Positions 1-64,000 of a stretch of 64,000 nt of DNA are shown here, piece by piece. Positions within the stretch are counted from its first letter, which is position 1. Every line of letters starts with the position of its first letter. The translations under genes were made by a program, and so were the position numbers. The DNA is from Nitrososphaera sp. (GTDB lineage Archaea; Thermoproteota; Nitrososphaeria; Nitrososphaerales; Nitrososphaeraceae): assembly GCA_039938515.1 (NCBI GenBank), contig JBDUUL010000024.1, positions 186,001 to 250,000 on the forward strand. The letters are read 5' to 3'. A model generated the notes under the pieces. It did not search any database. It saw only the letters and a list, made by a program, of their open reading frames with translations, and was not told the origin of the DNA.

Positions 1-375
1 GAGGTTTTCGCGCTGGCGCTCAAGCGACGATACTGCACCGTCGATGTCGATTGAGTGGGCCTTGTCCAGAACCTCTTCTATGTTGCTAAACCTTACTCGG
101 CTAGAAACCGGGACGGCAGGAAGCACGCTTGTCATGCCTCTGATTCGCAGCAGCTGGTCCGAGACCTGCCTGTGAAGCTCGCTTCCCTTGTCCGTCCGCA
201 AGACCGCGCCTGCATCCTTTGACAGGGGCTCAAGCTGGGCGATGTGCATGTCGTGGAGTATCGAAATTACTACCTGCCGGTATTTTTTCAGGCCCACTAT
301 GGCTATCCTGACCATGGGCACAGGCTTGAGCGGCGATGACCGAACCAACTTTTCTCTCTTGACAGTCTCGGCCAT
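1..375 (-). CDS. atpI: A/V-type ATPase subunit I (a), N-terminal part, cut by window edge
   Basis: Reading leftward from ATG at 375 the open frame runs off the window start after 125 codons. The visible N-terminus (MAETVKREKLVRSSPLKP, then MVRIAIVGLKKYRQVVISIL) fits the first beta strand and helix of the cytoplasmic domain of subunit I, which links the peripheral stalks to the membrane ring; the proton-channel half lies outside the window. It follows subunit H by 6 bp and is the last gene of the compact first ATPase unit, where H and I normally come first in euryarchaeal operons. A second, full-length and quite different subunit I is at 9939-12101. The family call rests on the N-terminal pattern and operon position. 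Confidence 0.8.
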   Translation of the reverse strand, partial: MAETVKREKLVRSSPLKPVPMVRIAIVGLKKYRQVVISILHDMHIAQLEPLSKDAGAVLRTDKGSELHRQVSDQLLRIRGMTSVLPAVPVSSRVRFSNIEEVLDKAHSIDIDGAVSSLERQRENL

Positions 376-381
376 GCGCGC

Positions 382-714
382 TTACAGCCCCGAAAGCAGG
401 ATTTCGATAATCTTGTCAGTCGACGACTTTGTGTCAAGGTGGCTGGAAATCGACTTCGCTTTTTCGTTTGCGTCGCGAATGATTTCGCCGGCCTTCTCCT
501 CAGCCTTTTTTTTGGCTGCTTCAACCGCGACAAGCACCATTTGCTCGCCGGCGGCATTTGCGGCTTCTATTGACCGGGCCAGATCTTCGTCCAGTTTTTT
601 CATCTCGTTCTCGACAGTGTGGCGATGTGCTGCAACCTCTGCATCGGCCTTTTCTTCAAGCTCCTTGATGCGCTTTAGCGACTGTATGTAGCCGTCCTGC
701 TGACCTGCAGACAT
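382..714 (-). CDS. atpH: A/V-type ATPase peripheral stalk subunit H (G-like)
   Basis: 110 residues, almost entirely charged helix with heptad character (KRIKELEEKADAEVAAHRH ... AAKKKAEEKAGEIIRDANEKA), the expected size and composition of archaeal subunit H, which pairs with subunit E to form the peripheral stalk. It lies between the small membrane protein and subunit I, directly before I as in other archaea. No corresponding full-length H is seen in the second ATPase set, so it could in principle serve both. Assignment is from composition, length and position rather than a catalytic motif. Confidence 0.8.
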   Translation of the reverse strand: MSAGQQDGYIQSLKRIKELEEKADAEVAAHRHTVENEMKKLDEDLARSIEAANAAGEQMVLVAVEAAKKKAEEKAGEIIRDANEKAKSISSHLDTKSSTDKIIEILLSGL

Positions 715-719
715 TCGGT

Positions 720-866
720 CTAGCTACCCACTCCGAAAAAATGCTTGCCAAAGTACAGCATAGCTATCGCCGTGGCGATAATGTTTCCCATCCTGAAATA
801 TCGAGTGATCAAGTAGAATTTTTTCTGCTGCGGGTTTGCAAACCTTCGGCCGCCTTCAGCTGGCAC
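720..866 (-). CDS. Small membrane protein in the ATPase operon (possible G-like subunit)
   Basis: A 48-residue frame starting at GTG 866, with a strong GAGGAGG about 9 nt upstream inside the end of subunit D; the start overlaps the D stop by 11 nt. An ATG at 893 in the same frame would add nine residues. The protein has a basic N-terminal half (GGRRFANPQQKKFYLITRYFR) and one C-terminal hydrophobic segment (MGNIIATAIAMLYFGKHFF). Methanosarcina operons carry a short extra gene, ahaG, in exactly this place after D; homology is not proven here. The overlap and ribosome site suggest translational coupling to D. Confidence 0.6.
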   Translation of the reverse strand: MPAEGGRRFANPQQKKFYLITRYFRMGNIIATAIAMLYFGKHFFGVGS

Positions 867-1545
867 TGAGAGTTTCCTCCTCAATGTCACCATGCGCCGC
901 CTCTTCCAGCTCCAATTCTTCCCGTTCGCCCATCTTTCTCTTGACCGTCTTGAGCATGATGAAAGTGTCGCGTTCCATCTCGTCAAGACGGAAGGTGATG
1001 AACTTGACTGCGGCCTGGAGCCTTGGGATAAACACGTTTTCAATGGCGTTTGACTTTCTCTTTGTCTTTTCAATTTCGTGGAGCAGCTTTCTCAGGGCGG
1101 TCTCTTTCTCGGCTACGTCAAGCACTATCCTGTGAATTTGCTGATACGCCTTGATGGCTTCGTTTATTGATGCAGGGAGCTCGAGCAGGTATTCTGAATA
1201 GACCTCCTCCATCTTGCCGCCGGCCAGTTTGGGGATCCGCACGCCCATGACGCTCTTGGAAGTGACTTGAAGCGCGCTCATTTGGGGTATCTTCATTGAC
1301 TCATTTTCAAGCCGCATAGAGCCTGCAAGTATCTCGGCCATCCTGATGCTTTCATACCCCTTTACAAGTTCCGCCTGCAAGCTGCTGCGAAGCGCGGCGG
1401 CTGTTTTGCTGGTGTTGAAGAACTCCAGAATCAGCGCCTGGCGCTTGAGCTTTAGGAGTTTCAATCCTTTCTTTGCTATTGCTATCCTGCGTTTTGTGCG
1501 GATGTATTCCAGCCGCGTCGGCCTGATGTTTGCGCTTGCCGGCAT
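856..1545 (-). CDS. atpD: A/V-type ATPase subunit D (central stalk)
   Basis: 229 residues with the conserved N-terminal pattern of subunit D (IRPTRLEYIRTKRRIAIAKKGLKLLKLKR) and a long C-terminal coiled coil (LHEIEKTKRKSNAIENVFIP). D is the rotating shaft inside the A3B3 head. The acidic tail EEAAHGDIEEETLSAS is longer than a minimal D. It starts 3 bp after the stop of subunit B, within the same tightly packed unit. The second set has its own D at 12824-13534, clearly divergent, so these are not recent duplicates. Confidence 0.93.
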   Translation of the reverse strand: MPASANIRPTRLEYIRTKRRIAIAKKGLKLLKLKRQALILEFFNTSKTAAALRSSLQAELVKGYESIRMAEILAGSMRLENESMKIPQMSALQVTSKSVMGVRIPKLAGGKMEEVYSEYLLELPASINEAIKAYQQIHRIVLDVAEKETALRKLLHEIEKTKRKSNAIENVFIPRLQAAVKFITFRLDEMERDTFIMLKTVKRKMGEREELELEEAAHGDIEEETLSAS

Positions 1546-1548
1546 TGC

Positions 1549-2946
1549 CTATGCCTCCACCTTTGACTGCTCCCGGTTCTTGCCGTATTTTGCAATGAAT
1601 TCAGGCTTGATTCTTTTCATTTCAGATTCCGAAAGTTCGCTTAATAGCTCCCAGCCGATCTCAAGCGTCTGCTCGATTGATCTGTTTTCATCGACGCCCT
1701 GGTTTACGAATTTGCGCTCAAAATTGTTGGCTATTTTCAGGTACTTTCTGTCTGTCTCACTGAGCGCCTCTTCGCCGACTATTGCTGCAAGTGCCCTTGC
1801 GTCCTTTCCCTGGGCGTATGTGGCATAGAGCTGGTCGGCAAGGCTCCTGTGGTCCTCCCTTGTCCTGCCCTTGCCGATGCCCTGGTTCATGAGCCTTGAG
1901 AGGCTCGTAAGCACGTCAACAGGCGGCTGTATCCCGAGCCTGTGCAGGTCGCGGCTCATGACAATCTGGCCCTCGGTGATGTACCCTGTCAGGTCGGGTA
2001 TTGGATGGGTGATATCGTCAGCAGGCATTGCAAGAATAGGGATCTGGGTCACGGAACCTTTTCTCCCCTTTATCTTGCCAGCCCTCTCGTAGATAGAGGC
2101 AAGGTCGGTGTACATGTAACCGGGATAGCCTCGTCTGCCGGGCACTTCTTCGCGCGCTGCAGCGATTTCCCTTAGTGCCTCGCAATAATTTGTCATGTCG
2201 GTTATTATCACGAGCACGTGCATTTCCCGCTCATATGCAAGAAACTCGGCAGTGGTCAGAGCAAGTCTCGGCGTGAGGATGCGCTCCATGGACGGGTCAG
2301 ATGACAGGTTGAGGAACAGCACGCTTCTTCCAAGCGCACCGCTTTCTTCAAACTGCTTGATGAAAAAGTTGGATTCCTCGCTCGTGATCCCGATGGCGGC
2401 AAAGACGACAGAGAAGCTCTCGGAAGAAGCCAGCACCCTTGCCTGCCTTGCTATCTGGGAGGCAAGGAGGTTGTGCGGGAGACCGGCGCCGGAAAATATC
2501 GGGAGTTTCTGCCCGCGGACAAGGGTGTTCATGCCGTCAATGTTTGACATTCCTGTCTGGATAAATTCCGAAGGCTCCTCACGCGAGTAGGGGTTGATGC
2601 CGGAGCCTACCAGGTCGAATTTTTGCTTTGAGACGATCCGGGGCCCGTTGTCTCTTGGCTTGCCGAGGCCGTCAAAAGTCCTTCCAAGCATCTCGTCTGA
2701 AACGGAAAGCGTGGCCGTCTCGCCGAGGAATTTTGTAGTGGTGCCCGTCACGCCTATCCCATAAGTTGGCCCAAAGACCTGGACGATTGCAAGACCCTGG
2801 CGGGTGTCGAGCACCTGCCCCTGCCTCCTGTCGCCGTTTGCAAGCTTGATTTCGACCATCTCGCCGTAAGCAGCGTCGGTGACTCCTTCGACAAACACGA
2901 GCGGACCGGCGACCTTTGAAAGCGTCTTGAAGGCGACCTTGGACAT
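1549..2946 (-). CDS. atpB: A/V-type ATPase subunit B (regulatory)
   Basis: 465 residues, full length for the non-catalytic B subunit that alternates with A in the hexameric head. Visible landmarks are the N-terminal beta barrel, [16 protein letters not shown] in place of a P-loop, the long [20 protein letters not shown] segment and [22 protein letters not shown]. Two bp separate it from the A stop, and D follows after 3 bp. The second set encodes a separate B (13540-14937) with the same motifs but many substitutions. The lack of a GxxxxGKT motif is normal for B. Confidence 0.96.
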
Positions 2947-2948
2947 TT

Positions 2949-4733
2949 CTAGCGAGTCGCCTCCACGAGCAGTGAGCCGAACTGCTGCTTCATGCTGGAC
3001 CGGATCTCCCCGACGAGCTGCTCTACCTTCTCCTCCTTAGTCCACTTGATACTTGAAATTGCTTTGCGCACCTCAAGCGAGCCTACCTTTGAGGAAGAAA
3101 CGCCGCTCTTGATTGCATCGCCTTCCATCCTGCCAAATTCAAGTATGGCAGAAAGCATGAGGTACTGCTTCTTGATCGAAGCATATGTATCTACTTCGTC
3201 GTATGCGCTCTGCTGCAAATAGTCCTCCCTGAGGGAGCGAGCTGTGTCAAGGACGCCTTTTTCCGGTTCCGGCAGCGCATCGTATCCTATCAGCTGCACG
3301 ATCTCCTGAAGCTCCGATTCCCTCTGCAATATTTCCAATGCCTCCTTGCGAAGGGCCGACCAGTCTGCAGATACGTTGGTCCTGTACCATTCATTCATGT
3401 CGTCTGCGTACAGCGAGTAGCTCGTAAGCCAGTTGATGGACGGAAAGTGCCTGCGAGATGCGAGACTCGCATCAAGCGCCCAGAATACCCTTGTCACCCT
3501 GAGCGTGTTTTGCGAGACCGGCTCTGAAAAGTCGCCGCCGGGCGGCGAAACTGCTCCGACAAGCGTCAGCGAGCCAACGCGTTCTTCGGGCGACACAACA
3601 ATAGCCTTGCCTCCTCGCTCGTAAAACTCTGCTAGCCTCCTTCCCAGGTACGCGGGATAGCCCTCCTCTCCAGGCATTTCTTCAAGCCTGCCGGAAATTT
3701 CCCTCAGCGCCTCGGCCCAGCGCGATGTGCTGTCTGCCATGAGGGCCACGTCATAGCCCATGTCGCGGTAGTATTCGCCCATCGTGATGCCGGTGTAAAT
3801 GCTCGCCTCGCGGGCTGCGACAGGCATGTTTGAAGTATTTGCAACAAGAATAGTCCGCTCCATCAGGGGCCTCTTTGACTTTGGGTCCTCAAGCTCCGGA
3901 AAGGTAGTAAGGATTTCGGTCATTTCGTTGCCCCGCTCGCCGCAGCCGACATAGACAATCACGTTGCTGTCAGCCCATTTGGCAAGCTGCTGCTGGGTCA
4001 CGGTCTTGCCGCTTCCAAAGGGCCCGGGGATGGCGGCAGTCCCCCCCTTTGCCAGCGGAAAGAACGTGTCAAGCACGCGCTGGCCGGTAAGCAGAGGAGA
4101 CTCTGGCGGCAGCTTTTTCATAACGGGCCGCGGCATCCTTACCATCCACCAGTGCGATAGCGATATGTCCACCTGCGGCGACGGAATTCCGGACTGTGTC
4201 TTCACAGAGGCGACGTTTTCGTTGACGGTATAGCTCCCCTCTGTGACCTCGGTCAGTTGACCCTCGACACCAAATGGGACCATTATCTTGTGGATAATGA
4301 GGGGCGTCTCTTCGACCTCGCCGATTATTTCTCCGGGGCGAACGCTCTCGCCTCTCTTTTTTGTCGGGACAAACTTCCACTTTTTCTGCTGGTCAAGCGC
4401 GGGGATTATGCTGCCTCTTCCTATAAAGTCGCCACTCTTTTGCCGGAGCACGTCAAGCGGGCGCTGGATTCCGTCGTATATTGACTTCAAGAGGCCCGGT
4501 CCTAGCTGGAGCGACAGCGGCCTTTTTGTGTTGATTACCTTTTCGCCGGGGCGGAGCCCTGTGGTGTCTTCGTAAACCTGTATCGTAGTCTTGTTACCTT
4601 CAAGCCGTATTACCTCGCCCAGGAGTCCCAGCTCTCCTATCCTGACTACGTCGTACATTTGCGTTCCCTCAAGGCCGGTGGCAACTACCACCGGGCCCGA
4701 AATTCTTGAAACCGTTCCAGATGATGCGGACAT
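2949..4733 (-). CDS. atpA: A/V-type ATPase catalytic subunit A
   Basis: 594 residues, full length for archaeal subunit A. The P-loop GPFGSGKT is at about residues 237-244, followed by the Walker B-side segment [12 protein letters not shown] and [20 protein letters not shown] with the catalytic region. The non-homologous insertion typical of A (about residues 110-190) is present, and no intein is seen. A binds and hydrolyses or makes ATP in the head. It starts about 66 bp after F and is followed by B. Compared with the second A at 14939-16732 the P-loop differs (GPFGSGKT against GGFGTGKT), supporting separate origins. Confidence 0.97.
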
Positions 4734-4799
4734 ACTATGACGGCATCTCCCAAACCATGGAGTTTTTGATAAAGCTGATGGGTATCAATTCCAAATCAC

Positions 4800-5144
4800 C
4801 TAGCTCATCTTGATGTTTATCCCGAGGACCCGCTTTGCCAGAGAGGCGATTGACTCTTCCTCGACGTTTCCCTTTAGAGACGGCATGAACAGCACGAGAG
4901 GCTCAAGGGACGAATCGACCTTGGCCTTAAGAACGGAAGGCAGCGCCTCGCGGACCGAGTGGCTGGCAATTATCAGGGCGTACTTGTGGGAGGCAAGCAG
5001 CGACTCCATTGTCTTGTAGGCCTGCTCCTTTGAAGAAACGATAAAGGTCTCGTCGATTCCGAGAAGCCTGTAGCCTATCACGAGTTCGCGCTCGCCTATA
5101 ACGGCGATCTTGCCGGGCTGGTCGGTCTTTGCTGTTGAAGACAT
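4800..5144 (-). CDS. atpF: A/V-type ATPase subunit F
   Basis: 114 residues beginning MSSTAKTDQPGKIAVIGERE, then LVIGYRLLGIDETFIVSS, the Rossmann-like start of subunit F, and a C-terminal stretch ending KRVLGINIKMS. F sits on the central stalk with D and affects ATP hydrolysis. The ATG overlaps the end of subunit C. It is the only F in the window; the second ATPase set has none nearby, so that complex must use an F encoded elsewhere or share this one. Confidence 0.88.
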   Translation of the reverse strand: MSSTAKTDQPGKIAVIGERELVIGYRLLGIDETFIVSSKEQAYKTMESLLASHKYALIIASHSVREALPSVLKAKVDSSLEPLVLFMPSLKGNVEEESIASLAKRVLGINIKMS

Positions 5145-6244
5145 CAGGACGCCGGCCCTCCCTGCCTGTCTGCTTTTTCAAAAAGAAGCATAGAAGAAAT
5201 CCTCTCCGGGGGCAGCTCGTACCGCTTGCCATAAGCAATTCTCTTTATGTTATCCCATTCGTGCTCCGAGGTAATGATAAAGTAAAAGATGGAGCCAATC
5301 GACAATGCCACGTTTTTCAGGCGCTTTACGTAATGCAGTGTAATCATTTTGTCAAACGCAAGTTCAAGGTCAATCAGGCTGCGAGTTTTTGAAAAACCGG
5401 TCATCACGCTGCCCAGCGGAATTCTCGCCTCGATCCGCGACGCGGACTCGGAAATGTTTTTTGAGTTGAAAATCTCTAGCAGTTCGGCACTGGTTATATT
5501 GCCTCCTTCGACAAGATGCTTGCCTACAAGTTCCTTGTCCATATTGGATTCTTGGGCCTTTAGCACCGTCATGACATTCTGCTTGTCAATTTCCGTTCTG
5601 GCCATCTCCCTCACCACTCCCTCGTCGCCCTGGAAAAACCTGAGCGATTCTAGCAAGTTCCTGTAGTAGTACGAGCGGAGCGCTGCCGTCATTGGAGCGA
5701 GGTCTTTTGTCTTTTGATACTCGTCAAGGTATTGGAGCATTACAGTGCCGTAGCTGTACTTTACAAGATGGTTTACCACGGCTTCCACGGTCGTCTGGCC
5801 AAGGATCAGCTTCATCTCATCGTGCGAGATATTGCCTGCAGTAATGCCCGCGGGAAAGTTTCTGCTCGAGACAAGAAAGGGTTCTGTCTCCGTCACTGTC
5901 CTGCCCAGGCTCTTTGACGACAGGATAAGCTCAATGTTGCGAATGTCCCACTTTAGCAAGTAGGCCTTTACGGCGGCCTTTCCGTTAAACGGCGTCGCCT
6001 CCAGGGCTATCCTGTTCGTGTCGACAAGGTGTCTGTTAAGCGCGACTTCCAGCAACTCTGGCGGCTGGTAGACAGCAGACGCCCGCTCGATTTCAGGTCC
6101 ATACCATGTCTGCTCAAGCGCCTTTGTCATTTCATTGATATCCTTTGCCTTGAGAAGATTTTGCATGATGAAATCCTCTGACAAAAAGCTGACGGATAGG
6201 GCCTGAAGGCGGCCAAAGGAAGACGCGTACTGCGATGCGGGCAA
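5144..6244 (-). CDS. atpC: A/V-type ATPase subunit C (d)
   Basis: 366 residues, all-helical, matching the funnel-shaped C/d subunit that couples the central stalk to the proteolipid ring. Typical segments are KAYLLKWDIRNIELILSSKS, ALRSYYYRNLLESLRFFQGD and the C-terminal YFIITSEHEWDNIKRIAYG found in V-type subunit d proteins. A TTG at 6244 is the longest start; an ATG at about 6167 (MQNLLKAKDI) is an alternative. It follows E by 2 bp and overlaps F. A second C with weak similarity is at 8753-9817. Confidence 0.9.
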   Translation of the reverse strand: MPASQYASSFGRLQALSVSFLSEDFIMQNLLKAKDINEMTKALEQTWYGPEIERASAVYQPPELLEVALNRHLVDTNRIALEATPFNGKAAVKAYLLKWDIRNIELILSSKSLGRTVTETEPFLVSSRNFPAGITAGNISHDEMKLILGQTTVEAVVNHLVKYSYGTVMLQYLDEYQKTKDLAPMTAALRSYYYRNLLESLRFFQGDEGVVREMARTEIDKQNVMTVLKAQESNMDKELVGKHLVEGGNITSAELLEIFNSKNISESASRIEARIPLGSVMTGFSKTRSLIDLELAFDKMITLHYVKRLKNVALSIGSIFYFIITSEHEWDNIKRIAYGKRYELPPERISSMLLFEKADRQGGPAS

Positions 6245-6246
6245 GC

Positions 6247-6813
6247 TTACGTTATCATCCTCTCCAAGAGTAGGCTCTTTATCTCGTCCTCGTGTGTTCG
6301 CAAGAGCTCCTCAAACGTCATGTCGATTTCTCTTGCGCCTTTCTTGTCCTCTACGATAACGCCGCCGATGGTCTTTATCGCGGAGCCTAGTGAAACTCCG
6401 CGCTGATCTTTTGCAAATACGGCCTTGTCTGCTTCTCTGCAGTGGACGACGACTTCGCCCCCGAGTTTTGTCTTGGCGTACTCTACCATCCTAGAGAGGA
6501 CACTCTTGTAGTCGGGTTTTTGGGTATAGGCAGCCAGGCTTTGCCGGATCGAACCAAGCGATGTTTCAAGGTTTGAGTTTATTGCATCAAAAAGCACCTT
6601 TTTTGCTTCAAGCCGCGACTCCTCCACTATCCTTGCGGACTCTTTTTCCGACCTGACCTTGGCGTCAGTTGCATACTGTGCCTGAAGCCGGGAGACGGTT
6701 GAGTCGCGCCGGGCTTCATTACTGGCCTTCTTTTCGGCTAGCGAGGCGTCAAGGTTTTTTATCTCTTGGCGCGTTCTTTCCTGTATTTCTTGGACGAATG
6801 AGTCGAGACTCAT
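6247..6813 (-). CDS. atpE: A/V-type ATPase subunit E (peripheral stalk)
   Basis: 188 residues. The N-terminal 100 residues are a long charged helix (QERTRQEIKNLDASLAEKKA), the C-terminal part a mixed domain with VVVHCREADKAVF and IGGVIVEDKKGAREIDMTFE, as in subunit E, where a sequence of the type GGvvv.....g.i.vdnt is diagnostic. It partners with H in the stalk that holds the head still. It lies about 40 bp after K and 2 bp before C. The second set has another E (16738-17352). Confidence 0.93.
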   Translation of the reverse strand: MSLDSFVQEIQERTRQEIKNLDASLAEKKASNEARRDSTVSRLQAQYATDAKVRSEKESARIVEESRLEAKKVLFDAINSNLETSLGSIRQSLAAYTQKPDYKSVLSRMVEYAKTKLGGEVVVHCREADKAVFAKDQRGVSLGSAIKTIGGVIVEDKKGAREIDMTFEELLRTHEDEIKSLLLERMIT

Positions 6814-6853
6814 TATCTATGACATCACTCTTCCAAGTTCACTTCCTTGGACT

Positions 6854-7198
6854 CTACAGGATGCCAAGTAGCAGGATTATTCCCAGCACAAAGCCAATGA
6901 TCCAGAGGGTTTCAGGAATTACAAAGAAGAACAAAACCTGGCCGAACTTTTCCGGTTTTTCAGCGATTATGCCCATACCGGCAGCTCCAATACCCTGCTG
7001 AGCGTTGCCGGTTCCGATTAGACCGCCAGCTATTGCAATCGCAGCGGCTATGGCAAGCAAAGGCTTGGTCAGGGCCGAGCTAGATGAGCTAGTTGGCGTC
7101 TGTGCAAATGCATGCGAGAATGTCAGAGAAAATACGGCGACGCCCAGGGCGAAAACAAGTGCTGTAGCTGACAATTTGGTTCGCAACTGTCTCTGCAT
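6854..7198 (-). CDS. atpK: A/V-type ATPase proteolipid subunit K (c ring)
   Basis: 114 residues: a cleavable-looking N-terminal signal (about residues 1-32, ending SHAFAQ), a Ser-rich linker, then two membrane helices. The second helix carries Glu96 (VIPETLWIIG), the expected ion-binding carboxylate. The first helix has GNAQQGIGAAGMG, and the loop AEKPEKFGQ is typical of V-type rings. It is the first gene of the unit; upstream on the minus strand lie TATA-like stretches (ctataagg near 7245 and ttattaat near 7232). A second K with a different signal and ring helices is at 12276-12617. Confidence 0.93.
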   Translation of the reverse strand: MQRQLRTKLSATALVFALGVAVFSLTFSHAFAQTPTSSSSSALTKPLLAIAAAIAIAGGLIGTGNAQQGIGAAGMGIIAEKPEKFGQVLFFFVIPETLWIIGFVLGIILLLGIL

Positions 7199-7419
7199 GA
7201 TCAGATAGGGTCACAATATGATGGCATATTAATAAGAATTACCTTATAGAATGTTTCCTAAAATTGCAGTTTGTTGCGAATTCTCAATGCAGCGTAAGAA
7301 TTGATTGCGACACAGTTCCATTCTTGCAATTTTATTAATTCATGATTTTTGCAGCAATCTCAAGAAATCGTTCGCATTGAGAAAAGAGATCGCAGCTCAC
7401 TTGGACGTCATGCTAGCGC

Positions 7420-8103
7420 TCAACTCTGCACGCCCTCAGACAAGTGCTCGTCCAGGGAGAGGTGCCTGTCAAGCCCGGCGGGCGGCAGGTGTTTGTCCGC
7501 CCGGATATACTCTTCTGAAACCCCGACCTTGTTTCCGGTCTTTCTGACAAATCCTTCGCGCTCTAGAATGTCAAGCGCTGCCTTGATGGGCTGCCTGTTC
7601 TCCACTATCTTTGCAGGAAGAACGCTGTTAAGTTCCGCCTTGTGAAACGGCTTTTCTCTAGGCAGTTTATCCAGAACCTGAAAGAGCGTAGAAGAGCGAT
7701 CTTCGAGACTGCCAAGAGCAATCCTCCCCGGCCGGCCTGAACCCCTTGTCACCAGCGCAAGATATCTGGAGTTTGACTTGTTGAAGTAATAGTGGTATTT
7801 CCCCTTCAGGCCCTTGATCATTTTCGATGCCTCCCTGGACTCGAGCAGCTCGTAGCCCTCGGGAACATAATTTTGCAGCACAGCCGCATCGTCGATGGCC
7901 TCGCTTTTCAGGCCAGAAGAAATCACTATTTCGACGACGCCGTCAACAACTGAGAGTTTCAAGTTTTTCGGCATGTCGTCAAAACTGGTTATTGGTGTGC
8001 GGTTGCCCTCCTGGTAAATCCTGTATTGCCTGACGTTAGAAATCTCGACGTCACCGTTCTGGATGGCCATCCTGTGCTGCCCGACGCCAACGACAATAGA
8101 CAC
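7420..8103 (-). CDS. Conserved hypothetical, winged-helix-like C-terminus, between the two ATPase sets
   Basis: A frame of 227 residues from GTG 8103, which is about 29 nt from a TATA-like ctattaatg (8128-8136, read on the minus strand); ATG 8070 would give 216 residues. I do not recognise the family. The N-terminal two thirds look like beta strands (GDVEISNVRQYRIYQ, LKLSVVDGVVEIVIS); residues about 150-215 read as a winged helix (KPFHKAELNSVLPAKIVEN, IKAALDILEREGFVRKTGN). It is transcribed away from the gene at 8189 and follows neither ATPase unit closely. A DNA-binding role is inferred, not shown. Confidence 0.6.
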   Translation of the reverse strand: MSIVVGVGQHRMAIQNGDVEISNVRQYRIYQEGNRTPITSFDDMPKNLKLSVVDGVVEIVISSGLKSEAIDDAAVLQNYVPEGYELLESREASKMIKGLKGKYHYYFNKSNSRYLALVTRGSGRPGRIALGSLEDRSSTLFQVLDKLPREKPFHKAELNSVLPAKIVENRQPIKAALDILEREGFVRKTGNKVGVSEEYIRADKHLPPAGLDRHLSLDEHLSEGVQS

Positions 8104-8152
8104 TAAGAAAAATAGCAACCCAGTATGCTATTAATGCTTCGCTTTAGCGTGC

Positions 8153-8170
8153 GTAAGCTTTATAGCTTAC
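8153..8170 (+). promoter_or_regulatory. TATA box inside a perfect 6-bp inverted repeat
   Basis: GTAAGC (8153-8158) and GCTTAC (8165-8170) flank TTTATA (8159-8164). The TATA element ends about 25 nt before the ATG at 8189, the spacing of an archaeal leaderless promoter. A bound protein on the palindrome would block TBP, so this looks like an operator for autoregulation by one of the two flanking proteins. The inverted repeat is seen; its regulatory use is inferred. Confidence 0.5.
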
Positions 8171-8188
8171 CTTAAGCTACGCAGAGCT

Positions 8189-8668
8189 ATGATAAGCGTT
8201 CGGGTAAAAACCCAGACTCTCGAAGTTGCCATCTCTTCGCCTAATGACACGCTCGCGGACATCATCAAGGCAGCTGTAACCGTGGCCGAGTCGCATCCAA
8301 TTCAAAACAGCCTGCAGACTCCCATATTCCTCAAGTCTGTCGAGCAACCAAAAGAACAGCAGAAACAGCTGATGGTGTTCGAACCAGAAAACTCTGCCCC
8401 TGAGAAGGCTGAAATGTCCGAGCCAAAGCGCAAGAAACTGGCAAGTGGAAAAGGCGAGCGAGCCATTGCTTACAACAAGACAAAGGAACTGATAGACAAG
8501 GACTTTTTCAGCACAGGGAGACAGATAGGCGAGATCCAGCAGTCCCTCTCGCAGAAGGGTTACGGAGTCAGCAGCAGAAAGCTCGCCGATGCGTTACTCA
8601 TGCTTGTCAGAGATGAGGTGCTGGTCAGAGAGGGAGAACGGGGGAGCTACACCTACAGGAAACCATGA
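8189..8668 (+). CDS. Hypothetical protein with winged-helix-like C-terminal domain
   Basis: 159 residues, ATG start with a TATA box at 8159-8164. The N-terminal 55 residues form a small mixed domain (MISVRVKTQTLEVAISS ... IIKAAVTVAE); a polar linker rich in K, Q and E follows (EQPKEQQKQL); residues about 95-157 read as a helix-turn-helix of the winged type (AYNKTKELIDKDFFSTGRQ, SSRKLADALLMLVRDEVLV, REGERGSYTYRKP). Family not recognised. It is divergent from 7420-8103 and runs towards the subunit C gene, which starts 84 bp after its stop, so it may be co-transcribed with that ATPase gene. Confidence 0.65.
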   Translation: MISVRVKTQTLEVAISSPNDTLADIIKAAVTVAESHPIQNSLQTPIFLKSVEQPKEQQKQLMVFEPENSAPEKAEMSEPKRKKLASGKGERAIAYNKTKELIDKDFFSTGRQIGEIQQSLSQKGYGVSSRKLADALLMLVRDEVLVREGERGSYTYRKP

Positions 8669-8752
8669 GCGCCCTTTGCAGTCCTAAATATTAAAATTGA
8701 CGATGACTCGTCGCTACAAAGAGCGGTAGCAAATGGACTACGGTGTGTTTTA

Positions 8753-9817
8753 TTGAGTAAAGTCAGTATGCCTGTCAAGATTTTTGGAACTGTACTATCT
8801 CACGGCGTCAAGGGAAGGGCGCTCACGCAAGAAGCTTTCAGAACACTGGCAGAATCGCGAGACACTGACGAACTTGTCACGAGGATGAAAAACACGGTAT
8901 ACCTTGACGCGCTTACTAAGATGACAAAGCCATATAGCGCCGAAAAGATCGAAGGCGCTCTCCGGGAGTACCTGGTCAACAGCCACTACAAGATGGTCAG
9001 TGTGACTGGCGGATCCGGCGTTTTGCGCGCTTACTTTGTGCGGTACATCACTTGGAACCTAAAGCTGGTGCTGAAGGGAAAGGCACTCGGCAGGGTGTCG
9101 GAGGAAGTCGTCCCGGGCATCAACCTGAGGGCAGAGGAGCTTCTGGGAAGGCGAGACATCATTGTAAAGGCCATGGTGGCCAAGACCCTTGACGAGGCCG
9201 CGGCTGCTCTTGCAGGGAGTGAATTTGGAGAGGACGCCTCAAAAGCCGTTGCACCGTACAAGGACAAGGGCGACCTGAGGGTTTTTGATGTCTTTATCGA
9301 TCATGTGTTTTACCGCGGACTGGGCCGCGCGCTCGCACTAGAGTCCCAGTCGCCGGGTGTAAAGAACATCGTCGCAATAGATCTTGATTCGTACAACATA
9401 CTGGCCGTGCTTAGAGGCAAGTACTGGAACCTTGCCGCAAACGAAATAGAGGGACTCATCGTTTCGACTACATCCACGATGCCACGCGAGTCGCTTCAGA
9501 AAATGGTTAACGCGGAAAATATTCACGAGGCAATGTCGGAACTCTCGGCAACCATTTACAAGGAGATTGTTCCGCAGGGCGGCTCGGGTGCCGACGACAT
9601 TTCTTCTATCGTGACTCTCGAGTCGGGATTTGAGACGCTCCAGCTGAGGCGCATAGGCAGCGCTTTCAGGGCGACCTTTAGCGTTGGGACGATGGTCGCA
9701 GCACTGAAGCTGATGACGCTTGAGGTGAGGAACCTTTCCGCGATTGCTTCGGGCGTCGAGCAGAAGGTGCCCGTTGAGAAGATTCTGGCAAACATCATCA
9801 GGATGCCATCTTCATAA
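8753..9817 (+). CDS. atpC: A-type ATPase subunit C, second set
   Basis: 354 residues from TTG 8753 (or ATG 8768). All-helical, with the C-subunit landmarks YLDALTKMTKPYSAEKIEGA, RAYFVRYITWNLKLVLKGK, VFIDHVFYRGLGRALALES and a final RNLSAIASGVEQKVPVEKI, matching the conserved C-terminal region of archaeal subunit C. It is on the strand opposite to the rest of the second set and converges on subunit I (9939). In the first set the corresponding gene is embedded in the operon; here it is detached, an arrangement that would be consistent with an older, rearranged locus. Confidence 0.88.
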   Translation: MSKVSMPVKIFGTVLSHGVKGRALTQEAFRTLAESRDTDELVTRMKNTVYLDALTKMTKPYSAEKIEGALREYLVNSHYKMVSVTGGSGVLRAYFVRYITWNLKLVLKGKALGRVSEEVVPGINLRAEELLGRRDIIVKAMVAKTLDEAAAALAGSEFGEDASKAVAPYKDKGDLRVFDVFIDHVFYRGLGRALALESQSPGVKNIVAIDLDSYNILAVLRGKYWNLAANEIEGLIVSTTSTMPRESLQKMVNAENIHEAMSELSATIYKEIVPQGGSGADDISSIVTLESGFETLQLRRIGSAFRATFSVGTMVAALKLMTLEVRNLSAIASGVEQKVPVEKILANIIRMPSS

Positions 9818-9938
9818 AAGACGCCAGCCATCAGGCCCATTCTTGTGGTCGCCAGTCGTAAAGTGCAGCGCGCCCTGCCTGCTTCATTGAGCTGCGCGCC
9901 AGCTCATTTTTGTCCTTGATTGCCAGGCTGCTTTGGTC

Positions 9939-12101
9939 CTACTTGGCCTTTTTTGCGGCACTCTCTGCGGCCATCGGTCGTTTCTCGGTCCTCCGCTCCT
10001 CGGCTGTCAGATGCGGGTCCTTCCAGATGATGTTGGTATAGAGCATCTTGGGTAAAATCTTCTTAAACTCCACTCCCTCGCCAGAATACCATTTCGGGAA
10101 CCATTCGTAGAGGTGGAGCCTGATAGTCTGGATGTAGACAATGAGCCCCTCAATCATCATGATGCCGATGTTTCCACCGATTAGAATGGCAAGGTTGTGG
10201 GTGTTCTCGTACGACTTGTTGACGGTGACAAGAAGCGCGACGTGCACAAGAAGCATGATGCCAAGTCGGGTATAGCTGATAATGTTGGAGAGAACCTCTA
10301 TGATCCTTACAAGAATCACTTCGATTATGAGGCCCATGAGCCCGCCTCCCTCGCCATGCCCGTGAGCCTCGGCAATGTCTTCTTCCTTCTTGCCGCCGTA
10401 AATCATCACGGCTACAGTGGCAATGATAATTGGCGGTGCGGCCTTGGCGACGACCTCGACGGTGACCCACTTGCCAAATGCGTAGGTAAGCCACGGAATG
10501 GTTTCGGTATGGTGCTTGCCTCCGATTCCAAACATCCCGATAATGTCATAGCCGGAGCCGATGGCTGCCAGTATCAGTGCAAGCACTGCGCCGAACTGGA
10601 TTATCGAAGGTATGTCGTGGGTATATGCCCTGAGCTTGTCATTTTCCTTGAGGCTCCTCGCAAGCCGGAGAAAGTATGCCATAAGCAGGTGGACTATTCC
10701 AATTGCCACTGATACCTTTAGAATCTTGATTACTTCTGGAAACGTCAGGTCAGATACGTTGAGGATTCCCACGATACTTCCCAGCGGGCCTACCAGCGGG
10801 CCTATAACCTGAAGCTCCGAAATGTGGAATCCAAAAAAATCACCAGTTGCAAGCCCGGCGATACTGGCAGCCGCGCCTGACGCGGCGATAAGGGTTCCCC
10901 AGGTTCGGATTGAGCCGTTGCCCCTGACCCTAAGGAGCATCCCGAGCCCGAACAGCAGAAGTCCGTGCCCGAGGTCTGCAAACATGAGGCCGTAAAACAG
11001 CGGCCACACAAACGCAATGATAGGCGTCGGGTCCACCTCATCGTATCGGGGAGTGCCCTGGGTCTGCGTTACCACCTCAAACGTCCGCGTGTACTTTTTG
11101 TTGGTAAGAAGGGTGGGCAATGTCTTCGACGGGTCGGCGAACCTGTCGAACTTGACGTCCTCGATGACCGACACATAGTCCTTTGTAAGGTCCTTGAACC
11201 GTTTTTCCATCGTGTCCGGAATGTAGCCCTGAATTACCGCAAAGTTCTCCGTTCCTCCGGGCTTTCGCGTGACTTCAAGCACGTCCTTTGCAGCCCTCGC
11301 GGCCTCGTGCAGCGAGAGGAGCTTTGGCAAAAGCTCGACGTTTAATTTTGAAATTGATTTTGAAAGTACCAGAGAGCGCGCCTCGAGTTCCTTTACCTTT
11401 GCGTGCGCCTGATTGTATGCGGTTTTCGGGTTCTGCGACATGCTCGACGGTATCTGCAGGGGCTGGGTGTCGAAGCTGCGTAACACCTTGATAATCCGCT
11501 CGGAATCATCCCTAGAGCCCACTGCGACAAGGGCGGACTTGGTGTCGTTAAGCCGGGTGACGACCAGCTGTATTCCCTCAAGGCTGCGCCGGATTTCGGC
11601 CTCATCTTTTGAGTCGATTACAAAGATTTCGGCGTAAAAGTGCTTTAGTTTTCGGAGCGAGCCCAAGTCGATGTTGAGACTTGCAGCCATGCCAAGCGCC
11701 GCCTCCACGTTCTTGTTCTCCTCGAGCTGCTTTGTGACGCTGCTCCGCTCGGAGAGCAATTCCTTTGGCTTGGCCAAAAGGCTGGCCGCGTTGTCCTCAA
11801 GTTTGGCTATAAAGTCCTGGATATCTGAAATCTCGTAGCTGGTCTTGCCCGTCGGCGCGCCCTTGAACATTGTTGCCATGACGCCGGTTTCAAGCGGAAT
11901 GGAGAGGGCACGTATTACCTCATCAATATCCTGATAAAGCCTCTGGGCTTTGAGCAGGAGGTCGTCGAAATAGGGATTTGGGTGGTCAGAAGTTGTCTGG
12001 AGCGGATGAAACCATTCCAGCTCTGCTATCTTGCTCACGGCCTCCTGAGCCTCGACCCGGGGCAGAATTATTGCTGCCTTTTTCAGTCTGGCAAGTACCA
12101 T
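9939..12101 (-). CDS. atpI: A-type ATPase subunit I (a), second set, full length
   Basis: 720 residues. The N-terminal half (1 to about 370) is the cytoplasmic arm with coiled coils and the YDEVDPTPIIAFVWPLFYG motif that opens the membrane domain; about seven membrane helices follow, including MFADLGHGLLLFGLGMLL and IISYTRLGIMLLVHVALLV, the latter carrying the arginine expected in the proton path. It contains a Gly/His-rich loop (AEAHGHGEGGG). A TATA-like ttttaaag lies near 12135, about 30 nt before the ATG, so it can be transcribed alone. It ends in a charged tail (ESAAKKAK). Confidence 0.95.
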   Translation of the reverse strand: MVLARLKKAAIILPRVEAQEAVSKIAELEWFHPLQTTSDHPNPYFDDLLLKAQRLYQDIDEVIRALSIPLETGVMATMFKGAPTGKTSYEISDIQDFIAKLEDNAASLLAKPKELLSERSSVTKQLEENKNVEAALGMAASLNIDLGSLRKLKHFYAEIFVIDSKDEAEIRRSLEGIQLVVTRLNDTKSALVAVGSRDDSERIIKVLRSFDTQPLQIPSSMSQNPKTAYNQAHAKVKELEARSLVLSKSISKLNVELLPKLLSLHEAARAAKDVLEVTRKPGGTENFAVIQGYIPDTMEKRFKDLTKDYVSVIEDVKFDRFADPSKTLPTLLTNKKYTRTFEVVTQTQGTPRYDEVDPTPIIAFVWPLFYGLMFADLGHGLLLFGLGMLLRVRGNGSIRTWGTLIAASGAAASIAGLATGDFFGFHISELQVIGPLVGPLGSIVGILNVSDLTFPEVIKILKVSVAIGIVHLLMAYFLRLARSLKENDKLRAYTHDIPSIIQFGAVLALILAAIGSGYDIIGMFGIGGKHHTETIPWLTYAFGKWVTVEVVAKAAPPIIIATVAVMIYGGKKEEDIAEAHGHGEGGGLMGLIIEVILVRIIEVLSNIISYTRLGIMLLVHVALLVTVNKSYENTHNLAILIGGNIGIMMIEGLIVYIQTIRLHLYEWFPKWYSGEGVEFKKILPKMLYTNIIWKDPHLTAEERRTEKRPMAAESAAKKAK

Positions 12102-12275
12102 ATTGTTATTGCAAATTTTGCAAGGTAAAACGCTTTAAAATGTTTCCCTTTCTCAGCACCAGATGCTGACGTGTTCGGGGCGGCACCTGCAGGGCTTCGA
12201 CAAAGGGCGGCAGAAAACGGCGTCATGTCGAATGAGCGAATTGACGTAAAAGAGAGAAAAGGAGAGGTATCAGTC

Positions 12276-12617
12276 CTACTGGCCTAGGATGATAAACATC
12301 ATGACGATACCGTAGATAGCTATGGACTCTACCATACCTACGAAAATGAATACCTTTGACTGCATCTTTGGGTTGTCGCTGATAGCCGCAAGGCCTGCTG
12401 CTCCTACGAAGCCAAGGCCGACGCCTGCTCCGCCTGCCGCAAGGCCGAAGGCAAGACCCGCGCCAAGATATTTCGAGCCGGCCGCAGACGCGTTGGCGCC
12501 CGCGTTAGCACCCTGCGCAAAAGCCGACTCGCCAGAAGCCAAACCTGAATAACCAACTAGGGCAATAACTATAGCTGCCGCCGCTGAAAAAATTAACCGC
12601 TTAGAGTTCTTTTTCAT
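12276..12617 (-). CDS. atpK: A-type ATPase proteolipid subunit K (c ring), second set
   Basis: 113 residues: a signal-like N-terminus (about 1-34, ASGESAFAQG), an Ala/Asn-rich linker, then two membrane helices. The first is glycine-rich (GLAFGLAAGGAGVGLGF), the second carries Glu97 (VGMVESIAIYG), the ion-binding residue. The loop AISDNPKMQSK differs from AEKPEKFGQ in the first set. A TATA-like taattaaat at about 12640-12650 lies close to 26-30 nt before the ATG, so K appears to have its own promoter, which would allow the high copy number the ring needs. Confidence 0.94.
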   Translation of the reverse strand: MKKNSKRLIFSAAAAIVIALVGYSGLASGESAFAQGANAGANASAAGSKYLGAGLAFGLAAGGAGVGLGFVGAAGLAAISDNPKMQSKVFIFVGMVESIAIYGIVMMFIILGQ

Positions 12618-12680
12618 TTGAGGGCACAGCGAATAATGCCATATTTAATTATAACGAGGTGCGAATTTTGTAAATAATTG

Positions 12681-12827
12681 TCAGGCCTTTGAGAGGGCCT
12701 TGGTCTTGCTTGAGGAAATGCCGTCCTTGATTTCCTGCACCATAGAGTCGCGTTCACTCTTGAGTGCAGCCTTTGCTTTCTCAAAGTAGGCGGAAATCTC
12801 GTCAGCAGCTGTATTTTGCTTGCTCAC
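12681..12827 (-). CDS. 48-residue helical protein coupled to ATPase subunit D
   Basis: GTG 12827 overlaps the subunit D stop as GTGA, a sign of translational coupling. The 48 residues are one charged helix (SKQNTAADEISAYFEKAKAA, then LKSERDSMVQEIKDGISSSK). Position and composition suggest a stalk component, perhaps a shortened counterpart of subunit H, but it is less than half the length of H and I cannot assign a family. It ends 63 bp before the K start. Short enough to be missed by standard gene calling. Confidence 0.7.
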   Translation of the reverse strand: MSKQNTAADEISAYFEKAKAALKSERDSMVQEIKDGISSSKTKALSKA

Positions 12828-13534
12828 TTGGTGGACACCTTCTCCTGAATCAGGGGTGCTGCCTGTTTTTTCTGCTGCTCGGTATGCTGCATCTGCTCTG
12901 CGGTCTTTCTCTTGTCAAGTACCACTTTAACCTTCTTGAGTCGCACGAATTCTTCGCGCTCGCGTTCCTCAAGCGTGGCCTTGATAAAAATCATGGACTC
13001 CTGATACTGTGGAATTATCACGTATTCCAGCGCGTTGATAAGTTTCTGCGTGCGTTCAAGTTCCTTTGCCAGGCTGAAAATTGCATTCTCGTACTCGGCG
13101 GCCTTGCAAACGGCAGGGAGCATGGTCTTGATAAGCCTCGCCGCCTTGTCTACGGTGGCATTTGTCTCGGTAAACCCGTAGGACAGCTGGCTGCCTTCCT
13201 TGGTCTTTACCTGCAGGGTGGGGATCTTGACATCAACTATCCTGCGCACGTTGACGTCTACTTCCATAACGCTTGGCGTAGAGTTTGCAGTGGCCTCAAG
13301 CGTGCTTGTTCCAAGGCTCATGTACGAGTTGTAGACTGCGGTATATATCTCGCCCAGTGGGTTCCAAATGTCCTCTCTTGCCTTGTTGGCCTCTTCTATC
13401 ATCTCGTCTATTTTTTTGAGGAGCACTTCTCGCTTGTCGTCGAGGATCTTGTGCACCATCCTTGCCACTTGCATCGAGCGCCTTATCTTGATAAGCTCGA
13501 TTTTGGTTGCAGTTGCTCTTCTTCCAAAGGACAT
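12824..13534 (-). CDS. atpD: A-type ATPase subunit D, second set
   Basis: 236 residues from ATG 13534 (MSFGRRATATKIELIKIRRS), 5 bp after the stop of B. The N-terminal helix, the ARMVHKILDDKREVLLKKID segment and the C-terminal coiled coil with ALEYVIIPQYQESMIFIKAT are the D pattern. The extra C-terminal tail (KRKTAEQMQHTEQQKKQA) is Gln/Lys rich. An upstream in-frame ATG at 13633 lies deep in B and is not a likely start. It overlaps the 48-residue gene by 4 nt. Confidence 0.93.
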   Translation of the reverse strand: MSFGRRATATKIELIKIRRSMQVARMVHKILDDKREVLLKKIDEMIEEANKAREDIWNPLGEIYTAVYNSYMSLGTSTLEATANSTPSVMEVDVNVRRIVDVKIPTLQVKTKEGSQLSYGFTETNATVDKAARLIKTMLPAVCKAAEYENAIFSLAKELERTQKLINALEYVIIPQYQESMIFIKATLEEREREEFVRLKKVKVVLDKRKTAEQMQHTEQQKKQAAPLIQEKVSTK

Positions 13535-13539
13535 TCTTG

Positions 13540-14937
13540 CTAACCCTTCTTGTCTGACTTGTAGTACTGCTTGACGTGCTTTTCCTTTATCTTGGTAAGC
13601 TCTCCCTCCGGAAGGCTGGAGAGAACCTCCCACGCCCTTCCAAGGGTCTCGTCTAGCGGCCTGTTTTCGTCGGGTGCCTGCTTCAGGAAGTGAGTTTCAA
13701 ACATGTCGCCCGCGTCAAGGTATTTCAGGTCTACGCCGGTAAGCCCGGCCCTGCCGACGATTTCGGCCAGAGCCCTCACCTCCTGCGCTCTTGAATAGGC
13801 GTCATATAGCTGGTTGCCGACCTCCATGTGATCCGACCTTGTCTTGCCTTCGCCTACGCCGTCCTTCATGAGACGTGACAGTGACATGAGCACGTTTACC
13901 GGCGGGTAGATGCCCTTTCTAAAGAGGTCTCTTCCAAGGACTATCTGGCCTTCCGTGATGTAACCGGTCAGGTCAGGTATTGGGTGCGTAATATCGTCTG
14001 CAGGCATCGAAAGAATTGGAACCTGAGTTACACTTCCGTTCTTGCCCTTCACCCTGCCTGCGCGCTCGTAATTGTTTGCAAGGTCCGTGTACAGGTATCC
14101 AGGGTATCCCTTCCTGCCCGGCACCTCTTCACGGGCTGCGCTAATCTCTCGGAGTGCCTCTGCATAGTTTGTCATATCAGTCAAAATAGCAAGAACGTGC
14201 ATTCCAAGTTCAAAGGCGAGGTATTCAGCAACAGTAAGCGCAACCCGTGGGGTGATAATTCTCTCAATCGCTGGGTCGTCGGCAAGGTTCAGGAACAGCA
14301 CCGAGCGCCTGAGCGCGCCGGATTCCTCGAGGCTGCGCTTAAAGTATTGCGCTTCTGAGTACTGGACACCAATCGCGGCAAACACCACCGCAAAGTCCTC
14401 CTTTGTTCCGACCACCGCGGCCTGGCGCGCGATTTGCGCGGCAAGAATGTTGTGCGGCATGCCAGAGCCTGAGAATATCGGAAGCTTTTGTCCCCTGACA
14501 AGCGTAAGCATGCCGTCAATTACGGAAACGCCGGTCTGGATAAACGACGTCGGGTACTCGCGCCTCTCGGGGTTCATCGGCTCGCCGTTGACATCCAGGA
14601 ACTTGTCTGCAATGGGCTCAGGCAGTCCGTCGTTTGGTCTGCCTAGGCCATCAAACACTCTCCCCAAGAGTTCCTGCGAAACTGGCATCTCCATCGTCCT
14701 GCCAAGGAACTTGGCCTTGGTGCCGGTTATGGTGAGCCCAGTTGTGCCCTCGAACACCTGAACCACTGCCTTTCCGAATCCGACCTCCAGGACCCTCCCG
14801 AGCCTGCGTTCTCCGTCTGCAGTCTGGATCTCTACGAGCTCGTCAAACGAGGCCTTGGTTATCCCGTCAATAATCATGAGTGGGCCCTTGATCTCTGCTA
14901 CCTTGGTGTACTCTACGCCTGCGCTTGTGGAGGTCAT
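13540..14937 (-). CDS. atpB: A-type ATPase subunit B, second set
   Basis: 465 residues, the same length as the B of the first set. It carries [36 protein letters not shown] and [20 protein letters not shown]. It ends 5 bp before D and begins 1 bp after the A stop. The two B proteins in the window share all family landmarks but differ throughout, so each A gene travels with its own B. The C-terminal tail ends in [15 protein letters not shown]. Confidence 0.96.
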
Positions 14938-14938
14938 T

Positions 14939-16732
14939 TCAGGCAGAGACCTTCACCTCCTGGACTTGTCCGGTGCCCAGCTTGCGGAACTGTTCATCAA
15001 GTGACTTATCAAGATCACCCAGCTTTGCAAGCTGGTCTTCTGGGATCTCGAACTTGGCCTTTAGAAGTGACGTTATGATTGGCATCGCCCGGATGTCTGC
15101 AAGGGGCGTTCCAGCCCGCAGCGCCTTGAGCGCGTCCCTGTGGAACTTGACCATAAGCTTGACGAGTTTTATCTGCTTCTCTGGACTGCAGTACGTGTCG
15201 ACTTTGTCAAATGAGTTCTGCTGGAGTATGCCGATCTTTATCATCCTGGCGACTTCAAGAACCAGCTTTTCCTCGTCTGGCAGCGCCTCTGGTCCAAGCA
15301 GCCTTACGATCTCCTTCAGGGTGTCTTCTCTCTGAAGTGTGTGGTAGGACTCTGCCCTCAAATCGTACCATTCGCCGCTTACGTTCTCTTTCCACCACTT
15401 GGCGACATCCTCAAGGTAGCCCGAGTAGGACTGCATCCAGTTGATAGACGGGTAGTGACGCGAGTATGCTAGCCTGGTGTCAAGCGCCCAGAAGGTCTTG
15501 ATAAATCGGATGGTGTGTGTAGTCACGGGTTCCGTAAAGTCAGCGCCTGATGGCGAGACTGCGCCCACTAGTGTCACGGAGCCGGCCCTGTTTGGTGAAC
15601 CTAGAGCCCTTACCCTGCCTGCCCGTTCATAGAATTCTGCCAGACGCGAGGCAAGATATGACGGGTATCCCTCCTCTGCGGGCATCTCTTCGAGCCTGCC
15701 CGACATTTCGCGCAGAGCCTCGGCCCAGCGGCTCGTCGAATCTGCCACAAGAACCACGTCGTAGCCCATGTCGCGGTAGTACTCAGCCATGGTAACACCG
15801 GTGTAGATTGATGCTTCCCTGGCAGCCACTGGCATATTGCTGGTGTTTGCAACAAGAACAGTCCGTTCCATGAGCGGCCTGTTCGAGCGCGGATCTATGA
15901 GGTGTGGGAACTCGACTAGCACTTCGGTCATTTCGTTGCCGCGCTCGCCGCAACCTATGTAGACCACCACCTTGGAATCAGCCCACTTCGCGATCTGATG
16001 GAGCGTCACGGTCTTGCCTGTCCCAAATCCGCCGGGGATTGCACCCGTTCCCCCTTTGGCAATCGGGAAATAGGTGTCTATTACGCGCTGGCCGGTGATA
16101 AGCGGAACCGTCGGGTCGTAGCGTTCTGCATAAGGCCTTGGCCTTCGCACGGGCCACTTGTGGTACATTGCAAGGGGCGTCTTTAAGCCTGCCTTTTCTG
16201 TGGTAGCGACAATGTGGTTGATGTCATAATCGCCTTCCGATGCGATGTCGATCAACTTGCCTCCCTTGTGAGTAGGCGGCACGAGTATGCTGTGAATTAC
16301 AAGCGGCGATTCTTCGACCGTGCCCAGCACGGCGCCCGCTGCTACCTCATCGCCGTTTTTGAGGGCAGGCTTGAACCGGTATTTCTTTTTCATATCAACC
16401 GGCGTTGTAACTACGCCACGCCCAATGAACGCGCCAGACTTTTCGGCAATTTCGTCAAGTGGACGCTGGATGCCGTCATAGATTTTGCCGATGATTCCGG
16501 GCCCTAGGAGCACAGACAGCGGCTGACCTGTCCCGACCACCTGCTCGCCCGGCTTGAGACCTGATGTTGACTCGTAAACCTGAATGAATGCAACGTCCCC
16601 TGTAAGACGAATGACCTCGCCAATCAGTTTCGAGTCGCCGACCTCAACGGTCTCGTACATTTTGGCACTGGACATGCCGTCCGCTTTAACCGCCGGACCG
16701 CTGACCCAGACAATGCGACCTTTTGCAACCAT
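14939..16732 (-). CDS. atpA: A-type ATPase catalytic subunit A, second set
   Basis: 597 residues, full length. P-loop GGFGTGKT at about residues 234-241, then [19 protein letters not shown] and [20 protein letters not shown]. The Gly-Gly start of the P-loop differs from the GPFGSGKT more usual in archaeal A subunits and in the first set. It begins 5 bp after E and runs into B. As in the first set no intein interrupts it. Confidence 0.97.
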
Positions 16733-16737
16733 TTTCT

Positions 16738-17352
16738 CTACTCTCCTCTGAGCATCTGGGCTATATTTTTCCTTATTAAAGGTTTGAGCAGCTCTATTCG
16801 TGAATCAAGCGTGTTATCAAAACTCATCGAGCCGTCTGCGGACTTTGTCCTCGTGCCGCCAAGTACGTCAATATACTGATCCGACACTCGCGCCTTGAGC
16901 TTTGGGTTCTTCTTTTGCAGGTCCGCAACTATTTTCTTTATCAAATCAGAGTCGTTCTTGTTGCATTCGACAATAATTTCATTATAGCCTACAGCAGCTG
17001 CCGAGTCCTCTATCCCCTTTGAAACAAGCGCACGGTACCCGTCGCTCTTGTTAGAACCAGCCAGCTGGGAGCGGGCCTTTTCAAAAGCCTCGTTAACGCC
17101 GTTTTCAATCACCAGCAGCTCTTTGTTTCTGGTCGCAAGCCTGCTTGAACCGACGATCTGCCGCTTCAGGTTCTCTGCCTGTTTTTTTGAGGCCTCGATA
17201 ATGCGCGCACGTTCAGATTCGAGCTTGCCGCGGGAAGCTTCGAGATTCGAAATTGAATCACGGTAAGCAGAATCGATAGTTGATACAAGTTCGGATTCCT
17301 TTTGAGACAAAACTTTGGTAATTGCTCGCTCAAGAGCAGAGCTTGTACTCAT
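16738..17352 (-). CDS. atpE: A-type ATPase subunit E, second set
   Basis: 204 residues; a long N-terminal helix ([20 protein letters not shown], then [19 protein letters not shown]) and a C-terminal domain with [20 protein letters not shown] and [20 protein letters not shown], the latter matching the GG...d.....NT end of subunit E. It opens the E-A-B-D unit; on the minus strand a ggttaaaat TATA-like element lies at about 17378-17386, about 26-34 nt before the ATG, and an AAAGGAG is nearer the start. Confidence 0.92.
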
Positions 17353-17381
17353 TAATCGGAACTCCTTTGACGAACAAGATT

Positions 17382-18020
17382 TTAACCTTTGGTTGTCTGT
17401 ACACGCTTTCTACCATTGTTCTGCTTTGGACCCGAAGGGATGTTTTTTGCCCCGTTGCCCGCACCCAGTGCCGCAAGACGGGCATCAAGCCTGCCTGCAA
17501 GAACCGACAGGCGCTTGAAGTGCCCTCCGTGCCAGTATACCTTGCCGCATGAGGAACACTGATAGAATTTGTCGTGCCTTGCAAGCAGGGGAACAGGGAC
17601 CAGACCTTCTACCTGGGAAGGGTTTCTGTTCTCAAGAAGCCCGTTGCACGTCGAGCAGCGCGAGCCGGCTGAATTGCCTGGATCACCGTCGAGCGCGATT
17701 GATTTTACTCCGGCCTTGGCAAGAATATGAAGCAGATCTTCAAATTCGTTTTTGCAGTCCACAAGCACGCCGGGCCTGTTGCTTGCAACGATTCGCTTGA
17801 ACAGCTCCCTGTCCGCAGTAAGGATTGTCCGGGCTTCGGCCTCACCGACCCGCATTACCTCGTCGTCATGTGTATGCGCAAGATAGGCGGTGTCAAAGCC
17901 AAAGGCGCGAAGTTTTCTCGCAACGCTTCCTAGCATAGCGTCCGCAAGAAACCTAGGCGGAGCCTGTTGAGACTGCTTATGAGCTGTCTTCAGAGGCAGA
18001 TTCGCCCCTGCATACCTCAC
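17382..18020 (-). CDS. Mut7-C family RNase (DUF82) with zinc ribbon
   Basis: About 212 residues from GTG 18020; no ATG lies close, and the conserved RFLADAMLGSVARKLRAFGF must be included, so the start overlaps the upstream CBS gene by about 43 nt. The Mut7-C domain is a PIN-like nuclease: visible acidic positions are in FLADAML, the RTILTADRELFKR motif and GVLVDCKNE. A Cys4 pair (CSTCNGLL ... CSSCGKVYWHG) forms the zinc ribbon typical of the family. The tail after about residue 170 is basic and low complexity. It is the last gene of an rqcH-CBS-Mut7-C unit, which suggests an RNA quality-control role; that role is inferred. Confidence 0.85.
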   Translation of the reverse strand: MRYAGANLPLKTAHKQSQQAPPRFLADAMLGSVARKLRAFGFDTAYLAHTHDDEVMRVGEAEARTILTADRELFKRIVASNRPGVLVDCKNEFEDLLHILAKAGVKSIALDGDPGNSAGSRCSTCNGLLENRNPSQVEGLVPVPLLARHDKFYQCSSCGKVYWHGGHFKRLSVLAGRLDARLAALGAGNGAKNIPSGPKQNNGRKRVQTTKG

Positions 18021-18582
18021 AGATAAAGCGCCCTTCGTCGTACTGCAATAAATCAGACCACTCGCTGCACTCGTCGCAATAGCCAGAGACTTTGGTCGAG
18101 GCCCGGGCCATGCCAAGCTCGCCCCTGATAATTGCGGCCTTTTCAGACACCACGTCGACAAGCTCGGGCGTAACCGCAATGACATCGGATGAAGAAATTA
18201 TTCCGACGAGCCGGTTCTTGTAAACTACGCCGAGGCGCTTGATGTTGTGTTTCCGCAAAAGCCTCGCAGCCTCGGTAATGCTTTCCTCGCCCTCTATGGT
18301 GTGCAGTTCCTGCATTACATCCTTCGCCAGTATCTTGCTTGGGTTGTCACCCTTTGCCACACCGAGCGTAACGATGTCCCAGTCCGTAACTACGCCCGCC
18401 GGCTTGCCGTCGGCTCCCATGATCACAATGCTACCAATCTTCTCTTCTTTCATTTTGGCCGAGATGTCCTTGATGCTGTCCTTTGGCTCTGCGGTAACTA
18501 CAGGGCTGTTCATGATGTCCCTGACAAGAACTCGCGTGGTCATGTTCGCGTCGGCGTGTTCTCTGGCGGGCTTCTTTACCAC
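17977..18582 (-). CDS. Two CBS domains plus C-terminal zinc ribbon
   Basis: 201 residues (187 if ATG 18543 is used). Two CBS repeats are clear: VRDIMNSPVVTAEPKDSIKD to VVTDWDIVTLGVAKGD and AKDVMQELHTIEGEESITEA to GIISSSDVIAVTPE. The C-terminus has a Cys4 ribbon (CDECSEWSDLLQYDE ... CEVCRG). CBS pairs bind adenosyl compounds and act as regulatory modules. It lies 24 bp after rqcH and overlaps the Mut7-C gene. What it regulates is not visible. Confidence 0.88.
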   Translation of the reverse strand: MVKKPAREHADANMTTRVLVRDIMNSPVVTAEPKDSIKDISAKMKEEKIGSIVIMGADGKPAGVVTDWDIVTLGVAKGDNPSKILAKDVMQELHTIEGEESITEAARLLRKHNIKRLGVVYKNRLVGIISSSDVIAVTPELVDVVSEKAAIIRGELGMARASTKVSGYCDECSEWSDLLQYDEGRFICEVCRGESASEDSS

Positions 18583-18606
18583 AGACAGGTACTCATTTTA
18601 ATTGCC

Positions 18607-20709
18607 TTAATTACTTTTTGTGGAATCAGGCTGGCTGACTTGGTCCTCCATATCCTTGGGCGTCAGTCCTTGCCCCCTAGCAGCAAATGAGATTCTTGAC
18701 TGGCCCGTCGGGAGAGTACGGACAAAGTCGTCCAGGCTAATTTGCTTGATTATGTCCGCCAGGTCCTCTGGCGCGCTTGCTTCCCCGGCAGCGTCCGCGC
18801 CTAATTTTTTTTCGTGCGACGCCAGAGCTACTAGTTCCGCCTTGGCCTTTTTGGCCGCGCTCATTGGATCCATGCCGCCCTGCTGAAGGACTGCATAGTA
18901 AATCGAGCGCGCCTTTACCGCGGACTGGGGCCCGCAGACAAGCGCGTACCTGTCTGCCGTAGCGACAATTCCGATCGCAAGCCTGATCTCCACGCCTTTC
19001 AGGTAGTTGCGCTTGCCTTCGATTACAAACGACCCCTTGGGAAGAAACTGACCGGTCGGGGCGCCCTTTTTTATCTGATCCGGCGAGACCCAGTAGGCGT
19101 CAGCACTTGTGAGCCCGTCTTTCCAGGCGCGGCTAAAGCCCACCGTGGCCTGAGCGACTTCATTTAGGCTGGCACTTATCTGCTCCGCGGCGGCCTGTCC
19201 GGCTGCGTTCTTGACTATGAAAAACGGAGACCCATGAACCTCAGCGTGGAAAACGATGTCGTCCTCGGTCAGGTGCTTTCTAACCAGCGCCGAGTTTGAT
19301 GAAGCGTCGCGGCCTCCTATTGCAAGGTAGCCCTCTGTCGTCACAAACCATCGATAGCGCTCGTACCATTCTTTGCTTGACTGCTTCTGGACAATTACCT
19401 TCTTGTGAATCGCCGAAGTCTTGCTGCGGAGCTTGGCAATTTGCTCTGAAATCTTGGCGCGGGCCTCGTCTATCGAGGCGCTCCCCCTCTCGAGTTCCTT
19501 GGCCCGTGCAAAAAGAAGCGACGCGGTCTTGGCAAGGTTCTGCTGCAGCGGGACTTGCTGGTCGGATATTTCGATGTATTCTACTCCCTTCTCGCTTACC
19601 GTTCTTGCCAAGTGAGCACTGAGAACTTGCTGGAAATTGCCGTCATCGGATTCAGAATTACCCTGCATATAGGAAAGAGTCATCAGCTCGCCGGCTAGCT
19701 TCCTGATTTGCTCCGCCTTTGCGTTCACCGCATCCTTTGCCTTGTTCTGCTCGTCAAGGTCGTGCTCTAGTACCGCGATCTGCTTGTCAAGCTCGACCGT
19801 CTTGCTGCTTCGGCCAAGATCGAGTATTTCAGTGCTAAGCACACTATCGACCGCTTCCATAAAAGTATCCACGCGCGTGAATGGCAGCTTGGCGGCGGCC
19901 TGCGTGATTATTGGGAGTGCGTCAACCGGCTTGCTGGAACCGCCGCTCTCCTGCATTATTACGATTGGCTCGTGGTTCCGTCCGGTGCTTATGTCCGTTA
20001 CAAGGTCTGTGACCACTTCGTATATGCGTGCGATTTCGTCTGCGGTGAGGTCTTCGACTTTCTTTGTATGGTCAAGGCCGGCCCGAAAAGCCGCCTCTTC
20101 GACGAACTTTTTGGGCATAGAGGTGCTGCGTCCGATCCAGCGAAGAATGTCCAGGTTTTTGGCTTCTTTTTTGAGCGACTTTAGCTGTTCAAGGGTGAGC
20201 TGAAAAACGTCAGTGCCCTTTGACGGGGGAAGAGCGTACCGGAGGCCTACCGCGAGCGTTCTGTGACGGACCTCGATTGAATTGAGTATCGACAGGATTT
20301 GCAGGTTTTCATCGCAAACGAGCAAGTTCCCGTCTCCGAAAAATTCCACTATTATTTTTCTGGCGCGACCGTCCAGCTGCCTGAAGGTAAGTATGACGAT
20401 TCTTTCGCTGCCGGCCTGCTCAATGGATTCCAGTTTTGCCCGCTCTATCTCGCCGCGGAGCGAACTTTCAAGAGACGAGCTTGTTTCCTCTATCTGCTTG
20501 AACTTCAGTTTGGTAGTCCAAATTCCCCTGACCGAGAGGACCAATATGATGTCCTCCTGAGTCGGATGGTGAAGCCTGAGCAGAATCGAACTTCTGGTTA
20601 TACTGTTGATTGCGCTTACATAGTATCCGGTGTTTGCGGCCTTTGATGCAATCTGGCTCACTATGTAGCGAACTTCAACCCCTGATAGCTCCACGATATT
20701 CAATGCCAA
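18607..20709 (-). CDS. rqcH: RqcH / NFACT protein (Rqc2, fibronectin-binding protein A family)
   Basis: 700 residues. NFACT-N at the N-terminus (LSGVEVRYIVSQIASKAANT, LRYALPPSKGTD), a central coiled coil (about residues 290-460), then the NFACT-R (DUF814) domain with WYERYRWFVTTEGYLAIGGR, DDIVFHAEVHGSPFFIVKN and FSRAWKDGLTSADAYWVSPD. In bacteria and eukaryotes these proteins bind obstructed large ribosomal subunits carrying peptidyl-tRNA and drive C-terminal tailing; archaeal members are thought to do the same. First gene of a unit with the CBS and Mut7-C genes; divergent from the membrane protein at 20784. Confidence 0.93.
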   Translation of the reverse strand: MALNIVELSGVEVRYIVSQIASKAANTGYYVSAINSITRSSILLRLHHPTQEDIILVLSVRGIWTTKLKFKQIEETSSSLESSLRGEIERAKLESIEQAGSERIVILTFRQLDGRARKIIVEFFGDGNLLVCDENLQILSILNSIEVRHRTLAVGLRYALPPSKGTDVFQLTLEQLKSLKKEAKNLDILRWIGRSTSMPKKFVEEAAFRAGLDHTKKVEDLTADEIARIYEVVTDLVTDISTGRNHEPIVIMQESGGSSKPVDALPIITQAAAKLPFTRVDTFMEAVDSVLSTEILDLGRSSKTVELDKQIAVLEHDLDEQNKAKDAVNAKAEQIRKLAGELMTLSYMQGNSESDDGNFQQVLSAHLARTVSEKGVEYIEISDQQVPLQQNLAKTASLLFARAKELERGSASIDEARAKISEQIAKLRSKTSAIHKKVIVQKQSSKEWYERYRWFVTTEGYLAIGGRDASSNSALVRKHLTEDDIVFHAEVHGSPFFIVKNAAGQAAAEQISASLNEVAQATVGFSRAWKDGLTSADAYWVSPDQIKKGAPTGQFLPKGSFVIEGKRNYLKGVEIRLAIGIVATADRYALVCGPQSAVKARSIYYAVLQQGGMDPMSAAKKAKAELVALASHEKKLGADAAGEASAPEDLADIIKQISLDDFVRTLPTGQSRISFAARGQGLTPKDMEDQVSQPDSTKSN

Positions 20710-20783
20710 GTACTTTGCCGTAAATATTAAGTAAAAAGCACGGTATTTCTCGGCGGCTGAGCAGAACGCATTATTTTTCCAAC

Positions 20784-21131
20784 GTGCCGCAAGGATTTTT
20801 ACAGGCTACAATTTTAGAACATCAATTGCAGAAGCTGGACAGGGTCTACTATATGCGATCAGCAATAGGCGTGATCGCAGGTTTGGTAGCGGGCCTTGTT
20901 ATCATGCCAGGTTTTGATCAGGTCACAGCAGTCGCCATCGCGGTCGTGATCGGGATCGTGTTTTACATCATTTCCCTCGTAGTCGCACGCGCTACTGCAA
21001 AGGACCTGCCAAAGGAAATGAACAAGAAAGTCGCAACTGACGGCCTGATACCGTACATGTTCATGCTCATTGTGTTCATGATAGTCATGTATACCGCCCT
21101 TCATCAGGGAAGCATTACACCTCTGAAGTAG
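20784..21131 (+). CDS. Small membrane protein with three helices (EMC6-like?)
   Basis: Up to 115 residues from TTG/ATG-type start at 20784; ATG 20853 (MRSAIGVIAGLVAGLV) would give 92. Three hydrophobic segments: about 24-44, 47-68 and 91-107, with a conserved-looking polar region between the second and third (ARATAKDLPKEMNKKVATDG). The order helix-short loop-helix-polar-helix and the opening KLDRVYYMRSAIG resemble archaeal EMC6-like insertase proteins, but this is a weak resemblance. It starts 50 bp before cbiT. Confidence 0.7.
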   Translation: MPQGFLQATILEHQLQKLDRVYYMRSAIGVIAGLVAGLVIMPGFDQVTAVAIAVVIGIVFYIISLVVARATAKDLPKEMNKKVATDGLIPYMFMLIVFMIVMYTALHQGSITPLK

Positions 21132-21181
21132 CCCGCAGCCCGGCGACAGAAATTATTAGGGCGAGATTCCCACTGCCTGAT

Positions 21182-21769
21182 GTGTGGGACTTTCGGACGC
21201 CGGGGATTTCTGACGAGTTGTTTGAGCGGACGGAACAGGTTCCGATAACAAAAGAGGACGTCAGGGCGATTGTAATTAGCAAGCTGCGGCTCAAGGAGGG
21301 ATTTTCCGCGATTGATGTCGGCTGCGGGAGTGGCAGCATAACGGTCGAGCTGTCCATGCAAACTGCGCCAAACGGAATAGTCCATGCTATCGACTTTGAC
21401 CAAAACGCCGTGGAGCTTACAAAGCGCAATATTGAAAAATTTGGCGTTAGGGCAAACGTGTTCCTTGGCAAGGCACAGGACTTGCTGCCCACGCTGCCAT
21501 CCGTCGAGGCCGTTGTCGTCGGTGGCACGTGGGGAGACACACGTCAGGTAATAGCCCTTGCTGCAAGCCGGCTAAAGCCAGGCGGCCGAATCGTAATCGA
21601 TACTATCCTCATTGAAACCGTGTATCACGCGCTTGCAGCCATAAGCGAACTTGGTCTCGAAGACATCGACATAACCCAGGTGACGATTTCAAAAGCGAGA
21701 AAGGTCGCGACAGGCACAATGATGCTTGCCCGAAACCCCGTAACAATTATCGCCGCAACGAAGAGGTAA
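21182..21769 (+). CDS. cbiT: Cobalt-precorrin-6B C15-methyltransferase (decarboxylating) CbiT
   Basis: 195 residues. The opening FRTPGISDELFERTEQVPIT and KEDVRAIVISKLRLKEG is the CbiT signature; motif I for SAM binding is AIDVGCGSGSITVEL (about residues 43-57), motif II HAIDFD, and the C-terminal part has LKPGGRIVIDTILIET. The enzyme methylates C15 and removes the C12 acetate carboxyl in anaerobic-type cobalamin synthesis; ammonia-oxidising Thaumarchaeota are known B12 producers. No other cobalamin gene is next to it in this window. Confidence 0.92.
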   Translation: MWDFRTPGISDELFERTEQVPITKEDVRAIVISKLRLKEGFSAIDVGCGSGSITVELSMQTAPNGIVHAIDFDQNAVELTKRNIEKFGVRANVFLGKAQDLLPTLPSVEAVVVGGTWGDTRQVIALAASRLKPGGRIVIDTILIETVYHALAAISELGLEDIDITQVTISKARKVATGTMMLARNPVTIIAATKR

Positions 21770-21788
21770 GAGTGAGCAACCGGATCTC

Positions 21789-22733
21789 TTATCTTGTCTT
21801 TGAGAGCCGGGCCATTGCAAAGTCAAGGTAGCTCTTGTCAATATCAAACCCGACAAATGAACAGGAGATTGAATCCGCGGCTACGGCCGTAGAGCCGATG
21901 CCGCAGAACGGATCGGCTACAAGACGCGCCTGTCCGTGAAGCCGTATGCACATCTCGGGAAGTCTTACCGGAAACGTAGCAGGGTGTGGGCGGCTTGCTC
22001 TATCCTGTATGGTTTCATAGGGAATAAACCACGTATTTCCCCTGTCGCGCCTGTCTGCCAGCGCTTTCTTCCATCGGCCGATATTGCTCTTGTCCTGGTA
22101 TGGTACTCCTGTTGCAAGCTTGTCCAGTTTTCTCGTCCCGTTCTTGGTGAAGTGAAAAATGTACTCATGGCAATCGTTAAGAAAGCGCGCACTTGAAACC
22201 GGCTTGAAATGGCCGACTGCGATGTCGCCGGAGATGTTTGGGTAGTTACCGGCATCGGTTTTGGAAATTGCGATTGACTTTATCCAGTGGATCACGTTCT
22301 GCAGAGAAAAGTGTCGCCTGAGCCGGCTCGCAACGTCAAGTGCAATCCACTGGTCTGACGGCCTGTTTCCTACGTTAAGAAACAAGGACCCGTCGTCGGC
22401 AAGGACGCGCTTTATTGCCACCCCGGCCTGCTCTATCCAGTCAAGGTAGGCCTCGCGCGGGAGGCTGTCCCTGTAAGCGCTGTAGGCTACTCCTATGTTG
22501 TAGGGAGGAGAAGTGACAACAACATCGACGGAGCGCTGCTGCAATACCTGTTCAAGTCCTGAAACGCAATCCATGTTGTAAAGTGAAATGGAGTGACTGC
22601 CTCTATCCAGGACCGCGTAGGGTTTTATCGCGCACACCAATTGTCTGAGCATTCGCATGGCACGATTTATCCCTACCGGAATATTCTGTATAATTCTCCT
22701 GAAACAAAGGCATTTGCCGTTTAAGAGATTCAT
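21789..22733 (-). CDS. Orphan DNA methyltransferase (N4-cytosine/N6-adenine type, TSPPY)
   Basis: 314 residues from ATG 22733, or about 289 from ATG 22658. Motif [10 protein letters not shown] is at about residues 74-81 and the SAM-binding motif [14 protein letters not shown] near the C-terminus, the beta-class order. TSPPY is more common in N4-cytosine enzymes. WALD-type segments ([17 protein letters not shown]) fit. No restriction endonuclease or specificity subunit lies beside it, so it is an orphan and may act in gene regulation or be a remnant of a lost restriction system. It converges on cbiT. Confidence 0.88.
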
Positions 22734-22757
22734 TGTGCATTGAATTGCACGTAGACA

Positions 22758-22937
22758 TTGGCGGATCTATTAGCGGACGGGGAGAAAGGTCTGAAATCGT
22801 CCTGTCTCCATCAGTGCAGAAGATGCGGCATAATTTATGATTGCCATCAGTCGGTGTGCGGCATGCCTTTTGACAGCGGGCGCTGCTCTGCATGCGCATA
22901 CTTGCCTGCTAGCCTCATGAGCGGACAGGCTGCCTAG
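22758..22937 (+). CDS. Possible 59-residue Cys-rich zinc protein
   Basis: A TTG at 22758 opens a frame of 59 residues with six cysteines in the arrangement [20 protein letters not shown] ... CSACAY. The spacing CxxxCxxC ... CxxxxC ... CxxC would fit a small zinc-binding fold. It is divergent from the methyltransferase and converges with another zinc-ribbon gene, ending 10 bp from its stop. Start codon and expression are unproven; a chance frame cannot be excluded. Confidence 0.35.
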
Positions 22938-22947
22938 CGTCCAGCAA

Positions 22948-23229
22948 TTACGTGCGCTTGATCGTCGGGTGCTGAACGTCGTTCTGCAGTATTGGAAGAT
23001 GGGTGAGATTATCGCTGCACAGCGGGCATCTGGCAATGCTGTCGCTCTTTGTTGAGGAGGCTGACCAGAAGCAGTAGTCGCAAATAAGAAACTCGCGCAC
23101 TGTTGCTGGAGTATCAGAGGAAAATTCATCCGACGGGCCGCAGGCCTCAATCTCTTCTAGTAAGCTCGGCATCCTGAGCAATGTTGAGCCTAAAATATTA
23201 AGGATCTGTGGTGAGTTGTTACGCTTCAT
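22948..23229 (-). CDS. Small zinc-ribbon protein (CFWSAS family)
   Basis: 93 residues. The core is FLICDYCFWSASSTKSDS followed by CPLCSDNLTHLPI, a CxxC...CxxC ribbon. The segment CDYCFWSAS recurs almost exactly in the C-terminal half of the protein at 56110 (CDKCFWSAS), so a shared domain family exists in this genome. The N-terminal half (NILGSTLLRMPSLLEEIEAC) is helical. Function unknown. Confidence 0.7.
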   Translation of the reverse strand: MKRNNSPQILNILGSTLLRMPSLLEEIEACGPSDEFSSDTPATVREFLICDYCFWSASSTKSDSIARCPLCSDNLTHLPILQNDVQHPTIKRT

Positions 23230-23390
23230 AGTATGCGCAGAATGGTATAGAACTCGCAGGTTCCTGAACTGCAGGAATCAGATCATGTGTTCAGCATGGC
23301 GAGAGAATAGCAGTTGAGTGTAAGATCCATAATAATGTCATATAGCAAGACACCCCAGACCTTTTATGCGCTCGCTATAACAAAGCCGAC

Positions 23391-23597
23391 ATGAGCAATG
23401 TAGCCGCGGTACGGCCGCATATCCAGAATGGATTTAATTTACTGGGAGCAAGAGCACAAAGAGATTCCGCGCCGCCAAAATGTGCAGGCTGTGGCATGCT
23501 AGAAAATGTCGCCCCGTCGGTCATCGCTGAAAGAGCTCCGTACTTTTGCATCCGATGCTGCAACTACTTGGACACTAACGGCGCGATTTCAGCATAG
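23391..23597 (+). CDS. Small zinc-ribbon protein
   Basis: 68 residues from ATG 23391. C-terminal half has PKCAGCGMLENVAPSVIAER and YFCIRCCNYLDTNG, a Cx2C-x19-Cx2C ribbon. TATA-like sequences (cttttatg near 23358 and ctataac near 23375) precede the ATG; the first fits a leaderless transcript. It resembles the microproteins at 39-43.6 kb in size and layout without clear identity. Function unknown. Confidence 0.65.
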   Translation: MSNVAAVRPHIQNGFNLLGARAQRDSAPPKCAGCGMLENVAPSVIAERAPYFCIRCCNYLDTNGAISA

Positions 23598-23600
23598 CGA

Positions 23601-24191
23601 CTAGACGCTTGACACCCTAGCCCTCTGGCCTTCAATCCACAAGTAAAGCGGAAGCGAGATCTTTCCTAGGTGGTCAAACCTTGCTTTCTCTGGATGACCA
23701 TATTTTTCAAACCATGCGGGAAGCACAAAATCGGAGACCTTGACCCCATCAATTTCGTAAATGTACTTTGAATCGCGGGAACATGGTTCGCAAACTTCCT
23801 GCTGGTAGAGGTCGTAGCCTGTCCTGGAGGGTATCATTGCGTACAAGTTGCCGCCGGGGTTGGCAAGCATTTCCAGAATCTCCTGGCTCGCCATGACAGT
23901 CCACTCCAGCCCGTCTGCAGCAATGCTCTCAAGGAACAATCGTGCCTCCGGCACTGAGTCACGGTTGATTACATGATACGCAGGGTTATCCGTCTCGCTC
24001 TTGTCTGATGAAATAGTTATCCACCAGGTCCCGCTCTCCAGTTGCTTGCCTTCCGACCAGATTTCAAGCTGGGCAGTCCTGCCCCATGCAGGGGCAAAAT
24101 GCTCGTTTACCTGTCGCTCAATTGCCGCACGCGCCTTTTCAACTGCATCATACTCGAGGGTGCTGTAATTGACAATGCAGATCTTTACCAA
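23601..24191 (-). CDS. Conserved hypothetical with degenerate metallopeptidase-like motif
   Basis: 196 residues. The order WTVMASQEILEMLANPGGN, then YQQEVCEPC and YEIDGVKVSDFVLPAWFE recalls a bacterial/archaeal family in which the first motif reads ASHE(x)LE(x)LADP, a zinc-peptidase-like helix. Here the histidine is glutamine (SQEILE), so a metal-dependent activity is doubtful. Two cysteines (CEPC) are retained. It stands alone, ending 4 bp from the convergent gene at 23391. Family resemblance is from memory; function unassigned. Confidence 0.65.
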   Translation of the reverse strand: MVKICIVNYSTLEYDAVEKARAAIERQVNEHFAPAWGRTAQLEIWSEGKQLESGTWWITISSDKSETDNPAYHVINRDSVPEARLFLESIAADGLEWTVMASQEILEMLANPGGNLYAMIPSRTGYDLYQQEVCEPCSRDSKYIYEIDGVKVSDFVLPAWFEKYGHPEKARFDHLGKISLPLYLWIEGQRARVSSV

Positions 24192-24603
24192 CCCGGTGGA
24201 TTTCTCCGCTCAATGAATTAAACATAGTGGATATGGCACTAGTTTCATAACACAATGTAGTATTAGAAATCTTTCAAAATTAGGAATGTTGATGGCGCTT
24301 GGCGATTCTGCATCAACGACCTAGTCCAGCCCTTGCCGTCAAAGTCGGTGTTTTCTTTCGATGCAGGTTTGTTTCCGTCGCCGCCAAGCGCCAGCGTCAA
24401 GCGTCAGTAGTCGGCGATTTCATCTGCTTATAATTAGAGATTCTTGCATAAAAGGTTTGTGGGGTTATACTTTGCCATGAAAATGACGCCTTCCGTACAG
24501 TATATTGCATATTACAGACGCGTTATTGTAATTCCTATCAGCGCTCTGGCTAGATTTATTTTCTAGCAGATTTGCTTGTGCCAAGGCTGTTCGGACTAGG
24601 TTT
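24192..24603. other. 412 bp without a protein gene; holds a long-range inverted repeat
   Basis: No convincing frame on either strand. It contains a 12-bp perfect inverted repeat, TGGCGCTTGGCG (24293-24304) and CGCCAAGCGCCA (24382-24393), separated by 77 bp that include further short pairings. It could fold as one long-stemmed RNA. The right part has tataat-like and tttatt elements (24552-24563) that may be the promoter for the gene at 24604. Confidence 0.5.
24293..24393. repeat. 12-bp inverted repeat with 77-bp spacer (possible structured RNA)
   Basis: The arms are perfectly complementary and GC-rich in an otherwise AT-leaning spacer between genes. A transcript would close into a stem with a large internal loop. 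No known RNA family is recognised in the loop, so this is only a structural observation. Confidence 0.45.
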
Positions 24604-25167
24604 ATGAGAAGCCGGAGCAGTTCAGCTTGTATGCCAAAATTGCTCGTTCAGAACATCATTTCCCGTCGCTTGGCCTCTGGAGGCTGCAGCAGGCTTCTTT
24701 TGGGTGACGGAATAACCACGCAGGACTTTTCCGTCGCCAGGATACCAGGGCTGATTGAAGGAATGTCAGTTGGCGCGAAGGAAATAAAGCGCGAGCTCCC
24801 TGCGATGGGTGCTGCCATTAGCGTGGCAAAGAACCTTGACGAATACGATTACCGCATTTGCCTACAGGTTCAGTCAATGGCTGACTCGCCCGCAAAGCTG
24901 GAACTGCAAAAACACAGGATAGCCGCGGTCGCATCCTTTTCAAAGTTAGTCGAACTCGTAATTACCCGCGATCAGGAGGCTCTGGTCAAATGGTCTAGTC
25001 TTGCCGGGAGACTGCTCGAGTCGGCCTCTGAGACGATGCTAAAGGTCACGACCAACCCGAAAATGAACATCGTTCCGGGCAGAATCAGAGAGGCTATGGA
25101 GTTCTTTGGAGTTCCCGAGGAGGAGGTTGAAACCTCACTCATGGCCTTTTACGGCATGTCCAGGTGA
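24604..25167 (+). CDS. Conserved hypothetical protein
   Basis: 187 residues from ATG 24604, or 178 from ATG 24631 (MPKLLVQNIISRR). I do not recognise a family. Residues about 29-60 (SRLLLGDGITTQDFSVARIP) are followed by helices (IAAVASFSKLVELVITRDQE, EALVKWSSLAGRLLESASET) and a conserved-looking end (FFGVPEEEVETSLMAFYGM). No membrane segment or cysteine pair. Its 3' end overlaps trmJ on the other strand by 19 bp. Confidence 0.7.
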   Translation: MRSRSSSACMPKLLVQNIISRRLASGGCSRLLLGDGITTQDFSVARIPGLIEGMSVGAKEIKRELPAMGAAISVAKNLDEYDYRICLQVQSMADSPAKLELQKHRIAAVASFSKLVELVITRDQEALVKWSSLAGRLLESASETMLKVTTNPKMNIVPGRIREAMEFFGVPEEEVETSLMAFYGMSR

Positions 25168-25907
25168 GGCTTTTGTACCGTCGCGCGATCTATCGCAAGC
25201 AGGCATTTTCGAAATAGCGAGACCAGCAGCATAACATCCTTGGTGTTGGGAGAAGCCCTGACAATGATCCGGCGCGCGGCATGGTCCAGCAGTCTCTTCT
25301 TGTGATCATCGTAGCCGCTTGCATCTGCGGCCTTGCCCACATAGCTCAATAGTAGGTCCAGGTCCTTTTTTGTTGCAGGGTCTATCCTTTTTTTGGTCGG
25401 CGGGGTTGCGTCGCTGACCGTGTCATGCTTGGAGATTTCGTACAAGAGAATCGCAAGGGCATGGGCTATGTTCATTGTTCGGTATCGGGTGCCAGTTTCA
25501 ATTGAAGTGACGATGTCGCACAGAGCCAGCTCCGCGTTGTTGAGGCCCGACGCTTCCCTTCCAAGCAACAGACAGACCCTCCTCTTTGATTGCACGAGGT
25601 TGCTGACCATTAAGGCGCATTGCTCCGGACTTGTCCTTGCACGCAGCACGTTGAGCCTGCTTGTGGCATAGATGGCCGTTGTCCCAAGCAACAAGTCACA
25701 TCTTTTTTTCAGCTGGCCCACCGAGTTAAGGCGCTCCGCGTTTGAGAGTATCTGCTTTCCATGTGTAGAGTACTTTACTGCCTCATCGCTGTCAAACGAG
25801 GGATTCACCAGGTACAGCCTGCGCAGCCCAAAGTTCTTCATGAGCCGTGCCACGTGTCCGACGTTGACAGGATACTGGGGTTCTACCAGCGCAATTGAAA
25901 GAGGCAC
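25149..25907 (-). CDS. trmJ: TrmJ-type SPOUT tRNA 2'-O-methyltransferase
   Basis: 252 residues. SPOUT landmarks: IALVEPQYPVNVGHVARLMK at the start, the motif LLLGREASGLNNAELALCD in the middle, and TRYRTMNIAHALAILLYEIS forming the knot with its conserved Asn. TrmJ methylates the ribose at position 32 of tRNAs. The C-terminal 80 residues (KKRIDPATKKDLDLLLSYVG) form a dimerisation-type helical domain. Alternative names for the family are SpoU or TrmH-like group 1. Confidence 0.88.
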   Translation of the reverse strand: MPLSIALVEPQYPVNVGHVARLMKNFGLRRLYLVNPSFDSDEAVKYSTHGKQILSNAERLNSVGQLKKRCDLLLGTTAIYATSRLNVLRARTSPEQCALMVSNLVQSKRRVCLLLGREASGLNNAELALCDIVTSIETGTRYRTMNIAHALAILLYEISKHDTVSDATPPTKKRIDPATKKDLDLLLSYVGKAADASGYDDHKKRLLDHAARRIIVRASPNTKDVMLLVSLFRKCLLAIDRATVQKPHLDMP

Positions 25908-26030
25908 TCCTAGACTTCTCGGGCGGAACCTTGTACTTCGAGATATAATACTGTGCCCGGGCTGTAAAGGGCCGTCCTCTTCACTCCTTGGTTTATATCA
26001 AGAAGCCGACCGAGTTCGCAGCAGCTGGAA

Positions 26031-26936
26031 TTGGCAAGAACTGGGCTTGGGCCTCTAGATATTGTGCGCTGGACCTTCAGGCGCGGAGGCAGTGACATTG
26101 TGAAACTCTACGATGCCCTTGCGCCCCTGATGCAGCTGGCTACCGGAGGCGATATGCTCAACTTTGGTCTATGGCAAAAGGGCTCGACTTTTTCTCCCCG
26201 TGAGGCTCAGGACAGCCTTTGCCTCATGATAGGTGAGCTCGCAGAGATGGGCTCAACTCCCGGAGTGGTGGTTGACCTAGGAAGCGGCCTGTGCGCGCCG
26301 GCGCTCAAATGGAAATCACACTATCCCCACCAAGAGATTTGCTGCGTCAACATTAATTTCAGTCAGCTTGCCTATGCAAGGAGGCTACACTCGGCGCTGC
26401 CTTCCGGCGGTCAGGGGGTCGTTTCCTCTTTTTCAGATACTGCGCTCTCAATGGTCAATTCAAACGCCTCTGAGCTGCCATTCGCAGACTCGTCAATAAG
26501 CAGGCTAATTGCGCTCGAGTCGGCGCAGCACTTTAGGCCGTTTGCGCAGTTTGTCAGAGAATCCGAGAGGGTGCTTGCCCCCGGAGGGCTTTTGGTGATT
26601 GCAATCCCGATACGGTCTAGAAAATGCAATTTCCTGCGGCTTGGCATGCTGTCCCTGACATGGTCCTCAGAACACTACACCGGCGAGTTTGTTAGAACAG
26701 CAATTCAGGGCGGCAGCCTTCAGATAGAGTCCTACACGAGCATCGGGCGGAGCGTATACCAGCCACTGGCTGAATACTATGTGCGGAACAGGAATACGCT
26801 GAGAGGGAGGATTTTACAGCGATATCTTCCCGTTGTCGAGTGGCTCCTGTATCGGTCTATTTTGAAGATGAATGCGCTTTCAAGGGAGGGAATGATAGAC
26901 TATGTGCTGATAAAAGCTCGCAAGCGCTCTCTGTAG
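26031..26936 (+). CDS. SAM-dependent methyltransferase, UbiE/sterol-methyltransferase-like
   Basis: 301 residues. Motif I is VVVDLGSGLCAPALKWK (about residues 80-96); ALESAQHFRPFAQFVRESER and LAPGGLLVIAIPIRSRK are the post-I and post-II regions of class I enzymes. The opening IVKLYDALAPLMQLATGGDM resembles methyltransferases acting on lipids or polyketides. The C-terminal third (QPLAEYYVRNRNTLRGRILQ) may set substrate choice. Substrate unknown. It is not in an operon. Confidence 0.8.
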   Translation: MARTGLGPLDIVRWTFRRGGSDIVKLYDALAPLMQLATGGDMLNFGLWQKGSTFSPREAQDSLCLMIGELAEMGSTPGVVVDLGSGLCAPALKWKSHYPHQEICCVNINFSQLAYARRLHSALPSGGQGVVSSFSDTALSMVNSNASELPFADSSISRLIALESAQHFRPFAQFVRESERVLAPGGLLVIAIPIRSRKCNFLRLGMLSLTWSSEHYTGEFVRTAIQGGSLQIESYTSIGRSVYQPLAEYYVRNRNTLRGRILQRYLPVVEWLLYRSILKMNALSREGMIDYVLIKARKRSL

Positions 26937-27018
26937 CAGCCTCGTTGACACTTGCTGCATATTTTCTATATAGATACGCGCAGGGAAGTTTATTGCCCCC
27001 GTTTCAAGAAGTAGGCGC

Positions 27019-28953
27019 GTGCCAGTAAATTCTTCTATGATCTTTTCATATGTGTCGCTAGCTGCGGTTGCTATTACAATCTCGCTTGTAATGGTCTCGG
27101 GTCATCAGCTGGTCGGCGCGACGGATACGGATGCCAGCAGCAGAATGGTTAACCTGACAATTTCAAGCACAAGTATTAACAGGACGCAGGTAATGCTTCC
27201 ACCTCAAATTGTCGCCTATACTCAGATTCACATAAGCAACACGCTGAGTGTTGCAGTTCCGGGTCCCTTTGAGCAATTGGTGCATGTAGACAGCTCCAAG
27301 TTATTTCCAAACGAGGCACCCAACCTGCAGAACATCGAGTTCTTTGACGTACACGGAAACGTGATTCCAAGCTGGATGGAGTCAGGAAATAGCTATGCCT
27401 CAAAGGACACCGTCTACTGGCTAAAGCTTGCAAACGGAATAGCTCCAAGCTCGACCGTAGCAGTATACATGGGGTTTGCGCCGACAAACGTCAACTTGCT
27501 CAACAACCTCACGACTGGCGAGGCGCCGCAACTGTCGCAGGTGTACGGTCAGTACGACAACGGGAAGAACATCTTTAGGTACTATCAGCGATTCGGAGGG
27601 CTTGGATCACTGCCGTCCGGCTGGAGCGCAATCGACTCCACGGGGAATGTTTCAAGCTCATCCGCTTGCCAGCCTGCATTCAGCCCCGACCACGCCTCGA
27701 TTAGCTCCAACTCCAGTCTTTCCTGCGGCATATACGCGGACTCGGATGTACTGCGCACAAGCGACTACCCGCTTGTAGTTGACATGTTTGGGTCATTGTA
27801 TTCAATCGGGCAGGGAAATTATTCCCAGATGGGATACTACACTGACGCCCCCGCGATTTCAAGCGAGCTTGCAGGCCGGGGTGCGACTGCTTCTTATGCG
27901 CTCAAGGTCCCGGGATATATTCCGGGTTCCGGCTCGCCGACTGGCATCCGCCTGGTGAATAACGGACCAGAGTACCAGACAGACTATGTTGATTCGAATT
28001 CGAACAAGGTATATTCCATCTACGTTTCAAACTTTCACTCAGCCACGCTGATGACTGGCTATATTTCCCAGTACACATCTGACAAGCTTGGTCAGGGCAG
28101 CTTTGCCGAACTTGCGATCACCACCCACGGCTCGGGGTCGCAGCAGTTCCCGGCCAGGATTTACTGGCTCGATTCCCGAGCCTATCCTCCACAGGGCGCT
28201 ATGCCGATGGTGTCTCTGGGCGCAACTTACTACAAGAGCACCACTGCACTACAGTGCGTTCCTTCAAAAATAATCCTGGGCTCCTCTGTCAGGTGCACGG
28301 CCACAGTTTCAGGTTATTCGCCCAACCAGGCAAACCCTCTTTCAACCCAAGTGTATCCAAACGGGACGATAACATGGTCCGGCGACGAGCAGCGCGCCTT
28401 CTCGCCCTCGTTTGTGTGCAAGCTTGCAAACGGAACCTGCTCGGTGGTTTTCGCTCCGACCAATGTTCTAGCAACCTCTGTAGTAGCAGCCTACAGTGGT
28501 GACGTGTTCAACGACAGGGGTAGCACAGTCTATTCGCTTGGAATTGACAGGGCTCATACCGTCATGTCGGCATTCTGCCTCCCATCGCCGGTGCCTGCAA
28601 ACTCGACTACAACGTGCAATGCCGTTATCCGCGGCATTGCACCTAGCGGGCCGGTTATCTTCACCACGTCCAGCCCCACAGGATCGTTTACTCCGTTAGG
28701 CGGGCAATGCGTGATATCAGTCTGGGGCTGCTCGATTGGATACAGCGACACGACAGGCGGGCCTGCAAACATCACTGCATCCTACACGGGCGATGTGAGC
28801 AACATGCCGGCTTCAGCAGGAACTACGCTTACCATAACCGGCTCGACCAACGTCCCAGAGTTTCCATTCAGCACCCTGTCACTTGTAGCTGCAATCTCCT
28901 CGATGGTGGCGATCCTAGCCGTCGTGAGGGCAAGGCGTCCTGAAGAGAATTAG
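27019..28953 (+). CDS. Secreted DUF2341/Ig-like protein with PEF-type C-terminal sorting signal
   Basis: 644 residues from GTG 27019. N-terminal signal (FSYVSLAAVAITISLVMVSG), a DUF2341-like region at about 70-160 (NVIPSWMESGNSYASKDTVY, VAVYMGFAPTNVN), two Ig-like repeats at about 415-600 (LQCVPSKIILGSSVRCTATV and SAFCLPSPVPANSTTTCNAV, each with cysteine pairs), and a C-terminal tripartite signal: VPEFPFSTLS, a hydrophobic helix and RARRPEEN. This matches the PEF-CTERM type of archaeosortase substrates anchored at the cell surface. Possible surface or adhesion protein. Confidence 0.85.
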   Translation: MPVNSSMIFSYVSLAAVAITISLVMVSGHQLVGATDTDASSRMVNLTISSTSINRTQVMLPPQIVAYTQIHISNTLSVAVPGPFEQLVHVDSSKLFPNEAPNLQNIEFFDVHGNVIPSWMESGNSYASKDTVYWLKLANGIAPSSTVAVYMGFAPTNVNLLNNLTTGEAPQLSQVYGQYDNGKNIFRYYQRFGGLGSLPSGWSAIDSTGNVSSSSACQPAFSPDHASISSNSSLSCGIYADSDVLRTSDYPLVVDMFGSLYSIGQGNYSQMGYYTDAPAISSELAGRGATASYALKVPGYIPGSGSPTGIRLVNNGPEYQTDYVDSNSNKVYSIYVSNFHSATLMTGYISQYTSDKLGQGSFAELAITTHGSGSQQFPARIYWLDSRAYPPQGAMPMVSLGATYYKSTTALQCVPSKIILGSSVRCTATVSGYSPNQANPLSTQVYPNGTITWSGDEQRAFSPSFVCKLANGTCSVVFAPTNVLATSVVAAYSGDVFNDRGSTVYSLGIDRAHTVMSAFCLPSPVPANSTTTCNAVIRGIAPSGPVIFTTSSPTGSFTPLGGQCVISVWGCSIGYSDTTGGPANITASYTGDVSNMPASAGTTLTITGSTNVPEFPFSTLSLVAAISSMVAILAVVRARRPEEN

Positions 28954-28964
28954 CTTGAAAAAGG

Positions 28965-29198
28965 CTAGAACTGATGCGACTCGAACATCATGGGGTTCGT
29001 CTCGGTTGCAAGATGGTCCGCTTCGGCGTGAGTCCTTGCCGCCTTTGAAATTAGCTTTGCAACATAGCCGTCAATCCCGAGAGTTGCAGCCAGCTCGGAA
29101 GGCGAGATTTTTGCCAGCGCATGCAAGGTAAATCCGTGTCTGATTAGGGCGTCCTTGATGCCGTTTGCCAGATCCAGTGTATGTATACTTGCACGCAT
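28965..29198 (-). CDS. Helix-hairpin-helix small protein
   Basis: 77 residues. The stretch IKDALIRHGFTLHALAKISP, SELAATLGIDGYVAKLISKA is a helix-hairpin-helix like the N-terminal domain of RadA and the C-terminal domain of RNA polymerase alpha or NusA, which bind DNA without sequence specificity or mediate contacts. It ends 11 bp from the stop of the secreted protein on the other strand. Stand-alone HhH proteins of this size are common in archaea; partner unknown. Confidence 0.7.
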   Translation of the reverse strand: MRASIHTLDLANGIKDALIRHGFTLHALAKISPSELAATLGIDGYVAKLISKAARTHAEADHLATETNPMMFESHQF

Positions 29199-29419
29199 GT
29201 CAAGTATCGCTTTACAGGACTTGCATTAAAGCAGATGTGCGGATATTTCGAGAGGTTTGTACCAGAAGTTAAGACGCGGAATGGTCTTTTGCAGGCTGCG
29301 GATTATTTTGATTATATAATTATCGTCTATATTGTTCGCATAGAAGATTATTGACCCACACTTGAACATTTAAGAACACCTTTAGGGCAGTTTTCAACAA
29401 ACAACGTGAGAACGCTGCA

Positions 29420-30013
29420 TTGATGGGACAGCTTGCCAAGAACATCTTGGGTGGGACTACGATAATCGAAGAAGATGTTCGGTCTGTCAGCAGCATATTT
29501 TCTAAACAAATCGCAAGCCTGGCGCTTTCAAGCGGAAAAAAGGTGGCATACCTGACGACTGGTTTGAAGCAGGACATTGTCGACTCGGCCAAGGTCTTCA
29601 GGTTTGAGCTTGATGGATGCGTCGAGGAGCTGCGCACAGAAATGTTCAGCCTATCATCACACCAGAACCTGAGGGAGGCAGACCTGATAATCATTGACTC
29701 GTTCTCTGTGTACATCTTTAGCAAGACCGAGGCAGAAATAGTGGAGCTTATCACAGAAATCTGCAGGGCCTCAAAGGAGGGCAAGAGCTTTGTGCTCACA
29801 TATGAGGCGAGGATGCTCCCGAGCACCATCGACGCCTACATCAAGTCGGTGGTTGACACGATTATTACCATCAAGGCTGACTTTGTCGGCAGCAAGATAA
29901 ACAGGCTGATTTTTGTGCAAAAGATCCGTGGGGGCAAGCCGTATGACAAGCTGGTCAAGTTCACCGTCGAGAACGACGGCATCCAGATTGACACGAGAGA
30001 ACTTATCGGCTAG
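29420..30013 (+). CDS. RecA-fold (KaiC/ArlH-like) protein lacking Walker A
   Basis: 197 residues from TTG 29420 or ATG 29423. The chain follows the RecA/KaiC order: LGGTTIIEEDVRSVSSIFSK where a P-loop should be, SGKKVAYLTTG, then LREADLIIIDSFSVYIF as a clear Walker B strand and FVLTYEARMLPSTIDAYIKS further on, ending KLVKFTVENDGIQIDTRELI, very like ArlH (FlaH). No GxxxxGK[ST] is present, so ATP hydrolysis is unlikely though a nucleotide fold is kept. It converges with 30010-30498, the stop codons overlapping by 4 bp. No archaellum genes are in the window. Confidence 0.75.
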   Translation: MMGQLAKNILGGTTIIEEDVRSVSSIFSKQIASLALSSGKKVAYLTTGLKQDIVDSAKVFRFELDGCVEELRTEMFSLSSHQNLREADLIIIDSFSVYIFSKTEAEIVELITEICRASKEGKSFVLTYEARMLPSTIDAYIKSVVDTIITIKADFVGSKINRLIFVQKIRGGKPYDKLVKFTVENDGIQIDTRELIG

Positions 30014-30498
30014 CCCTTGAGGTTGTCGAGCACGTGCTCCAGCTCAGGGTCGCTGGTCAGTTTTTCCATAAAACCCTTTACTATCTGCCGGGTTGTCCGC
30101 TGTGCGGCGCCTTCGCCCCTGTGCTGGACATTTACTACGTACTCGTAGACAAAAGGGCTGATGTAAATTGAGCAGACGTCGGCGACCCAGGAGAGCAGGC
30201 TTGTGGTTGTCTGGTCTTCAAGTATAGCCTGTCTCTTTTCCTCAAACATCCTGCCGATTATCCTTACGTTGTAGAGGTGTAGCTTTTTGCCTGTGTTCTT
30301 GTCTATTCCTGTGAAAAGGATCGACTCCCGCTCGTCGTAAACAAGACCGAAGGAGGCGCTTGAGGGGATCTTGACGTGCCGTGACTTTTGAGAATACGCA
30401 AACACTTCGTCCATGAGGGCCTTGAGGAGTGCGTAGAACCTCTTCGTGCCCTCCTCCTTTTCCTGAGCGCTTGGCCTTTTGCCTAGGAGCCCGACCAC
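30010..30498 (-). CDS. Conserved hypothetical protein next to the ArlH-like gene
   Basis: 162 residues, soluble, family not recognised. N-terminal helix (RFYALLKALMDEVFAYSQKS), a central beta region (FGLVYDERESILFTGIDKNT, KLHLYNVRIIGRMFEEKRQA) and a C-terminal helix (RQIVKGFMEKLTSDPELEHV). No cysteines in ribbon spacing and no membrane segment. The 4-bp stop overlap with the RecA-fold gene means the pair is tightly packed but convergent, so antisense effects between the two messages are possible. Confidence 0.7.
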   Translation of the reverse strand: MVGLLGKRPSAQEKEEGTKRFYALLKALMDEVFAYSQKSRHVKIPSSASFGLVYDERESILFTGIDKNTGKKLHLYNVRIIGRMFEEKRQAILEDQTTTSLLSWVADVCSIYISPFVYEYVVNVQHRGEGAAQRTTRQIVKGFMEKLTSDPELEHVLDNLKG

Positions 30499-30729
30499 GG
30501 TCTATGACAAGGGGCAGATGGTGAAATGCCGATAAAAACATGGCGCCCGCGGCGGAGGCGCTGGCCTTGAGAGCATGGATACAAAACTGTAATATATGCG
30601 ACTTTGGGTGAAAAAGGAGTTAGAAGTTTTCCGAACCAATCGTGGCAGTAGTCCATTTCAATGATTTTACCAGACTATTTGAGAAAGTTGACTATTGGTT
30701 CTAAGTATCGTCCTCAAACTATCTCAACA

Positions 30730-30951
30730 ATGACAGCAATCATGTCACTCCACCAGGAATCCGCAACATCACGTGGCAACTTTACGACCGGTCAGAGCTG
30801 GGGAGCATTGAGGAAGGCTTGGAAGGGTTACAGGATCGCCAAGGTTAACGGCGACAATGGTAAGATGAAGGAATATGCCCTCAAGATCCGCAAGCTTCAA
30901 GGCGAACTGGGAATAAGCGTTGCATCATTTCCGCACCTAGGCCTAAACTAA
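30730..30951 (+). CDS. Small basic conserved protein
   Basis: 73 residues from ATG 30730 (MTAIMSLHQESATSRGNFTT); an ATG at 30661 in frame would add 23 residues. Central region GQSWGALRKAWKGYRIAKVN, GDNGKMKEYALKIRKLQGEL is strongly basic and helical, suggesting nucleic acid or ribosome contact, ending in SVASFPHLGLN. I have no family for it. It lies alone between convergent thioredoxin and the divergent gene at 30498. Confidence 0.65.
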   Translation: MTAIMSLHQESATSRGNFTTGQSWGALRKAWKGYRIAKVNGDNGKMKEYALKIRKLQGELGISVASFPHLGLN

Positions 30952-30971
30952 GTGCGGAAAGCCCACCTTTT

Positions 30972-31445
30972 TCAACTATAAAACGACGCCTGTGCGCCGC
31001 CAAGCTGCTGTTTGAGCTTGTTCTCTATTTGCCCCTTTGGCAATGCACCTATCATTACATCTACTGCCTTGCCATTCTTGAAGATAATCATTGTCGGGAT
31101 GCTCTGAACGCCAAAGCTACCTGAGACAAGCGGGTTCTCGTCGACGTTTAGTTTTCCAAATACGACCCTTCCTTCATATTCGTGCGCTAGCTGCTCGATT
31201 ATGGGTCCGACCATCCTGCAAGGGCCGCACCAGGGCGCCCAGAAATCCACAAGCAATACAGGGTATTTTGCCAGCTCGGTTGCAAAGTTATGGTCCGTGA
31301 GCACGACCGGGCCGGTCGGCGCAGATGCCCTAGCAGCTGCTTGGCGCTGAAGTTCTGCCAGCTTCCTGCGGTTTATTGCTTCTATTTCCGCGTCTACGTC
31401 TCCTGAAACGGGCGGTTCCATAAGGCGAGGAACTATCGTCAGCAT
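30972..31445 (-). CDS. trxA: Thioredoxin with N-terminal extension
   Basis: 157 residues; thioredoxin domain from about residue 45 with active site WCGPC (72-76), the cis-Pro in GVQSIPTMIIFKNGK, and the usual length of about 105 residues. The first 44 residues (MEPPVSGDVDAEIEAINRRK, LAELQRQAAARA) are a charged helix not found in minimal thioredoxins; an ATG at about 31421 would trim it slightly. It shares its start region with the divergent cupredoxin gene. Acts as a cytoplasmic disulfide reductase. Confidence 0.92.
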   Translation of the reverse strand: MLTIVPRLMEPPVSGDVDAEIEAINRRKLAELQRQAAARASAPTGPVVLTDHNFATELAKYPVLLVDFWAPWCGPCRMVGPIIEQLAHEYEGRVVFGKLNVDENPLVSGSFGVQSIPTMIIFKNGKAVDVMIGALPKGQIENKLKQQLGGAQASFYS

Positions 31446-31515
31446 GTTCTATAATCGTTTTGAGGTATCGTGCGAAGCATTAAAAAGTCCCAGACCGACC
31501 AGCCTATGTGTTAGT

Positions 31516-31992
31516 ATGGCGAACAACGCCGCTGGCATCGCATTGACGGCCTTTATTGTTGCTGTTGCGGTAAGTTTCGGCTATTACCAGTTCCTGTATC
31601 TTCCTGAGGCAAACGCAAAGCCTGTTCTCCCAAGAGCCATAACAGATCCGACTGATACCACCAAGGTCACGATTGTCCCCGGCGCATCCGTCCAGTCAAA
31701 CACACGCAATTTCGAACCCAAGGACGCCAGGGGCGCTATTGGCCTAGCAAACAGGGTGACCTGGACAAACACCGACAACGTTCCTCATACAGTCACGTCA
31801 GACGACCACTACAAGGATGCATACAGTGGCTCGTTTAACAGCCTTGACCAGCAGGACAACGTCCCGGGCGGATACCTTTTGCCTGGCAAGTCGTTTACCT
31901 TCGTCTTTACCAAGGTAGGTACCTACTCTTACCACTGTGAGCCCCATCCGTGGATGCAGGCAAAGGTCGATATCATAGAGAACTTTGCATAG
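31516..31992 (+). CDS. Membrane-anchored plastocyanin-like cupredoxin
   Basis: 158 residues from ATG 31516 (MANNAAGIALTAFIVAVAVS); the frame is open further up to 31444. One N-terminal membrane anchor or signal, then a blue-copper domain: RVTWTNTDNVPHTVTSD gives the first His, TYSYHCEPHPWMQAKV gives Cys, His and Met ligands. Such type 1 copper proteins are abundant in ammonia-oxidising archaea and are thought to carry electrons outside the membrane. It is divergent from thioredoxin and precedes grpE by about 50 bp. Confidence 0.88.
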   Translation: MANNAAGIALTAFIVAVAVSFGYYQFLYLPEANAKPVLPRAITDPTDTTKVTIVPGASVQSNTRNFEPKDARGAIGLANRVTWTNTDNVPHTVTSDDHYKDAYSGSFNSLDQQDNVPGGYLLPGKSFTFVFTKVGTYSYHCEPHPWMQAKVDIIENFA

Positions 31993-32042
31993 GCTGGAAG
32001 GAAATTTTTTTATTATCTTTGCACGAGCGAGAACTGACGGGC

Positions 32043-32624
32043 TTGGAAGAGAACGACGAAGTTGAGATAGTAGAAGGGCCTGAGGAAGAGCGTGAAACAA
32101 TTGCCGTCGAGGCAAAGGACGAGGAAGAGGCAGAGGCCTTGAAGTCCGAGCTTCGGACCGTCAGGGAGGAGCTAAAGAAATCAAAAGAGCTGGCCGACTC
32201 GAACCTCAGCAAGGTGAAGTACCTCATGGCCGATTTTGACAACTATAGGAAGCAGATGGACAGGCACCTTGCCTCAAAAGTCGAGTCTAACAAGGCAGAA
32301 CTCCTCCTAAAGTTCGTCAACATACGGGATGATTACATCAGGGCGCTTGGCGTGGCAAAGCAAAAGAAGGTTGACTTGGTGGTTGTTGAGGGGCTGGAGG
32401 GAATACTGAAGAACATTGACTCGCTCCTGGCGTCTGAGGGCGTCGTCGAGATAGAGGCCGCAGGCACGCCTTTTGACCCGAACGTCCACGACGCCATTGC
32501 TTTTTCCCATAGGGCAGACGTACCGGAAAACACTGTCACCTCCGAAATCAGGAAGGGGTACATGCACAAGGACAAGGTGCTGCGCCCAAGCATGGTCGAA
32601 ATTTCACGCAGGCCTTCCCACTAG
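32043..32624 (+). CDS. grpE: GrpE nucleotide exchange factor
   Basis: 193 residues if TTG 32043 (MEENDEVEIVEGPEEE) is the start; a tttttttatt TATA stretch lies about 30 nt upstream, favouring a leaderless TTG. Acidic N-terminus, long coiled coil (LKSELRTVREELKKSKELAD), then the beta domain: LMADFDNYRKQMDR and GTPFDPNVHDAIAFSHRADV, ending GYMHKDKVLRPSMVEIS, all typical. GrpE releases ADP from DnaK. It heads the chaperone block grpE-dnaK-dnaJ-hsp20, which Thaumarchaeota obtained from bacteria. Confidence 0.92.
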   Translation: MEENDEVEIVEGPEEERETIAVEAKDEEEAEALKSELRTVREELKKSKELADSNLSKVKYLMADFDNYRKQMDRHLASKVESNKAELLLKFVNIRDDYIRALGVAKQKKVDLVVVEGLEGILKNIDSLLASEGVVEIEAAGTPFDPNVHDAIAFSHRADVPENTVTSEIRKGYMHKDKVLRPSMVEISRRPSH

Positions 32625-32768
32625 GTATGGACGAAAGCCAGCAGGACGACAGCCGTTTTGTGGAAATAGTGTTGCCTCGTTCAGCTATTATGCAACAACC
32701 CGAAAGATAATTAAAAATAACCATATTGCGACTAGAAGGACGGACTTTAAAACTAGGAGCACAAGAAA

Positions 32769-34640
32769 ATGGGCAAAATAATAGGTATAGACCTTGGAAC
32801 TAGCAACTCTGCGGCCGCTTCCATGATTGGGGGCAAGCCGTCAATTATCCAGGCCGCCGAAGGGACCTCAGTGGGGGGCAAGGCGTTCCCATCCGTTGTG
32901 GCATTTACCAAAGACGGTCAGCTTATCGTCGGCGAGCCTGCACGGCGCCAGATGATTTCAAACCCCGAAGGAACCGTAATTGCGGCAAAGCGCAAGATGG
33001 GGACGGACTTTAAGTTCAAGGTGTACGGCAAAGAGTACACCCCCCAGCAAATCTCTTCCTTTATACTCCAAAAGATAAAGCGCGACGCCGAGGCATTCCT
33101 TGGCGAGACCGTTGACAGGGCGGTTATCACCGTCCCCGCGTACTTTAACGACAACCAGAGGCAGGCGACAAAGGACGCAGGCGACATCGCGGGGTTAAAG
33201 GTCATTAGAATAATCAACGAGCCGACTGCCGCATCGCTTGCTTATGGGCTTGACAAGGCAAACAAGGACCTGAAGATAATGGTTTTCGACCTTGGCGGCG
33301 GGACGCTTGACGTTACCATCATGGAAATGGGCGGGGGCGTGTTTCAAGTAAAGAGCACTTCCGGCGACACCCAGCTTGGAGGAACAGATATGGACAACGC
33401 CCTGGTAGAGTTTGTCGTCCAAGAGTTCCGGAAGCAGTCGGGCATCGACGTCAGAACCGACAAGGCCGCAATGATGAGAATCCGCGAGGCCGCCGAAAAG
33501 GCCAAGATAGAGCTTTCAAACGTCGTCACTACTGAAATCAACCTGCCGTTTCTTGCATACGACCAGAGCGCGGGTCCCAAGAACCTTGTGCTTCCGCTGA
33601 CGCGTGCAAAGCTAGAAGAGCTTTTGAGGCCGATAATTGAGCGCTGCAGGCAGCCCATGATGCAGGCCCTGCAGGACGCCAAGCTCACTGCCGCAGAAGT
33701 TGACAAGATAATCCTAATCGGCGGCCCGACGAGGATGCCCATGGTAAGGCAGTTTGTCGCCTCGGTCACAAACAAGGAGCCGGAGCGCGGCATTGACCCG
33801 ATGGAGGCTGTGGCGATGGGCGCGGCTATTCAGGGCGCGATTATCTCGGGAGACGTTTCAACTGACATACTCCTCGTGGACGTAACGCCGCTGACGCTTG
33901 GGGTGGAGGTTCTTGGCGGGCTAAAGGAGCCGCTCATAGAACGCAACACCACGATTCCCACAAAGAAGAGTAAGGTCTTTACAACTGCCGCAGATTACCA
34001 GACGGCCGTCACGATTCATGTCGTGCAGGGCGAGCGTCCAATGGCGTCCGACTGTGTGTCACTTGGTATGTTCAACCTCTCGGGCATTCCCCCGGCGCCA
34101 AGAGGCGTTCCTCAGATCGAGGTGACTTTTGACATCGACGCCAATGGGATACTCAACGTGGCGGCAAAGGACCTTGCAACCCAGAAGGAAGCCAAGATAA
34201 CTATCACCGCGAACAACAAGCTTTCAAAGGATGAAATCGACAAGCTAAAGCGCGAGTCCGAGCAGTTTGCAGATGCGGACAGAAAGAAGAAGGAGGACGC
34301 AGAGCTCAAGAACGAGGCGGACAACCTTGTCTATGCGGCCGAAAAACTGGTCAAGCAGGATCTCAAGGACAAGGTCAAGCCGGAGCAGGCTGAGAGGATA
34401 AACAAGCTGTCACAGGAGATAAAAGACGCCCTTGCGGCAAACAACTCAGAGACTGTCAGGGCGAAGATTCAGGAGCTCAAGACAGCGCTAGGTGAAGTTA
34501 GCGCCGAGGCTTACAGGAATGCGGGAGCAGATCAGAGTCAGCAGCCAGGTTATGGCCAGACTGGACCGGAAGCAGGCCAGTCCTCAGCAAGCTACAGCGA
34601 GCCTGGCGCGGCAAGCGCCGGGCCAAACCCGTCGCCATAG
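32769..34640 (+). CDS. dnaK: Hsp70 chaperone DnaK
   Basis: 623 residues. Begins [20 protein letters not shown] (phosphate 1), later [17 protein letters not shown] (phosphate 2), [16 protein letters not shown] (adenosine), the linker [15 protein letters not shown] and a substrate domain with [20 protein letters not shown]. Lid helices end in a Gln/Gly/Ser-rich tail. Its own TATA-like ctttaaaa sits about 25 nt before the ATG, with 144 bp to grpE, so it can be transcribed separately. Full length for archaeal or bacterial DnaK. Confidence 0.98.
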
Positions 34641-34732
34641 CAGTCAGATGAGGCGAGCAGTGGCCGGGTCGCCTATACAGATATACTTCAGGCTTCCCCT
34701 TCTGATCGCTCGGGCTGCTAGGTGGAACATAA

Positions 34733-35842
34733 ATGAGCAACAATAAACGCGACTATTACGAGGTTCTCGGCCTTCAAAAGAGCGCAAGCAAGGACGACAT
34801 AAAGAACGCCTATCGCAAGCTCGCGCTGCAGTTCCATCCCGACAGGAACAAGGCTTCCGGGGCGGAAGAAAAATTCAAAGAGATTTCAGAGGCGTACGCC
34901 GTCTTGTCGGACGACGAGAAGCGCAAGCGCTATGACACGTACGGCCAGGTGGGAAGCGAGGAAGTGTTCCGCGGCTCCGAGTCCAACTTTGACGAGGTGT
35001 TCCGCGATATGGGCTTTGGCGGGTTTCGCGATATTTTCGATCAAATGTTTCGGGGGGGTGGGGGTTTTGGAGAAAACCTTTTTGGATTTGGAGGGGGCCA
35101 GCAGCGCAAGGGCAGGGACATTGTACTTGATGTAGACATGTCGCTGGAAGACGTGCTCCGGGGCCGCAAGCACGAGGCAGAGGTCCCGCGCCTTGAGAAA
35201 TGCGGGACATGTGCAGGGTCTGGAGCGGCGCCCGGCTCAAAACCCCGGAAATGCAGCGTCTGTGACGGGCAGGGGCAGACGAGGAGGGTTTACAGCCAGA
35301 ACCGCTACTCGACGTTTGTGACGCTTGAGCCCTGCAGGACATGCAGGGGCCAAGGGCAGATAATTGACCGGCCATGCGAGGCATGCCGCGGATCCGGCAG
35401 GGCACGCAAGCTTCGCAAGATAAAGCTCGATATCCCGGCGGGAGTCGAGGACGGCATGGCGCTTCAGGTTCGCGGCGAGGGCGAGGTTTCAGAATCCGGG
35501 ATTCCCGGCGACCTTGTGGTCAGGATTCACGTCAAGCCAAACCCGGTGTTTGAGAGAATAGAGGACGGCCACCTGCTCTACAACCTTGAAGTGAAATTTA
35601 CGGACGTTGCGCTTGGAAGCGAGCTCAAGGTTCCCACACTTGACGGCCACGGCGAAAAGGTAAAGCTATCACCAGGCACTCAGCCAAATACCATAGTCAG
35701 GCTCAAGGGCAAGGGGCTGCCGAGGTACGGCAGCTTTGGCAGGGGCGACCAGCTTGTTCGCGTCAATGTTAAGGTTCCAACAAAACTCAGCGACAGGCAA
35801 AAGTCGCTCCTAAAGGAGCTTGACAGGGAGCTCGAAGTTTAA
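34733..35842 (+). CDS. dnaJ: Hsp40 co-chaperone DnaJ
   Basis: 369 residues. J domain at 1-70 with the HPD tripeptide ([11 protein letters not shown]), a Gly/Phe region (about 105-125), a Cys-rich zinc domain with [24 protein letters not shown] and CEACRGSG, then the C-terminal substrate domains ([20 protein letters not shown]). All four zinc repeats are present, so this is a type I DnaJ. It follows dnaK by 92 bp. Confidence 0.97.
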
Positions 35843-35866
35843 ATATAATCTCGGCTGATAAACCAT

Positions 35867-36454
35867 ATGTCCTCACCGTTCGACGAGTTTTTCGGAAGAA
35901 GAAGGAGACGCGACTCCTGGTTTCCAGACATTGACGAGATGATGAGAGAGTTTGACCGCAACTTCCAGAACATGTTCAAGAACTTCGAGCAGCAGATCCC
36001 AAAGAATCTCGTCAAGGAGCGCAAGCTGGACGACGGGTCGGTAGTTAGGGAGACTGGCCCCATAGTGTGGGGATACTCGGTGAAGATAGGACCAGACGGC
36101 AAGCCTGTTGTCCGCAAATTCGGCAACATTGACGCTTTTCCAAACATGCTTGGCGGAGGAGTCGCTGTAAAGGAGGAACGCGAGCCTCTCATTGACGTGA
36201 TAAAGGGAAATGACGACCTGAGGGTGGTCGCAGAAGTGCCGGGGGTAAGCAAGGACGACCTCCGCGTCAGCGCGACGGAGAGCAACGTCACAATCGAGTC
36301 GGTTACCGGCGAGCCGCGCTATCACAAGCGCGTCGAACTGCCGGAGCAGGTGGACCCAAAGACTGCCAAGTCCAGCTACCGTAACGGGATACTCGAAGTA
36401 TCGTTCAAGCTGAAATCAACCGGTTCCGGCGGAATTCCGATAAACATAGAGTGA
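35867..36454 (+). CDS. hsp20: Small heat-shock protein Hsp20/alpha-crystallin
   Basis: 195 residues. The N-terminal arm is long (FFGRRRRRDSWFPDIDEMMR); the alpha-crystallin domain runs from about 100 to the end: EPLIDVIKGNDDLRVVAEVP, GVSKDDLRVSATESNVTIES and NGILEVSFKL, with an I-P-I-N-I motif at the C-terminus for oligomer assembly. It begins 24 bp after dnaJ and may share its message. ATP-independent holdase. Confidence 0.93.
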   Translation: MSSPFDEFFGRRRRRDSWFPDIDEMMREFDRNFQNMFKNFEQQIPKNLVKERKLDDGSVVRETGPIVWGYSVKIGPDGKPVVRKFGNIDAFPNMLGGGVAVKEEREPLIDVIKGNDDLRVVAEVPGVSKDDLRVSATESNVTIESVTGEPRYHKRVELPEQVDPKTAKSSYRNGILEVSFKLKSTGSGGIPINIE

Positions 36455-36547
36455 GTGCCCGTCCAAGCAAGAATATATTATTATTCCAGTCGACCGGATA
36501 GCAGCTGAATTCCTGCGGGGGTTGCCAAGCCCGGTCAACGGCGTGAG

Positions 36548-36568
36548 ATCAGATTATTCTGACACGAT
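36548..36568 (+). other. tRNA intron 1, 21 nt, at non-canonical position 30/31
   Basis: A perfect bulge-helix-bulge: helix CGTG (36542-36545) with CACG (36563-36566), bulges AGA (36546-36548) and ATG (36567-36569), inner hairpin TCAGA/TCTGA with loop TTAT. Cutting after the second base of each bulge removes 36548-36568 and joins positions 30 and 31 inside the anticodon stem, restoring G31-C39. Non-canonical positions need a broad-specificity splicing endonuclease. Confidence 0.88.
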
Positions 36569-36575
36569 GCTCAGA

Positions 36576-36592
36576 CGTCAACGGACTGGGTC
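36576..36592 (+). other. tRNA intron 2, 17 nt, at canonical position 37/38
   Basis: Bulge-helix-bulge with helix CTCA (36570-36573) and TGGG (36587-36590, one G-U pair), bulges GAC (36574-36576) and TCA (36591-36593), inner hairpin GTC/GAC with loop AACG. Excision joins A37 to A38. The outer helix is the anticodon stem, which is complete only once intron 1 is gone, so intron 1 probably leaves first. Confidence 0.85.
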
Positions 36593-36616
36593 ACCTCATC
36601 CCTTAGGGGTTCGTGG

Positions 36617-36643
36617 GTTCAAATCCCACCCCCCGCACTGTTT
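36617..36643 (+). repeat. attL-like direct repeat in the tRNA-Leu 3' end
   Basis: GTTCAAATCCCACC followed by CCCCGCACTGTTT, that is the T loop, T stem, acceptor and six bases beyond. It recurs at 38346-38371 with one mismatch and one C fewer. Integration at a tRNA 3' end leaves an intact tRNA on one side and a copy of its end on the other, as seen here. Confidence 0.7.
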
Positions 36644-36652
36644 CACGGATTC

Positions 36653-38056
36653 CTATTTGCTGGTTCTCTTGATAAAATACTTAACCACAACGAGAATACC
36701 CAATACCACTACCGCGACAATAATCGCAAAGTTTAGCGGGAAATTGAAAATGTAGACGGAGTCTAACATTCTGGCATTGTTCGTTTCACTAAACGAATCC
36801 ATATCGGGATGTATGGCAATTACTTGACCCGGCTGAGAGACGGGGGGTTCGGAGGCATATGTTACCGCGAAAGCCGTACCGGTCGTGGGATTGGCAGCCA
36901 GCCCTTTATAGTCATGCGCAAGCTTTTGAATTATCACTCTGCCCTCAACAGCTAAGCGTTGGCCGTCAACGACGGTTAAAGTAAAGGCACTTACGTCTCT
37001 GCTGTAGTCAATTACTAACACCCGGTTTGAGTTTAGATCAATTGCAATGTGATTTGGGAGATTATTTACAGGAATTTTCGATTGGATAATAAGTTTCGAT
37101 GCATCCATAACTAGAATAGCGCCCACTTGACGCAGGTCATTCACATCCTTAGTCGCGTTGTATAAGAAATCAGAAACAAAAATTGTTCGTGTATCAGGGT
37201 TGAGTGCAAGCCCATTGGCCGTGCTATCTAGAACCACACTATTCACAAGTGAGCCATTTATGGCACTTATGGAAATCAGTGAAATCGGACCTCTGCCTGT
37301 TCCATCGCTAGGCTCTTTATCCGAGTGAACGAGAAGATATAGCAAGCCTGAATTTGGATCCGATTCGAGATCGATAGGGTCTTTGAAGCCCCCTTCGCCA
37401 TAGTTTATCTGGCTAATTTGATTACTTGTTCTACCATCAAGAACCGTTATAGTGCTACTGTGAGATGGAATTTGATAGTACTCATCCGCAATAAGATAGA
37501 CCCTGCTGTGATACTGGTCAATAGCACCAATTTTGAGACCGGGGAAAGTATGCGTGATATTTCCTGTTGCTAAGTCAATAATTTTCGTGTCGACGGGCCT
37601 TTGATTCGAAGGTGTTTTGATGCTCTCATATTCAGTGCTGACGTAGAGCCTATTGTTTGTATAGTCAACGGCAAGCGCAAAAGGACAGTATGCACCAAGC
37701 TCAATCGATGATTTGAGTGAGAGGGGAGAAGTCTTGTTGCCATCGTCGTGCATTTCAAGTATTTTGTTTGGATAGTAACATTGAGCCACGTAAACGTTGC
37801 TAGTTTTGGGGTTTACAGCTACTGCATTGATTATGTCTGAAAGCGGGTATGGGATTGAATACTCGCTGGATTTTTGAATGGTTGCAGACAAACATGTAAT
37901 TGTAATTAGAAGAATCAGAAAAAGATTAAACAATTTGAATCGAGACTGTCGATGAAAGATGTCGCAATGATCAGGTGAGCTCGAGTGCAATCCATACCTG
38001 CAATTAAATCTCAATTCAAACGGTCCAGAAGTACGCCTACGTATAAGTTCAATCAT
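36653..38056 (-). CDS. Membrane-anchored YVTN-type beta-propeller protein
   Basis: 467 residues from ATG 38056; a TTG at about 37936 just before the first hydrophobic segment (FNLFLILLITITCLSATI) could be the true start. Repeated blades of the form NAVAVNPKTSNVYVAQCYYP, FALAVDYTNNRLYVSTEY, NGLALNPDTRTIFVSDFLYN, NHIAIDLNSNRVLVIDYS and KGLAANPTTGTAFAVTYA point to a seven-bladed propeller. A C-terminal helix (FAIIVAVVVLGILVVVKYFI) and a basic tail anchor it, so the propeller faces outside. It is the only gene in the tRNA-bounded segment. Ligand unknown. Confidence 0.8.
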   Translation of the reverse strand: MIELIRRRTSGPFELRFNCRYGLHSSSPDHCDIFHRQSRFKLFNLFLILLITITCLSATIQKSSEYSIPYPLSDIINAVAVNPKTSNVYVAQCYYPNKILEMHDDGNKTSPLSLKSSIELGAYCPFALAVDYTNNRLYVSTEYESIKTPSNQRPVDTKIIDLATGNITHTFPGLKIGAIDQYHSRVYLIADEYYQIPSHSSTITVLDGRTSNQISQINYGEGGFKDPIDLESDPNSGLLYLLVHSDKEPSDGTGRGPISLISISAINGSLVNSVVLDSTANGLALNPDTRTIFVSDFLYNATKDVNDLRQVGAILVMDASKLIIQSKIPVNNLPNHIAIDLNSNRVLVIDYSRDVSAFTLTVVDGQRLAVEGRVIIQKLAHDYKGLAANPTTGTAFAVTYASEPPVSQPGQVIAIHPDMDSFSETNNARMLDSVYIFNFPLNFAIIVAVVVLGILVVVKYFIKRTSK

Positions 38057-38345
38057 ATTCAGTTCAGGTCCAACAAGATAGTAGAGTTGTTTGAGCTGGA
38101 AGCCTGAGCAGCCGCATTGAATGAGCAGGGAGCTTTAGCTGAAGTACTGAATTGCAGTTGCGAAGCTGAGAACAAGGCAACTACTGAAAGAAGCAAAACG
38201 AACCTGTAATATCGCTTCCCAGACAATTAGCTGCTCAGTTGGCTTTGTCTTAATAATTCTCGCTGGGGCACTTTTTACCACTTTAGGTCAGATGCTGATC
38301 TATTTTTCTATGATCTGTTTGTGAAATAATTACTAGTAAAAACGA

Positions 38346-38371
38346 GTTGAAATCCCACCCCCGCACTGTTT
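38346..38371 (+). repeat. attR-like copy of the tRNA-Leu 3' end
   Basis: GTTGAAATCCCACC then CCCGCACTGTTT, matching 36617-36643 except C to G in the T loop and one C lost from the run. The remaining tRNA is absent. The surrounding gap 38057-38490 holds no gene I can support. Confidence 0.7.
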
Positions 38372-38490
38372 TACTATCAAGTCTTTTTGACAACCCTCTT
38401 CTAACTATGAGCATAGGATGGCCGTCAAAGGCAAGCAGCTGAAGCAGAGTACAAGGCATTGGAGAGCTGAACTATCATGTAAAATGCTGC

Positions 38491-38940
38491 TCAGGCATAA
38501 TTGCCCTTGATTGAGGATTTGGCGCCGCAGGCTTCACAGATTAGAAAACCAAGCTTTTTGTTCTTTTCAGTACGAGTATCTGGACTCCCACAGACAGGGC
38601 ATTGGACATAATCTTTGACGTATCGGTCAAGCAAGGCTTGGAACGAAGAGGGAGTTTTGCGTCCAATAAAGATAACCCTGTCACCCACAATATACCCTGC
38701 AGATGCCAATTCCTTGTTAAGGTAAAAGAGTATCTTCTCCGGGTCTCTTCGAAGCGCTTTTGGAAACTCCATAAAGTTTCGGAAAATTGTCTTCTGACCA
38801 ACCCAAATTATCTGAGCGACTGGGACCTCGAGCCTAGCGGTAGCTTTTTTCGTCGTGCCGCCTAGTTTGTCCTGAAGGCGCTTGAGTAATGTCTCATAAT
38901 CAGCAAAACTTTGAACAGGAGTGCTACTCTTATCGCTCAC
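38491..38940 (-). CDS. Translation initiation factor aIF2 beta subunit
   Basis: 149 residues, the usual length. Core pattern: KKATARLEVPVAQIIWVGQK, TIFRNFMEFPKALRRDPEKI, LFYLNKELASAGYIVGDRVI and FIGRKTPSSFQALLDRYVKD, then the C4 zinc ribbon VQCPVCGSPDTRTEK ... ICEACGAKSSIKG. aIF2 delivers initiator tRNA with its alpha and gamma partners. Being a core gene it marks the return to the conserved chromosome after the tRNA-bounded segment. Confidence 0.95.
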   Translation of the reverse strand: MSDKSSTPVQSFADYETLLKRLQDKLGGTTKKATARLEVPVAQIIWVGQKTIFRNFMEFPKALRRDPEKILFYLNKELASAGYIVGDRVIFIGRKTPSSFQALLDRYVKDYVQCPVCGSPDTRTEKNKKLGFLICEACGAKSSIKGNYA

Positions 38941-39155
38941 GCTGGAATTGACCCAGACTGTCTAATGTACGTTTCTCATTTCGAACCCCAGGTTTGCAGC
39001 GCCAAGACATGCTAATGAGGCAGCCTTTGCTTTTCGCCAGATTCTTCAGGACCATCGAGGATGGCTTAGCATATACAAACAGTCTTACCCAGCAACCAGC
39101 GAGTTGGCAACCGTGCAACCAGATAGTTCATTAGTCTCGATACTTCTAGACCGTC

Positions 39156-39320
39156 GTGAAGCCAACAAGCGTAAGAAGTGCATCGACAAGCACCAAGAAG
39201 AATGCCGGCTATTGTATATCCTGTCACGCCCCTGCGACCAAAGAAGCGCTTTTCAGTGAGGTTGGGGCAAGCATCATCCAGAGATATTGTGACAAATGCC
39301 TACCAAACGCCGAGCGCTAG
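39156..39320 (+). CDS. Zinc-ribbon microprotein, Cx2C-AT-EA-CDxC family
   Basis: 54 residues from GTG 39156. A basic Ser/Thr-rich start (MKPTSVRSASTSTKK) is followed by YCISCHAPATKEALFSEVG and IIQRYCDKCLPNAER. The pattern Cx2C-x21-Cx2C with AT-x-EAL(F/Y) between the pairs is shared with the gene at 40805 and in weaker form with 43457, so these are paralogs and the frame is real. Likely a metal-binding or RNA/protein-binding knuckle; function unknown. Confidence 0.75.
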   Translation: MKPTSVRSASTSTKKNAGYCISCHAPATKEALFSEVGASIIQRYCDKCLPNAER

Positions 39321-39604
39321 GTCTCAGTCACTTTGTGCTTTGGTTTCAAATTAGTTGCCACGCCAGAGCGCCGGGTGGACTGGCGTATAGACAGTCGGCA
39401 GCAGGCATTGTTGACTTGAGGTCGTCGGTAAAACTCTAGCGGCAGCCAGATCTCGATAGGCCAGTACCAGCTCTTAACGTCAGGACACAGAGAAAAAGGC
39501 AAAGAATCGCAGCCGTGTTTGCGCCGCATTTTGTGGGTTGAACAGTTTCTGCAACAGCAAATTGCTTTGTCAGACAGACTACATGGATGTAATTTCAGTG
39601 TCAT
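39317..39604 (-). CDS. Possible small Cys-rich protein, convergent with the ribbon gene
   Basis: 95 residues from ATG 39604, with CCCRNCSTHKMRRKHGCDSL and a Trp-rich centre (VKSWYWPIEIWLPLEFYRR). Its stop lies in the same CTAG as the stop of 39156-39320. The amino-acid pattern looks like protein rather than noise, but no family, promoter or paralog supports it. Confidence 0.35.
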   Translation of the reverse strand: MTLKLHPCSLSDKAICCCRNCSTHKMRRKHGCDSLPFSLCPDVKSWYWPIEIWLPLEFYRRPQVNNACCRLSIRQSTRRSGVATNLKPKHKVTET

Positions 39605-39761
39605 GAAGCAATTAGTCGGTAATCAGCTGATTCTGCATCACAGTCGAGATCAAACCTAGGTACCATCCTTTAATAGCCATCTTGCATAGGTAAGTCATGA
39701 CCAGAGCTTTTGTCTTTTTGAATTCTAACAGCTGCTCGAAAAAGGATTCGCGTGCTAACTA

Positions 39762-39929
39762 ATGCCCATGCTAATGCTGAAGTGCAAAACTTGCGGCGAG
39801 GTTTTCCCCGGAACCTATGTTGATGAAAACAAAAACAAGACTCAAAGCATTATTGGCGGTTCAGTACATGTGTGTTCTCGGGGCCACAATAACCAGTATG
39901 CGGCAGATGACTTTATGGATTGGTCATAA
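39762..39929 (+). CDS. Zinc-ribbon microprotein
   Basis: 55 residues from ATG 39762 (MPMLMLKCKTCGEVFPGTYV). It has one Cx2C knuckle and a later VHVCSRGHNNQYAADDFMDW, that is a C-x3-H second half, so a CCCH-type ribbon. Two further in-frame ATGs (39768, 39774) are possible starts. The acidic end DDFMDWS recalls partner-binding tails. Not related in detail to the AT-EA family next to it. Confidence 0.7.
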   Translation: MPMLMLKCKTCGEVFPGTYVDENKNKTQSIIGGSVHVCSRGHNNQYAADDFMDWS

Positions 39930-40017
39930 AATGGTCATTCCTGTCCAAACGAAAAGCCCGTACCTTTGGTGCGTCGTGCTCTCGCTCGTTTAGATAGATA
40001 CCAAAACGCCTTAAGGG

Positions 40018-40185
40018 ATGGATGTCCATCAAGAGAGTGAATCATTTTCAAATACCTTGGTTGCCTCAGACACCCGACGAACAACGTCAGCAGGACTCAA
40101 AATTCATATCACAATGGAACGAAGAAGAAGAATACTGAACCCATTTTGCTCGCAGTGCCATAACGGGCTAACGAGCAACCACTAG
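40018..40185 (+). CDS. Possible 55-residue protein with one CxxC
   Basis: ATG 40018 opens 55 codons; a tttagata box at 39989-39996 is at leaderless spacing. The protein is Ser/Thr rich, then has MERRRRILNPFCSQCHNGLT. Only one Cys pair is present. A 33-codon frame starting at GTG 40038 (MNHFQIPWLPQTPDEQRQQD) overlaps it in another frame and is an equal candidate, so the locus is uncertain. Confidence 0.3.
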   Translation: MDVHQESESFSNTLVASDTRRTTSAGLKIHITMERRRRILNPFCSQCHNGLTSNH

Positions 40186-40330
40186 GGGAAAAGAACAGTC
40201 GGCACCGGCGGTATTTTTGACCATGAAAGCAGTTTATTTCAAGTACCACATTGGCTGCCCGAGTGGCGCAAGTTTTTCCCTCCCACTTTCCTTGGTTTAT
40301 ATTGCTTGCCAGAACACTGAATGATAACTA

Positions 40331-40600
40331 ATGTCATACGGAACATACGGAGGCGGCAGCCGCTACGGCGGTGGCGGCTTCGGTCCAAAACCGGTTGAAG
40401 CAGGAAAAGAATACGATGTGCAGATTACTGAGACGAGCCGAAAAGGTGACGGAATTGCCAGAGTGCAGGGCTTTGTGATCTTTGTGAAGGATGGAAAGAT
40501 GGGTCAGAATACAAAAATCAAGGTCATTAATGTCGGTGAAAGGTTTGCTACTGCGGAAACGGTAACAACACCTCCAGCAGCACCAGCCACTCAACAATAA
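40331..40600 (+). CDS. TRAM-domain protein with Gly-rich N-terminus (copy 1)
   Basis: 89 residues: a Gly/Tyr/Arg-rich head (SYGTYGGGSRYGGGGFG), then the TRAM beta barrel (KEYDVQITETSRKGDGIARV, QGFVIFVKDGKMGQNTKIKV, INVGERFATAE). Single-TRAM proteins in archaea bind RNA and act like cold-shock chaperones. The core is nearly the same as in 43990-44325, a clear paralog. A tttatatt box lies at about 40290-40297, roughly 34 nt before the ATG. Confidence 0.93.
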   Translation: MSYGTYGGGSRYGGGGFGPKPVEAGKEYDVQITETSRKGDGIARVQGFVIFVKDGKMGQNTKIKVINVGERFATAETVTTPPAAPATQQ

Positions 40601-40804
40601 ACCAGTACGGAACAAGAAACACTGCAACTGTGGCAACTACAACAAATGCAAGTACCACTTTATCCATTTTTGGCAAATTTCTCTTGGCTCAAGTCCTAGT
40701 CATAGAAGCTTAAAGTATCTTGAATCATTTCTGAGCGCACTGAATTAGCTTTCACTGAGCTGAACCGATGAAAAGCACTTGTACTACATACTCATTAGTG
40801 AAGT

Positions 40805-40972
40805 GTGGCAAAGCCATCTCAAGTTAGGGCAATCACAAAGAACTCCAAAAGATATTCTGATCCATGTTTAGAATGTGGCCGTCAAGCAACAATGGAAGCC
40901 TTGTACCACGAAGACGGCGTAATCGTTGCACGCAGATTGTGTGATAGGTGTCTTTCAAAGGCTCGCAAATGA
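40805..40972 (+). CDS. Zinc-ribbon microprotein, Cx2C-AT-EA-CDxC family
   Basis: 55 residues from GTG 40805. Basic start MAKPSQVRAITKNSKRYS, then DPCLECGRQATMEALYHEDG and VIVARRLCDRCLSKARK. It aligns without gaps to 39156-39320 across both cysteine pairs, sharing C..C...AT.EAL..E.G......R.CD.CL. Conservation of non-cysteine residues between two distant copies argues strongly for selection. Function unknown. Confidence 0.75.
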   Translation: MAKPSQVRAITKNSKRYSDPCLECGRQATMEALYHEDGVIVARRLCDRCLSKARK

Positions 40973-41257
40973 ACATCAGGGGATAGATGTAGCTGCTGTA
41001 ACAATTTGTGCTAGAATAACCGGATCTCGCAGACTCGCGTCCTGCGGCGTCATGATATAGACTTACTTTGCTTCGAAGAGAATCGTATCTGAAAGTTTGG
41101 TTCCAGCGCTCGACTGATGAATGTATCCGTGGTAGCCATTTTCGGATGTTGCTATTCCCTTTTTCCTGTCTGTTTGCAACGACCCTGGCTTGATTTAATA
41201 GCGGGCAAAACGTATTGTGTTTGTTCTTGTTTGTGCGCTGAAAATAATGATCAACTA

Positions 41258-41953
41258 TTGACGACTAGTCAACGCGCCTTGATCGAGGCGCAACTAAAGA
41301 AATACGATATCCCACTTCATATTCTCCAGAAGGTTGCCCAGGAAAATAATTGTCCCGTTGAAATCCAGGACAACAACGGCAAATCAACCAAAAGGCCTAA
41401 TTTGGATCGCATTCTCCCGATGATGGATAGCAAGTCGTTGCTTGTCCTTCAGCAGATATTTCTTGACTGTCAAGATTCTTATTCTCACTTTAGATTCGCG
41501 GTCTACCTTTCGTCAATGTATAATGCTATTCGATACAAGTATGTATTCAACGATAAGTCGCGTCGACAGGCTGACGGTGAATCTTCATTTGATCTTTCCA
41601 TTTATAATCGCGAAACCGGCTTGTTGGTTGCAGTTGCAGCCCAAAATAATGATCCCAAATTTAGTACTGCAAATAACGACTCGATTCAGCAATTTCTAGG
41701 GGCTGTTGCAAAATTGAGTGTAGACGTGCCCAGCCTTCGGACTGCGTACTATTCTTCATCGTATGGCTATACCGGTGATCCCCACTCGTTACATGAGATA
41801 TGGGAAGAGATCAGAAAGCAGCAAGTCGGGGAGGCTAGTGACAGACCAATCGAGATCAAATTTTTCGAGTACAAGGACAAGGTTTACTTTGAGATAAAGT
41901 CACCAGCTAAGAAGAACCGCGCCAGCGTTAAAACAGATCAGAAGACAATTTAG
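41258..41953 (+). CDS. Hypothetical protein in the microprotein region
   Basis: 231 residues from TTG 41258 (MTTSQRALIEAQLKKYDIPL); the frame stays open to 41117 but that extension is Cys- and Phe-rich and looks non-coding. Helical first half (MMDSKSLLVLQQIFLDCQDS), then FDLSIYNRETGLLVAVAAQN, a strand pattern a little like the core of a PD-(D/E)xK nuclease, though the catalytic Glu-x-Lys is not evident (AQN). C-terminus FFEYKDKVYFEIKSPAKKNR. No assignment made. It is the largest gene between the two TRAM genes. Confidence 0.6.
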   Translation: MTTSQRALIEAQLKKYDIPLHILQKVAQENNCPVEIQDNNGKSTKRPNLDRILPMMDSKSLLVLQQIFLDCQDSYSHFRFAVYLSSMYNAIRYKYVFNDKSRRQADGESSFDLSIYNRETGLLVAVAAQNNDPKFSTANNDSIQQFLGAVAKLSVDVPSLRTAYYSSSYGYTGDPHSLHEIWEEIRKQQVGEASDRPIEIKFFEYKDKVYFEIKSPAKKNRASVKTDQKTI

Positions 41954-42039
41954 GCATAAGGGCGAACCAGCGACTTCCGGATTAGTTCTTTAGAATGCGG
42001 ACACGCAGCAGTAGCCCGGGCCTTAGACCGCGTGACTTA

Positions 42040-42189
42040 CTATTTTTGCACTGCAATAGTGCGGTTAAGAAAGTCTCTGCAGCAAATGTCGGAGCAGAAA
42101 TTCAGCATTGTTCCAGTTGCGCGAGAATATTGTATCCCTTCATTGAACTCTTGGTACTCTTTGTTGCATGATTTGCAGTTTCTATACAT
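42040..42189 (-). CDS. Zinc-finger microprotein (Cx2C...Cx3C)
   Basis: 49 residues from ATG 42189; an in-frame stop lies shortly upstream, so the start is firm. MYRNCKSCNKEYQEFNEGIQ and TGTMLNFCSDICCRDFLNRT give Cx2C and Cx3C pairs separated by about 23 residues, like a TRASH/MYM knuckle. On the strand opposite to most neighbours. Confidence 0.6.
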   Translation of the reverse strand: MYRNCKSCNKEYQEFNEGIQYSRATGTMLNFCSDICCRDFLNRTIAVQK

Positions 42190-42584
42190 GATTATTGCTC
42201 GCCTTAATTTCGCCTTGCCCGCTTAAAGTTGTTTGGCGATGAGGTCGATCTAGGCCAGTACATAGGCCAAGCCTACGAAAGCTAAGCGACATCGCATTGC
42301 GGTCATTTAAGTAAACAAGACAAACACGAAGTACTTTGATTTGTTAGACCTAGTCGAGGCGCCTAGTATGCTTTATCAGCGGTTAGGAGGTTTACTGTGA
42401 CGGAACTCAGGCGCTGGGCCTGAAGCTGAAACCCGGCTTCTTCATAAAAAGCGGTCTTATGCTAGGATATAGTAGCATAAATAGCTGCCGCAGGACCAAG
42501 AAGATGCTAAACTTTCAAAGGAACAGGACATATTACTGGCATTTCGGATTCCGCATAGTTAAATAGCTGTAATTCATATAATAG
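42190..42584. other. 395 bp with no supported gene
   Basis: Only very short frames on both strands, none with cysteine pairs or codon structure that persuades me. It contains cataaaaagcgg (42438-42449) and the TATA element of the next gene. Confidence 0.5.
42559..42566 (+). promoter_or_regulatory. TATA box for the 42585 microprotein
   Basis: TTAAATAG ends about 19 nt before the GTG 42585 and is centred about 23-26 nt upstream, matching a leaderless archaeal promoter. Confidence 0.45.
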
Positions 42585-42704
42585 GTGTTGAGAAAATTTA
42601 ACAAAACAAATTTTGGCAGATGTGAATGCTCCTGCCACGGAAGGCCGAACACCGATTACTGCGGTTATTGTTCATCGTCTCACGTAAGGTACGCGCGCAA
42701 GTAA
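42585..42704 (+). CDS. 39-residue zinc microprotein
   Basis: GTG 42585 or TTG 42588 opens a 39-residue frame: LRKFNKTNFGRCECSCHGRP then DYCGYCSSSHVRYARK. It has CxCxxCH followed by CxxC, and a basic end. With a TATA box at leaderless spacing and an AT-rich upstream it is more likely real than chance. It ends 15 bp before the gene at 42720. Confidence 0.55.
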   Translation: MLRKFNKTNFGRCECSCHGRPNTDYCGYCSSSHVRYARK

Positions 42705-42719
42705 CTGTTTTTTCAAAGG

Positions 42720-42977
42720 TTGTCTGACTTGAGTCAAGTCGATACTGAGCAAGAACAGCAATTCCGTATGTTGTATGTCGCAGAGCTGAAGAAAAAGCGC
42801 GATAACGAGTTTAGCGATGAGAGAAGAAGGGTAAACTACCAAGCCGCAAAAACACCTGGCAGGCGAGGAGAAGTGATAATGCAGGATGAAATCAGCAAAG
42901 AGACAATCCGGCGATATTATCTGGTGGCAGGATCGTCCGCAAATCCGAACAAAGGTCACCAAGTCTTGCAAAGCTAG
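42720..42977 (+). CDS. Small charged hypothetical protein
   Basis: 85 residues from TTG 42720 (MSDLSQVDTEQEQQFRMLYV). Highly charged and helical (AELKKKRDNEFSDERRRVNY), no cysteines, ending in SSANPNKGHQVLQS. It lies 15 bp after the zinc microprotein and could share its message. Family not known; the strand opposite gives a hydrophobic frame that I regard as a shadow. Confidence 0.5.
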   Translation: MSDLSQVDTEQEQQFRMLYVAELKKKRDNEFSDERRRVNYQAAKTPGRRGEVIMQDEISKETIRRYYLVAGSSANPNKGHQVLQS

Positions 42978-43056
42978 ACAGAGCAACTTTCTCATTTCTA
43001 GTCCGCTGAAAAGACAGCAGCGTGCGGCCTTGGCCGCAATTGAAAGTTTAGCTGTC

Positions 43057-43452
43057 TTATTTCCTATCTCTGGCCGTAGAGTCAACTGCGTCCATTATTA
43101 CTTGAGTCGCTCGAACTTCAAAATTTGCAACGCAGTACTTTTCATTCCTTAATTTCGAATCAAGCCTGCCTTCGCCTATCAGACTAGATATTCTGTTTAC
43201 GGCAGCCAAGTAGTTCATTGACGTTTTCCAAGTGAGAACGATTTCGCAGTCTTCGCATATCCCGCGTTTTGCATTAGATCCAAAGATTTCGCCACATACT
43301 AGGCATTTACTGTACACGATTGACTTTCCCGTGCGCGGCGCGCCAACGCCAAAGTGAGCGGTATTGAAGCAGGCAATGCAGATGTTTTTGTTGCAAGTTG
43401 AACATGTATGGTAACTTTCGCCCTTGCCGCATGACTCACAAGGTTGAGGCAA
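43057..43452 (-). CDS. Multi-knuckle zinc-binding protein
   Basis: 131 residues from TTG 43452. Cysteines are arranged as CESCGKGESYHTCSTCNKNI, CIACFNTAHFG, CLVCGEIFGSN and CEDC, giving B-box-like or RING-like crossed pairs, followed by a helical C-terminus (SMNYLAAVNRISSLIGEGRL). It starts 4 bp after the stop of 43457-43639 and likely shares its message. A protein-protein or nucleic acid adaptor role is possible. Confidence 0.7.
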   Translation of the reverse strand: MPQPCESCGKGESYHTCSTCNKNICIACFNTAHFGVGAPRTGKSIVYSKCLVCGEIFGSNAKRGICEDCEIVLTWKTSMNYLAAVNRISSLIGEGRLDSKLRNEKYCVANFEVRATQVIMDAVDSTARDRK

Positions 43453-43456
43453 ACCG

Positions 43457-43639
43457 CTACAGATCCTTTCCTAACTTTCCAGAACAGGTATTACAGTATT
43501 TTTCAACACTTGTGACACCGTCTCCTACGTCAAAGTATGCGTCAATGGTCGCCAGTTTCTCGCATGTCGTACAGTACTTTTGTTTCTTGCCAGAAAAGTG
43601 GCTCTCGATGCCTTCTAGCCGCAGCAGGATTTTTGACAG
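43457..43639 (-). CDS. Zinc-ribbon microprotein, third AT-x-(E/D)A member, no canonical start
   Basis: From CTG 43639 the frame encodes 60 residues: KILLRLEGIESHFSGKKQKY, CTTCEKLATIDAYFDVGDG and VEKYCNTCSGKLGKDL. The spacing Cx2C-x22-Cx2C with ATIDAYF matches 39156 and 40805. An in-frame TAA lies just above at about 43652, and no ATG, GTG or TTG exists between. Either CTG or ATC is used, or one base has been lost in the A5 run near 43630 (a GTG at about 43650 is in a neighbouring frame). It sits directly before 43057-43452. Confidence 0.45.
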   Translation of the reverse strand: MSKILLRLEGIESHFSGKKQKYCTTCEKLATIDAYFDVGDGVTSVEKYCNTCSGKLGKDL

Positions 43640-43830
43640 AGGAGAATCACTTTAACCGTCCAAAGCTGAACAAATCCAAGCCTATCTCGAGTTGGCTGCT
43701 AGACAGAGGGTCAAGAAAGTGGGCAATCATCAGTCGCAGTATGTCAGCAGCACATAAGAACCTACTCGGCCATCCCAACCATTCTAGCGGGTATTTCCCC
43801 GCTCACGGGAACTTGAACCTTGAATTTTAA
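43633..43830 (+). CDS. Possible 65-residue basic protein
   Basis: TTG 43633 begins MTEENHFNRPKLNKSKPISS, then WLLDRGSRKWAIISRSMSAA and HKNLLGHPNHSSGYFPAHGN. The composition looks like a real basic protein and it is divergent from the zinc genes, but its start overlaps the region where 43457-43639 begins, so both starts cannot be as drawn if transcripts are leaderless. No family known. Confidence 0.35.
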   Translation: MTEENHFNRPKLNKSKPISSWLLDRGSRKWAIISRSMSAAHKNLLGHPNHSSGYFPAHGNLNLEF

Positions 43831-43989
43831 TCTAAAACAAATAGTCAGGCTTGCGAGATAGTTTTGGAGTTAAATGCCAGTAACAAAGCACTTGGCCTTG
43901 AAGGTGTGACGATATGAAAAAACACGGGATTTCTCTTATAAATCAGTCAAGGAGAAATCCAGCTCCGTTTGACAGGCTTAATCGAGAGC

Positions 43990-44325
43990 TTAGCTTTGCG
44001 CCGGCTCCTCTTTCGAGTCTGTACTTGCTGCCTGGGTCTGCCCAGAAGAACTTGACGATACTTCCGCTGTCGCAAACCTTTCGCCAACGTTTGTGATCTT
44101 TACCTTGACCTTTTGTCCCATCCTTCCTCCCGCTACAAATATGACAAATCCCTGCACTCTTGCGATGCCGTCGCCTTTTCTGCTCGTTTCCGTAACCTGT
44201 ACTTCGTATTCCTTTCCAACTTCTACGGGCTTTGGACCGCCAAAGCCGCGGCTGCCTCCATAACCTCTGTTGCCGGAGCTGTTGTAGCCGCCTCTTCCTC
44301 CATATGATGACATTGTAATCGCCAT
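43990..44325 (-). CDS. TRAM-domain protein with Gly-rich N-terminus (copy 2)
   Basis: 111 residues from ATG 44325 (ATG 44313 also possible). Gly/Tyr/Arg-rich head (SSYGGRGGYNSSGNRGYGG), TRAM core (KEYEVQVTETSRKGDGIARV, QGFVIFVAGGRMGQKVKVKI, TNVGERFATAEV) and an acidic Ser/Gln tail (SKEEPAQS). The core matches 40331-40600 at most positions; head and tail differ. A TATA box lies at leaderless spacing. RNA chaperone role inferred from the family. Confidence 0.93.
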   Translation of the reverse strand: MAITMSSYGGRGGYNSSGNRGYGGSRGFGGPKPVEVGKEYEVQVTETSRKGDGIARVQGFVIFVAGGRMGQKVKVKITNVGERFATAEVSSSSSGQTQAASTDSKEEPAQS

Positions 44326-44344
44326 TCTCTTGCATCAAGAGGTG

Positions 44345-44351
44345 CTATAAA
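44345..44351 (-). promoter_or_regulatory. TATA box for the TRAM copy 2 gene
   Basis: TTTATAG on the minus strand, centred about 23-26 nt before the ATG at 44325, with no room for an untranslated leader. Confidence 0.55.
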
Positions 44352-44701
44352 CCCGCGCCTCTCAACTTGCACCAGGAGACAAAGGAGTTCCTTTCCACAG
44401 GGCATCGCCCGCAATCCAATTACACGCAAAAGATGACGAATTTGATGCTTTGAATTTTCAGCATAATGCCCCCTGAAGTCTTATCGAGAGCATTCATTCA
44501 GGAATCACAGGCACAGAACCTTAATGCGCCCTGCCGACTTGGTCAGTCGCAAGGCTTCAGCTGAAGCTTGATGCCCGCCTGGCTAATTGGGTAGAAATTG
44601 ATTCTTGGCTTCAAGTCACGAATTTTTCACGGACCGGATGGTTGCCTCACGAAAACACCGGCCATGCTAGGGTTAATTCTTCTGGTACTACTCTCCAGAA
44701 G

Positions 44702-44709
44702 TTATAAAA
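44702..44709 (+). promoter_or_regulatory. TATA box for the secreted phosphodiesterase
   Basis: TTATAAAA, about 25-32 nt before ATG 44734, preceded by purines. It is the only clear signal in the 408-bp gap 44326-44733, which otherwise holds no gene I can support. Confidence 0.6.
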
Positions 44710-44733
44710 GGAGACATCTCATCGAAGTCGGCT

Positions 44734-46464
44734 ATGGAAGGAACGGCTAATGTCATCGTAAAGAAAATACAACTTGCAGCACTGGCGCTGTTGATTTTGC
44801 CATTGTTTGCAATCCAAGGAGTGGCGGCTGATACCAATCAGACGAAGCACGTGCTCCTTATTTCCGTGGACGGTCTTCACCAGTCAGACCTACAGTGGTA
44901 TGTCAAGAACCATCCTGGCTCCACGCTTGCCACGATGGTGAATGGCGGCTTGGAGTTTACCAATGCGCATACTCCAGTCCCATCAGACTCTGACCCCGGC
45001 GGCACAGCGCTCATGACCGGAGGCGACCCGCGCTCGACTGGTGTTTACTATGATGTCTCGTACAACCACAAGACGTATGAGGCTGGGACCACATCTTGCA
45101 ACGGACAGCCCACGGGTGGCGACGTAGTCTACGACTCTCCGGACGACAAGAACGCCAGCCGACTCGACGCGGGCCAAAACATTCCGGGAATTGATCAAAA
45201 CCCAGCACGTATCATGAACATGACGGCCAACCCCCAGACCGTCCTGGTGCCTTCGACATTCCCGGTCAACCCGGCTAACTGCCAGCCTATCTGGCCGCAT
45301 TCGTATCTGAAGGTCAACACGATGTTTGAAGTCGCAAAGGCTGCAGGAATGCACACCGCATGGTCAGACAAGCACCCAGTATACGAGTCGTTCAACGGTC
45401 CTTCAGGCCACGGGATAAACGACTTGTTTACTCCAGAGATTGACTCTGTCGCAATCGAGCCGAATGGTCATCCCTTCCCTGATGGCGCAGGAGGGTGGAC
45501 TAAGGACGACGCTGCTACCAAGCAGTACGACGGCTACAAGGTGCAGGCAATAATCAACGAAATCGATGGGTACGACCACAGCGGACAGCACAAGGTCGGA
45601 GTTCCGGCTATCTTTGGAATGAACTTCCAGGCTGTGTCGGTCGCAGAGAAATTGTTCCAGTCGCCGGCCGTGCTCATTGGCCCGGACTCGAGTGGCAACT
45701 ATACTCTTGGACCTAAACTGCTAGGCGGGTACTACCCAGGCACGACCACCCCGGGCCCGCTATTGCAGAGTGCGCTTGATTACGTCAATACGCAGCTGCA
45801 GTGGATGGTCAACGAAATCCACGCCCAGGGACTTTCAGACTCGACTGCCATCATTGTGACTGCCAAGCACGGACAGTCTCCGCTGGATCCAAATCAGTTG
45901 CGCAGGATAGACGATGGCCCCATAATTACCGCAATCAACAACGCATGGGATAACAAGACAGGCTGTGCATCAAACTGCACCTCTCTTATCGTTGCCGGAA
46001 CCGATGACGACCTCTGGCAGAGCTACCTGTCGGTCAAGACGCAGGCTGCCGCGGATTTCGTCAAGAGCTATCTTTGGACTCACAGCGCTCCGGGCGTGAC
46101 CTATAACGGTACAACTGTGTCAGTGCCCCACTCTGGACTGGCCCAGATATTTGCTGGCAATCAGGCAGCCGCCTACTTTGGCGTGCCTGTCTCGGACCCT
46201 CGCCACCCAGATGTCTTTGGTCGTGTCCAGGTGGGTGTCGTGTACACCGGCGGAAGCAAGATCGCAGAGCATGGCGGCTCTAACCCCGGCGACCGCGATG
46301 TCCCGATCCTCGTGTACGCCCCAGGGACTGTCACACCGGGCTTGAATGGCCACTGGGTCGAGACGACTCAAGTCGCGCCGACGACGCTGAAGTTGCTCGG
46401 ACTGAACCCCATAAACCTGGAGGCAGTGCAGATCGAGCATACCGCGGTGCTGCCCGGAGTTTAG
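44734..46464 (+). CDS. Secreted type I phosphodiesterase/nucleotide pyrophosphatase family protein
   Basis: 576 residues. Signal peptide about 1-32 (LALLILPLFAIQGVAADTNQ). HVLLISVDGLHQSDLQWYV gives the metal-binding Asp; PSDSDPGGTALMTGGDPRST holds the nucleophile region; SDKHPVYESFNGPSG and TAKHGQSPLDPNQL carry further metal ligands; the end AEHGGSNPGDRDVPILVYAP is the last His/Asp motif. The alkaline phosphatase fold is complete. Closest relatives recalled are bacterial secreted proteins, so gene transfer is possible. May release phosphate or nucleotides outside the cell. Confidence 0.88.
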   Translation: MEGTANVIVKKIQLAALALLILPLFAIQGVAADTNQTKHVLLISVDGLHQSDLQWYVKNHPGSTLATMVNGGLEFTNAHTPVPSDSDPGGTALMTGGDPRSTGVYYDVSYNHKTYEAGTTSCNGQPTGGDVVYDSPDDKNASRLDAGQNIPGIDQNPARIMNMTANPQTVLVPSTFPVNPANCQPIWPHSYLKVNTMFEVAKAAGMHTAWSDKHPVYESFNGPSGHGINDLFTPEIDSVAIEPNGHPFPDGAGGWTKDDAATKQYDGYKVQAIINEIDGYDHSGQHKVGVPAIFGMNFQAVSVAEKLFQSPAVLIGPDSSGNYTLGPKLLGGYYPGTTTPGPLLQSALDYVNTQLQWMVNEIHAQGLSDSTAIIVTAKHGQSPLDPNQLRRIDDGPIITAINNAWDNKTGCASNCTSLIVAGTDDDLWQSYLSVKTQAAADFVKSYLWTHSAPGVTYNGTTVSVPHSGLAQIFAGNQAAAYFGVPVSDPRHPDVFGRVQVGVVYTGGSKIAEHGGSNPGDRDVPILVYAPGTVTPGLNGHWVETTQVAPTTLKLLGLNPINLEAVQIEHTAVLPGV

Positions 46465-46652
46465 GGCAGCCCACGCACCTTTCTTTTTTTTTGACCACGA
46501 TCTTAGACCTGAAGCAAAACCGGCGCATGCCACCATTTTTGATTCAATAACTTCCACGGGACGTTAATTTCTGTTATAAAAGTAAAGCAGTGCCATGCAG
46601 TGCATTCCTGATGGATAAATAGAACAGTCCTTTTGATGCCTGCTGTAAGAAA

Positions 46653-47513
46653 TTGAAATTCACTGCATCCGTCGCAATGATAATTGTAGGACTGGCCATA
46701 GGCGCACTGAGCGTAGGACTTATCTTTGTTCCCCAAACACCTCGGCTGAACCAAGCATCCCAGTCTGCTTCCTCACTTCCTGCAGTACTTCCGGTGATGA
46801 ACCAGACAACTACTACAAGGCAAATCTGGGAGACATGGTACATTTCACCGTCGTCGCATCAGGACAGGTTCGAGCCCTCGTTTATCACTGTAAATCAGGG
46901 CGATACGGTTCAACTAACACTGATTGATAACGATACCGTTGCGCATGACCTTGCCATTGGGCCGCCGTACAACATAATGATAAACGCGACCGTCCCCGGA
47001 CTTGTCAATGATATGACCGGCGAGCACTTTACAACTGCTGCAACGAATAACTCTCCCGGAGTAACTGTGACAGGAACGCCCGGCAACGTTTCTGCAACTT
47101 ACTCTTTCGTAGCCAAGTATGCAGGCATCTACGAGTTTGTGTGCACATACCATGCAGAGGTGGGTATGATTGGATATCTGACAGTACTGCCAAATGCCGC
47201 GTATGCCGAGAAGGTGCCGGCAGGACACGCATCTATGACCGCGGGCGTAAACGTAACCATACCAGCGGGAGCGGCATCAAATACCAAGGTTCAAGGCTAT
47301 GCTCCGGATGAAATAACCGTCCCTGTTGGCAACACGGTAACATGGACGAACCAGGACAGTGCGCCACACACCGTCACTGCCAATGACGCAAGCTTTGACT
47401 CTGGCAACCTTGCACCGAAGCAGGCATACAGCTTCAGTTTTACAAACGCGGGAACCTACAACTACCATTGCGTCTATCACCCTTGGATGACAGGGAGCGT
47501 TGTGGTGAAATAG
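46653..47513 (+). CDS. Secreted protein with two cupredoxin domains
   Basis: 286 residues from TTG 46653. Signal or anchor at 1-26 (VAMIIVGLAIGALSVGLIFV). First cupredoxin (about 58-185): FITVNQGDTVQLTLIDND, VAHDLAIGPP for the first His, FVCTYHAEVGMIGYL for Cys, His and Met. Second (about 205-286): NTVTWTNQDSAPHTVTAND and TYNYHCVYHPWMTGSVVV. Both sets of copper ligands look complete, so it can hold two copper centres. The second domain resembles the cupredoxin at 31516. Possible periplasmic electron carrier. Confidence 0.88.
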   Translation: MKFTASVAMIIVGLAIGALSVGLIFVPQTPRLNQASQSASSLPAVLPVMNQTTTTRQIWETWYISPSSHQDRFEPSFITVNQGDTVQLTLIDNDTVAHDLAIGPPYNIMINATVPGLVNDMTGEHFTTAATNNSPGVTVTGTPGNVSATYSFVAKYAGIYEFVCTYHAEVGMIGYLTVLPNAAYAEKVPAGHASMTAGVNVTIPAGAASNTKVQGYAPDEITVPVGNTVTWTNQDSAPHTVTANDASFDSGNLAPKQAYSFSFTNAGTYNYHCVYHPWMTGSVVVK

Positions 47514-47637
47514 GGTAAGGCGCGACTAGTTCTCCAAGAGAGGGGCATAGTTTGGGTGGCATAGGGCTCCCCGGCTTTCAAATTTCGGAAAAATGATCAC
47601 CCGGGGGGCTGCAGGAGAGCCTACCCCCTTCGACTGA

Positions 47638-48048
47638 TTAGCCCACAATCCCCACGATTCTCTTTAGTATTTCGCCTTCAATGTGAACCGTCCAGAGCAT
47701 CTCGGGTACGTCAATGGCTAGGAACAACAGAGACAGCAACAATGCCTCGGCTGCTGCAACGGCGAGATTTTGAATCCATTTGCCGATGCCTATATGTACT
47801 GCAAAGTTGTTTGGCTCGCCGGTTATCATTATCGTAAATGCTCTGTCAGCTGTAATAATGTCGCGCAGGATTCCCGCCTTTTTTGCCTGTATCACTATTC
47901 CAACTGGCGCGCTGGTGTTAATTTGCGTCTTGTACCCATCGGATTGCAGCATTTGCACAATTTGCTGGCCAAGCTGCGCCAAGTCCTTGTTCTTGTTTTG
48001 GAACTGAACTACCTTTTCAGAAACCATGTCTTGCAAACCCGCTGCCAA
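47638..48048 (-). CDS. Conserved hypothetical with C-terminal membrane segment
   Basis: 136 residues. An N-terminal helix (MVSEKVVQFQNKNKDLAQLG), a strand-rich centre (VGIVIQAKKAGILRDIITAD, RAFTIMITGEPNNFAVHIGI, GKWIQN) and one hydrophobic helix (AAEALLLSLLFLAIDVPEML). I recall archaeal relatives of the ADRAFTI...GEPNNF segment but no function. It is downstream of the kinase-regulator pair on the same strand, 163 bp away. Confidence 0.65.
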   Translation of the reverse strand: MAAGLQDMVSEKVVQFQNKNKDLAQLGQQIVQMLQSDGYKTQINTSAPVGIVIQAKKAGILRDIITADRAFTIMITGEPNNFAVHIGIGKWIQNLAVAAAEALLLSLLFLAIDVPEMLWTVHIEGEILKRIVGIVG

Positions 48049-48211
48049 TTTATTAGCCTTTTTTTCTATTTCGGGGGCGACAGCGAAATTCTATTTGCGG
48101 CTGTCAGAGGGCTTGTTGCAATGCCAGACATGGGCAGCAATCCACGCAGACTTTCAGGTGCCCGGCTGGTGCATGACATCCGGTTTGCAGCGAACTGGCG
48201 TCGAAATAAGG

Positions 48212-48631
48212 TCAACCCTGCCCAATGATTTTCTCGATCTGGGCCATCAGGGTTGCAAGGCTTATGGGCTTTCTGAGCTGGCCCACAATGCATCCACGCT
48301 CTTTCAGGCTCGATATCCTGTCGTCGTCCAGGTCATAGGCTGTAATCAAGACTGTCCTCGTGCCATCCAGCTCTTTTATCTGGCACGCCACCTGGTCGCC
48401 GAGCATGTCTCCAAGTCTGTAGTCAACAAGCAGGACGTCTACCCTGCTCCCTTTTTGCTGGTGTTCCTTGTACGTCGAGATGCAAGCGCTGCCTGAAAGC
48501 GCGGTGAGGACGTTGAACTTGCGCCGGAGAAAGTTTGAATATATTTTGAGAATGTCTGCCTCGTCGTCACAAATCATTACGGTCCTTCTCCCCGCCAAGT
48601 CCCTTCGTGCGTCGTCAGGAGAGCCGTTCAA
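48212..48631 (-). CDS. Response regulator, receiver domain only
   Basis: 139 residues from TTG 48631. Acidic pocket DDE at 22-24, phosphoacceptor Asp70 (VDVLLVDYRLGDMLG), Thr in VLITAYD, Lys121 (LRKPISL). No output domain, so it works by protein contact. It starts 29 bp after the histidine kinase stop, an evident pair. Confidence 0.92.
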   Translation of the reverse strand: MNGSPDDARRDLAGRRTVMICDDEADILKIYSNFLRRKFNVLTALSGSACISTYKEHQQKGSRVDVLLVDYRLGDMLGDQVACQIKELDGTRTVLITAYDLDDDRISSLKERGCIVGQLRKPISLATLMAQIEKIIGQG

Positions 48632-48660
48632 TGCGATGCAGCTCCACGTTCAAGGGTTAA

Positions 48661-50535
48661 TTATTCTTGTTCTGCCCGGCTGGGGATATCTTGCCGGCTG
48701 GCTTGCAGATACAGAGGGATGGAAAAGTAGAATGATGCACCGCCCCCGACGTTGTTCTCTGCCCAAATCCTGCCGCCATGGGCCTCCACGATTGCCTTTG
48801 ACAGGTAGAGCCCCAGACCCGTGCCGCTCTCCGACCGGCTGCTGAACTTTGTAAATAACCTCGACAGTATTTCGCTGTTTATCCCCTTTCCATTGTCCTT
48901 TATCCTGACCAAGGCCGTACCGTCGTCAGACTTGGCGGCAGTGATTTCAATGACGCCGCCGTCATTGCTGAACTTTATCGCGTTTCTCAGAATGTTGGAT
49001 ATCACCTGGTACAGCCGGGTCCTGTCTGCCATGACTGCAATTGTCTTATCAGATGTCTTGAAAGAGACCTCTATTCGCCTTGGCTCTCCTAGGCCGCCGT
49101 TATCTTTACTGTACAGTACACTGAGCTCATTACTGACAAGCGTGCCGGCAGTGCCAAGGGTCTCATTGATTGCCGCTATAATGTTCTCGTTGAGGTCGAG
49201 CTTTTCTAAATTCAGTTTCAGTGTCTTGCTATCGATTCTGGTGACGTCAAGAATATTCTCAGTTAAAAGCTCCAGTCTTTTTGCATTCCTTGCAAGCATT
49301 TCCACTTCGTCTTCCGAGAGCTCGATTCTCCTGGTTGGAGATTCATTTATTGACATCTGCATGGTCTCGGCGATGCCAATAAGCGGCTGAACAGGAGTTC
49401 TCAGCTCATGGGCTGCGATGTTGATAAACTCGTGCTGCAGCTTATCGTGCTCCTGAAGCCGGGTGTTTGCCTCTTCGAGCGAAGACACTGCATTTTCTAG
49501 CTCCTGCGTCTTTGACCTGACCGTTGCATGCAACCTTGCGTTCCATGATACAACAAGAAAAGCCATTCCCATCGCAAGGCCGCCTATGACAATGACAAGC
49601 GTCGTATTGACCAGACGCTGCTGGTCAATGACTGAATTTACGCTGCCGGTGAGCGCGTGGGCACCTGTGACGTAAAGCACGCCTAGATCCTTGCCTTCAA
49701 TGGTGACGGTATTGTATGCATAAGTCCCGGTTACGCCACGGTATGTCAGTTCCTGGACGCCTGAGCCTCCGGAAAGACTCTGGTGCAGAAAGTCGTTAAA
49801 CCCTGCCGCCCTTAGGTCCTCAGGAATTCTTTTTTGAAACTCGTTTCCAAACACATTCTGACCTATTGCAGTCAGGTCGTCAGAATAAAGTACCGTGCCG
49901 CTTCTGTCCAGCATGCCGACGCTTCCCTGCGCGCTGGGAGTAATTTGGCTCTGCAGGAACTTGCCGAGGGTGTCAAGCCGCACTGCGGCAACGACAACGC
50001 CGTTAAAGCGTCCATCCGCTGTCAAAACCGGCACGGAGATATACAGCCTCGCAATCTTGTCGTTTGAGTTGATGGCAGTGCTGTAATAGAGCGAGTTTGT
50101 TGCTTTTGCTTCGGTGAAATATGGTCTGTAGCTCAGGTCTGTGTTACTGTAGTTCCTGTAATTCTGATCTGAAAGGTCGCTTAACCACACCATGTGGCCC
50201 GATTTATCCAGCCACATGTAAAAGTTGGTAATGCCGCTCGTTGATTCCTGACTTTTGCTCAGAATTAGTTTTGCGGAATCACTTATGGAGCCGTCCTGCA
50301 GGGCAGATGACCTCGCAATTATTCCGAGGTTGCTGTCAACTGCTTCGACCTTGCTGATCAGGACGTTGGAGAGGTCGTGGGCCTGGCGCTGGGTGCTTGA
50401 TTCAACGTCCTTGGCCGCCATCTCCGATACCTGAGTGCTTGAATAAGAGCCGTACACGTAGCTGACAAGGGCGAGCGAGGCAACTGCCGCGCCAATGATT
50501 ACGAGAATAAGGGCACTATTGCGTGGAAGCGTCAA
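48661..50535 (-). CDS. Membrane histidine kinase with extracellular double-Cache sensor
   Basis: 624 residues. TM1 about 8-29 and TM2 about 311-331 enclose a dCache-like sensor (VSVP-type segments ARLYISVPVLTADGRFNGVV, GMLDRSGTVLYSDDLTAIGQ). A short coiled coil leads to HisKA with His376 (INIAAHELRTPVQPLIGIAE), then the ATPase domain with N box RTRLYQVISNILRNAIKFSN, G1 DNGKGINSE and G2 SGTGLGLYLSKAI. Complete. No HAMP domain is evident between TM2 and HisKA. Co-transcribed with the regulator downstream. Ligand unknown. Confidence 0.93.
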   Translation of the reverse strand: MTLPRNSALILVIIGAAVASLALVSYVYGSYSSTQVSEMAAKDVESSTQRQAHDLSNVLISKVEAVDSNLGIIARSSALQDGSISDSAKLILSKSQESTSGITNFYMWLDKSGHMVWLSDLSDQNYRNYSNTDLSYRPYFTEAKATNSLYYSTAINSNDKIARLYISVPVLTADGRFNGVVVAAVRLDTLGKFLQSQITPSAQGSVGMLDRSGTVLYSDDLTAIGQNVFGNEFQKRIPEDLRAAGFNDFLHQSLSGGSGVQELTYRGVTGTYAYNTVTIEGKDLGVLYVTGAHALTGSVNSVIDQQRLVNTTLVIVIGGLAMGMAFLVVSWNARLHATVRSKTQELENAVSSLEEANTRLQEHDKLQHEFINIAAHELRTPVQPLIGIAETMQMSINESPTRRIELSEDEVEMLARNAKRLELLTENILDVTRIDSKTLKLNLEKLDLNENIIAAINETLGTAGTLVSNELSVLYSKDNGGLGEPRRIEVSFKTSDKTIAVMADRTRLYQVISNILRNAIKFSNDGGVIEITAAKSDDGTALVRIKDNGKGINSEILSRLFTKFSSRSESGTGLGLYLSKAIVEAHGGRIWAENNVGGGASFYFSIPLYLQASRQDIPSRAEQE

Positions 50536-50631
50536 ATACGCTTAACAGCCGGGCACTAGTAGATAAATCAGCATGCCACAATGTACTAGAACTTGATTGT
50601 AGCTCGGGGTCAAAATAGTAATGGGTGCAGA

Positions 50632-50907
50632 CTAAGGCGCGCCGTTGCTAGCAGCATCGTACCGCAGCATTGCCCACCGCTCAATGTCTCTGCCTGCTGG
50701 AAACTCGGAAGCGCATTCTTGGCAGGCAAGAATTACGAATCTTCGGGAGCTTGTGGTCGTAGAATAGCGATCGAGGTCTCTTGTGCACAGCCTTACGGCA
50801 AAGTGGACATCCTCTTTGCCGCAGCCCTTGCAGTCTGACCGCATGCGGCCCATATCGACAAACTCTCCTTTGTCGCCTGAAACAACAAGCATGACAACGG
50901 TGGGCAC
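50632..50907 (-). CDS. Small zinc-ribbon protein
   Basis: 91 residues from GTG 50907, or 86 from ATG 50892, which fits better with a tataaag TATA box at about 50918-50924. The core is DCKGCGKEDVHFAVRLCTRD and FVILACQECASEFPAGRDIE, a Cx2C ... Cx2C ribbon with a 37-residue insert, then RWAMLRYD. Function unknown; it stands alone. Confidence 0.6.
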   Translation of the reverse strand: MPTVVMLVVSGDKGEFVDMGRMRSDCKGCGKEDVHFAVRLCTRDLDRYSTTTSSRRFVILACQECASEFPAGRDIERWAMLRYDAASNGAP

Positions 50908-51045
50908 ATGACGACTTTATATCAGGCTGACTAAAAGCGGAATGATAGAGCTAACAAACGTCTTAGTCTAGTCAGGCCGGGCTTTGATTAATCATAAGCG
51001 ATTTTCAATGGTCTAAAGCCATATGCGAGCACTTGCAGCCGGCCA

Positions 51046-52125
51046 TTACTTTAGAGAAGACATGTCTATGGAAAAGCGGTATTTCACATCCGACTTGAGC
51101 ATTCTTGCATAAGCCTCGTTTACCTTCTGGATGGGAATAACTTCAACGTCGGCGGCGATATTGTGCTTGCCGCAAAAGTCGAGCATCTCCTGCGTTTCGT
51201 TGATGCCTCCGATCGGAGAACCCGATATACTGCGGCGCCCAAATATAAGTCCGAATGGATGGACGGCAAGGGGCTTTGGCGGCGCGCCGACGAGAGTGAT
51301 GTTGCCGTCGCGGCCGAGCAATTCAAGATATGCATTGATGTCGTGATCGGCAGAGACAGCATCGAGGATAAAGTCAAAACTGCCAGCGTGCCTGCGCAAT
51401 TGGCTAGCATCTCGCGAAACGACAACCTCGTCCGCTCCGAGCCGGAGTGCATCCTGCTTCTTGTTGGGAGACGTGGTGAAGACGACGACATTGGCGCCAA
51501 GCGCATGGGCAAACTTTACTGCCATGTGTCCCAGCCCTCCGAGTCCGATTACGCCAACCTTCTTGCCTTTGCCGACACCCCAGTGGCGCATTGGCGAATA
51601 GGTTGTAATTCCGGCGCAGAGGAGAGGCGCAGCGCCCGCAAGGCTGAGGTTTGACGGTACGTGCAGCGCAAAGTCCTGTCTGACGACTATACTGTCCGAG
51701 TAGCCCCCATAGGTGACGCCCCCAAGGTGCCGGTCGGGTGAATTGTACGTAAAGATGACATGCGGGCAGAATTGCTCAAGTCCAGCGCGGCATTCCTTGC
51801 AGGTGCTGTCCGAATCGACCATGCAGCCAACAGCCGCGATATCGCCGACCTTGAACTTGGTAACTGCGGGGCCGACCCTTGCGACTCGGCCTACGATCTC
51901 GTGTCCTGGCACGCAGGGGTAAACCGTGCCTGCCCATTCGCCGCGGACAGTGTGAAGGTCGGAGTGGCAGATACCGCAAAATAGAATTTCAATGTGGATG
52001 TCGTCATCGCCAGGCTCCCGGCGCGGAATGGTGGTCGGAGAAAGCGCTGACGCCGCGCTTGAAGCAGAATAAGCCTTGGCTTGGTACTTGGCGCGTGCCT
52101 TTGAGGAAACCTGCGTTGCTGACAT
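51046..52125 (-). CDS. Zinc-dependent NAD(P) alcohol dehydrogenase
   Basis: 359 residues. Catalytic zinc ligands in LFCGICHSDLHTVRGEW and VPGHEIVGRVARVG; structural zinc lobe CMVDSDSTCKECRAGLEQFC; Rossmann motif VGVIGLGGLGHMAVKFAHAL. It belongs to the cinnamyl/YahK-type branch of medium-chain dehydrogenases (GGVTYGGYSDSIVVRQDFAL). The first 20 residues are an Ala/Ser/Lys-rich extension. This branch is mainly bacterial, so acquisition by transfer is likely. Reduces aldehydes or oxidises primary alcohols; substrate unknown. Confidence 0.93.
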   Translation of the reverse strand: MSATQVSSKARAKYQAKAYSASSAASALSPTTIPRREPGDDDIHIEILFCGICHSDLHTVRGEWAGTVYPCVPGHEIVGRVARVGPAVTKFKVGDIAAVGCMVDSDSTCKECRAGLEQFCPHVIFTYNSPDRHLGGVTYGGYSDSIVVRQDFALHVPSNLSLAGAAPLLCAGITTYSPMRHWGVGKGKKVGVIGLGGLGHMAVKFAHALGANVVVFTTSPNKKQDALRLGADEVVVSRDASQLRRHAGSFDFILDAVSADHDINAYLELLGRDGNITLVGAPPKPLAVHPFGLIFGRRSISGSPIGGINETQEMLDFCGKHNIAADVEVIPIQKVNEAYARMLKSDVKYRFSIDMSSLK

Positions 52126-52200
52126 GACCCTTTTCTGTGATCAAAGTATAAAGGCATTTAGCGAAAGGAGAACGCAAGCGCTTTCGCGACAGGCGTTGAA

Positions 52201-52833
52201 TCACGCAGCTTCAGAGCCGGTATTGCGTTTCGAGTCAAGGTCAAACCGTCGGTAAGCAGGCCGAAATAGTGCCCCAGTTGCGCCTACGGCGATGTACGAT
52301 GCCCCGATTATGACAAGGGCTGTCGCCAGTATTGCCAGCAAGACAGGAACCCCCAACACAGGATAAACTATGATTGGGAATGACAGTGCTGTTGTCAGTG
52401 CTCCAACTCCAATAAGCATGGCGCGCACCCAGCCGGGGAAGTGTTTCTCAACTATTCCTCGGGCAACGGCCGCACTCCCAAGAAATATTAGCCCTACCGC
52501 AAGCAGTACGGACATGGCAATGACTGCGGCTCCCGGGTACGCGATTGCGAAAAGGGAGGCCGCGATGGCCAGAACACCCACGCCAATGCTTGCTGCTCTG
52601 GTCGCTTTCCTGAGGTGTTTAGCGCCCGCCCCGATAACAATATCATGTATTCCGCCAAATAAGAGAGAGACAGAAAGTAACGCTGCAATCAGGTAGACTG
52701 CAAATGCTGGAAAAACGAGGACAAGACCCGCAAGCATCATCGTCAACGCCCCGAGGATTATTTGTGCAGCACGCAGAGAATTCGGACTCTTTGTCACGCC
52801 CGGCAGATGCACGTTAGTTTCCGGTTTGCTCAT
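52201..52833 (-). CDS. HdeD/DUF308 family membrane protein
   Basis: 210 residues with six hydrophobic segments in three pairs (ILGALTMMLAGLVLVFPAFA, IGVGVLAIAASLFAIAYPGA, LTTALSFPIIVYPVLGVP), the layout of HdeD-like acid-resistance membrane proteins. Charged ends (N-terminal KPETNVHLPGVTKSPNS, C-terminal RRFDLDSKRNTGSEAA) face the cytoplasm. Role in archaea unknown. It shares an upstream region with the divergent stress protein gene. Confidence 0.85.
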   Translation of the reverse strand: MSKPETNVHLPGVTKSPNSLRAAQIILGALTMMLAGLVLVFPAFAVYLIAALLSVSLLFGGIHDIVIGAGAKHLRKATRAASIGVGVLAIAASLFAIAYPGAAVIAMSVLLAVGLIFLGSAAVARGIVEKHFPGWVRAMLIGVGALTTALSFPIIVYPVLGVPVLLAILATALVIIGASYIAVGATGALFRPAYRRFDLDSKRNTGSEAA

Positions 52834-52950
52834 ATTCCGATACGCCAGCCGGAATTATAATAGCACTTAGAGTACACTGCATTGCACTGAAATCTGTCAA
52901 CTTCGCACAGTCGCGGTGAATGCTGTGCAATGCTCCGCATTCCTTGTTCT

Positions 52951-52957
52951 TTTATAG
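52951..52957 (+). promoter_or_regulatory. TATA box for the universal stress protein gene
   Basis: TTTATAG centred about 28 nt before ATG 52982, with tccttgttc as a possible BRE upstream; leaderless layout. Confidence 0.55.
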
Positions 52958-52981
52958 AATCGCCTGCAATGTCCAGACGAC

Positions 52982-53407
52982 ATGATATCAAGAGTTCTTG
53001 TTGCAGTTGACGGCTCCGAGAATGCGGAAAGAGCATTCGATACGGCAATAGAATTGGCGCAGAGACTTGACATCCCGCTTGTTGTGCTAAACGTACTGGA
53101 CGATTATGGCAATGATGCTCCGCTCTGGAAACGTCATGACGTTATCGTGGGCGAGCTGGAAAAACAACACGACGAGATGCTAAGAAAGTACAAGGAAGCG
53201 GCTGAAGGCAGGCTCCATACAGTTGTTGTCACTGTAAGAGCGGAAGGGTTTGCGGCTGAGCAGATACTCAAGACAGCAGAGGAGGAGGACGCCGGGATAA
53301 TAGTCACGGGAAGCAGGGGTCTCAGTCCGGCAAAAGAATTTCTCATGGGGGGCGTATCCCAGAAAGTGGTGTATCATTCCAAGCGGCCTGTACTTGTAGT
53401 CAGGTAA
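52982..53407 (+). CDS. Universal stress protein (UspA family)
   Basis: 141 residues. ISRVLVAVDGSENAERAFDT at the start, IPLVVLNVLDD, and the ATP-binding motif GIIVTGSRGLSPAKEFLMGG VSQKVV with the G-x2-G-x9-G(S/T) pattern almost complete (GSRGLSPAKEFLMGGVSQ). Likely binds ATP. It precedes the luciferase-like gene by 155 bp. Confidence 0.93.
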   Translation: MISRVLVAVDGSENAERAFDTAIELAQRLDIPLVVLNVLDDYGNDAPLWKRHDVIVGELEKQHDEMLRKYKEAAEGRLHTVVVTVRAEGFAAEQILKTAEEEDAGIIVTGSRGLSPAKEFLMGGVSQKVVYHSKRPVLVVR

Positions 53408-53562
53408 CCAAAATAGTACCTCATCGTTTCTGTGAGAGCGATCCTTGTTCTGAGAAACATTCTTTGCAAATCAAACTACAGTTCCTTTTTACTTACCAGC
53501 TAATTTGGCAACTAGCTAGGCAGCCCGGATTTTCTACCATCGTTAAAAGCAGGCGCAGCGTA

Positions 53563-54624
53563 ATGGATGGTATGCAAGTTGGAGTTGATAGTTTTGCCGC
53601 CGCCCTTGGCGAGGGCATGCCTCTGGGCGACCCCTCAGACCGCTTAAGCGAGCTTATCGAGCAGGTTGTGCTGGCCGACAAGGTCGGTCTGGATGTATTT
53701 GGTGTTGGCGAGCACCATCGCAAAGAGTTTCTTGATTCTGCTCCCCCCGTAATCCTGGGCGCAGCTGCAGCGCGGACAAACCGGATCAGGCTGTCAAGTG
53801 CGGTAACGGTGCTAAGTGCAGCCGATCCTGTTCGAGTGTTCCAGGAATTCGCTACTCTGGATCTGCTGTCCCGGGGACGCGCTGAGATGATTGTCGGCAG
53901 GGGATCATTTGTTGAGGCGTTTCCGCTGTTTGGACTGGACCTTGAAGATTATGATTCGCTTTTTGCTGAAAAGCTGGATCTCTTGCTAAAGATCAGGGAA
54001 AATGAGCATGTCCACTGGTCAGGCAAGTACCGGCCCGCCCTGACTGGTCAGGGGGTTTATCCGAGGCCTATGCAAAACCCTCTGCCAATATCTATTGGGG
54101 TCGGCGGTACGCCGGAGTCATTCGTGCGGGCAGGACTGCTTGGCCTGCCCCTTACCGTTGCCATTATCGGGGGAGAGACGCGGATGTTCAGGCCACTTGT
54201 AGACCTATACAGGGAAGCCGGCGCGCGGGCGGGTCATGCGCCGGAAAAGTTGACTGTCGCAGTACATTCGATAGGGTATGTGGCTGAAACCAGCAAGCAG
54301 GCAGCAGATGAGTTTTACCCCGGTTATGCACGCGCATTTGGCAGGATTGGCAGGGAACGCGGCTGGAGTCCTATAACGCGGTCCGGCTTTGAAGCCCAGC
54401 TGGGTCCTGAAGGGGCGCTCTTAGTGGGAGACCCGGATGAGGTGGCCGAAAAAATACTCAGGCACAGCAAGTCGCTTGGAGGAATATCGCGCATCACTTT
54501 CCAGATGAACGCGGCCTCGGTACCACAGGAAAAGCAGATGCGAGCCATTGAACTGATAGGCAGGCGGGTGGCTCCTTCCCTCCGCACTCAAACGGGAAGC
54601 GACAGACAGTTTGCGGTCATGTAA
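53563..54624 (+). CDS. LLM-class (luciferase-like) flavin-dependent oxidoreductase
   Basis: 353 residues from ATG 53563; the frame is open to 53464 but the extension is not protein-like. A TIM barrel with LGVDSF-type start (MQVGVDSFAAALGEGMPLGD), GLDVFGVGEHHRKEFLDSAP, RIRLSSAVTVLSAADPVRVF and FATLDLLSRGRAEMIVGRGS, the flavin-binding landmarks of the family. Bacterial relatives are numerous. Uses FMN or F420; substrate unknown. Possibly part of a stress or detoxification group with the dehydrogenase and stress protein. Confidence 0.9.
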   Translation: MDGMQVGVDSFAAALGEGMPLGDPSDRLSELIEQVVLADKVGLDVFGVGEHHRKEFLDSAPPVILGAAAARTNRIRLSSAVTVLSAADPVRVFQEFATLDLLSRGRAEMIVGRGSFVEAFPLFGLDLEDYDSLFAEKLDLLLKIRENEHVHWSGKYRPALTGQGVYPRPMQNPLPISIGVGGTPESFVRAGLLGLPLTVAIIGGETRMFRPLVDLYREAGARAGHAPEKLTVAVHSIGYVAETSKQAADEFYPGYARAFGRIGRERGWSPITRSGFEAQLGPEGALLVGDPDEVAEKILRHSKSLGGISRITFQMNAASVPQEKQMRAIELIGRRVAPSLRTQTGSDRQFAVM

Positions 54625-54760
54625 GTATGTATCACAAATCTTTTTTCCAATTGACCGCATAGTTGCTATTGATGCAAAGATAATTTCATGACCATCAAAG
54701 ATTTAGACAGAAGTAAGAACACTAATATGATTCAGATCCGAGCTTAACAGGCGGCCTAGC

Positions 54761-55162
54761 TTGTCGAGCTACCGCGAATTGTGCGAAGATTTACTTTCGC
54801 TCGACAGCGTCCTCTCTGCCACCGTCTTGAGGATGGACGGAGCCATACTTTACTCAGATCACAAGGGCCAGTTCGAGCCGCTTCTTTCTAGGTCAGATGC
54901 GGAGGCCGCGGTATTCCGAGCGGCAATTAGGATGGGAACTCGGAAGGAGTTTATGGATAAACTTGGAGGAATCAAGTATGCCTTCACGGCATACGGCAAG
55001 GTGAACCAGTACACCATTCCGCTTGACAGTGAAGTAAAGACCCTGTTGTTTATTTCGGAAGGAATCAGCAATCACCACGCAGGCAATTTGGAGGGCCAGC
55101 TTGACGCTAGTCCGGGCATTCTGCGGATCTTTGATATTCTAAAAAAGCACGGCATCAGATAG
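54761..55162 (+). CDS. Roadblock-like thaumarchaeal protein
   Basis: 133 residues from TTG 54761. The pattern ELCEDLLSLDSVLSATVLRM, DGAILYSDHKGQFEPLLS, RMGTRKEFMDKLGGIKYAFT and YTIPLDSEVKTLLFISE resembles a family common in Nitrososphaeria with a profilin/Roadblock-like fold. Such proteins often act as small-molecule or GTPase-switch sensors. It converges with the MEDS gene (8-bp overlap) and begins the signalling block. Family recall is moderate. Confidence 0.7.
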   Translation: MSSYRELCEDLLSLDSVLSATVLRMDGAILYSDHKGQFEPLLSRSDAEAAVFRAAIRMGTRKEFMDKLGGIKYAFTAYGKVNQYTIPLDSEVKTLLFISEGISNHHAGNLEGQLDASPGILRIFDILKKHGIR

Positions 55163-55982
55163 GTGCTTGATCGCCGGCAATCATTTCAACAATCGTACTT
55201 GTGAGCATTTTCAAAATCGCGTCGCCGGACATGCCAAACAACTTCCTGACTTTTTCCTCAAACAGCTCGGGAGATCCGACTATGTCTTTCTGGTCCAGCT
55301 TGTAAACGAGTTTCATGGTCTTTAGCACAAGCCGGCAAGTTTCCCCGCCAAGAACTGTCGTGAGGGAGCTCTCAATTAGAGACATTACGTCAAGCTGGCT
55401 GCTACCGCCCGTGGATAGCAGTACCTGCGATGGACCCGCATTGCTCGTAAAGTCCTGATGGGAGTTTAGGAGCCGTACCAGATATCGAAACGGAAGCTTG
55501 TCGACCATGCTCTTCGGGTAGCAGCAAAAGATCCTGATGTTGACCCCTTGCATTTTCGCAATGCATGCCTCCGTTTCCACGATTTTGAGCTGGCTCTTAC
55601 TTTCCGCAAACAGGTTTCTGGCCGGCATCCCCACAACAAGTATGCTCTTGTAGCCCTTGGATTGCATCGAAGAGACAACTGTCTGCCACTGGGCAATCAG
55701 CTTGTCGCAATCAATGCCTCGCTTTGAGGCGGAGTAGAAGGAATCCGGATTTATTATTTTCAGCGCCCCGCTTTCAATATAATCTTCAGCTGCTGTTTCA
55801 ATCTTTGAGATCTTGACTACGGTCTTGTTGACATCGCCTTCAACAGCGTAAACCACCGCGTGACCATTTGAAAGGAGGCGAATAATTGTATCATACAAAT
55901 CCTTTTGCGTGGTTCCCTCTTGCACCTCACTGGAGAATGTGTTATCCACGCACCAAAAAGTGTGGCTAAAACGCAACGTCAA
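55155..55982 (-). CDS. MEDS-domain sensor with C-terminal NitrOD5-like domain
   Basis: 275 residues from TTG 55982. The N-terminal 190 residues look like a RecA/KaiC-derived MEDS sensory domain (HAVVYAVEGDVNKTVVKISK, ALKIINPDSFYSASKRGIDC, YKSILVVGMPARNLFAESKS). The last 70 (SLIESSLTTVLGGETCRLVL, KTMKLVYKLDQKDIVGSPEL, FEEKVRKLFG) form a short helical domain repeated at 56110 and 56685; it fits the archaeal output domain called NitrOD5. A TATA-like ttattagtaattaa lies about 30 nt upstream. A two-component style signal receiver. Confidence 0.78.
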   Translation of the reverse strand: MTLRFSHTFWCVDNTFSSEVQEGTTQKDLYDTIIRLLSNGHAVVYAVEGDVNKTVVKISKIETAAEDYIESGALKIINPDSFYSASKRGIDCDKLIAQWQTVVSSMQSKGYKSILVVGMPARNLFAESKSQLKIVETEACIAKMQGVNIRIFCCYPKSMVDKLPFRYLVRLLNSHQDFTSNAGPSQVLLSTGGSSQLDVMSLIESSLTTVLGGETCRLVLKTMKLVYKLDQKDIVGSPELFEEKVRKLFGMSGDAILKMLTSTIVEMIAGDQAPI

Positions 55983-56109
55983 TGAGAGACTTTTTTTAAT
56001 TACTAATAAATTTATTGAAAATAGCTGAAGGAATTAGCATTTGCTGATCACTGATTGACTGCTCAAGAAATGTATAATTACTCGAAACGACGAAGCAAAA
56101 GAGATTCTT

Positions 56110-56583
56110 ATGACTGAACAGTATCTTGATAATAAGCAAGAGGCTCAACTTACGGCTGCCGTCGTTGACCAAGCTCTTCAATACGTTGGCGGCGAAGCCA
56201 AGAAACTGATAATGGAACACGTGAAGCGCAAGTACGGCCTGGACTTTTCCCTGGTCGGCGAATACAAGACAGAGTTTGAGAACTATTTGCGCGAGACTTT
56301 TTTTGAAAGCGCAGAGATTATCATTCTCAGGATAAGAAGCGTCCTTGAGGATTCCAGGAAGGGCGTTCGAGCGGCAAAGCCTACGCTTAACCGCATATCT
56401 CGCAAGGTGTCGTTCCTTTTTTGCGACAAGTGCTTCTGGAGCGCTTCTGTACTGAGTGAGCAATTTGAAAGCAAGTGCATGGCTTGCAATAGCGAAATCA
56501 AATGCGCGCTTCCTATATCCTCAAACGAGGTCTTTAGCTACGAGGTAAACGACAAGAGAGGCATAACCCTTTACTTTTCTTGA
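56110..56583 (+). CDS. NitrOD5-like domain fused to a CFWSAS zinc ribbon
   Basis: 157 residues. Residues about 15-75 (VVDQALQYVGGEAKKLIMEH, VKRKYGLDFSLVGEYKTEFE, NYLRETFFESAEIIIL) match the C-terminal domain of the MEDS protein in layout; residues 97-130 are a zinc ribbon (FLFCDKCFWSASVLSEQFES, KCMACNSEIKCALPI) whose CDKCFWSAS recurs at 22948-23229. Divergent from the MEDS gene with a shared 127-bp promoter region. A receiver-like adaptor with metal knuckle; function unknown. Confidence 0.7.
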   Translation: MTEQYLDNKQEAQLTAAVVDQALQYVGGEAKKLIMEHVKRKYGLDFSLVGEYKTEFENYLRETFFESAEIIILRIRSVLEDSRKGVRAAKPTLNRISRKVSFLFCDKCFWSASVLSEQFESKCMACNSEIKCALPISSNEVFSYEVNDKRGITLYFS

Positions 56584-56684
56584 CTGGCTCTGCCTCGCCT
56601 GAGCTGGTTTGCATTTCTCCTTTTGTATTATATACCAGTTATGCGCCAGCTTTTCGCGATATAACATCAGCTAGGTATTTCAGC

Positions 56685-56909
56685 GTGAGTAAGCCCGCAA
56701 GAATTGACCCCGAAGTAATAAGAAAAAGGTTTGATCAGGCGCTAGGAAAGGAGGCGTCTGAACTGATCTTCAAAACCCTGCGCATGGTGCACATGGTCGA
56801 CGAGCAGACAATCGGAACTGACCGTGAGCTCTTTGAAGAAAAGATCAAAAAGGTTCTAGGGCCTGCAACTGCGGAGGTCCTTCTCAAGAAGGTCTTCGAG
56901 GCTCCGTAA
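56685..56909 (+). CDS. Stand-alone NitrOD5-like domain protein
   Basis: 74 residues from GTG 56685 (MSKPARIDPEVIRKRFDQAL); the frame is open to 56580, but that part is not protein-like. Core GKEASELIFKTLRMVHMVDE, QTIGTDRELFEEKIKKVLGP and ATAEVLLKKVFEAP matches the C-terminus of the MEDS protein (LVLKTMKLVYKLD...SPELFEEKVRKLFG). Single-domain copies may act as partners or competitors of the larger proteins. Confidence 0.7.
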   Translation: MSKPARIDPEVIRKRFDQALGKEASELIFKTLRMVHMVDEQTIGTDRELFEEKIKKVLGPATAEVLLKKVFEAP

Positions 56910-56936
56910 GCGCAGAGCGCAACTCTTGGTTAAAAT

Positions 56937-57479
56937 GTGGTTTGTGTTTGCCGCGACTTGGTGTCCAGACTTCTAAGGTCGCAAACCCTACAATTCCAAT
57001 TGGACGACCGCGCCACAAGCATACTCCAGGACTCGGCGCATCAAGTTAAAGCCGGCCGGTTTTCCTCGAAAGACAGAGGGAGATTTGAGAGCGGTGCCGC
57101 GAGGTCTCCGCATGCGCGGATATTGTACGTTGACGATGAGGCGAACATTTCTAGGGTGATAAAATACGGACTCGAGAAATTTGGCTTTTCAGTCGATACC
57201 CACGCGAGCCCCAGGTCTGCACTCTCCTCGTTTAGAGCCGGCCTTTACGATTTGCTCCTAATTGACGTACGACTGCCCGAGATAGACGGCCTCGAACTGT
57301 GCAGTCAATTATTAAAGATTGACGCCGGAGTGAAGGTCTGTTTCATAACCGCATACGAACTGGAAGAGGAGGAGGTAAGAAAGCGCATTGAAGGTCTAAA
57401 GTCGGCAAGCATTGTAAAAAAACCAGTTTCCTTCGACGAGTTGGTCGCCAAAATAAAAAATGAAATGCAAAGCGTATGA
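56937..57479 (+). CDS. Response regulator receiver protein, in frame with the next kinase
   Basis: 180 residues from GTG 56937, but residues 1-58 are not conserved-looking and the true start may lie closer to HARILYVDDEANISR. Asp110 in LLLIDVRLPEIDG is the phosphoacceptor; Thr in CFITAYE and Lys in VKKPVSF complete the site. It ends at TGA 57477-57479. The same frame stays open after this stop into the histidine kinase, which has no start of its own. See the kinase entry. Confidence 0.85.
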   Translation: MVCVCRDLVSRLLRSQTLQFQLDDRATSILQDSAHQVKAGRFSSKDRGRFESGAARSPHARILYVDDEANISRVIKYGLEKFGFSVDTHASPRSALSSFRAGLYDLLLIDVRLPEIDGLELCSQLLKIDAGVKVCFITAYELEEEEVRKRIEGLKSASIVKKPVSFDELVAKIKNEMQSV

Positions 57480-59366
57480 CACCATGCTTTACCTCCAGAC
57501 CGTTCCCAAGTATACAGCTTTTGGCAGCGTGAGTCTGAGCTGAAGATCCGCGGCAAGCTGGCCCTGGTAAGTATTACGCTCATTATAGCCTCCTTTACTG
57601 TTCCCTCTGTTATCGCCATCCAGACCTTCTCCGCCAGCCTAGAGTCGCAAATCACCAACAATCTGCAGCAGCAGGCCTCCAAAGGTACTGACAAGATTTC
57701 TCGATTTTTGTTCGAAAGATACGGCGACATACGGCTTCTCACGGATAAGAGAAACAGCATAATGGATGGGACGCAGTTTTCCCTCCAGGACAAGATTCAG
57801 TATCTTCAGTCCGTGGAAAGGGCCTATGGCGTGTATTCAGCTTTTTCCATTTACGGTGCCAACGGAACAAGGCTAGGGAACACCCATGACTTTTCAGTAG
57901 GCAAGGACGATTCGGCTGAAGAGTTCTTTAAAGTGGCGTCAAAAGGTTTAATCTATTATGATCCGGTCCCGGTTTATTCCAATGATACTGGCAAGTACGA
58001 GCTGCGGTTCGCAGGTCCGCTCCATAATAATTCCGGCAAGGTAGCAGGCGTTCTGGTCGCATCTGTGCCGCTTGCCGCCATCAACGATATCGTTGCCGAG
58101 TCTGCAAGCGGCATTGACAGTGCCACTGCAAATCTTGTTTCACCTAGCGGGCTGATAATTTACTCCAGTCTTGGCAGCGGTAGCACCATGCACCAAAGTT
58201 TGTCGAACCTACAGGTGTATCAGAGAATGGTATCCTCGGGTAATCAAACGCAGCATGTAATCAGCAATGAGCCTCTTGGCGGCCAGGACAACCAGGCAAT
58301 ATACGTCGCGGTCAAGGAAGCAGGCTTTCTTGACTTTAAGGGTAATGGATGGATTCTCATCCTTGCTGTCCCCACCAACGTGGCTTTTCATGTGGTAAAT
58401 CAGCTGCGCGTCAATTTCGTTCTCCTAGCTGCAATAATACTTGGCGCATCCATTGGAGCGGTTGTCATATTCTCGAGAGTATTTACCAAGCCCCTTATAG
58501 AACTGAAAAACGCCGCGGTTCAGATAGCGGGCGGCAACTTTGAGATCAGGGCAAAAATCCACCAGAACGACGAAATCGGCGAACTTTCAGAGCAGTTCGA
58601 CAAGATGAGGTCGGAGTTGAAGGACAGGGAACGCACAAAGGACGAGTTTATCAACATCGCAGCCCATGAGCTGAGGTCTCCTCTGCAGCCGATTATCAGT
58701 TACGACGAGCTTGCCTTGAAGGGGCTCATGGACAAGGACGAGGCGCTCAAGGTGATCGACAGCGAGGCTCGACGATTCATCCAGCTAGCAAATGACATAC
58801 TGGATGTCAGCAGAATCGGCAGCGGCGCAATATCATACCAGATGCAGATGATAAAGCTCAAAGATGTACTTGAAAGAGTCATTGAACTTGTGAGAGCGTC
58901 GGGCAAAATGGCAGACGGCGTATTGCTGCTCGCAGAATTCGACAACGCAAGCAAGGAACTGGAGATCGAAGGCGACCGCAACAGGCTTGTACAGGTCTTT
59001 ACAAATATTATCGGAAACGCGGCCAAGTTCACAAAACAAGGCACTATCAAGATTGAGGCGCTGGCACAGCAAGACACTGTAGAGATAAGGATCAGCGATA
59101 CGGGCGGCGGGATTCCCGAAGAGATACTTCCAAAGCTGTTCGGCAGGTTCGTCACAAAAAGCGTCAAGGGCGGCACAGAGCACGGTACTGGCCTTGGCCT
59201 GTACATAAGCAAGGCGATAATCAATGCTCATGGCGGTGAAATTCGCGCGCGGAACAACGAGTCGGGCGGGGCCACCTTTACGGTTATCCTCCCCGTCAAG
59301 AAGCGAGGCACCCAGAAAAATCATAGCCCGAGCTTGCCCGCTGATGCGAGCCGAAGGCTCAACTAG
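57480..59366 (+). CDS. Histidine kinase with Cache sensor and HAMP, no canonical start; in-frame with upstream regulator
   Basis: The frame is open from the codon after TGA 57479 to 59366 (628 codons). TM1 is at about 57552-57620 (LALVSITLIIASFTVPSVIA), so the start must be upstream of it, but no ATG, GTG or TTG exists between 57480 and TM1; the first is TTG 57708, behind TM1. Next come a Cache domain (SIYGANGTRLGNTHDFSVGK), TM2, HAMP (KPLIELKNAAVQIAGGNFEI), HisKA with AAHELRSPLQPIISYDE, and HATPase with DTGGGIPEE and GTGLGLYISKAI. CTG 57540 or fusion to the regulator by readthrough or a sequence error are the options. Confidence 0.88.
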   Translation, partial: HHALPPDRSQVYSFWQRESELKIRGKLALVSITLIIASFTVPSVIAIQTFSASLESQITNNLQQQASKGTDKISRFLFERYGDIRLLTDKRNSIMDGTQFSLQDKIQYLQSVERAYGVYSAFSIYGANGTRLGNTHDFSVGKDDSAEEFFKVASKGLIYYDPVPVYSNDTGKYELRFAGPLHNNSGKVAGVLVASVPLAAINDIVAESASGIDSATANLVSPSGLIIYSSLGSGSTMHQSLSNLQVYQRMVSSGNQTQHVISNEPLGGQDNQAIYVAVKEAGFLDFKGNGWILILAVPTNVAFHVVNQLRVNFVLLAAIILGASIGAVVIFSRVFTKPLIELKNAAVQIAGGNFEIRAKIHQNDEIGELSEQFDKMRSELKDRERTKDEFINIAAHELRSPLQPIISYDELALKGLMDKDEALKVIDSEARRFIQLANDILDVSRIGSGAISYQMQMIKLKDVLERVIELVRASGKMADGVLLLAEFDNASKELEIEGDRNRLVQVFTNIIGNAAKFTKQGTIKIEALAQQDTVEIRISDTGGGIPEEILPKLFGRFVTKSVKGGTEHGTGLGLYISKAIINAHGGEIRARNNESGGATFTVILPVKKRGTQKNHSPSLPADASRRLN

Positions 59367-59872
59367 AATGTCCTGAACTTCTGGATTTCCCTTATCGACT
59401 CTAGCAGTTTTGAGATCTGGTCGTGTGACGGATTGACAGCCTTGAATGCGTCGGCGTCGACCTCGAGCTTTTTGAGCTCATCATAGATTTCCTTGTCCTC
59501 GAGAGTATCTATGAGTGCCTCAAGCTTGAACGGCTTTTGCATCAGTTCCACGGCCCGCCGGAGCTCCTTGACAGAGTCTACAAGAGTGTCTTTTACGTAG
59601 GCAGAAGCAAAAATAATTCGCTGATTCGGGTTGATTGCAAGGATCTCCTTTGCAACCTCCATCCCATCCTTTTTCGGCATCCTGTAGTCGAGTATGACGG
59701 CATCAAACGGCAACTCGCCATCCCGTTTTTCAGTCTGCTTCGATTTGCTGTTATAGACTTTAGTGCAGTCCTCACCGTTGTCCGTCAGTTCGACAGAATG
59801 TCCCCTTGCTTCCAAGGCCACCTTGTACGGCTTGAGGGTCAGTGGGTCGTCTTCGGCGATGAGTATCTTCAC
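59363..59872 (-). CDS. Response regulator with helical C-terminal extension
   Basis: 169 residues. Acidic pocket EDD at 7-9, Asp62 (FDAVILDYRMPKKDGMEVAK), IIFASAYVKDT and LMQKPFKLEALID. After about residue 128 a helical tail (KEIYDELKKLEVDADAFKAV, ISKLLESIREIQKF) takes the place of a DNA-binding domain. Convergent with the kinase; the stops overlap by 4 bp. Its promoter side points to the hemerythrin gene on the same strand upstream. Confidence 0.92.
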   Translation of the reverse strand: MKILIAEDDPLTLKPYKVALEARGHSVELTDNGEDCTKVYNSKSKQTEKRDGELPFDAVILDYRMPKKDGMEVAKEILAINPNQRIIFASAYVKDTLVDSVKELRRAVELMQKPFKLEALIDTLEDKEIYDELKKLEVDADAFKAVNPSHDQISKLLESIREIQKFRTF

Positions 59873-60005
59873 GTCACTGATTTCCCTTGCAAATGGAAAT
59901 ATAAATTTGAAGTTAAATCGTCATTTTTTCGAAGATTTTGCTGGCAGCAATCGCTTTGGCAGCAAGGATCATCAGAGCCTCCAGATAGGCTTGCTAATCC
60001 CCCGT

Positions 60006-60626
60006 TCAGTTCGGGTCTTTCATCCAGGGCCTTTCTTCCAGGTAACCTATCAGCCTTATCAGCTGCTCGACTCGCTCCGGTCCTCCAATTTCACGTTTGC
60101 ACGTTTCGTAATGCGCTAGCAGTCGCTCATCGATGTCCGGCGGGATGCTCATTCGCGCCTCCACCTTGTCAAAAAAGGAATCCTCCTTTCCAGTATGGTC
60201 TGAGACGAATACCGAGTACGCTTTCAGGAATCTTGCAACCGGTTCCCTGGCATCTACTCCTGCCTTCCACTCCCTGACTTGCGCAAGAAACATCCTAGCA
60301 ATCCTCCGGCCGAGTTCATGTTCTATCAGGAATTTGCGAACGTCTTCTGAATAATCCCTTACCTTTGCCTCCGGGAAATACGCGCTTTCCTCCTTCCCAT
60401 GGTGGAATCGGTCAACAAATTCCTCCATAACCACCGACATCACCTCCAGATCCTCCATTGGCACATTTCCGTTTGCGTATAAAAAGTCCGAACACTTTCT
60501 CGCAATATTGCCGACGCGACGCACCGTATTGTGATCCAGTTTGAGGTTTTGAGTCGAGTTGGGCTCCACCAAATCAATCCTAATATCCTTGCTTCCAAAT
60601 AGAATATAGATTTTTGAGAATGTCAT
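60006..60626 (-). CDS. Hemerythrin-like (HHE) protein
   Basis: 206 residues. Di-iron ligands are visible in order: LKLDHNTVRRVG, VDRFHHGKEESAYFPE, LIEHELGRRIARMF, and FVSDHTGKEDSFFDKVE, the four-helix HHE pattern with duplicated HxxxE. Such proteins bind oxygen, nitric oxide or iron and often work beside signalling genes. The C-terminal 50 residues (PPDIDERLLAHYETCKREIG) are extra helices. The next gene on the strand is the regulator at 59363. Confidence 0.9.
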   Translation of the reverse strand: MTFSKIYILFGSKDIRIDLVEPNSTQNLKLDHNTVRRVGNIARKCSDFLYANGNVPMEDLEVMSVVMEEFVDRFHHGKEESAYFPEAKVRDYSEDVRKFLIEHELGRRIARMFLAQVREWKAGVDAREPVARFLKAYSVFVSDHTGKEDSFFDKVEARMSIPPDIDERLLAHYETCKREIGGPERVEQLIRLIGYLEERPWMKDPN

Positions 60627-60863
60627 GTAGCGACGCAGGCTTGACTAACCGAGATGCATTATGTATCTTGGCTCTGGATACTTGCGGTGTACTGCACTGT
60701 ATTCTCGGCTCTAATATAGAACTCCATGCTGGCTGACCAGTGATGTTGCATCATCTGCTTGAGCCGATTACCCACAGTAACGGATGGGGAAAGTTCCATT
60801 TAAAAAAGGGAAAACGGAGACCTGCAGCAGGCGTTTGAGCGGTCTGAAACAGGGTGTGAGTTT

Positions 60864-62819
60864 GTGGGAGAAAAATCAGAAATAATACGCGAACTTGGCG
60901 ACCGGGAGCTCATGCTCCCGGGCCTTATCAGAGAAGCATTGCAGGCAAACGACCGTGTAAAGTATTATTTCACGCTCTTGCAGGCTGCAAGAAGCAGGGC
61001 CGACAGCCCTGATTCCCGGTTCTCGGACTTGAGCGTGGAAAGAAAGGCAGCTGGAATCCAAGACGGCTCGCTGGATCAGGTAGTCGACCGCAGCGCGCGC
61101 GACGGTCAGACAGGATACTACACCGTGCCTCTTGCATCCCGGGTTGCAGAGCTTGTCAAGAAAGACATTGAGCTCATGATTGCTCCCCTGACTGAGGGCA
61201 AAGAAGGGTTCGAAAACAGGCTTGCCGCGCTGCTGCGTCAGCAGGAAGCCGTAAACGAGGACAGAATATCTGGAGCGTCAATTGATCTCATGACTGCTGT
61301 GCCGCAGGCTGGCGCAGAAGGTCCTGCCGATACCTTTCATGCAATTGTAATGGACGTTCACAAGGCGCTCAACAGGCTTCAAGCCTCAGTCTACCAAGAG
61401 TCTGTCGATGGGGCAAAGGTTTACGGCATCACGGAGCAGGACAGGCAGCTGCTAAAGGCGTTTATGCATGGCGTAAGCAGCACCGCGAAACTAAAATTCG
61501 ACCACCCGGGGCTTGGGACAACCGCGACAAGATCTCCTGATGGGCTTGTGATTCAAAATGACATAGGCCAGACTGACGCGCACGTTCTTGTTATCAGAAT
61601 CAAAGAGGTAACACAGGCAGAGTCCTCTGTCCAGACCACCTATACCGATGTCCACCCGGAGAGGCTAGTATTCTTTCAGGCGCTTTTTGAACAGTTCGGG
61701 ACCAAGTGGACAGAGACTGCGTCAAGAAGGGCAAGGAGTCTTGAAGAGGGCTCGTACCTCCTGACTGTAGGCATCTACCAGGCGGAAAGCAGGCATCAGC
61801 TCGAGGAATATCTTTACTTTCTGGGCTCGCGCATAGTGTTCCTTATTGACTGGAACAGGGCGCGCAAAAGGCTGCGGAGCTTTGTCAGGAATAGCGAAGC
61901 GTTAAAAGTCCTAAAGTGGGCTGCCCAGAACAATCATGGCCACATGGGCTTTCTAAAGTTGGGTGGCGACAGCCTGGTTATCGAGGCGATCGAGAGAATT
62001 CCAAAGGTGCAGCTTCGCTATGGCCAAAAGCTCGACGACGTACTGGGACGCGAAAGCGCGGCGGAGTTTCTCAAGTTTGTCCTCCGGGCGTCGTCCGAGC
62101 TGCAGCTTGAAGGCAAATCTAGGCCGTTTATTAGAGACGAAATAAGTGCGGAGCTGGCCCGACGCTTTCGCGGCATTTATGAAAATCTTCTCGAAATAGC
62201 ATCTCTACACGCAGAGCTTGTTGTGGAAACAAGCGCCGCGGCAGTCGATGCGGTAATCCAGATTTTGACGCAAAGCCAGACTCCCTCAGAGCTTCACAGG
62301 ATACTCGCCCGGGCAGGGGTGTGGGAAACGCGTGCGGACAATCTGCTCAACACCGCCCGACAGGCCATCAAGCGTTCTCGAGCCCCTCCGATTGTGGAGC
62401 AAATAATCAGCGAGGCTGACGATGCGATAGACTCGATCGAAGAAGCTATCTTCCTGCTGACTCTGACGCCCTCAGGTCCGCTACCCTTTGGCGAGCCGCT
62501 ACGCGAGCTTGCTGAGCTGTCCAACAAGACTGCAATGGAATACCTCAAGGCTGCTGAATGCTCCAAGCTCGTTCGGCGGGCCGGACAGGATATAATCGAC
62601 GACCTGCTGGCCGCGGTTGACATGACTACTGTTCTTGAGCACGAGCAGGATCAGGCATACAGGAGTACAAAGGAGGCGATTGTCAGCGGGGCTTCGGACT
62701 TTAGGCAGCTGCACCTCTTTGCAGAAATCGCCGCCAAAATGGAACAGAGCACCGACTCGCTGATGAAGTCCGCCGTACTGCTCCGCGAATACGTTATGGA
62801 AGAGGTGATGGCACAATGA
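60864..62819 (+). CDS. PhoU-like helical protein coupled to pyruvate phosphate dikinase
   Basis: 651 residues from GTG 60864. The N-terminal 390 residues are not recognised (strand-rich centre ARSPDGLVIQNDIGQTDAHV and DTHVLVI-type, then VYQAESRHQLEEYLYFLGSR). The last 230 (DDAIDSIEEAIFLLTLTPSG, LAELSNKTAMEYLKAAECSK, LHLFAEIAAKMEQSTDSLMK) are a PhoU/DUF47-like helical bundle. The stop overlaps the next start as ATGA, so the two proteins are translationally coupled. Suggests control of the dikinase; the mechanism is unknown. Confidence 0.7.
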   Translation: MGEKSEIIRELGDRELMLPGLIREALQANDRVKYYFTLLQAARSRADSPDSRFSDLSVERKAAGIQDGSLDQVVDRSARDGQTGYYTVPLASRVAELVKKDIELMIAPLTEGKEGFENRLAALLRQQEAVNEDRISGASIDLMTAVPQAGAEGPADTFHAIVMDVHKALNRLQASVYQESVDGAKVYGITEQDRQLLKAFMHGVSSTAKLKFDHPGLGTTATRSPDGLVIQNDIGQTDAHVLVIRIKEVTQAESSVQTTYTDVHPERLVFFQALFEQFGTKWTETASRRARSLEEGSYLLTVGIYQAESRHQLEEYLYFLGSRIVFLIDWNRARKRLRSFVRNSEALKVLKWAAQNNHGHMGFLKLGGDSLVIEAIERIPKVQLRYGQKLDDVLGRESAAEFLKFVLRASSELQLEGKSRPFIRDEISAELARRFRGIYENLLEIASLHAELVVETSAAAVDAVIQILTQSQTPSELHRILARAGVWETRADNLLNTARQAIKRSRAPPIVEQIISEADDAIDSIEEAIFLLTLTPSGPLPFGEPLRELAELSNKTAMEYLKAAECSKLVRRAGQDIIDDLLAAVDMTTVLEHEQDQAYRSTKEAIVSGASDFRQLHLFAEIAAKMEQSTDSLMKSAVLLREYVMEEVMAQ

Positions 62820-64000
62820 CTGAGCCCGATACCGCAGACTTGGGCATCGCTCAGGAAGGCATTCATTTCTTTGGAATTTTGCCGGGTTCCGGCTCGAGGC
62901 CCAGTTCTGGCTCAGAGGCAGTCTCTCGCCAAGAGGTCGGCTCCAAGGCGTTTAACCTGATGCGAATGTCAGACATTGGCATACCAGTCCCGCCCGGTTT
63001 TGTGGTCGGTGCCCAGTTTTGCCGCAAGTACCTTGAAGAGCGGGCAACTAAGCTGCCGTCATCACTGGTGGCAACTATAGAGAAGGGATTGCGCGTAATT
63101 GAGAAGAGCACCGGCCTGACGTTCGGTGGATTCCGAAGGCCTCTTTTGGTTTCAGTGCGATCCGGCGCAGCTATCTCGATGCCCGGCATGATGGACACGC
63201 TGCTAAATATTGGCCTGAGCGACGCGACTGTCTCAAGCTTGGTGAGGATGACGGGCAATCCACATTTTGCAAGGGATTCATACAGAAGGCTTATCCAGAG
63301 TTATGCGGAAGTGGTTTACGGGGCCCCTGCCCGGCCGTTTGACGAGGCTCTGGCCGAGCTTCTCAGGACGGACAAATTGCTGCGGGGTGTCGCGGACCTT
63401 GACTCGCAAGAGCTTTTGCAACTCTGCCGAAAGTACCTAGAAATTTTCGAGGAGAGTACAAGCAGAGCCTTTCCGCAGGACTGTGTCGATCAGCTTACCG
63501 GCGCAGTCGAAGCCGTATTCCGGTCTTGGGAGAGCCCCAGGGCAAGAGAGTACAGGCGGATTCATAACATTACGGGTGTTTCTGGAACCGCCGTCACTGT
63601 TCAGTCGATGGTTTTTGGAAATATAGGCTCTAGCTCCGGATCCGGAGTGGGTTTCACGCGAAATCCGGTCACAGGGGAGAACAGCGGAATCTATCTGGAC
63701 TTTGCGTTCAATGCTCAGGGCGAGGACGTAGTCTCTGGAAGGAATCTGATGCAGGATCAGGCTGACAGCCGCCGGCGCACAAAGCTGGAGTGGGTCCTTC
63801 CAGCTGTCTTTGAACAGGTTCAGAATCTCGGAAAGCAGCTTGAACTTGCGTTTAAGGATATGCAGGACTTTGAGTTTACCGTACAGGAAGGCAAGCTGTA
63901 CGTCCTGCAATGCAGGACAGGAAAGAGGACCCCATGGGCCGCGCTTAGAATCGCTGTGGATATGGTCAAAGAAGGCGTGATAGATCGCTCGGTTGCGCTT
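62816..64000 (+). CDS. ppdK: Pyruvate phosphate dikinase, N-terminal part, cut by window edge
   Basis: From ATG 62816 the frame runs 395 codons to the window end. The ATP-grasp region is clear: GSKAFNLMRMSDIGIPVPPG FVV (split here), LLVSVRSGAAISMPGMMDTL, TVQSMVFGNIGSSSGSGVGF TRNP, and LYVLQCRTGKRTPWAALRIA. The N-terminal 40 residues are longer than in bacterial PPDK and Gly/Ser rich. The phosphohistidine and PEP/pyruvate domains lie outside. The enzyme interconverts pyruvate and phosphoenolpyruvate for gluconeogenesis. ATGA overlap with the PhoU-like gene. Confidence 0.93.
   Translation, partial: MTEPDTADLGIAQEGIHFFGILPGSGSRPSSGSEAVSRQEVGSKAFNLMRMSDIGIPVPPGFVVGAQFCRKYLEERATKLPSSLVATIEKGLRVIEKSTGLTFGGFRRPLLVSVRSGAAISMPGMMDTLLNIGLSDATVSSLVRMTGNPHFARDSYRRLIQSYAEVVYGAPARPFDEALAELLRTDKLLRGVADLDSQELLQLCRKYLEIFEESTSRAFPQDCVDQLTGAVEAVFRSWESPRAREYRRIHNITGVSGTAVTVQSMVFGNIGSSSGSGVGFTRNPVTGENSGIYLDFAFNAQGEDVVSGRNLMQDQADSRRRTKLEWVLPAVFEQVQNLGKQLELAFKDMQDFEFTVQEGKLYVLQCRTGKRTPWAALRIAVDMVKEGVIDRSVAL

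Follow-up and report, generated by a model that had tools for sequence, protein, structure and literature searches.

The region from position 39,156 to 43,830 of the window, the stretch of 64,000 nucleotides of Nitrososphaera DNA analysed here, represents one copy of a Nitrososphaera locus that is conserved in part and encodes stand-alone metal-knuckle microproteins of several families. These proteins belong to a known kind, the archaeal zinc finger micro-protein (PMC10716476, PMC6562870), and form a lineage-specific expanded family within it; their putative zinc binding is judged from the invariance of the ligands and from a metal-free model. As our best explanation, held tentatively and still short of probable, we propose that the microproteins serve as diversified stand-alone zinc adaptors that bind other proteins. 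The genome that carries the window measures 2.56 Mb, and the genes of the locus and its flanks are the following.

38491..38940, minus strand: aIF2-beta (NCBIfam PRK03988, over cut-off), a neighbour only, outside the conserved locus
39156..39320, plus strand: family A microprotein, 54 aa, GTG start, CxxC...CxxC (profile E = 2e-22)
39762..39929, plus strand: family B microprotein, 55 aa, CxxC + CxxxH, single copy in most genomes of the genus
40331..40600, plus strand: TRAM-domain protein, 89 aa (PF01938 over cut-off, E = 4.7e-11), TTTATA at -35
40805..40972, plus strand: family A microprotein, 55 aa (profile E = 8e-20; 14 matches in its own genome when used as query)
41117..41953, plus strand: protein F, uncharacterised, open frame of 278 aa, homology from about 41267
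42040..42189, minus strand: family C microprotein, 49 aa, CxxC + CxxxC, zf-FCS/L24e-like, genus-wide
42585..42704, plus strand: family D microprotein, 39 aa, CxCxCH...CxxC, matches in 15 of 41 genomes
42720..42977, plus strand: protein G, small and basic, 85 aa, without a Cys motif, whose homologues in relatives adjoin B, TRAM, F or A
43057..43452, minus strand: protein E, 131 aa, TTG start, found in 19 of 296 genomes of the class
43457..43639, minus strand: family A microprotein of the E-linked subfamily (profile E = 2e-18), ending just before E
43990..44325, minus strand: TRAM-domain protein, 111 aa (PF01938 over cut-off, E = 1.7e-14), TTTATA at -26

Five families cover the seven frames, on both strands, to which the initial annotation had drawn attention (39156, 39762, 40805, 42040, 42585, 43057 and 43457), and all seven have relatives in other genomes. 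The CxxC pairs ascribed to them are present as two full pairs in 39156, 40805, 43457 and 43057, whereas 39762 (CxxC + CxxxH), 42040 (CxxC + CxxxC) and 42585 (CxCxC + CxxC) hold variants. With fewer than 70 residues and two ligand pairs, 39156, 40805 and 43457 have the format of zinc finger micro-proteins, which 39762, 42040 and 42585 share with their variant pairs. No microprotein exceeded any cut-off in Pfam and NCBIfam scans, and over Pfam, NCBIfam and PHROG together only the TRAM and aIF2-beta frames of the locus and its flanks passed a curated cut-off; the identity of both flanking TRAM genes is thereby upheld.

The density of microproteins that had singled out the region is indeed above chance. 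Four frames with two CxxC pairs lie in 4.85 kb, against a mean of 0.20 in 2000 sequences resampled with a first-order Markov model, a count that only one of the 2000 resamples reached. Other family A loci of the same genome are equally dense, and five 20-kb stretches of this genome, chosen independently of family A, contain 11 such frames per 100 kb against 3.2 expected (the densities rest on 300 kb of genome stretches). Because of this excess, the whole genome is to be seen as rich in two-CxxC genes, with the locus as one dense spot among several. Selection on the locus genes is strongly purifying. Nei-Gojobori estimates of dN/dS, obtained from unsaturated pairs of relatives, range from 0.04 to 0.15 where measurable: 0.10-0.15 for the E-linked members of A, 0.04-0.12 for B, 0.06 for E and 0.09 for G. 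Most comparisons with the window were saturated at synonymous sites, and the synonymous proportion exceeded the non-synonymous one in every one of them. Absence from close relatives and decay, named at the outset as signs against the frames, were thus not what we found: the frames are present there and are maintained.

That the frames are chance CxxC frames rather than genes is hardly credible. A random stretch of 4.85 kb does yield about 0.2 such frames, and 43457 has no ATG, GTG or TTG, with CTG (43637-43639) at the place where its orthologues start with ATG or GTG; against this stand orthologues, dN/dS values well below 1 and a conserved order. The chance origin is refuted for 39156, 39762, 40805, 42040, 42585 and 43057, and for 43457 translation in this species stays the issue. 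The further claim that the genes have their own promoters found no support as a rule: a TATA-like hexamer at -45 to -18 was found for two of the 11 genes, both of them TRAM genes, with none in the other nine, and 43457 and 43057 look like a single transcription unit.

One family of about 55 residues, family A, includes 39156, 40805 and 43457 as paralogues; its pattern is CxxC-x3-AT-x-EALF...RYCDxC. Family A was previously unnamed, and a partial literature search returned no description of it. A profile seeded with the three frames recovered 43 members, all in a common register, from the window and the sampled loci, and in an alignment of 26 rows six columns never vary (C, C, A, T, C, C). When 296 Nitrososphaeria genomes were searched with this profile, 44 gave matches, every one in Nitrososphaeraceae and none outside that family; the distribution rests on this search, as a scan of genome contigs used narrow patterns and recovered only four Nitrososphaera MAG loci. 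Counted from the best 21 candidates per genome, and hence as lower bounds, there are at least 16 copies in the window's genome and at least 18 and 10 in the complete relatives G015 and G014. The copies in the window's genome are clustered, ten of the 16 having another within 5 kb, where random placement gives a mean of 0.9 (p = 5e-5). The closest paralogue of 39156 (G000:C15:91672) is 74% identical in DNA, with a dN/dS of about 0.25. In a tree of limited support, 43457 groups with E-linked family A copies of five species, and the branching outside this group suggests a lineage-specific expansion.

Families B and E are mostly single-copy across the genus. Family B (39762) occurs in 21 of 41 genomes, including its own, and is 60-69% identical within the genus. 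Families C (42040) and D (42585) are spread through much of Nitrososphaera, the matches to D reaching 79% identity. Family C resembles two known families, both below cut-off: NCBIfam L24e (E = 1.1e-4; 22 bits against a cut-off of 73) and zf-FCS (17 bits against 22.4). A second copy of 42040 (G000:C10:110473) encodes the identical protein with two synonymous differences, and the DNA upstream of it has diverged. The genomes that carry protein E all belong to the same taxonomic family as the window. This protein combines an N-terminal B-box-like cross-brace, a second CxxC...CxxC ribbon and a helical C-terminus; it is about 60% identical to its relatives, and all zinc ligands are invariant. The B-box model PF22586 matches nine of 12 members of protein E, all below cut-off (best E = 2.5e-4), and the window's own member scores 15.1 bits against the B-box Pfam model, whose cut-off is 27. 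Protein F has homologues across most of the genus, and weak ones also occur in two further families of the order; Pfam and the PDB gave no match, and its AlphaFold model, computed without relatives, was set aside at a pLDDT of 50. Since homology begins only at about 41267, the true start of F probably lies downstream of the first ATG, with TTG 41258 as one candidate.

Gene order is partly conserved, with A, E, B, a 241-aa protein, TRAM and an 85-aa protein recurring in several species. When the profiles were mapped onto relatives, G010 and G008 showed a single run of A, E, A, B, F, TRAM, G. The order is A, TRAM, G, B, F, E, A in G005, G, B, F, E, A in G017, F, B, A, E, A in G016, A, D, A, E, F, A in G015 and A, E, F in G013. 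A tandem of A followed by E after a short gap is shared by the window, G005, G008, G010, G016 and G017. The idea that the frames form one system is half borne out: certain neighbours do recur as a core, but family A is also found at about nine further places in the genome of the window.

AlphaFold modelling of family A with eight sequences (pLDDT 80) predicts a treble-clef-like fold in which a CxxC knuckle is followed by a hairpin (29-35/38-44) and by a second CxxC at a helix (49-53). A Foldseek search of 350,542 PDB chains with this model returned the aggregate-binding N1 domain of ClpG, a disaggregase, as the top match (PDB code 8p66; prob 0.92, TM 0.56, r.m.s.d. 1.0 over 33 columns, E = 0.61), followed by the archaeal zinc micro-protein HVO_2753; neither match is significant alone. 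A ClpK N1 sequence obtained independently from a plasmid proved to be the 8p66 domain, and it aligns with family A in the same register (CxxCGxxAT...G...CD). An hhalign comparison of family A with the zinc domains of ClpK, ClpG-like proteins and ClpE gave a score of 22.6 (prob 67), against 8.6-15.1 for seven other zinc families of the same genome, and one of 300 column-shuffled controls with fixed Cys columns reached this score. In sequence profile searches of the PDB neither A, E nor F gave a real match, and 8p66 and ClpE were both missing at E ≤ 1 from the search with family A. The substrate residues V17 and L21 of ClpG N1 align to an Ala and a variable position in A, with a conserved Phe/Tyr between them. 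The longer frames of the window include no recognisable AAA+ gene, and the family A frames stand alone.

The domains of ClpG N1, ClpE and McsA, which the authors of the N1 study relate to one another, hold Zn, and N1 reaches aggregates by way of a hydrophobic strand (PMC10641755). We favour the adaptor reading because of the fold match, the profile score relative to the controls and this known aggregate-targeting role. Family A looks like a free-standing counterpart of the small zinc domain with which certain bacterial chaperones seize other proteins. This family, which has multiplied and diversified within Nitrososphaeraceae, would then consist of one treble-clef-like zinc finger whose four cysteines would hold the hairpin, presumably through a bound metal. 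Exposed residues of the hairpin, with the conserved EALF strand, could dock on a partner or substrate as in ClpG N1, ClpE and McsA, and paralogues with different tails might thereby have different specificities. For the E-linked subfamily, the partner would probably be protein E, encoded directly downstream. Several observations tell against the adaptor reading: the Foldseek E-value is 0.61 and the profile match is modest, the profile search of the PDB missed ClpG, the fourth ligand of ClpK N1 and the residues V17 and L21 are not matched in A, a ClpG/ClpE-type ATPase partner is not known here, and the linkage to E is confined to one subfamily of A. Four-Cys micro-proteins of haloarchaea do not always bind zinc, which AlphaFold cannot tell (PMC11241148). 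Among the options that the initial annotation had offered, many small adaptor proteins nevertheless fits best, since three of the frames are paralogous and the nearest structural match is a protein-binding domain of adaptor type. The genes, their conservation, expansion, order and selection are observations and the fold is a prediction, whereas metal binding, partner binding and any downstream role we infer. A more far-reaching version, distinctly unlikely in our view, is that Nitrososphaeraceae possess an undescribed, expanded system of free-standing ClpG-N1/McsA-like adaptors (A, E and neighbours) that select the proteins to undergo quality control or regulation, with a different target for every paralogue.

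Family A and its neighbours might instead be nucleic-acid-binding regulators, that is, small factors acting on transcription or on RNA whose functional partners would be the TRAM genes, a possibility that we place on the unlikely side. TRAM adjoins the locus in eight genomes (the window's, G003, G005, G007, G008, G010, G012 and G019), and a stand-alone archaeal TRAM protein acts as an RNA chaperone that affects the transcriptome (PMC6705878); in addition, Halobacterium has a small zinc protein, Brz, that regulates transcription (PMC2253796), and the sub-threshold likeness of family C to ribosomal L24e points the same way. However, TRAM is not beside the locus in the near-complete genomes G011, G013, G014 and G015, and it is present in every genome tested, which family A is not. 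No aIF2-beta gene occurs among the syntenic loci of relatives that were compared, and no nucleic-acid-binding family matched over its cut-off. The suggested link to translation or RNA is therefore weak.

It is unlikely that the locus is a lineage-specific 'dark matter' neighbourhood, held together through local duplication and through mobile-element or virus traffic, with no single common function and with some members perhaps serving defence or counter-defence. The reshuffling of gene order between species would suit such a history, as would the resemblance of the predicted family A fold to uncharacterised small phage proteins, and N. gargensis has among the highest archaeal shares of dark-matter islands, many of them rich in mobile genes (PMC4158269). 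Yet no relatives of family A were found in IMG/VR viral contigs, phage records or plasmid records, PHROG families matched only at E ≥ 0.004 with none clear, and inspection by eye of the longer frames around the locus revealed no integrase or transposase; the strong purifying selection and the mostly single-copy state of B and E across the genus also argue against it. Storage or sensing of metal, with many small thiolate proteins buffering zinc or copper, would account for the many Cys knuckles in ammonia oxidisers, which need copper, and in haloarchaea the metal held by some CPxCG proteins is not zinc (PMC11241148). We consider this improbable, as each protein offers four ligands only, residues other than Cys are conserved as well (A, T, E, F, R/K, Y, D) and a fixed fold is predicted.

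Family A is a well-bounded family, multiplied in globally important soil ammonia oxidisers, with defined subfamilies and a conserved tandem partner in E. Its fold provides a lead that makes a direct test possible, and its members are named, alignable targets for the annotation of small proteins in the cultured N. viennensis.

Among known systems, the zinc domains of ClpG/ClpK N1, ClpE and McsA (PMC10641755, PDB code 8p66) resemble family A in the pattern CxxC-x2/3-AT...G...(Y/L)CD-x-(C/H), in the hairpin, predicted for A, between two ligand pairs and in size. They differ in that the zinc domain of ClpG and ClpE is the N-terminal part of an ATPase whereas family A is free-standing, in that the fourth ligand is His in ClpK N1 and Cys in A, and in the substrate-binding residues of ClpG N1. 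The N-terminus of protein E has ligand spacing like that of zf-B_box (PF00643, PF22586), but E lacks a RING or tripartite context and the window's member stays under the curated cut-off. Both flanking genes are members of the stand-alone TRAM RNA chaperones (PMC5572242, PMC6705878) by PF01938, although here only some TRAM copies adjoin zinc microproteins. Brz of Halobacterium salinarum (PMC2253796) is likewise a small archaeal zinc finger protein, with a known transcriptional effect that sets it apart from the microproteins described here. Work on archaeal zinc finger micro-proteins has centred on haloarchaea; most of the proteins there lack close relatives, and many deletion mutants show a phenotype (PMC11241148). 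Those of Haloferax volcanii (HVO_2753, HVO_0758; PMC10716476, PMC6562870, PMC11241148) are also stand-alone proteins of fewer than 70 residues with CxxC-type knuckles, many per genome. A profile search of the PDB found no sequence relationship between them and family A, and they carry C(P)XCG motifs, which family A mostly does not; Nitrososphaera also differs from Haloferax in having a single large family of paralogues and in the conservation of the neighbourhood.

The family A gene at window positions 43457-43639, one of the ~55-aa CxxC...CxxC microproteins, is without ATG, GTG or TTG, and a CTG occupies the exact position of the ATG or GTG start in its orthologues, which would point either to a rare start codon or to a gene in early decay. 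Protein F (window 41117-41953, + strand), which frequently adjoins the B-box-like and zinc-ribbon protein E, matches no known family but is conserved across the genus; its D, Q, N, Y and S positions include residues that never vary.

Over 210 bp (window 40348-40557), the TRAM1 gene of the window shares 87% DNA identity with a paralogue elsewhere in the same genome (G000:C12:72084-72293), and this similarity suggests that the two were duplicated recently. In this genome, GrpE-, DnaK-, DnaJ- and Hsp20-like genes (31950-36454) lie just upstream of the microprotein cluster, and V/A-type ATP synthase genes are present within 856-17352 as two sets near each other.

Other repeated Cys microproteins occur outside the window in this genome. 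A second family, with the pattern KYCSRC...CPCC...LR (L084, L089, L090), has many dispersed copies, some adjoining family A. A further repeated small Cys protein, CPCxQCDH...CVETDCxCCNLE, is found at several places:

L083:10945
L087:18726
L087:8406
L088:13351

At L095:10650-11093, a divergent member of family A comes immediately after a B-box-like Cys protein, a pairing of the same kind as that of E with family A.
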